A stretch of DNA of 24,143 bases, from the IMG/VR virus record IMGVR_UViG_3300030294_000156, positions 1 to 24,143 of that record. One strand, given 5' to 3'. Shown here piece after piece: positions 1-24,143 of the stretch. How positions within the stretch are numbered: the stretch's first letter is position 1; the number at the start of each line of letters is the position of its first letter. This DNA is from a virus. A program made the position numbers and the translations under genes. The notes under the pieces were generated by a model that worked only from the letters and a program-made list of their open reading frames with translations, ran no database searches and had not been told where the DNA came from.

Positions 1-1491
1 TATCCCATTGTTTATTGTTGCCTGAGAGTTCCAGATGTTATCAGATGCCGTGTTGCCTGTATTTCTAACTATCGACCAATCGGTAAATAGATTAGTTACA
101 TCTAGCCCATACCCATCTTTGATAATAGCAGAAATAGTCTTTGTCTCTCCTTGAGATATCAGCGTGTCTCCTCCGCCATCAAATGTCATGAGATAACCGA
201 CCTTTTCAAACTGATCTATCTTTCCGTAGATATAAGCATTTCCTATCACGGAGCCATATCCCTCGAAGGTCTTATCTCCAATAGACCAACCATCAAGTTT
301 ACCTTCTATGTAATAGATGTTTGAGTCGGTGAACTCCCATGAGTTAACACCTGTCAGGCCTATAGAATATTCCGTCGTGCGATATTTAAAACTCTGTCGA
401 GAGGTATCTGTATTACTTCCCCTTTGTGCGAAGTTCATTTGGGCACTTGGGTGATTCTGTTGTGTCCAACTATCACTAACCTCACGGAGGATGTATTTAA
501 ACTCTCCGTTCGTAGACGCATCCGTTATCTCTGTGATATAGAAATAGGAGGTAAGAAATCCCATCTTCGTGATGTTGCCCGTATGGCTGTCACTACTCTC
601 TGTATCGTTTACACCACCGAAGTTGTGAAAGATACCCATGCAGAAATCGCCGACTTTCACAGCGCCGTACTCACCATCCTCGAGATGCAATTTGACTGTT
701 CCTGAAGATAGTTCCTTTCCTTTTGCGTCTTTATCTATAGTGACACTTTCGATTAAACCACCGCCGCTAGATTGATAATCCATGCCAACAAGCACCACAA
801 CTCTATTGAAATTTATCTGAGGAACTTGAAGGGTCTCCCACAATACGAGACCTCTCATTTCTGCATTTCCATTCTTTCCGATCTTTGCGCCTGAGCCAGT
901 GAGGCCTGAACTGTATGTTCCTACCGTAACATCATCTTTCAATACAGACTTTCCAGATACGGTATTATCTTTATCTACAATCTGATTACCATGAACAATA
1001 TTATCCTTCCCTATTTCATGAGATCCTGAAACAGACACATCTCCACCAACCGTTGCTTTTCCTGAAACGTTTAAATCTTTCCCGACACCAAGACTAAAAG
1101 GCGTCGAATCATCTTTCTCCTTGCTGATAAACTTATTAGAAAGAGAACCAAACATGTCTGTAATAGACTGCCAGAACGCATCAAAAAGATGACCCGCCCA
1201 GGATGTCGCATTTGTCGCCTCGTCTGCAAATCCGGCCTTTATCTTGTTTGTCTTTTTTATTTCGCTTCCATCTTCCTGTTTCTCATAGTCGGTAATATTC
1301 AAATAACCGTTAGAAACAGACAGCTTGTCAAGGTCTGCCTTATTATCATGGGTATGTCCAGGAACGGATGATTGCTCTATAATACTTTTTGTAATAGACG
1401 TACTTCCGCCACCTGATCCGGTTTCCCGAAGTCGCTTGCTGCGACACCGTGCCTTTATCTTTGTTACTGTCTGTGTATACGTCTTATTCAT
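1..1491 (-). CDS. Distal tail / fibre-like structural protein, C-terminus cut by window edge
   Basis: The frame is open from ATG at 1491 to the left edge (497 codons, no stop), so the protein continues outside the window. The ATG overlaps the stop of the upstream tail gene by 8 bases (ATGAATAA), which fixes the start and shows translational coupling. The N-terminus is basic, followed by a Gly/Ser stretch (about residues 23-28). Residues 140-190 contain hexapeptide-like turns with many V-x-G/V-S-G units (GKDLNVSGKATVGGDVSVSGS), as in trimeric beta-helical fibres. A conserved-looking stretch LVLWETLQVPQINFNR follows. I infer a virion tail-tip or fibre protein from its position after the tape measure and hub genes. 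The exact role (receptor binding or baseplate) cannot be decided without the missing end. Confidence 0.7.
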   Translation of the reverse strand, partial: MNKTYTQTVTKIKARCRSKRLRETGSGGGSTSITKSIIEQSSVPGHTHDNKADLDKLSVSNGYLNITDYEKQEDGSEIKKTNKIKAGFADEATNATSWAGHLFDAFWQSITDMFGSLSNKFISKEKDDSTPFSLGVGKDLNVSGKATVGGDVSVSGSHEIGKDNIVHGNQIVDKDNTVSGKSVLKDDVTVGTYSSGLTGSGAKIGKNGNAEMRGLVLWETLQVPQINFNRVVVLVGMDYQSSGGGLIESVTIDKDAKGKELSSGTVKLHLEDGEYGAVKVGDFCMGIFHNFGGVNDTESSDSHTGNITKMGFLTSYFYITEITDASTNGEFKYILREVSDSWTQQNHPSAQMNFAQRGSNTDTSRQSFKYRTTEYSIGLTGVNSWEFTDSNIYYIEGKLDGWSIGDKTFEGYGSVIGNAYIYGKIDQFEKVGYLMTFDGGGDTLISQGETKTISAIIKDGYGLDVTNLFTDWSIVRNTGNTASDNIWNSQATINNGI

Positions 1492-3907
1492 CTTCTACCT
1501 CCACGTCTATATATTCATCTTCTGATATTTCCAGCAATACAATTTCAGCAGTATCATTTGAACAGTCCTCCACTATACTTGCTATTGCAAAGTTGATATC
1601 ATCACCCGCCGATACTTCCCTTACGAGACCAAGAGGATCGTCCCCATGATATAAATTATCATCTTCAAGCCCATTGACAAGATGTTTCCCGCTTGTATTA
1701 ATAGTTCCGCTGAGTTTCAACATTCTGTCACCCGTTTGCGAATAAATGGTACCTATAAGAAGCTTTTCGGCCTGAGAGTTTCGAGACTCACGAACAAATG
1801 TGTGTATCTGTTCATTCAATTTCGTCATGTCAAGAAAACAACCTTTAGCTAGGGGGGAGTCATCCTCTAGCGTCCCGCAATTTGTATCCACCTCCTTATC
1901 GTCTTTAGCGTCAGAGTTGATAACACCTTTATAGGTCACATCGTCCTGCTCAGCAGTTTGGTTTGTCATCACGTTTACCAGTTCAATGGTTGGCTTTTTA
2001 AAAAGAAGCCACGTCCATTCCGCATCATTATTATGTTCAGACAACGCATCGACGTCGTTCATCAGGATCAGCCTGTCACCGACAGATATCTGTATCGTAC
2101 CACCTACAGGAGGGGATGGAATATACTCTCCCGTCTGGCGGTTCACAATATTCCCGTTCAATTTATTCGTTGTTCGCGGGATGGTATGTTTATTTTCTTG
2201 CCATCCAAGCACCCCGGTATCATCCACCCTGTCGTCATAACTATAATATGACAGGAACGCCGACCCCCATCCGAGCACATCACCATCTTGCACCCATGTG
2301 CCCTTCATCGAGCTCACGGGATTACTCACTGCGCTTGAAGCATTTGACCAGTTGCAAAAGACATATTGATGACCGTCGTCTCCGGTCAAGATAATCCTTA
2401 TCGGAACATATACCCAGTTCACATAATGCTTCACCCAGTCCACTTTATTCTTATAACTCAGATCATCACCGGCATCCTCATAGGGATTGTATTTTACGTC
2501 TAGCAGCATCGGGAGCTTAAGTCTATAACATGTACCTCCGCCCGTTTTTTCAATCCTGATCCCCGAAATAGAAAACATTGATTGCGTCGAAGCTGCCATA
2601 AAAGCATCAGTTACCGTAGTTGCTGTTGTGATATACCGATAAGAATTGATATAATAATGATTGGTGTCTATTCGTGGAAGTATATTAGTTTTCTGATGTT
2701 CATAGCTCGAACTTGATATATATTTAAAATATTCCTGAGAGACAAGCGCCGCAATTCCATCACACTCTTCACCAGAGTTCCAAGGGAAAAGATGGAAAAA
2801 CTGAACCTCATTAATATTAATTGTTGCACCAATACCGGAACTCTTACCCCAATGAAGTGTAAATCCTCGCGCCGGATCTTCACTTTCAAAGGTGCTTACA
2901 TTGACGGTTTGCCTCCACCCAAGTGCAGATTTTGTGAGAAACTCAACATCACTAAAGCTACTCAAAATGTGATAATAGGCTTTATCATAGTCAACAAGTT
3001 TAATATCCGCAACATCCAGAGATGACGACGCATAAGGGCTGAATGTCACCTTTACCGTATTACATACCTCACCCGTCCCTAGCACCTGGTCATCGCTTGC
3101 CCATTCAATACGCCTTGTTGCATTCCTTTGTGCCAAACCATTCGGATCAAACACATATATCTTTCCTGCCTTCTGTCGTATCTTCAGCGCAAGAGGTGTA
3201 AGAATATGGGTTATCACATCTTTTAAATTTGATACCTCCCCGTCTTCATCTGTCCAATTCTCGCTTTTGATGCCAATAGTCGACAGATCTACCGTATATC
3301 TCAGACCGTCGTTGCCTCTCGAGGATCGCTGCGTGGTTATCATACTTGTATCAGCCCCGCACGTCGTTCCTTCCTCCACTGTTGTCAGACTGAGAGCATC
3401 CCCGTCTGTTGCATTTGCCCTGCAGTAGTTTGTGACCACAGCAAAGTTAATTCCACTCCTTTCTAAAGCATCCTTCAGTATGCTATCGATACTCTGTACA
3501 CCTGTAAGGTTATATTTCAAACGCTCGAAGATTCCGAAATCAGTAAACGTCAAGCTCACCTCGTAATCTCCAACAGTAGCGTATGGCTCTTCATAGAATT
3601 CCGGATCAAGCGTTCCACTCCAATATAATTTATCATCGCGCTGCACGTCCATCCTTATCTCTCCGGCCTTAATGGAATATAAATCCATATAAGTACGGTC
3701 TCCCGGACTAATTACCTTCAGCGTTGCATTGCTTCCCATAATAGGTTCTTCCACGCCTTTCTCTTCCCATTCAATAGTTAATGGCTCATCGTCCGGAAAG
3801 GTAAGATCACCTACACCTCCGCTATAATCCTTACACCATATCTCTACCGTCCATTTAATGTCCTGGTTAGTATAATATGTTCCTGTATATCTTTTTCCGA
3901 ATGCCAT
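1484..3907 (-). CDS. Tail hub / tail-associated structural protein (Dit-Tal position)
   Basis: 807-aa protein immediately downstream of the tape measure gene (27-base gap) and overlapping the next tail gene by 8 bases. The N-terminal ~130 residues are beta-rich (Y-x-G-T-Y-Y-T start, then W-x-V-E-I-W), followed by a region resembling hub modules (residues ~115-270: FTDFGIFERLKY, then SIDSILKDALERSGI, then DVITHILTPLALKIRQKAGKIYVFDP). These features resemble the large tail proteins that follow tape measure genes in Bacteroidales prophages. In siphoviral tails this slot holds the distal tail protein and tail-associated hub. Assignment rests on position, size and general composition rather than on a diagnostic motif. 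No enzymatic domain was recognised. Confidence 0.65.
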   Translation of the reverse strand: MAFGKRYTGTYYTNQDIKWTVEIWCKDYSGGVGDLTFPDDEPLTIEWEEKGVEEPIMGSNATLKVISPGDRTYMDLYSIKAGEIRMDVQRDDKLYWSGTLDPEFYEEPYATVGDYEVSLTFTDFGIFERLKYNLTGVQSIDSILKDALERSGINFAVVTNYCRANATDGDALSLTTVEEGTTCGADTSMITTQRSSRGNDGLRYTVDLSTIGIKSENWTDEDGEVSNLKDVITHILTPLALKIRQKAGKIYVFDPNGLAQRNATRRIEWASDDQVLGTGEVCNTVKVTFSPYASSSLDVADIKLVDYDKAYYHILSSFSDVEFLTKSALGWRQTVNVSTFESEDPARGFTLHWGKSSGIGATININEVQFFHLFPWNSGEECDGIAALVSQEYFKYISSSSYEHQKTNILPRIDTNHYYINSYRYITTATTVTDAFMAASTQSMFSISGIRIEKTGGGTCYRLKLPMLLDVKYNPYEDAGDDLSYKNKVDWVKHYVNWVYVPIRIILTGDDGHQYVFCNWSNASSAVSNPVSSMKGTWVQDGDVLGWGSAFLSYYSYDDRVDDTGVLGWQENKHTIPRTTNKLNGNIVNRQTGEYIPSPPVGGTIQISVGDRLILMNDVDALSEHNNDAEWTWLLFKKPTIELVNVMTNQTAEQDDVTYKGVINSDAKDDKEVDTNCGTLEDDSPLAKGCFLDMTKLNEQIHTFVRESRNSQAEKLLIGTIYSQTGDRMLKLSGTINTSGKHLVNGLEDDNLYHGDDPLGLVREVSAGDDINFAIASIVEDCSNDTAEIVLLEISEDEYIDVEVEDE

Positions 3908-3934
3908 TTTAATGCTATTTTATTACTGTTTAAA

Positions 3935-6900
3935 TCAACTTCTACGAGACAGATTATTACGTCTCTGATAAACACCAACAAGATCACGGCCGCGTTGACG
4001 AAAAACTACCTCCCCACTTCCAAACCCCGAAGGCTGTATCATAGATTTCAGTTTATCCAAAGGTGCCGTTACCTCGGGATTGCGAGACGCATTGGCATAC
4101 TCTCCAAATAAACCCAACGTTGGGCCATAAGCTATATTTCCATTTGCAAATTTGGGAACAGCTGCGGCCACGATCATAGCTTGAAAAGAGGCTATCTGTG
4201 CAGTAGCCAAACCCTCACCAATAAAAGGAAGTCCTGCGTATGCTGCAACAGTTTTAGCTGCCGCAAGACCTGACCATGTAGCAGCTTCGGCACTGTTTGT
4301 TGCCATCTGTGCGGATGCTTGCGTGGTTTGCTCTACGGTTGTAGCAGACGTAAGCGCCTTAACAACCTGTATAATAGAACTAATTCCGTTAAATATCTCT
4401 ATACCCGCATCGACAATACCCGTTAACTTATCCCAGGCCGATCCGTTTCCCTTCAAGGTTGAAGAAAGATCCCTTATCCCATTTCCTACGGACTTTACGT
4501 CGCCCCACGTCTTCTCAAACGTAACTTGACTTTTACGAAGTTTTGCTTCATAATTTGTCCATTCTGTAATCTGAGATTTTATATTTTTTGCCTGTGCAGC
4601 AGAAGTGGAAGGTGAAGAAATAAGTTTATTAAGATCCGTTATCTTTTTCTTGATCCCATCAACACCAACTTCCTTAAGTCTTATCGTAACCTCTTTATCT
4701 GTCAAACCGCTTAAGTCAGACAATTCCACCTGTGTGGCCGACAGGTTTCCAAGATCTTGCAGAAGTTGACGTTTCCTTGTTAATGCCGCTACGGTTCCTT
4801 CAACAGCTGTCAATTGGTCGCCTTCTGCCGTTTGAGCCTGCTTGTTATAAAAAGTAATAGCGTCATCCAGTTGCTTGTATGTATTAAGTTCAGCGATGCC
4901 TGCAGGCTTGCTGGCAGCTTCATCCACCGACAACCACCCCTCTCTTATTTTATTCAGTTGATCAATCCGTGCAGCATACATCGGTCTGGTTACTGCATCT
5001 GCATTTTGTTGTGCATCCTGATAATACTTAATCGCATCATCAAGTTGTTTATAGGTGCTTATCTCGGTGACTAATGGCTCTATTTTAGTAGCCTTTTCCA
5101 TTGCGTCACGCTTGTCCTTAAGTTTCTGAATATTATTTGCTATTTCAGCCCGCTCACTGTCACCGGCATGTTTCAGCAGGTTCTCCTGTCTGGTAATCTC
5201 CGTTCCGTAATCTTCTAGCGTTTTCAGTTGTGCAGGCTTTGAATATTCCGCCTGCAATTCCTTGATAGCCTCCTGCTGACCCTTTGCCTTTTTAATGCTT
5301 TCACTAAGCGTCTGTATCTGTTTTTGATTTGAAGGGTCTGTAGCGTCAAGTTTCTTTTGCCAGATTTCAATATTATTTGCCAGATCCGCGTAACTCTTTG
5401 CGTCCTCAACAAGGACGTCGTCCTTCTTTTTCTTCTTTGTGTCCAAATCCGGACGATCAGGTGAACCAACTACAGGTATCTTTATTTTCCCGGCTTCGGC
5501 AGATGCTTCCTGCATCTGCTTTTTAAGACTGCTGACAGCCTCAGTATTCTTCTTTATTTTACTTTGTGCCTTTTCCAGATCACTCGACCCGGCCACTTCC
5601 ACTTCTGTTTGATATGATCCGGCGCCATTCGCGCTTTGCCATACGGTCTGCGTTTCCCTCTCTTTTGAGTATTTTTTAACGGTTCCGTTTTCGTTATATT
5701 TGAGCTCGTGATTTTCTTGTTCCTTTTTAGCGATCTCATCAGCCAGCGAACGCGTCCTAGCTTCAATCACCATCTGATCACAATATGCGGCACTATCTGC
5801 CGTCAAAGCCTTATACCAATCCGAAACGGTAGAGAAATAGCCAATCGTTGTCCCGTATGCGGAGTTCATCTCTTCCACTAGAGCCTTTTCTTTTTCCTTT
5901 GATCCATGAAACTCTTTTAGCTTCTGAATGTTTATTTCCAGCGCCGCACGTGTCTGCTGAAGCTGCTGTGACTCATTTTGCCGTGCCTGTGCGGCGTCAT
6001 CTACTGCCTGCTTTTGATCCTCTTCCTCTTTTGTAGCCCCGGAAGACTTCTCTGATAATTTTTCATAGAGAGAAATAAGCCCCTGGACGGCAAGGAATAG
6101 CCCAAAAGTCATCGTTGCATATAGTGCCACCATTGACGCACGAAGCACCCACGTGCTTGCCGTCGTTGTAATATTCATCGCTGTCAGTATTCCTTTTGCC
6201 TGAGCATCAAGTTTTGTTGCTGCAACTGATGCTAATTGCGTAATTCTGGATAAAGAAAAAGCAGTCGCAATACCCCTAACACCATTTGCTACATTTGTAA
6301 GTGCAAAAATTGTCATACCCAACTCACTCATTCCCGTCAAAAACGGCTCATATTCGGAAAGAGCCGCACCTATTTTCTTTTTTATATCATCAAAATTATT
6401 GGCGAGCTGTTTGGCCTTTCCGGCATCTGTCTGAGCAAGGTTTTGGTTCATCTGTCCGACATTGTCGGTTATTACTTGAGCTAGAGTGGCGGCACGTTGT
6501 TCTTCAGTACCATACTTGATAATCTGCGCTTGTGCATCCGTGAATGTAACACCAACGCGTGACAACACGCCTGTCTGGCCCTGCATGGCCTTACCCATCA
6601 TGTTGCCAATATTCACAGCATCCTCTTCGGTAGCGTTAAATCCTTTTTGCTGTGCCAACAAATTATTCATTGCAGGGATAAGCATCTCAAGGCTTTTACG
6701 CTTATTTAAGAAGGTGGCCAGTTGCTGAGATCCCGACAACTGTATATCGTCATCTACTATTCCCAGATTCTTCTGTGCTTCCGTCAGACGTTCAATGCCT
6801 TTAACATCACCTTCGGTAGCATTCATACGTTGCTTCATAACAGTCTGAAGCTTAACCTCTGCTGTTTCTTGAACAACATATAATCCGGTCAGGTTTCTGA

Positions 6901-7111
6901 TCTCTTCAGAAATTTGAGAAAAACCGTTAAACGCATTCTGTAACGCCATAGATGCCTGATTGATATCAAGCAGGCGACTATTCATGTGCTCAGCATTATT
7001 GCTCACCTGATTAATGGCCTCGCCGAGCTGGCGTGCATCCATCGTGACGGTTCTGACACTCTCCCCGCCCGCAGTTTCTATTTTGATCTGAAATGTTACC
7101 GAATTTGCCAT
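3935..7111 (-). CDS. Tail tape measure protein
   Basis: 1058 aa, the longest gene in the window, lying between the tail chaperone genes and the hub gene, as expected for a tape measure protein, which sets tail length and helps DNA pass the inner membrane. The sequence is mainly alpha-helical and Ala/Gln/Lys rich. Hydrophobic segments lie at about residues 264-286 and 319-347. Charged coiled-coil follows (350-410 and 450-545). A Lys-rich linker sits at 559-563. Four related units of about 46 residues occur at roughly 572-617, 628-673, 683-728 and 740-787, the last two sharing TYKQLDDAI. The C-terminus has the motif GPTLGLFGEYANASRNPEV followed by TAPLDKL, which is common at the end of Bacteroidales tape measure proteins. 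Start ATG 7111 lies 1 base after the stop of the preceding frame. Confidence 0.92.
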   Translation of the reverse strand: MANSVTFQIKIETAGGESVRTVTMDARQLGEAINQVSNNAEHMNSRLLDINQASMALQNAFNGFSQISEEIRNLTGLYVVQETAEVKLQTVMKQRMNATEGDVKGIERLTEAQKNLGIVDDDIQLSGSQQLATFLNKRKSLEMLIPAMNNLLAQQKGFNATEEDAVNIGNMMGKAMQGQTGVLSRVGVTFTDAQAQIIKYGTEEQRAATLAQVITDNVGQMNQNLAQTDAGKAKQLANNFDDIKKKIGAALSEYEPFLTGMSELGMTIFALTNVANGVRGIATAFSLSRITQLASVAATKLDAQAKGILTAMNITTTASTWVLRASMVALYATMTFGLFLAVQGLISLYEKLSEKSSGATKEEEDQKQAVDDAAQARQNESQQLQQTRAALEINIQKLKEFHGSKEKEKALVEEMNSAYGTTIGYFSTVSDWYKALTADSAAYCDQMVIEARTRSLADEIAKKEQENHELKYNENGTVKKYSKERETQTVWQSANGAGSYQTEVEVAGSSDLEKAQSKIKKNTEAVSSLKKQMQEASAEAGKIKIPVVGSPDRPDLDTKKKKKDDVLVEDAKSYADLANNIEIWQKKLDATDPSNQKQIQTLSESIKKAKGQQEAIKELQAEYSKPAQLKTLEDYGTEITRQENLLKHAGDSERAEIANNIQKLKDKRDAMEKATKIEPLVTEISTYKQLDDAIKYYQDAQQNADAVTRPMYAARIDQLNKIREGWLSVDEAASKPAGIAELNTYKQLDDAITFYNKQAQTAEGDQLTAVEGTVAALTRKRQLLQDLGNLSATQVELSDLSGLTDKEVTIRLKEVGVDGIKKKITDLNKLISSPSTSAAQAKNIKSQITEWTNYEAKLRKSQVTFEKTWGDVKSVGNGIRDLSSTLKGNGSAWDKLTGIVDAGIEIFNGISSIIQVVKALTSATTVEQTTQASAQMATNSAEAATWSGLAAAKTVAAYAGLPFIGEGLATAQIASFQAMIVAAAVPKFANGNIAYGPTLGLFGEYANASRNPEVTAPLDKLKSMIQPSGFGSGEVVFRQRGRDLVGVYQRRNNLSRRS

Positions 7112-7112
7112 T

Positions 7113-7475
7113 TTATTCTATTCCACGTTTTTTCTTTATTTCCCCATAACGCTGCCGTTCCTTTTCGGGATCCATTTTGCAGGTTTCTGTTTTCCCATCG
7201 TCCTTATTGTCCCACTCAAACCGGATAATATCTTTTGGATCCAGCTTGTCTGTTGTGTGCATTCTGACGTAATAAAAACATTGCATACGCGTTTGCTCCC
7301 ATTCGGCGCGTTCTTCGTTTTTCTTTCCCGTCGTCCACGCTTCAACAATCTCGTTAAACTCACGTGGGGTGCATCTGTCAAAGTCCATAACACTCATACC
7401 GATACGCCCCACTGCAAGCCCCAAGAGAATGTCAATATCTATTATTTCACTGTCTGAACTGTTTTTTTTTCAGGA
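7113..7475 (-). CDS. Tail assembly chaperone, downstream (T-like) frame, probably made only as a -1 frameshift extension
   Basis: The T-like frame ends at 7113 and has no good start: the first possible initiator in the non-overlapping part is TTG at 7424, with ATG only at 7397. The frame is -1 relative to the upstream 99-aa gene and is entered naturally at the A9 run 7462-7470. A shift there would join 93 residues of the upstream protein to 116 residues of this frame (209 aa, ending at 7113). The downstream part has D-F-D-R-C-T-P-R-E-F, a Trp/Lys-rich helix and a charged end. In phage lambda the G and G-T proteins are made in this manner and act on the tape measure protein during tail assembly; the next gene here is indeed the tape measure. 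Coordinates given include the slippery region. Confidence 0.72.
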
Positions 7476-7741
7476 TCGAGCAAAGCCGAGAATCCCTGTA
7501 TTGCATCACTGTCCAGGCGATCTGTAAAATCAACGAGATCGTATGGCATTTCTATTCCTTCAGCATTACAGGTACTCTTGCAGCAGCACCACACAAGAAC
7601 GGCCATATCAGCCGCACCGTCTATCTGACTTACGTCGTGTCCCGTCTCTTCCTTAAACCTGCGCATTGCGCCCAATGTCAACTTGCAGGGAAAAGACTTC
7701 CCATCAGATGTCGTAATCGTTATCTTTATCTTTTCTGCCAT
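7442..7741 (-). CDS. Tail assembly chaperone, upstream (G-like) frame
   Basis: 99-aa acidic protein between the tail tube gene (2-base gap) and the T-like frame. It contains the pattern K-L-T-L-G-A-M-R-R-F-K-E-E-T-G typical of small tail chaperones, in which a beta-hairpin leads into a helix before an all-helical body; a C-C-C-K-S-T-C cysteine cluster is at about residues 52-57. The gene ends 7 codons after an A9 run, the place where lambda-type G genes carry the slippery sequence for G-T synthesis. Function by family knowledge: binds the tape measure protein and recruits tail tube subunits; it is not part of the finished virion. Confidence 0.72.
   Translation of the reverse strand: MAEKIKITITTSDGKSFPCKLTLGAMRRFKEETGHDVSQIDGAADMAVLVWCCCKSTCNAEGIEMPYDLVDFTDRLDSDAIQGFSALLDPEKKTVQTVK
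7463..7469 (-). other. Candidate -1 ribosomal frameshift site (A AAA AAA)
   Basis: On the minus strand the G-like frame reads GAA AAA AAA ACA at 7471-7460. The third base of GAA plus two AAA codons form the heptamer A AAA AAA, an efficient bacterial -1 slippery sequence. Shifting back one base enters the T-like frame, which then stays open for 116 codons. I see no strong hairpin just downstream; only a weak 4-bp TTCA/TGAA stem is visible. Confidence 0.65.
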
Positions 7742-7743
7742 AA

Positions 7744-8190
7744 TTATGCTCCCGTATTTTCAGTGATCACGCCGGCTGTCATGGTGCCGTCTTTCACAGC
7801 CCCACTGTTGTCGAGTGTGATACTGTATGTCTCGTCATCTCCGGCCTTTCCTTCCTGGTCAAGGCTTGAAATAACGAAGTCTCCATACTCAACGGTTTGA
7901 GAGTCCCGATAGTTCCATGATGCTTGCACTGATTCGCCTGCCTTGAATACTTTTTTAAACTCCGGAAGTCCTGCCACGTCGCCATCAAACACAAAGCCTC
8001 CTGCAGTAATTGTGGCAGTAAGACTTTTCACATATTTCTCCGCCCATTTACCACTGTTTGATTCTTTTGTTTTACGGGTTCCGGTTTCGGATTTATAACC
8101 GATTTTACATTCCGTAGAATGGCCAATAGCCGTCTGTTTTCCTGCTATGGGAATAGACAATATAAGGTCAGTTCCATCTCTATAATCCAT
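7744..8190 (-). CDS. Major tail tube protein
   Basis: 148-aa beta-rich protein with few hydrophobic helices. It has the architecture of phage tail tube subunits: an N-terminal D-L-I-L-S-I, a G-K-W-A-E-K-Y-V-K-S-L-T-A-T-I-T-A strand pair, a W-N-Y-R-D central strand, and a long G-x-D-D-E-T-Y-S-I-T-L-D-N-S-G beta-hairpin near the end. Its position just before the tail chaperones and the tape measure gene is the standard place for the tube protein, which polymerises around the tape measure. ATG at 8190 overlaps the end of the preceding lysis gene by 11 bases (TATTATGGATTATAG). Confidence 0.75.
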   Translation of the reverse strand: MDYRDGTDLILSIPIAGKQTAIGHSTECKIGYKSETGTRKTKESNSGKWAEKYVKSLTATITAGGFVFDGDVAGLPEFKKVFKAGESVQASWNYRDSQTVEYGDFVISSLDQEGKAGDDETYSITLDNSGAVKDGTMTAGVITENTGA

Positions 8191-8731
8191 AATACCATTT
8201 TTTTAAGTTGATTTTCTTTTTCTTGATGATCCATATCGCGACCGCAATAAGCGCCACGACAGCCAGAATGATAACATCGAATACGGAAAAGAAATGCACC
8301 TTAATAGGCTTTATCTCCGTTGTTTTTGTAACCGCTGCTTTCACATCGTTCTTTGATGTTGATGACGCATTGCTACTTATCGATGCTGTTGTCTTTACTT
8401 TAGAGGGTGCAACCGCTTCGGCGGTGGCAACAATCCCTTTGCCGGTCTTTTTCAGCGTAACACGCGTTGTTTTATTTGTCTGCGTGTAACTTGCTCCCGT
8501 CGGAAGTGCTTCCAGCTGCGGGATCGTTACTTCCAGCGCTGCCGTGTCCACCTGCGGGGGTTCCACTTCGGTTATCAGCGTTGATGCCGACATCGCCACC
8601 GCCGACACACTGTCCTTTATCTGAGGATTCTGAACCGCTATCGTCCGGGTCGACTGACAACTCATTGCGAACAGGGCACTGCATATTATGAGGGCATTTC
8701 TGGATTGCCTGAATAGCCTTTTTGAGACCAT
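8180..8731 (-). CDS. Candidate unimolecular spanin (lipoprotein signal plus C-terminal membrane anchor)
   Basis: Start chosen at ATG 8731 (an alternative ATG is 8755), because this leaves a basic N-terminus, a hydrophobic segment and a lipobox L-F-A-M-S-C with the Cys at residue 25; the ORF extends upstream in frame to 8932 but that part is a shadow of the overlapping gene. The mature part is a Pro/Thr/Ser/Ala-rich, predicted extended periplasmic region of about 120 residues. It ends in a transmembrane segment (about residues 150-169 from this start) and a strongly basic tail K-K-K-K-I-N-L-K-K. A lipid-anchored N-terminus plus a C-terminal inner membrane helix is the topology of u-spanins such as phage T1 gp11, which join the two membranes in the last step of lysis. 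It lies beside the amidase gene. The alternative is an o-spanin partner of the overlapping gene with an extra anchor. Confidence 0.65.
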   Translation of the reverse strand: MVSKRLFRQSRNALIICSALFAMSCQSTRTIAVQNPQIKDSVSAVAMSASTLITEVEPPQVDTAALEVTIPQLEALPTGASYTQTNKTTRVTLKKTGKGIVATAEAVAPSKVKTTASISSNASSTSKNDVKAAVTKTTEIKPIKVHFFSVFDVIILAVVALIAVAIWIIKKKKINLKKWYYGL

Positions 8732-8984
8732 TAATGGCACGTTTAAGATTTCCATTTTCTGTTCTGATTTTTTCAAATTCTGTTTGTATTTCTTCATATT
8801 TTTTTTGTGTTTTCTCAAGCAGGGCGGAAACGTCGTCGTACATAGACTTAAACGTATCGTGCACATCCTTGGCCGCAAGCGACTCTCGCACCTTTGCGCT
8901 TTTTCTGTTTGCAAGCCACGCGATTGCAGCACCTATACCTCCACCCGGTATTGCCCATTGTAATATTGCTAATATCGTGCCCAT
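8472..8984 (-). CDS. Coiled-coil inner-membrane lysis protein (i-spanin or holin-like)
   Basis: 170 aa. One N-terminal hydrophobic segment (residues 3-24, with G-G-G at 14-16) is followed by a long charged coiled coil (about 41-96) with Asn/Glu/Lys heptads, then C-P-H-N-M-Q-C and a Gly/Ser/Asp-rich, low-complexity tail (110-170). The membrane segment plus coiled coil resembles the Rz-type inner membrane spanin. The low-complexity tail is the part that overlaps, in another frame, the lipoprotein gene ending at 8180, so its composition may be imposed by the second frame. It starts 10 bases after the amidase stop. No separate holin is visible in the window, so a holin role cannot be excluded. 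Confidence 0.6.
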   Translation of the reverse strand: MGTILAILQWAIPGGGIGAAIAWLANRKSAKVRESLAAKDVHDTFKSMYDDVSALLEKTQKKYEEIQTEFEKIRTENGNLKRAINGLKKAIQAIQKCPHNMQCPVRNELSVDPDDSGSESSDKGQCVGGGDVGINADNRSGTPAGGHGSAGSNDPAAGSTSDGSKLHADK

Positions 8985-8994
8985 ATTCTTAATT

Positions 8995-9450
8995 TTATAG
9001 TCTTATACTCTTAATCCATGAAGGGACGTCGAAAGAAGGACAAGCCTTTCCGGGATTCAACTGATGATGACCAACGATTTCTGCGCCGGGATGTCTGCGG
9101 TGGAAGTCTTTGACATATTTAATCAACGCCGCATTCTGCGCATCCGTTCGGGTATCTTTCGGCTTTCCGGATTCATCCACACCGCCCACATATACCACGT
9201 GGCGGCTGGTACTATTATATCCGGCAGCACCGTTGCTTATCTCCCATGGGTCAACATTGTTGTCCTCATTGTAGGGTATCATATTTTCAACACCTCCATT
9301 AAGATGTATCATATCCGAATATCCTACCTTTTTCCATCCCCTTCCGCCCTTGCTTACCGGATCGCAGTGCCAGTGCCTTATTTCAGCACTGGTCACCTCA
9401 CGACCTTCCGGGGTTGCGGTACAATGAATGACGAGTCTTTTAAGTTCCAT
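8995..9450 (-). CDS. N-acetylmuramoyl-L-alanine amidase (endolysin, T7 lysozyme family)
   Basis: About 151 aa, a single Amidase_2/PGRP-type domain that cuts the amide bond between muramic acid and the stem peptide. The residues expected for T7-lysozyme-type zinc enzymes are present (numbered from the GTG at 9453): H10 in V-I-H-C-T-A-T, Y44 in G-Y-S-D-M-I-H, H129 or H130 in G-H-H-Q-L-N-P, K136 and C138 in K-A-C-P-S-F-D. No signal peptide, so release to the periplasm would need a holin or membrane lesion. ATG 9450 preferred; GTG 9453 is immediately upstream. It follows the capsid gene by a few bases and precedes the spanin-like genes, forming a lysis cassette between head and tail genes. Confidence 0.92.
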   Translation of the reverse strand: MELKRLVIHCTATPEGREVTSAEIRHWHCDPVSKGGRGWKKVGYSDMIHLNGGVENMIPYNEDNNVDPWEISNGAAGYNSTSRHVVYVGGVDESGKPKDTRTDAQNAALIKYVKDFHRRHPGAEIVGHHQLNPGKACPSFDVPSWIKSIRL

Positions 9451-9457
9451 CACTCAA

Positions 9458-10507
9458 TTATGCCTTTGTACCTGAGTAAATAGCCACATTTGCATCCTCC
9501 TTTTTAGGCATACAGATGAAATAATGGCAAAAATTGATCTCATTGCGCTGATACCGCGGGTTTGTCTGAGCGTCACGGTAGTACATTTTCATACTTCCGG
9601 TAGCTTTGAATACGCGCGGAACATAATACGCAAAAGAGGCCTGTTTGTCTGTTGTACCTGGCGTTGTTCCAACAGCCACCTTGACACCCAAAGTTGTATA
9701 ATATGGGTTGTTGACAAACTGGTAAATCTCAAATCCGTACATATTGGTAATCTTACCGGTCTCATACTGGTAGAATTGCTGCGCGAATCTCTGCTCCTGC
9801 TCTAAAAGGTCATTGATGTGATCAGGGCAAAGTACCAGGCGGCGACCGTCAAGTGGAACCTTAGCCTTATCCATGGCACGTTTCAACTTAATAACATCCT
9901 TCACGGTCAACTTTAGGCGACCTGTACCGTCATCATCTCCGGACGTAATAAATACGGGCGTTGTCGTAGTATCCTGTGTCGGACACAGTGCATGTGCCGC
10001 CTTGGTGAATTCCGCATCGGCTAAGGCATTCCGGTGACTTTCCTGTATGCGTGACATTTTATCGTAGCTTATAGCGTACAGCTCATCATCAGTGAGTGGG
10101 GTGACTTTTGTCTGAAATTTGTCTAGCGATATCGCTTTATCGGTATCGTCCAAATCCTGTAAATCGATAGGATAAGTCGTGTTGTTTATCAGCACGTCGG
10201 GATCCACACCAACATCCACAAGATGTATGACGTCGTTTTCAACGACCGACGAACTGTCCGGAACGCCGGCTAACCATGTCCCGTCAAGTCCTGCGCGGAG
10301 ACGTTTGATCATTTCTCCTGTCCAGATCTCTGTCAATATACCTTCTCGTAATGAGCCTTCAGGGGCAAACTGCGAAAACATACCGGCTACCACATTTGCA
10401 CCGATGGCGCACGTAATAGCATCTGCACCCATCATGTGGGCGAACAATACGCCGACCATGCTGTTCAACATGACGGCAGCAAGAATTGCTGTTAATACTT
10501 TCTTCAT
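9458..10507 (-). CDS. Major capsid protein
   Basis: 349 aa, directly downstream of the protease-scaffold gene, the canonical place of the coat gene (T in Mu). Central and C-terminal parts match phage coat proteins in composition and motifs: the L-T-D-D-E-L-Y-A-I-S-Y-D segment, R-R-L-V-L-C-P-D-H-I-N-D-L-L, G-F-E-I-Y-Q-F-V-N-N-P-Y-Y, and a C-terminal Y-Y-R-D-A-Q-T-N-P-R-Y-Q-R-N-E-I-N-F region, all suggestive of the HK97 fold. The N-terminus is unusual, with M-K-K followed by about 20 hydrophobic residues, looking like a signal peptide; in-frame ATGs exist at codons 13, 17, 25 and 26. The first ATG is kept because upstream spacing (about 16 bases) fits. Confidence 0.85.
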   Translation of the reverse strand: MKKVLTAILAAVMLNSMVGVLFAHMMGADAITCAIGANVVAGMFSQFAPEGSLREGILTEIWTGEMIKRLRAGLDGTWLAGVPDSSSVVENDVIHLVDVGVDPDVLINNTTYPIDLQDLDDTDKAISLDKFQTKVTPLTDDELYAISYDKMSRIQESHRNALADAEFTKAAHALCPTQDTTTTPVFITSGDDDGTGRLKLTVKDVIKLKRAMDKAKVPLDGRRLVLCPDHINDLLEQEQRFAQQFYQYETGKITNMYGFEIYQFVNNPYYTTLGVKVAVGTTPGTTDKQASFAYYVPRVFKATGSMKMYYRDAQTNPRYQRNEINFCHYFICMPKKEDANVAIYSGTKA

Positions 10508-10523
10508 ATCTTAAAAATGTTTG

Positions 10524-11021
10524 TTATACCGGACATTCCAATCCGTACTCGGCCTTGTACAGAACGCGATACTTGTTAATGTCGTCAGCCTTGAGCTGCA
10601 CCTGCGATTCAGGTGACATGTCGCTTAATTTCTTCGCGTCTGTATTTCCTGTAGCCCCACCGCCCTGGTGACCCATTACCAAGGTTCCAAGTTTAACAGC
10701 AGGTTGCATACTGTCGAGAACCTTTGACAGTCCTTCGGCTCCAAGCTTTGCGCCCAGCTCTACAAATTCAGCCTTTTTGTCGGCATTCAGCTTTTTCTCT
10801 TTGACAGCGTCATCAACCAGCTTCTCGATCACACTGCTGGTAATCTTTGCTTTTTCGGCCTCAAGGCCAGCCTTCTCTTTTGTCAGGGTTTCAACCTGTG
10901 TTTGCAAATCGGTAACAGTCTTGTTTCCGTTTGTTTGCATCTCTGCGATCTTTGCGTTGATCGCTGCCTCGTCCGCCGTCTCCGGGAGTCCGAGTTTTAC
11001 TGCTAAAATCTTCTGATCCAT
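10524..11021 (-). CDS. Possible separate scaffold protein from an internal start (Mu Z-like)
   Basis: An in-frame ATG at 11021 (codon 159 of the protease-scaffold gene) sits exactly at the boundary between protease and scaffold parts and is preceded by an A-rich, GC-poor leader (ACAAAATAACAAAAAAC), the kind of context Bacteroides genes use for initiation. It would give a 165-aa scaffold. In Mu the scaffold Z is made from an internal start within I. Inferred by analogy plus context. Confidence 0.5.
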   Translation of the reverse strand: MDQKILAVKLGLPETADEAAINAKIAEMQTNGNKTVTDLQTQVETLTKEKAGLEAEKAKITSSVIEKLVDDAVKEKKLNADKKAEFVELGAKLGAEGLSKVLDSMQPAVKLGTLVMGHQGGGATGNTDAKKLSDMSPESQVQLKADDINKYRVLYKAEYGLECPV

Positions 11022-11495
11022 GTTTTTTGTTATTTTGTTAATTAAAGGAAGCGTGTTTTCTCCACCCTGTCCGCATGTTAATACGTGACCGTTGCGGGTT
11101 AGTCGAATAGCATCGTCATTTGCGCCGATGTCTACCAGACTAACCTCGCATAATTTTGATTTTGTAATTGTCGGTCGGGTTTGGCCGATAACCAGAAGAT
11201 TCGGGTCATCGGATAATTCTATAATGTCAATACCTATTGAAGTCATACGGATGGAACCTTTATCAAACTGCTGTTTGAGCTGTTTTGACAAGTCGGTAAC
11301 CTCATCAAACACAAGTTCGCAGGTTATGTCGTCACCTTCTTTTGCAATACCTGTCACAAACCCTATTACGTTTCCACGTTCGTGCATCCATAATAACACC
11401 GGATTTCGTTGATACTGACTTATATCCAACCCATCGGTGAGGACGCGTGTCCCGTAACTGTTAAGACTACTGTTTGTTATTCTTACTCGTGCCAT
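10524..11495 (-). CDS. Prohead protease with C-terminal scaffold domain (Mu I/Z type)
   Basis: 323 aa, two parts. Residues 1 to about 140 form a prohead serine protease domain, with H38 in W-M-H-E-R-G and S119 in C-E-V-S-L-V-D-I-G-A-N as likely catalytic residues. Residues about 159-323 form a helical scaffold domain (L-G-L-P-E-T-A-D-E-A-A-I-N, long coiled coil 190-220, C-terminal M-S-P-E-S-Q-V-Q-L-K-A-D-D-I-N-K-Y). The scaffold part contains the L-G-L-x-x-x-A-D-E-A-A pattern seen at the C-terminus of Mu gpI. The protease matures the procapsid and clips the scaffold. First gene of the leftward structural operon, about 68 bases downstream of a promoter-like site. Confidence 0.88.
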   Translation of the reverse strand: MARVRITNSSLNSYGTRVLTDGLDISQYQRNPVLLWMHERGNVIGFVTGIAKEGDDITCELVFDEVTDLSKQLKQQFDKGSIRMTSIGIDIIELSDDPNLLVIGQTRPTITKSKLCEVSLVDIGANDDAIRLTRNGHVLTCGQGGENTLPLINKITKNMDQKILAVKLGLPETADEAAINAKIAEMQTNGNKTVTDLQTQVETLTKEKAGLEAEKAKITSSVIEKLVDDAVKEKKLNADKKAEFVELGAKLGAEGLSKVLDSMQPAVKLGTLVMGHQGGGATGNTDAKKLSDMSPESQVQLKADDINKYRVLYKAEYGLECPV

Positions 11496-11516
11496 ATTTT
11501 TATCATTTATAAAATC

Positions 11517-11550
11517 GAGGCCGCTACTCTAGCCTTAGCTTCACGGCCTC
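11517..11550. promoter_or_regulatory. Hairpin in the leader of the structural operon
   Basis: GAGGCCG (11517-11523) and CGGCCTC (11544-11550) form a 7-bp GC-rich stem with a 20-base loop. It lies between the leftward promoter-like site and the protease start codon (11495), so it would be in the 5' leader of the late mRNA. It may stabilise the transcript or attenuate it; there is no T tract of terminator type directly after it on the minus strand, though an AT-rich run follows. Confidence 0.45.
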
Positions 11551-11569
11551 TCTATCCACATTTCTGCTG

Positions 11570-11601
11570 CAATATTACATCACTTTTTGCACACATCCAA
11601 A
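11570..11601 (-). promoter_or_regulatory. Leftward late promoter candidate (Bacteroides type)
   Basis: On the minus strand TTTG (11601-11598) is followed after 20 bases by TAATATTG (11577-11570). This fits the Bacteroides primary sigma pattern TTTG then TAnnTTTG with one mismatch. It points toward the protease, capsid, lysis and tail operon. Confidence 0.5.
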
Positions 11602-11612
11602 AAAGTGTGCAA
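11587..11612. promoter_or_regulatory. Inverted repeat over the leftward promoter, operator candidate
   Basis: TTGCACAC (11587-11594) and GTGTGCAA (11605-11612) are perfect 8-base arms separated by 10 bases (centre spacing 18 bases, close to two helical turns). The -33-like TTTG lies between the arms. This is a good candidate binding site for a dimeric late activator or repressor. The half-site TTTTTGCAC recurs at 11674-11682 near the rightward promoter. Confidence 0.5.
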
Positions 11613-11648
11613 CGGTGGCGCACTATTGTGTAGGGCGTGCGTCGTTTT

Positions 11649-11679
11649 TTTGTAATGTGACCGATTATTAGCATTTTTG
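11649..11679 (+). promoter_or_regulatory. Rightward packaging-operon promoter candidate
   Basis: TTTG (11649-11652) and CATTTTTG (11672-11679) are separated by 19 bases, one mismatch from the Bacteroides -7 consensus TAnnTTTG. The small terminase ATG follows at 11700, giving a very short leader. Confidence 0.4.
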
Positions 11680-11686
11680 CACTGTT

Positions 11687-11700
11687 TAAAACGCGTTTTA
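11687..11700. promoter_or_regulatory. 14-bp palindrome touching the small terminase start codon
   Basis: TAAAACGCGTTTTA is a perfect palindrome whose last base is the A of the ATG at 11700. It lies just downstream of the rightward -7 candidate, over the predicted transcription start, which is a typical place for a repressor operator. Confidence 0.45.
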
Positions 11701-12167
11701 TGAAAAAACTAGAAATTGAAAGCAAAAAGGCACTTGCCCGTACATTATACCTTACCGGGTTGGAGCAGGCTGATATAGCCGAAAAAATCGGGGTGGGAAA
11801 AAATACCATTTCAAAATGGTGTGTATCAGAAAGCTGGAAGGAACAGCGTGCCGCCACACAGGTGACACGTCCCGAACTTGTCAACAAGGTTCTGATCACA
11901 ATCGACACCCTTCTGACACAGATACAGGAAAGCAATAGCCCGGAACTGATTGCTTCCGCTCCGGACAAACTTGCAAAGCTGGCGGCAGTCATTCAGAAAC
12001 TTGATAAGAAAGCAAATACGGTAGATGTCATCGAGGTGTTTATGGCATTCAGCAAATGGCTTGAATTCAGATCCAACACAGACCCGGAAGTAACCCCTGA
12101 ACTGATGAAGACTTTTAATAAGTATCAGGATAAATATATACTATACAAATTAAGTTCTAATTCCTAA
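11700..12167 (+). CDS. Terminase small subunit (HTH DNA-binding)
   Basis: 155 aa. Residues about 10-40 hold a helix-turn-helix: A-R-T-L-Y-L-T-G-L-E-Q-A-D-I-A-E-K-I-G-V-G-K-N-T-I-S-K-W, followed by S-W-K-E-Q-R, the usual signature of small terminase subunits of Mu-type phages. The rest is helical and probably oligomerises. The gene precedes the large terminase by 3 bases. Expected role: recognises the packaging start on phage DNA and loads the large subunit. First gene of the rightward packaging operon. Confidence 0.85.
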   Translation: MKKLEIESKKALARTLYLTGLEQADIAEKIGVGKNTISKWCVSESWKEQRAATQVTRPELVNKVLITIDTLLTQIQESNSPELIASAPDKLAKLAAVIQKLDKKANTVDVIEVFMAFSKWLEFRSNTDPEVTPELMKTFNKYQDKYILYKLSSNS

Positions 12168-12170
12168 GTT

Positions 12171-13724
12171 ATGCTGTCGGAACAAAAAGAAATACTCGAA
12201 AGGTGGCGAGAACATTGTACACGAGTACAAAAGTTAACAGCCCTGGACGCACACGAAACGGACAGCGAGAAAAGTGCGCGTATCAAAAAACTCAGAAACA
12301 ACTACGCTGCGTTTTGCGAGTATTACTTCCCCCATTATCTGACACAATACGATAAGGCAACAGGGGAGCCTGTTAAGATAACGCATAACGCTCCTTTTCA
12401 TAACGAAGCGGCAAAGAAAGTAAAAGAGACTCCGAATTTAAAGGCAGCCTTTATGTGGCCGCGTGGACACGCAAAATCTACACACTTCGATGTATTCATG
12501 CCTTTGTGGCTGATCTTTCAGCCAAAGAGACTGATCAACGTCATGGTTGTTGTCAGCAAGTCAGAAGATGCCGCAAAAGGTCTCTTGGGAGACATCCAGG
12601 CAGAGTTTGAAGCAAACCAAAGAATCATTAATGACTACGGGTCACAGAAGAGTGGTGGAGACTGGCAGGATGGTGAGTTCGTGGCACAGTGCGGTGTAGC
12701 CTTCTTTGCACGTGGTCGCGGACAAAGCCCCCGAGGCCTTCGTTATAAGGAAGCACGTCCCGATTATATCGTTATCGACGACCTTGACGATGACGAACTT
12801 TGCCGAAATGAACGGCGTATTCATGAGATGTCTGAGTGGGTAAAGACGGCATTGTTTGGTGCCACCGACGTCGGACGTGGCCGCTTCATTATGGTGGGAA
12901 ACCTGATTAGCAAGACATCTGTATTACAAGAATTTTCAGAGACAAAAGACGTTTTCTTATCTAAAATAAAAGCGGTTGACGCAACCGGGAACCCTATATG
13001 GAAAGAAAAATGGACAAAGCAGGAAGCCGAGGCCATGCGCACTTTCATGGGGTACCGCAACTGGGAAAAGGAGATGATGCACAACCCCATCAAGGAAGGT
13101 ACCATCTTTAAACGCGACTGGATTAAATATAAAAAGATATTTCCGTTACACCAATACGACCAACTGATCGTTTACATTGACCCGTCATTCAAGGGAACCA
13201 CGAAAAACGACTATAAGGCAGCAAGATTCTGGGGCCGCAAAGGCAAAGAGTTCCACCTGATAGACTGTTATGTTCGCCAGGACAGCGTGAGAGGAATGGT
13301 TCGGTGGTGTTACAACCTGTGGGAAAGCCTTCCCGAAAATGCGGCAGTAGTATGGTATATGGAAGCGAACTTCATGCAGGACACCCTTCTCGATGAATTT
13401 GAGCGCGAAGGAGACGAGCGGGGACACCAGCTACCATTAACACCAGACAACAGAAAAAAACCCGATAAGATAGCGCGTATTGAGGCCGTATCCCCTTTAT
13501 GGGAACGCGGTTTTATCTATTACAATATCGACAAAACAAATGATCCTGACATGATTGCAGGAATCGACCAGACACTGGGACTCGAGCGAGGAAGTACCGT
13601 CCATGACGACGCACCTGACGCCGACGAAGGTGCTATATGGAAGTTTCAGAAGTCCACACGTACTGAAGCTTTCGTGCCCATTATGGGCGGACGTCATAAT
13701 ATTAACAAACATAATTCATGGTAA
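12171..13724 (+). CDS. Terminase large subunit
   Basis: 517 aa, the usual size. The N-terminal ATPase has a Walker A-like segment P-R-G-H-A-K-S-T (97-104) and a Walker B Y-I-V-I-D-D (199-204) followed by L-D-D-D-E-L. The C-terminal RNase H-like nuclease has acidic residues D337 in Y-I-D-P-S-F and D479/D480/D484 in V-H-D-D-A-P-D-A-D-E-G. Together these are the ATP-driven packaging motor and headful nuclease that fill the procapsid through the portal. In a transposable phage the nuclease cuts in flanking host DNA after passing the phage end. Confidence 0.95.
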   Translation: MLSEQKEILERWREHCTRVQKLTALDAHETDSEKSARIKKLRNNYAAFCEYYFPHYLTQYDKATGEPVKITHNAPFHNEAAKKVKETPNLKAAFMWPRGHAKSTHFDVFMPLWLIFQPKRLINVMVVVSKSEDAAKGLLGDIQAEFEANQRIINDYGSQKSGGDWQDGEFVAQCGVAFFARGRGQSPRGLRYKEARPDYIVIDDLDDDELCRNERRIHEMSEWVKTALFGATDVGRGRFIMVGNLISKTSVLQEFSETKDVFLSKIKAVDATGNPIWKEKWTKQEAEAMRTFMGYRNWEKEMMHNPIKEGTIFKRDWIKYKKIFPLHQYDQLIVYIDPSFKGTTKNDYKAARFWGRKGKEFHLIDCYVRQDSVRGMVRWCYNLWESLPENAAVVWYMEANFMQDTLLDEFEREGDERGHQLPLTPDNRKKPDKIARIEAVSPLWERGFIYYNIDKTNDPDMIAGIDQTLGLERGSTVHDDAPDADEGAIWKFQKSTRTEAFVPIMGGRHNINKHNSW

Positions 13725-13725
13725 A

Positions 13726-13956
13726 ATGAAAGAATTGATCAAACGTTTATTTTTCAGCTGGAGATTTAAAAAATCAGTTAAAAAAGCAGACGAAATGCAC
13801 AGGCTGACGGCATTGAAATATTTCGTCATCGTACTGAATGGAAAACTAAAGGTTGTCGCAAAGCAAGATATCAAGCGACTGATAAGAATGCGGTACTTCC
13901 GAAAGGGGACTCGTGTCGAACAGATTGAACAAAGGGCTTTATATATAACACGATAA
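13726..13956 (+). CDS. Small basic protein of unknown function in the packaging operon
   Basis: 76 aa, starting at ATG 13726, one base after the TerL stop codon (TAAaATG), with its stop one base before the next ATG (TAATATG). This tight spacing argues that it is real. Very basic (many Lys/Arg) with aromatic residues F-F-S-W-R-F near the N-terminus and no clear motif. A longer in-frame extension upstream (from 13555) overlaps terminase and is rejected. No function recognised. Confidence 0.6.
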   Translation: MKELIKRLFFSWRFKKSVKKADEMHRLTALKYFVIVLNGKLKVVAKQDIKRLIRMRYFRKGTRVEQIEQRALYITR

Positions 13957-13957
13957 T

Positions 13958-14386
13958 ATGACACTTACGGTAAATGATTACATGTCCGTCATCAGCGAAA
14001 TGTCTTACAAAAGCATTTCACAGGGAAACGAAGAAAGTGTCCGCCGTTCAGAGACGGAGGCACGGGAAGAAATAAGCGGATATCTCAGACCTGTGTATGA
14101 CGTGGAAAAAATATTTTCCGCAGAGGGAGAGGAAAGAAATCCGCAGATCGTTATGCTGATGACAGACATTACCTTATATCATCTTTCTGCTTCATCGCCA
14201 CAGAAGATGGGTGTAGAGGTCAGAAAAGAGAGATATGAACGCTCAATAAAATGGCTGGAAGGGGTTCAATCCGGAAAGATTGTCCCCGACATACCACGCG
14301 TTAAAACAACAGACAGCGACGGAAACACTTCCGACGCCGGGGTTCTTATTTATGGATCTAATACTAAATTACATCATGATTGGTAA
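13958..14386 (+). CDS. Mu gp36-like head-tail connector component
   Basis: 142 aa. N-terminal V-N-D-Y-M-S-V-I, a helix with R-R-S-E-T-E-A-R-E-E-I-S-G-Y-L-R-P-V-Y-D-V, and a second helical part M-L-M-T-D-I-T-L-Y-H-L-S-A, then R-Y-E-R-S-I-K-W-L-E-G-V-Q-S-G-K. This helical layout matches the DUF1320/gp36 family and gp6-type adaptor proteins, which sit under the portal. It lies directly before the portal gene, consistent with that role. The stop overlaps the start region of the portal gene (TAATATG). Confidence 0.7.
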   Translation: MTLTVNDYMSVISEMSYKSISQGNEESVRRSETEAREEISGYLRPVYDVEKIFSAEGEERNPQIVMLMTDITLYHLSASSPQKMGVEVRKERYERSIKWLEGVQSGKIVPDIPRVKTTDSDGNTSDAGVLIYGSNTKLHHDW

Positions 14387-14387
14387 T

Positions 14388-15686
14388 ATGTTTGATTTTT
14401 TACACAAGAAAAGCCAGAGCCAAAATCAGGCCCCTGTATTTCACACAAAATTTGGAGATCTTAATCTGGCGAAGCCGGAAGACATGGCTACAGCCCGTAA
14501 GATTATTGTCGAGTTAATACAAAATACAGACGCATTGACTCGCAAGGACATTAGAGACTGGCGGCTTGCTTGGCAAATGGCGATCAACATTGATACGCCT
14601 AACCGTACGCGACTATACAATATATATACGGACGTAGATGTCGACCTTCATCTCTCAGGATGCGTTGGTCAACGGAAGGGATTCGTCATGGCCAGAAGTT
14701 TTAAACTGACGAAACCGGACGGAAGTCCGGACGAAGAGACCGTGAAGCTGTTTAACACGATATGGTTCAAGGATCTTATGGAGTACAGCCTGGATGCAAA
14801 CTATTGGGGCTTCTCTCTTATCGAACTTGGGGACGTAATTACGGACAATGAGGGGATGATGAAATTCGACGGCGTGACCTTAATACCAAGAAAACACGTC
14901 GTACCAGAAAAAGGACGTGTAATACGCTACGAAGGAGAATCGTGGCAGTCCGGAATTGATTATCACCAGCCTCCTTTCTGCGACTGGCTGATAGAGGCAG
15001 GAAGGAAAAACGACTTGGGATTATATCTTAAAGCGGCAATTCAGACAATACCGAAAAAAAACACGTTTGGATTCTGGGATAACTTTGGGGAATTATTCGG
15101 TATTCCGTTCCGAGTTGCCAAAACGGTAAGCAGGGACAAGAAGGATATTGACGAAATATCAAAGATGATGAACAAAATGGGATCGGCAGGATGGGGGATA
15201 TTCCCCGAAGGTACAGAGGTTGAGGTAAAGGAAACAGCCAAAGGGGACGCGTATAACGTATTCGACAAACGCATTAACCGAGCAAACTCCGAGCTATCCA
15301 AATTGATCATACTACAAACGATGACCATCGAGGACGGGTCTTCATTAAGCCAGTCGCAAACCCATCTTGAGATTTTGCAAAATCTGATAGAAAAGGACGC
15401 TGACCGTTTTCGCGACATCGTCAATAGTCAGTTGATTCCCCTGATGGTTAAACACGGATTCCCTGTCAAGGGCCTGACGTTTGACTGGGATTACTCTATA
15501 GACTACACACCAGAGGAACAACTTAATTACGAAAAGATGTTACTAGAAAATTACGATATTGACGGAGCTTATTTCAAAGATAAGTATGGTGTTCCGGTGG
15601 GAGAAAGAAGGGCCGGTACTGGGTCTCCGGCACCGATAGATCCCGGAAGCAAACAGAATAACGCCCGTAGTCGTTTTTTCGATTAA
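14388..15686 (+). CDS. Portal protein (DUF935 / Mu gp29 type)
   Basis: 432 aa from ATG 14388, chosen because it directly follows the gp36-like stop (TAATATG); an in-frame ATG at 14376 would overlap that gene. The body has W-R-L-A-W-Q-M-A, G-C-V-G-Q-R-K-G-F-V-M-A-R, an L-D-A-N-Y-W-G-F-S-L-I-E-L-G segment, Q-T-I-P-K-K-N-T-F-G-F-W-D-N-F-G-E-L-F-G-I-P-F-R, and the stem-helix stretch S-S-L-S-Q-S-Q-T-H-L-E-I-L-Q-N-L-I-E-K-D-A-D-R, all typical of Mu-type portals. It forms the dodecameric ring at the head vertex. The gene ends in a slippery sequence and hairpin that may extend it into the next frame. Confidence 0.9.
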   Translation: MFDFLHKKSQSQNQAPVFHTKFGDLNLAKPEDMATARKIIVELIQNTDALTRKDIRDWRLAWQMAINIDTPNRTRLYNIYTDVDVDLHLSGCVGQRKGFVMARSFKLTKPDGSPDEETVKLFNTIWFKDLMEYSLDANYWGFSLIELGDVITDNEGMMKFDGVTLIPRKHVVPEKGRVIRYEGESWQSGIDYHQPPFCDWLIEAGRKNDLGLYLKAAIQTIPKKNTFGFWDNFGELFGIPFRVAKTVSRDKKDIDEISKMMNKMGSAGWGIFPEGTEVEVKETAKGDAYNVFDKRINRANSELSKLIILQTMTIEDGSSLSQSQTHLEILQNLIEKDADRFRDIVNSQLIPLMVKHGFPVKGLTFDWDYSIDYTPEEQLNYEKMLLENYDIDGAYFKDKYGVPVGERRAGTGSPAPIDPGSKQNNARSRFFD

Positions 15687-15708
15687 GCCCCGCCGATTAC
15701 GTGGGGCT
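15674..15708 (+). other. Candidate programmed -1 frameshift signal joining portal and MuF frames
   Basis: The portal frame reads CGT TTT TTC GAT TAA; the last T of CGT plus TTT TTC is the heptamer T TTT TTC (15674-15680). A 5-base spacer (15681-15685) is followed by a hairpin: 15686-15693 AGCCCCGC pairs with 15701-15708 GTGGGGCT (8 bp, one G-U), loop CGATTAC. A -1 shift enters the MuF frame at CGA 15680, which is open from 15671 to the stop at 16627. The product would be 431 portal residues plus 315, about 746 aa. Confidence 0.6.
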
Positions 15709-16627
15709 GCACGATAGGTACCTCGACATGTTGGGAGGATCCGTCTATACAAAATTTTCAAAAGACGGAAAAGAAATACCTCAAAAAGATCTCGACAAAC
15801 TGAAAAAGAAATTTGAAGGAATGATGCAATCTATTTATGAGCAAAAAGGTGCCAAAATCTCAATTAGCATATTATCAGACGACAACGTTCAAGACTTTAT
15901 TACAACACATTCCGACATACTTAACAGCACATATACTAATGTCGAGATGTCAGATAAGATGCGTGAGCGTCTGAATCGATCTGATTATATATTCAGTGGA
16001 ATGAAAACATTCCACGAACTGAATGAGGCATTCCCGTCTATCACTGACGAGAATGGTGATCGAAAACCGTTTGAACGCTTTTTAAACGACGTTCAAAAAG
16101 TCGACGAGACCTATAACTGCAACTACCTTCGCAGTGAATACAACTTCGTAACCGCCTCGGCGGATATGGCTGCCAAATGGGATGAATTCATGGCGGACGG
16201 AGACCGTTATCTCCTTCAATACCGAACAGCAGGGGATGACCGTGTTCGCGAAGAACATGCCGAACTTGAAGGAGTTACACTTCCGATAGACGACGGCTTC
16301 TGGGCAAGTTATTACCCTCCGAACGGATGGAATTGCAGATGTACCGTCGTACAGGTGCGGCGCGGAAAGTATGAAGAGACAGTGCACGACGAGGCTATAA
16401 ACCTTGGAGAGGCCGCATTAAAAAGTGACAAAAATGGAATCTTTAAATTCAATTCTGGCATGCAGGAAAGAACAGTTCCGGCATACAATCCTTATACGAT
16501 TAAGAAATGTAATAACTGCCCGCTAGGATCTGGAGACAGCAGCAAAAATGCAAAACCGGACACAACAGACAACCAAGTGTGCGCAGCATGTAAGATGCTG
16601 AACAAACAAGCAGATAAAACAAAATAG
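15701..16627 (+). CDS. MuF-like head morphogenesis protein (SPP1 gp7 family)
   Basis: About 308 aa if started at GTG 15701; there is no ATG in frame before 15728, and the GTG lies within a hairpin, so this frame may be translated by -1 shift from the portal gene. The C-terminal domain carries the family signature: R-E-E-H-A-E-L-E-G near residue 188, D-D-G-F-W-A-S-Y-Y-P-P-N-G-W-N-C-R-C near 200-216. A cysteine-rich end has C-N-N-C and C-A-A-C pairs, possibly zinc-binding. Mu gpF and SPP1 gp7 are minor head proteins that associate with the portal. Confidence 0.9.
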   Translation: MGLHDRYLDMLGGSVYTKFSKDGKEIPQKDLDKLKKKFEGMMQSIYEQKGAKISISILSDDNVQDFITTHSDILNSTYTNVEMSDKMRERLNRSDYIFSGMKTFHELNEAFPSITDENGDRKPFERFLNDVQKVDETYNCNYLRSEYNFVTASADMAAKWDEFMADGDRYLLQYRTAGDDRVREEHAELEGVTLPIDDGFWASYYPPNGWNCRCTVVQVRRGKYEETVHDEAINLGEAALKSDKNGIFKFNSGMQERTVPAYNPYTIKKCNNCPLGSGDSSKNAKPDTTDNQVCAACKMLNKQADKTK

Positions 16628-16629
16628 AA

Positions 16630-17301
16630 ATGGACATACAAATCAATAACATCACATGTTGCAATTGTCTTGACGGCATTAAAACAATCCCAGATAAGAG
16701 CATTAAATCAGTTATATGCGACCCGCCCTATTTCTTAGGAATGACGCACGACGGGAAAAAGGCAAATATGGCTGACCTCGCAATTTGCACACCTTTTTAC
16801 CAAGAACTATTCAAACAGTTCAAGCGTGTAATGACCAAAGACGCATCGCTTTATTTCTTTTGCGACTGGCGTGGATATACCTATTATTACGAGCAGCTCG
16901 TACAAGCTTCTCTTATCCCAGACAATTGCATCGTATGGGATAAGGGAAGTGGCTGCGGGAACTTCTATACGTACGAACATGAATTTATCATCTTCGCCAC
17001 GAATAACAGAAGCTTTCATGTGCGGGGAGCTCGTGGAATCATTCATGATGTACCATCCTTCAGGACAGGAGCACGTGTCAGCGATGGCGAGAAAGTACAC
17101 CCAACCCAGAAACCCGTTGCGCTGATCGAAAAGCTGATCAAGGACAGCACGGAGACTGGAGACACCGTGCTTGATTGCTTCGCAGGTTCCGGAACGACTG
17201 CCGTCGCCGCAGAGAGAACAGGAAGGAAATATTACTGCTTTGAACTACAGCCAAAATATGTAGATATAGGCCAACAGCGTATAATCAAGGAAAAGGCATA
17301 A
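16630..17301 (+). CDS. Orphan DNA methyltransferase (beta-class adenine/cytosine-N4 type)
   Basis: 223 aa. Motif IV is D-P-P-Y (31-34) and motif I is F-A-G-S-G-T (184-189), with H-P-T-Q-K-P at 157-162 in front. Motif order IV then I defines the beta class, which methylates adenine N6 or cytosine N4 with S-adenosylmethionine. No large specificity domain is present, as in compact phage enzymes. No restriction endonuclease lies near, so the likely role is protection of phage DNA or regulation. Last gene of the rightward operon, two bases after MuF, followed by the terminator. Confidence 0.9.
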   Translation: MDIQINNITCCNCLDGIKTIPDKSIKSVICDPPYFLGMTHDGKKANMADLAICTPFYQELFKQFKRVMTKDASLYFFCDWRGYTYYYEQLVQASLIPDNCIVWDKGSGCGNFYTYEHEFIIFATNNRSFHVRGARGIIHDVPSFRTGARVSDGEKVHPTQKPVALIEKLIKDSTETGDTVLDCFAGSGTTAVAAERTGRKYYCFELQPKYVDIGQQRIIKEKA

Positions 17302-17337
17302 AATAAGCCCCGTAGTTGTTTGACTACGGGGCTTATT
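17302..17337. terminator. Bidirectional intrinsic terminator
   Basis: AATAAGCCCCGTAGT (17302-17316) and ACTACGGGGCTTATT (17323-17337) form a perfect 15-bp stem with a 6-base loop TGTTTG. The stem ends in A/T on both sides so T-rich ends occur in both directions. It sits just after the methyltransferase stop and downstream of the leftward operon, between converging transcripts. Confidence 0.85.
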
Positions 17338-17357
17338 GTCGATTGTAACATACGTTT

Positions 17358-17561
17358 TTAAAACTTCTTGCTGTGGTATCTTTTTCTCAAGTAATGCACG
17401 ATAACAAAATACCTGTCAAGTATCCTAAGTTGACGTTCAATAATTCGACATTGACATCCTGCTATTTTCTTAACAACGTAGTTTAAGTTTGTCAAACAAA
17501 TGATTGAAATAATCAATCCGGAAAATAATCCTATCAGGATATATATTATACTATAAATCAT
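17358..17561 (-). CDS. Small membrane protein of unknown function
   Basis: 67 aa with one N-terminal transmembrane segment (about residues 2-25, I-I-Y-I-L-I-G-L-F-S-G-L-I-I-S-I) and a basic C-terminal tail (R-K-R-Y-H-S-K-K-F). Overlaps the stop of the gene upstream by four bases (ATGA), which supports coupled translation and that it is real. Last gene before the terminator in the leftward operon. A holin or superinfection-exclusion role is possible, but nothing in the sequence decides it. Confidence 0.5.
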   Translation of the reverse strand: MIYSIIYILIGLFSGLIISIICLTNLNYVVKKIAGCQCRIIERQLRILDRYFVIVHYLRKRYHSKKF

Positions 17562-17917
17562 TTCTCAACTTTTACTTCTTCCAGCCCATCAACAAAAATA
17601 CAAGCCGCGTTGGTCAATGTCTCAAAAGCATCCTTTATTTCATCTTCTTGAGGGCGGCTGCTCAATATGTCGTGAACCATCTCTGCAAAGCCTTGCTTCA
17701 CGAGATCATACAAACGACTTTCCTTAAGAGTTACACTTTCGTCAGCTTTCACGGGTTCAAGGTCAGACTTTTTATATAAAGCCCCTTCCTCACCTTCATC
17801 AAACGATGAAAAGCAAATTTCATCTTTTGCCCCATCATAGGATCCTTCTGTCATTTTTACATAACCAACGCAAAATGCGTTGATAACCTTTCCGGTTTCT
17901 TTTACTTTTAATTTCAT
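17558..17917 (-). CDS. Hypothetical acidic protein
   Basis: 119 aa, acidic, starting after an A-rich leader. Beta-rich N-terminal half (K-V-K-E-T-G-K-V-I-N-A-F-C-V-G-Y-V) and a helical second half (L-V-K-Q-G-F-A-E-M-V-H-D-I-L). No family recognised. Located between the tail-terminator-like gene (17-base gap) and the small membrane protein, so likely a phage structural accessory or host-takeover gene. Confidence 0.55.
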   Translation of the reverse strand: MKLKVKETGKVINAFCVGYVKMTEGSYDGAKDEICFSSFDEGEEGALYKKSDLEPVKADESVTLKESRLYDLVKQGFAEMVHDILSSRPQEDEIKDAFETLTNAACIFVDGLEEVKVEK

Positions 17918-17934
17918 AATTCTTTTTTTAATGT

Positions 17935-18429
17935 TTATAATTTTAATTGTCCCACATAATTATACATGTCGATATTTTCCATAATCTCCTCATGATTGTG
18001 ATTTGTCACAGTATCGGACAGTATGAGATTACAGAAGTTTTCACCTTTCAAACCCGTCAAAGCCTTTTGGATGTATTCGGAATAGTCCAGTACGGCCAAG
18101 GCTTCGTCCCTTAATTCGCTGTTTGAAGCAGCGGAAGCCTGCCAACTCGTTACGATATGAAGTATTACTTGCGAATTTGTTTTGTTTTCTAGTCCGCCAC
18201 TTAATGGCTTCCATGAAATTTTTGAGAACTCTATAAATACGGCCGGCATCGGCCACGCATTCTCTTGCTCTATAAACTCTACATTGTGATTCCATAAATC
18301 TACATATTTTATCATTCGTTCCACACCGTCGGCCTCTCCTGAAGCTATTGCTTCATGACTGATAACCGAACCGTCTGATGCTATTTTAAACAGCGCCTCG
18401 GTTATTGCCTTGTATAGTTCTGATCTCAT
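17935..18429 (-). CDS. Tail terminator-like protein (Mu gp37 position)
   Basis: 164 aa. Features resembling the tail terminator/gpU-type fold: N-terminal helix E-L-Y-K-A-I-T-E-A-L, then P-A-V-F-I-E-F-S-K-I-S-W-K-P-L-S-G-G strands, V-I-L-H-I-V-T-S-W, a helix R-D-E-A-L-A-V-L-D-Y-S-E-Y-I-Q-K-A-L-T-G-L, and an end H-N-H-E-E-I-M-E-N-I-D-M-Y. Overlaps the tail-completion gene by four bases (18426-18429). A terminator ring would cap the tail tube and join it to the head. The assignment is from fold-like pattern and neighbour only. Confidence 0.55.
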   Translation of the reverse strand: MRSELYKAITEALFKIASDGSVISHEAIASGEADGVERMIKYVDLWNHNVEFIEQENAWPMPAVFIEFSKISWKPLSGGLENKTNSQVILHIVTSWQASAASNSELRDEALAVLDYSEYIQKALTGLKGENFCNLILSDTVTNHNHEEIMENIDMYNYVGQLKL

Positions 18430-18977
18430 ATTATTTTATATTCGTTATTAAAATACTGCGTGAGGTTTTCTGCAATAATAACCTTAACCGTTGCTTCTAC
18501 AACTGGATCCATTCCGACAAACTGGCGGCGTGGTATTACTATTTTAGACCCGACCTTTTTTAATGCCATATATTTCCAGAATTCCGCCTCTGTAGACAAC
18601 TGTACGGTTCTTTTGTTTCCGCTTTTCTCTCCACTTTTTTTGCGGTCAAAACTTCCGACAGAAGAATAGTATTTTGCCCAGAAAAAACGTTTCATCTTGG
18701 CCGTGACAGTTAGTGTTCCTCCGGTGTTGTGTATTTCAGCGTATTCTTTCGTATATGAAAATGTAATAGTACTTCCGGTCGTTTCAACATTAAAACTTCG
18801 GCGAAGAGCTCCCGTGTCTATCAAGATGGCACCCCCAGGACGTAACGGACTTTTCCTTCTTTGCCATGCCTGACTGAAAAAAGCCTGGCGTGAAAAATTC
18901 CGATCAAACTCATCTTTATATTCTACGCGGATATCGCTAATGATACGGCGTATGATTTCATCTATATTACTCGCCAT
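18426..18977 (-). CDS. gpG-like tail completion / virion morphogenesis protein
   Basis: 183 aa. Contains A-W-Q-R-R-K-S-P-L-R-P-G-G-A-I-L-I-D-T-G-A-L-R-R-S-F, then A-E-I-H-N-T-G-G, and P-R-R-Q-F-V-G-M-D, the three motifs of the phage virion morphogenesis (Mu gpG / HK97 gp10-like) family, which finishes the tail or neck so head and tail can join. In Mu this gene lies right after F; here it is on the opposite strand from MuF and beyond the terminator. Confidence 0.82.
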   Translation of the reverse strand: MASNIDEIIRRIISDIRVEYKDEFDRNFSRQAFFSQAWQRRKSPLRPGGAILIDTGALRRSFNVETTGSTITFSYTKEYAEIHNTGGTLTVTAKMKRFFWAKYYSSVGSFDRKKSGEKSGNKRTVQLSTEAEFWKYMALKKVGSKIVIPRRQFVGMDPVVEATVKVIIAENLTQYFNNEYKII

Positions 18978-19206
18978 TGGTGTCGAATTTTAAAAATTGT
19001 TCTGTTTCACGCGGTATTACTATTGTTTTCATAGCTGGCGCGGTGAGCAGATTGTAAAAAGTACGTTCACATATACCGTACTTTGGATATACGAAACGAC
19101 GCCATATCTCCCGGTTGCTCAAACCGTCCCTTGCGTGATCGTCATATATACGATTAATGTCCAATACTCTTTTTTCGTATGCTACACCGCGTCTGCTATC
19201 TTTCAT
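18967..19206 (-). CDS. Small HTH protein, possible late-gene regulator
   Basis: 79 aa. Residues about 18-56 give a helix-turn-helix pattern: I-N-R-I-Y-D-D-H-A-R-D-G-L-S-N-R-E-I-W-R-R, then P-K-Y-G-I-C-E-R-T-F-Y-N-L-L. Overlaps the gpG-like gene by 11 bases. Its place between early genes and structural genes, together with inverted repeats in the divergent promoter region, makes it a candidate Mor/C-like switch protein. No similarity to Mor itself is visible; the regulatory role is inference. Confidence 0.55.
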   Translation of the reverse strand: MKDSRRGVAYEKRVLDINRIYDDHARDGLSNREIWRRFVYPKYGICERTFYNLLTAPAMKTIVIPRETEQFLKFDTNGE

Positions 19207-19223
19207 CTTTCAATTGTTTAATG

Positions 19224-19406
19224 TTATTTTTTCGGTTTGTAGGCCCTTATCTGATATACGATGTCGGCAGATACCAACACCCGGCCACTACCTTCACATT
19301 GCGGGCATGTAACATTATTACCGGGTTCTAGACCGTCAATTACGCCCTTTCCGTTGCATCTTCGACATACTGCGATATGCTCATTCTTTGATTCTCTCTT
19401 TTCCAT
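19224..19406 (-). CDS. Small DnaJ-type zinc-finger protein
   Basis: 60 aa from ATG 19406, which overlaps nothing but sits one base after the DUF3164 stop (TAATATG); a longer frame to 19502 lies inside the upstream gene and is rejected. Contains C-R-R-C-N-G-K-G (14-21) and C-P-Q-C-E-G-S-G (34-41), two CxxCxGxG units as in the DnaJ zinc domain, enough for one Zn site. Similar small proteins are common in phage early regions, where they may bind nucleic acid or chaperones; the specific role is unknown. Confidence 0.75.
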   Translation of the reverse strand: MEKRESKNEHIAVCRRCNGKGVIDGLEPGNNVTCPQCEGSGRVLVSADIVYQIRAYKPKK

Positions 19407-19407
19407 A

Positions 19408-20061
19408 TTACATCCTGCAAAAAGAAGGTTCAACACGTTTCCAAACTCCATCTTTATCTCGCTGAGAGAAATAATAATTAACAGCATTACGCTGTACGAC
19501 ATTCGACTCCTTGAAGAGGGTCATTATCTCGCTGTATTCTCCATCAAATTTATCCTCAAGCGCGTACAGCTTGCTAATACTCTTATAGTCAAGGTTGCCG
19601 ACTTGGTTGCGCTCTAATAACGTCATGGCCATCTGATACATCGGATCATCCGCGCCCTTCTCGCTTCGTTGCATGTACGCTTTCAGGTATTCAATCAGTC
19701 GTTCTGCAGCCATATCTGCACGTTCGTCAAACCCCTTTACCTTATTGCTCTTAACCTCAAGTTTGAAATCTCCGTCAGCAATGGTAAAGTTCATCTGGCT
19801 GTCAAATTTCACCTGTCCGTATTGCTTCATCACTTCCGCAAACGCCATCGCCTCCTCGGACAGCCATTTGTGAAAACCTACGACCTCATCAACCAGAGCA
19901 GTAGTCTTCATCTTTACATCGTGTATAAACCCTGCGCGTAAGCCTTCGTAAGCCTCCCTGCGTTCTATCTTTGCGCCCTTGCTCTCTTTTTCAAGTTTCG
20001 ACAAAAGGTTTAATTTTTCCTCAGCCGTGAGCTTTGAAATATCAAAATATTGCTTTTCCAT
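19408..20061 (-). CDS. DUF3164 family protein (Mu-type early region)
   Basis: 217 aa, highly helical with features of DUF3164: V-D-E-V-V-G-F-H-K-W-L-S-E-E-A, Y-G-Q-V-K-F-D-S-Q-M-N-F-T-I-A-D-G-D-F-K-L-E-V, and F-D-E-R-A-D-M-A-A-E-R-L-I. This family is found in transposable phages near the GemA/gp16-like gene, as here. Function unknown; nucleic acid binding is plausible. The spacing of 5 bases to the GemA-like gene supports co-transcription. Confidence 0.8.
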   Translation of the reverse strand: MEKQYFDISKLTAEEKLNLLSKLEKESKGAKIERREAYEGLRAGFIHDVKMKTTALVDEVVGFHKWLSEEAMAFAEVMKQYGQVKFDSQMNFTIADGDFKLEVKSNKVKGFDERADMAAERLIEYLKAYMQRSEKGADDPMYQMAMTLLERNQVGNLDYKSISKLYALEDKFDGEYSEIMTLFKESNVVQRNAVNYYFSQRDKDGVWKRVEPSFCRM

Positions 20062-20066
20062 TTTTT

Positions 20067-20543
20067 TTAATTTATAATATTGTTATTTGTTTGAATAATT
20101 AAAGTTGTCATTGATGGAACTTCTTGTTTCTCTTGTTTTGGCCTTAATCCGCCTTTGCTTTTGATTGATCTGATTTTAAGGGTAACTTTTTTCAGTTCGT
20201 CGACGGTTAGTTTTCCGAACGACTTCCCGGCTATACGCTTATCCTCACAAAAAGCATTTACTCTATTCCAGTCGGTCGTGTCTATCCCGGTAAACTGTAG
20301 CTGCTTTAGAAGTCCACTGCGGGCCTTTCTTCTTGATTCTATATAAGCAGTACCCGCAGCTGCTTCCATCGCCTCACAGGCAGCAACATACTCTTTATAA
20401 TCCATTTCGTGAACATGATCAGTACGTTGCGATGTATAAGTGCTAACAATATAGCGCTTGTATTCATTTCCATCTTCCCCGCTGTGTTCCACCACCTTTT
20501 TCAGTGCGGAATAAAAGCGTCCGTAATTAAAGCCAGGTTTCAT
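20067..20543 (-). CDS. GemA / Mu gp16-like protein (DUF1018 type)
   Basis: 158 aa. The middle and C-terminal parts look like gp16/GemA regulators: D-Y-K-E-Y-V-A-A-C-E-A-M-E, K-A-R-S-G-L-L-K-Q-L-Q-F-T-G-I-D-T-T-D-W, F-C-E-D-K-R-I-A-G-K-S-F-G-K-L-T-V-D-E-L-K. In Mu, GemA affects host gene expression and DNA topology. It sits upstream of DUF3164 in the same direction, as in other Mu-like phages. Confidence 0.7.
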   Translation of the reverse strand: MKPGFNYGRFYSALKKVVEHSGEDGNEYKRYIVSTYTSQRTDHVHEMDYKEYVAACEAMEAAAGTAYIESRRKARSGLLKQLQFTGIDTTDWNRVNAFCEDKRIAGKSFGKLTVDELKKVTLKIRSIKSKGGLRPKQEKQEVPSMTTLIIQTNNNIIN

Positions 20544-20555
20544 ATTATGAGATAT

Positions 20556-20876
20556 TTATAATACTTTTTTTTCTTCATATAAGACCTTGAGACCGCAAGA
20601 CGATGCAACGTCAAACTCCAACTTTGCGCCCTTCGACTGCTCCCAACCGTCTAGTAAATAGATATAGTCACACTCAAGTAACATCTGTATGTCCTTTCTC
20701 ATGTGTTCGCGCCAGTGAGCACCTTCGTCAAGACCATTTTTAAAAGGATTAACAGGTACCATTCCCATGCTATTTATTTTATTCTCTGCTTCCATAAATG
20801 CGAGTTTACGCTCGTAGATATCGTAGTGCTCAATGGCACCACTGATATAGATTCGGATATTATTTTTTTTCGTCAT
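20556..20876 (-). CDS. DUF4406 protein (nucleoside 2-deoxyribosyltransferase-like fold)
   Basis: 106 aa from ATG 20876; ATG 20882 is also possible, while the longer frame to 21041 lies inside the upstream gene. Motifs: R-I-Y-I-S-G-A-I (start of a Rossmann-like beta-alpha unit), G-M-V-P-V-N-P-F, H-W-R-E-H-M-R-K-D-I, C-D-Y-I-Y-L-L-D-G-W-E-Q-S-K-G-A-K-L-E. These match the DUF4406 family, related to nucleoside deoxyribosyltransferases. Overlaps DUF4494 by 17 bases. May act on nucleotide pools or DNA modification; unproven. Confidence 0.82.
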   Translation of the reverse strand: MTKKNNIRIYISGAIEHYDIYERKLAFMEAENKINSMGMVPVNPFKNGLDEGAHWREHMRKDIQMLLECDYIYLLDGWEQSKGAKLEFDVASSCGLKVLYEEKKVL

Positions 20877-21312
20877 ACTCATATACGCAAAAGATAGGTG
20901 TTTCGGAAACCTGAGAAAACTCATAATCAGCCATCGTCCCTTCCATTCCGGAAATAGTTTTCTTAATAGCATCGCGAAGAGATGCACCCTGAACGAGAAA
21001 TGTACTAAATGTTTTCTTTTCATATCCACTTCGTTCGTCAATAGTAAAAAAGGCCAATTTAACCTTAAACCACTGGCATTCTATTTCTGAATCTTCGACG
21101 AACACATGCTTAAAATTAGCCTCTTTGATTCCCTTGATTTCAAACTCTTCTGAAGTGAAAAGCTTTATTTCTTCTGTAATGCGCGACTCGGCCTCTGTGT
21201 AACTTAAGGACTCAACAACATAAGTTTCTGTTACCTTTTTAATGGTACCGTTTTCCTGTAGTTGATTGAGACGAACTTTGCATTCGTACCAGCTTGATGT
21301 TTTTTCTTTCAT
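20860..21312 (-). CDS. DUF4494 family protein
   Basis: 150 aa. W-Y-E-C-K-V-R at the N-terminus, E-T-Y-V-V-E-S-L-S-Y-T-E-A-E-S-R-I, W-F-K-V-K-L-A-F and F-L-V-Q-G-A-S-L-R-D-A-I-K match DUF4494, a Bacteroidales family common in phages and mobile elements. No catalytic motif visible. Two repeats of a beta-beta-alpha unit (residues ~8-50 and ~80-125) are evident, each with a V-x-S/G-x-S-x-x-x-A pattern. Function unknown; good indicator of a Bacteroidales host. Confidence 0.8.
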   Translation of the reverse strand: MKEKTSSWYECKVRLNQLQENGTIKKVTETYVVESLSYTEAESRITEEIKLFTSEEFEIKGIKEANFKHVFVEDSEIECQWFKVKLAFFTIDERSGYEKKTFSTFLVQGASLRDAIKKTISGMEGTMADYEFSQVSETPIFCVYEYDEKK

Positions 21313-21335
21313 ATTTCAATTATTTAATGATTTTA

Positions 21336-21635
21336 TTATTTCTCAGCCAATAGACTATATAGTTTATTTGCACGATTAAGAATAATCGTCCTTGAATCTC
21401 CGTCAGACGCTTCACAACTTTCACTCCAAATTGTAATCCATATACAGAACACTTTTACCTGTATTCTGGCAATATATACCACCGGAAGGTCTTCAAGGCT
21501 CCCGATTAACGACTGCTTAAGCATAAGGCTGTTATCTCCCGATTGCGAAAGTATCATAGCTTCAGCCATAGCGCGCGTATCCTCTATCTTTTCAGATACC
21601 CGAGCGCAAATTCTATATTTATCTATTGTTTTCAT
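21336..21635 (-). CDS. Hypothetical early protein
   Basis: 99 aa, not recognised. A helix-rich N-terminus (E-K-I-E-D-T-R-A-M-A-E-A-M-I-L-S-Q) leads to V-V-Y-I-A-R-I-Q-V-K-V-F-C-I-W-I-T-I-W, a hydrophobic strand pair that is probably buried rather than membrane-spanning, and a helical end. Lies between the lectin-like gene (20-base gap) and DUF4494, all leftward. Likely real from spacing and from filling the gap. Confidence 0.55.
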   Translation of the reverse strand: MKTIDKYRICARVSEKIEDTRAMAEAMILSQSGDNSLMLKQSLIGSLEDLPVVYIARIQVKVFCIWITIWSESCEASDGDSRTIILNRANKLYSLLAEK

Positions 21636-21655
21636 ATTAGTGAAGAGATTAAGAG

Positions 21656-22315
21656 TTAAAAGTTAAATGCTGACACTGGCCTCACAGCGTTCAGGATGCT
21701 CACCTTAGCGCTCGAGCTCAGGCTGCCGTTGCCGAGGGCCAAGTACCATGCGTTCGTCGCTGAGTTCTCAGTCGATGTCCAATACCATTTGCCCTCTATA
21801 GAGGTTCCACCTGCAGCTATTATGGCCTCGTTAACCTTCTTTCTATGAAGATAGATAAATAGCATTTCTGCTACAGACGGAATATATTGACCTGATTCCA
21901 ACTTAATACGACTGTTTAGACCTATTTCTTTCAGATGTTCCGTGTTTTCCGCACCATTCCAGTCAGCAACTGCATCCAAACGATTATCAATATAGTTATC
22001 ATAGACAGTCGTGTCTTTATTTTCCGTCAACTCAACGTCGTCACCATCGGCAGCATCTTCAAGCGCAACGGCGATCGACCTGCTACCAAGTTTTATTCCA
22101 ACTGCCACACAATTTGTTGCGTCACATCCCTTCGTGTACAACACAGGATCACCCTCTTTTTTGATAAGATAAACACCGTCAACTAATTCGGTTGACGAAC
22201 ATCTGCAAGATTTTTCACTTTCGGCCATAACAAAGTCATAGGCCTTTTTTGCTTTCTCTACATTGCCTTTGCACATAGACAAAAGTCTCATTTTTGTTTC
22301 TTGATTTTCTAACAT
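21656..22315 (-). CDS. C-type-lectin-fold / DUF1566-like protein with DGR-like variable C-terminus
   Basis: 219 aa with no signal peptide. Residues about 46-90 read D-G-V-Y-L-I-K-K-E-G and A-V-G-I-K-L-G-S-R-S-I-A-V-A-L-E-D; residues about 119-170 read W-N-G-A-E-N-T-E-H-L, then Y-I-P-S-V-A-E-M-L-F-I-Y and I-I-A-A-G-G-T, followed by W-Y-W-T-S-T-E-N-S and a conserved end V-R-P-V-S-A-F. This is the layout of DUF1566/fibrobacter-type lectin-fold target proteins of diversity-generating retroelements, whose variable residues cluster between W-T-S-T-E and V-R-P-V. The early position, between the RecA-like ATPase and DUF4494, is unusual for a ligand-binding virion protein. A domesticated invariant copy is the alternative. 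Confidence 0.78.
   Translation of the reverse strand: MLENQETKMRLLSMCKGNVEKAKKAYDFVMAESEKSCRCSSTELVDGVYLIKKEGDPVLYTKGCDATNCVAVGIKLGSRSIAVALEDAADGDDVELTENKDTTVYDNYIDNRLDAVADWNGAENTEHLKEIGLNSRIKLESGQYIPSVAEMLFIYLHRKKVNEAIIAAGGTSIEGKWYWTSTENSATNAWYLALGNGSLSSSAKVSILNAVRPVSAFNF
21665..21787 (-). other. Candidate DGR variable region (VR)
   Basis: Codons for residues 177-217 differ from the rest of the gene: high GC, with AAC at residues 184, 188, 196 and 209, TCG, CTG, CTC, AGC and AGG common, whereas the rest of the gene is AT-rich. AAC codons are the usual template for adenine mutagenesis in DGRs. No reverse transcriptase or template repeat is in this window. Confidence 0.6.
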
Positions 22316-22326
22316 AATCGTTAAAT

Positions 22327-22950
22327 TTAAACTTTATTATTTACTTTAATAATCCCTTCTTCCCAAACTGGATAGTAGCTTCCTGGTTCTCCGGTAAACC
22401 TGCCCATACAGTAAGCTTTATATCCTGCTACTCTTATTTTTACGCCGGCCAGATATCGAAGCCTGTTTGCACTCTTGCCCGACGGCTGACCTTTATACTC
22501 CTGGCTGATATAGATAAAAGACTTTGACGGGAATCGATCCTTCAGATCCTTTGCCTGTTTGTATGTCCATTCTGCCACTTGAAAACTGTCGACGATAATA
22601 AAATGTGGGCTCTTTTGTTTTTCCAACCGGCTAACCAAATCCTCGTAACTGTCATCCGTTGCCACCCGGAAACGACCTTGCACGTCATTCATTTTAAACC
22701 GCTCAATTCTCTCCTGAAAAGATTGTGAAATCTGCTCTTCGTAACTGAGGTAAAGTGTTGGACCAACTTCGCAAAGCTTTTTTGCCAACTGCATCGCAAA
22801 GCTACTTTTTCCGCCCGCGGACGATCCGCTAATAAACCACATTTCGTTAACCGCCGGACATCCAAAAGGGCCACTCCACTTTTCGTCCCATTCCAAGCTC
22901 TCATATTTCTTTCTTTCTATATCTTTTGGGCTGTAAGCTCTCTTACTCAT
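22327..22950 (-). CDS. RecA/DnaB-superfamily ATPase
   Basis: 207 aa with Walker A G-S-S-A-G-G-K-S (42-49), likely catalytic glutamate in Y-E-E (70-72), Walker B H-F-I-I-V-D-S (116-122), and a Y-I-S-Q-E-Y strand (about 151-156). This resembles RadA/DnaB-type cores lacking a full helicase fusion. ATG overlaps the MuB-like stop by four bases (ATGA), so expression is coupled. Its place after MuB suggests work in replication or strand exchange during transposition; the specific partner is unknown. Confidence 0.8.
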   Translation of the reverse strand: MSKRAYSPKDIERKKYESLEWDEKWSGPFGCPAVNEMWFISGSSAGGKSSFAMQLAKKLCEVGPTLYLSYEEQISQSFQERIERFKMNDVQGRFRVATDDSYEDLVSRLEKQKSPHFIIVDSFQVAEWTYKQAKDLKDRFPSKSFIYISQEYKGQPSGKSANRLRYLAGVKIRVAGYKAYCMGRFTGEPGSYYPVWEEGIIKVNNKV

Positions 22951-23819
22951 GCCTGTTTTGCTTTTTCAATGATCGTATATACACGGCGAAGGGCACCGCC
23001 CGACTTACGAGCTATCTCACTGGCGTCAACACCTTCCGGGGCATTTACCTTTGCCACGATTCTCGCCTGTTCCCTCATGAAATCATCCCGTTGCTTCCCA
23101 TCGTCTGGAGTTACACGGCTGTAATGGTCTCCGTAACGGCTCAGCATTTCAGCATAACCCACCTTACAGCCTTCAACACTTCGGTTAATCTTTGCCTTAA
23201 GTCCGTCGGCTCCCATCATGTACCAACCGCAACAGCGTTCCGTGGCGTTCCATAAAGCCTTCAGCTCTAAAAAGGCCTCGTACGCAAGGTCTCCGGCTTC
23301 GTCGAGGATTATCAACGGTGTTTCCATGCTGCGCAGGTAGTAAATAAGATCATCATACATATCCTGGTACTTTCCGGTTATTCCAACACCAAACTCCTTT
23401 GATATCTTGCGGACTAAAGATCGTTTTGTCTTTGTCTGACTGCAATCTACATAAATGGCGTTGGCGTGACCGGAAACATATTGGCGTGCGGTGAATGTTT
23501 TCCCGATATTTGGAAGGTCACATAAGATCGCCGACAGACTTCCGGACTGACATGCCTGCAACTGTGTTGTGATATATTGAAATGTTGCCGTCTTTGCGGC
23601 TTTCCACTCGATTCCTTCACGCAAGCTCACGTTCAGTCGACGTGATAGGGATATCCAGTTTGCCTCACTGAGCATCCTGTCAGTCTGACCGTTTTTAAGC
23701 TGGCTGTATACTGAATTTGTAATGCCAAGACTGGCGGCATGTTTCGCGTCAGATGGGTAGTTTGTGCGGTTTGCTGCTACGGCTGCAAGAATCCGTTTTT
23801 TCATGTCATTTGTTACCAT
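22947..23819 (-). CDS. MuB-like transposition target-selection ATPase (AAA+)
   Basis: 290 aa. N-terminal HTH region (about 24-64: A-K-H-A-A-S-L-G-I-T-N-S-V-Y-S-Q-L-K-N-G-Q), P-loop D-L-P-N-I-G-K-T (101-108), Walker B L-I-I-L-D-E-A-G-D (169-177), and a C-terminal helical domain ending G-G-A-L-R-R-V-Y. The HTH plus AAA+ layout is that of Mu B, which binds target DNA, forms filaments and brings it to the transposase. The first glycine of the Walker A consensus is replaced by Asp101. The gene lies directly downstream of the transposase. Confidence 0.9.
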   Translation of the reverse strand: MVTNDMKKRILAAVAANRTNYPSDAKHAASLGITNSVYSQLKNGQTDRMLSEANWISLSRRLNVSLREGIEWKAAKTATFQYITTQLQACQSGSLSAILCDLPNIGKTFTARQYVSGHANAIYVDCSQTKTKRSLVRKISKEFGVGITGKYQDMYDDLIYYLRSMETPLIILDEAGDLAYEAFLELKALWNATERCCGWYMMGADGLKAKINRSVEGCKVGYAEMLSRYGDHYSRVTPDDGKQRDDFMREQARIVAKVNAPEGVDASEIARKSGGALRRVYTIIEKAKQA

Positions 23820-23852
23820 AATATTATTATTTAAATTAAATTTTAATGCTGT

Positions 23853-24143
23853 TTAAAGGTCATCCAAAGCGCTGGCGGCATAGTTTTCCGAAAATACGTT
23901 ATCTTTTTTATGCTCAGCAGGTTCAGAAATAGCAGTTGAAACTGTCAGGTTTTCGATAGTTTCGGTCTCTTTTTCTTCCATTTTTTCGGAAATTCCAACC
24001 CTTTTGATCTCGTTTTTCTTAACATATCCGTTAAAATGTGCGATTTTCTTTTGCTGCTCCACGTAGACATCCTGGTCAACATCTGTTTTCTCAGCATCGG
24101 CCGTGTTGAATGTTCCGACGTTTTGAAGCTGATCAAGAAGCAT
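23853..24143 (-). CDS. MuA-like transposase, C-terminal end (partial)
   Basis: 96 codons to the window edge, which falls exactly on an ATG that is probably internal, so the gene continues outside. Contains L-L-D-Q-L-Q-N-V-G-T-F, V-Y-V-E-Q-Q-K-K-I-A-H-F-N-G-Y-V-K-K, and a charged tail with M-E-E-K-E-T-E-T-I. Position directly before the MuB-like gene, with the same direction, is that of MuA. In Mu the end of A contacts MuB and ClpX. The catalytic DDE domain is not in the window, so this rests on context. Confidence 0.7.
   Translation of the reverse strand: MLLDQLQNVGTFNTADAEKTDVDQDVYVEQQKKIAHFNGYVKKNEIKRVGISEKMEEKETETIENLTVSTAISEPAEHKKDNVFSENYAASALDDL

Follow-up and report, generated by a model that had tools for sequence, protein, structure and literature searches.

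Phage DGRs are usually read as receptor-switching tools. The DGR of BPP-1 carries out adenine-specific mutagenic retrohoming into the C-type-lectin variable region (VR) of a phage protein, Mtd (summarised in PMC6199706), and its single target is the tail-fibre protein by which host tropism is determined. Second targets that are remote or non-structural are already known, from the Bacuni phages and from Quimbyvirus. In Bacuni F1, F2 and F4 (MT635598, MT806186, MT806185) one template repeat (TR) serves both an early-region and a tail-side target, and the former, 'VR1', which lies far from the reverse transcriptase (RT), has been published as a remote target and interpreted as a fimbrial-tip adhesin (PMC8143477). 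Quimbyvirus ORF 84 is a non-structural C-type-lectin DGR target located away from the virion genes and near counter-defence genes, and a role in conflict has been proposed for it (PMC8008677). Phages with two targets in one DGR cassette have also been published (PMC10743442). The clade-5 cellular DGRs of Thiohalocapsa diversify C-type lectins proposed as conflict-system sensors, and some of these targets are remote (PMC10907252). Hankyphage p00 (PMC6199706; OY725592) is Mu-like, a Bacteroides phage whose early block encodes transposase, MuB and ATPase; its DGR has a single TR-VR pair, on the tail side.

The window, as the whole stretch of DNA analysed is called here, comprises positions 1-24,143 of IMG/VR record IMGVR_UViG_3300030294_000156 and is a 24-kb fragment of a phage. 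We conclude that a 219-aa protein encoded in it is very likely, indeed close to certain, a remote target of the phage's own DGR, with retrohoming itself being inferred. The gene and its parts are as follows.

21656..22315, minus strand: remote DGR target gene, 219 aa, with an N-terminal helical hairpin and a C-type lectin fold (gene call and model)
21668..21772, minus strand: VR of 105 nt, with nine differences to the TR, all at TR adenines (TR alignment)
21659..22177, minus strand: C-type lectin domain, residues 47-219 (AlphaFold2 model)
22223..22315, minus strand: N-terminal two-helix hairpin, residues 1-31, common to the early-target family (model)

The protein belongs to the same family as Bacuni VR1 (44% identity) and shares its distance from the RT and its use of a TR that also serves a tail-side target. 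The Bacuni phages differ in being of siphophage type with a recombinase, not Mu-like, and in lacking the partner gene described below (P0006), for which the phage collection gave no match. Quimbyvirus ORF 84 resembles the window target as a non-structural lectin, a status that is inferred for the window protein, but the phage type is unrelated and homology of the targets has not been established. BPP-1 is alike in mechanism and differs in its single tail-fibre target, while the Thiohalocapsa elements are bacterial and accompanied by NACHT and effector genes, none of which were seen in the phages studied here. The MuB of Hankyphage is only 28% identical to that of the window. No early VR was found in Hankyphage by the scan used here, which recovered its known TR-VR pair and thus had a positive control. 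To our knowledge, based on the open-access literature searched, neither the family itself nor its occurrence in the early region of three phage backgrounds has been described, and the same holds for its Mu-like member and the partner gene. Remote targets are said to escape a large survey that looks only beside the RT (PMC8144416), and early-region targets would be overlooked by such surveys because they are far from the RT.

The window itself contains no TR, no RT and no second copy of the VR (whole 24,143 nt searched). The missing components were located on contig IMGVR_UViG_3300028739_000030 (L011), one of the relatives fetched with the 219-aa protein as query, which overlaps the window as follows.

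1..14049, no strand: stretch common to the window and L011, 100% identical over the entire L011-contig match (1-7071 likewise 100%)

L011 continues past window position 1 into a tail-side target, Avd, TR and RT, that is, a complete DGR, with TR and RT ∼4.1-4.3 kb outside the left end of the window. The joined phage rests on the overlap of two contigs, and no single contig holds both ends. The early VR and the TR are ∼26 kb apart in it, and the VR at 21668-21772 is therefore that of a remote target. The TR was found by a scan that allows mismatches at template adenines. VR and TR share 96 of 105 positions, and all nine mismatches fall on TR adenines (probability by chance 1.7e-5). The 3' boundary of the VR reads CAGCATTT where the TR reads CAGCACTT, a difference seen in most family phages and identical to that at the tail-side target. 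A degenerate TR pattern searched in IMG/VR matched the same phage only. The RT on L011 is full-length and intact (RVT_1, E 3e-19; YVDD motif), and the accessory protein matches bAvd (E 6e-13). The tail-side target (P0011) is DUF1566-like, and its VR differs from the same TR by 13 adenine-only mismatches, so that one TR matches both targets.

AlphaFold2 predicted (pLDDT 90) an N-terminal two-helix hairpin, a flexible linker and a C-type lectin domain. The top solved structures in Foldseek were 8q4e and 4eps, with Legionella Lcl and a B. ovatus fimbrial tip as the proteins concerned, while the Pfam lectin match (DUF1566 domain) was weak. The N-terminus differs from that of P0011, whose N-terminal part is absent, and a search for the hairpin in other ORFs of the fetched loci gave nothing convincing. 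Adenine-only VR/TR differences, the presence of RT and Avd in the same phage (via the overlap) and a lectin fold with a C-terminal VR were criteria for a DGR target that the protein satisfies; a further criterion, VR variation between close relatives, is satisfied by family members, the window's own phage having a single VR.

These results bear on an earlier note made from the sequence alone. It had placed a DGR-like variable region at 21665-21787, which held, the repeat proper lying inside that span, and its reading of a lectin-fold protein with a C-terminal variable region also held (AlphaFold2, Foldseek). It had described the codons as GC-rich and AAC-rich; the former was confirmed (60% GC in the repeat versus 40.5% in the remainder of the gene), the latter only in part, since other codons have mutated and 4 of 35 VR codons are still AAC. 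The checks it proposed, for a TR with adenine-only mismatches and for a DGR RT, were both met in the same phage, on L011 and not in the window. Invariance of the region among related genomes, which it had named as refuting, was not observed, as close family relatives differ mainly in the VR.

Members of the early-target family occur on more than 40 contigs from phages and prophages. A profile built from the sequence outside the VR retrieved 26 IMG/VR loci and 20 genome loci, some of them from the same phage, and a DGR-type RT was located in 22 of 36 profile-found records. A TR could be aligned for 21 early targets. Adenines account for 34% of TR positions in this set, and 286 of 294 core mismatches fell on them. 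The TR was in the target's own contig with four exceptions: the window was aligned to the TR of its companion contig via the overlap, L132 to that of a companion contig from the same metagenome, L063 to the TR of L062, a sister contig nearly identical to it, and L081 to one carried by another contig of its genome. VR/TR indels in the set are three bases long; the early VRs of L075, L084, L089 and L092 each carry one such indel, which lies in the AAC-rich part and in every case preserves the frame. At the threshold used, no TR was found in flanks of up to 10 kb around the early genes; TRs were located ∼10-50 kb away or on another contig, and where one contig holds both, the early target lies from ∼10 kb to more than 50 kb from TR/RT. 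For L074, L082 and L090, no TR was recovered in the vicinity of the RT located in the respective genome.

Close relatives show that change is concentrated mainly in the VR. Of the 18 differences between L062 and L063 across 16,749 bp, 17 cluster in 70 bp at the early VR. For other close pairs, identity falls from 94.9-98.7% outside the VR to 77.5-89.2% within it, and dN/dS rises from 0.06-0.30 outside to >1 inside in every case for which the VR ratio is defined. The family is thus under purifying selection outside the VR and changes rapidly inside it. The early target may nevertheless turn over more slowly than the tail-side one, a possibility raised because its VR is identical in four contigs of the window's own phage (the window and three more, same strain) and because Bacuni F1 and F4 have the same early VR and different tail VRs. 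One of the 17 VR-proximal differences between L062 and L063 is a 1-nt insertion in the early VR (L062:7851-7920) that breaks the frame, possibly a dead variant or an assembly mixture.

The genes surrounding the target in the window are listed below.

22947..23819, minus strand: MuB-like DNA transposition protein (phrog_296, E 1.5e-38), marking the early transposition block
22327..22950, minus strand: ATPase (phrog_6891), upstream border of the insertion
21336..21635, minus strand: partner gene P0006, 99 aa, immediate downstream neighbour of the lectin gene
20860..21312, minus strand: DUF4494 gene, third gene of the block missing at this site in the three nearest Mu-like relatives
20556..20876, minus strand: gene which we take to be DUF4406-like, downstream border of the insertion, found after the ATPase, directly or past one small ORF, in relatives

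The lectin gene is in the MuB-ATPase early block, in a transcription block separate from the structural genes. A Mu-like phage was recognised by MuA/MuB in an early block, and MuB satisfies this criterion; only the last ∼96 codons of the gene upstream of MuB are inside the window, and MuA itself was not identified there, though relatives have it. MuB was not found in the available fragments of the L132/L010 phage. In three Mu-like relatives (MuB 62-74% identical) the ATPase is followed by the DUF4406-like gene, directly or after one small ORF, and relative to them the lectin, P0006 and DUF4494 genes therefore look inserted at one site.

In the first set of loci the P0006 family occurs solely behind the early lectin. 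A partner-first search of IMG/VR retrieved 25 contigs, and the lectin was directly upstream in 22; of the others, one is cut off and two, from one phage, have a repeat protein in its place. In these two (L147:2324-2884 and L148:1330-2010) the P0006-family gene follows a tandem-repeat ORF with CDNATVEACG-type units, the number of which differs between the contigs. Early lectins without P0006 exist, in the Bacuni and the 100-kb phages. The structure of P0006 could be modelled only moderately, with no recognisable fold match.

A simple hydropathy and motif check of 43 family members detected neither a signal peptide nor a lipobox, nor any strongly hydrophobic segment at the N-terminus, in agreement with the earlier note, which had reported no signal peptide. 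Its placement of the gene in an early transposition operon away from tail genes also held, and its location between the ATPase and DUF4494 held in part, as the 99-aa gene adjoins and DUF4494 is next. Its suggestion of an early-made protein with an intracellular or host-surface role is supported, with early expression, a cytoplasmic stay and non-virion status all inferred. Three features had escaped it: the tail-side target diversified in the same phage, the partner gene of the lectin, and the recurrence of the arrangement in further phages.

The explanation we favour, with moderate confidence, is an early intracellular binding protein directed against a varying host or rival factor; expression, localisation and ligand binding are inferred. 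The protein would be made early, together with the transposition and replication genes, and would remain cytoplasmic. Through its lectin face, where the DGR codons vary, it would bind a strain-variable or fast-changing factor of the host or a competitor, most likely a defence protein or a protein of a superinfecting phage, and the hairpin and the P0006-family protein may couple binding to an effect, for example blocking or recruiting. The DGR would then tune entry, through the tail target, and an intracellular step, through the early target, with a single template. Action inside the cell is likely in our view, resting on the absence of export signals, on replication, transposition and modification neighbours and on an N-terminus that differs from the tail-side target's; involvement in phage-host or phage-phage conflict is no more than a best guess and is untested. 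The conservation of an early-region target family far from the RT suggests that diversification by phages extends to a protein that works intracellularly. A bolder version, to which we would not quite commit, is that many Bacteroidales phages carry a two-gene module of a DGR-diversified intracellular lectin and a small partner, forming a rapidly evolving counter-defence or inter-phage weapon that draws on the same template as the tail. Cultured phages with the gene (Bacuni F1/F4, BS-TP1) make the question directly testable.

Against the favoured reading stand the lack of expression, localisation and binding data, the early VR that is unchanged in the window's own phage and between Bacuni F1 and F4, the want of a fold match for the partner family and the absence of a PADLOC match for lectin or partner; moreover, structural genes of phages can be located outside the tail block. 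A less likely possibility is that the protein acts in the virion, as a second adhesin or a minor component of the particle or tail tip, and that its diversification shifts host range. The fold does resemble the B. ovatus fimbrial tip and Legionella Lcl, and the Bacuni authors call both targets fimbrial tip-like (PMC8143477). However, in three phage backgrounds the early lectin has replication or transposition genes as neighbours, and in the window phage its transcription block is not that of the structural genes; the N-terminal part seen in the tail-side target is absent, the early lectin having a helical N-terminus of its own, and its partner gene is outside the structural block. The criteria for a tail adhesin, location in the tail module and an N-terminus like that of the tail-side target, are accordingly unmet. 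Display on, or release from, the infected or lysogenic cell, where the protein would block receptors and cause superinfection exclusion, appears unlikely: surface glycans or receptors would be fitting ligands for a diversified lectin, and known surface lectins have this fold, but the 43 family members lack the export features looked for.

That the gene is a mere bystander, a relic target retaining retrohoming sequences and mutated without function, is very unlikely. The frameshifted L062 variant, unless an assembly error, indicates that loss is tolerated at least sometimes; strong purifying selection outside the VR, three-base VR indels and a partner conserved across distant phages argue against it. 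An ordinary DUF1566 domain with only a chance resemblance to a DGR target, for which the weak Pfam lectin match might speak, is all but excluded by the presence in the same phage of a TR that matches over 105 nt with mismatches at adenines only, and by 20 parallel cases. PADLOC gave no match for the lectin or P0006, and neither has been assigned to a defence family.

The family gene sits among replication, transposition or modification genes in each of the three backgrounds. In Bacuni-type phages it is near DNA polymerase A, a C5-methyltransferase and a primase, and in the ∼100-kb phages a UG27-type RT is a few genes away. The latter, BS-TP1 gp79 (L041:11476-12738) and its homologues, 3-6 genes downstream of the early lectin, was identified by PADLOC as RT_UG27 (E 4e-228); it was rejected as the DGR RT, being of UG27 type and with a better DGR RT match located elsewhere. 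The crAss-like phage csAssE-Sib encodes a related DUF1566/DUF3988 protein (L048:9797-10633) near an AAA ATPase and a polyA polymerase, with no TR within 10 kb. The module is also present on rumen MAG contigs labelled Elusimicrobia or Saccharibacteria (L073, L075, L077 and L078). These are probably misbinned Bacteroidales phage sequence; in the family gene, L075 and L077 are 98% identical to IMG/VR contig L055.
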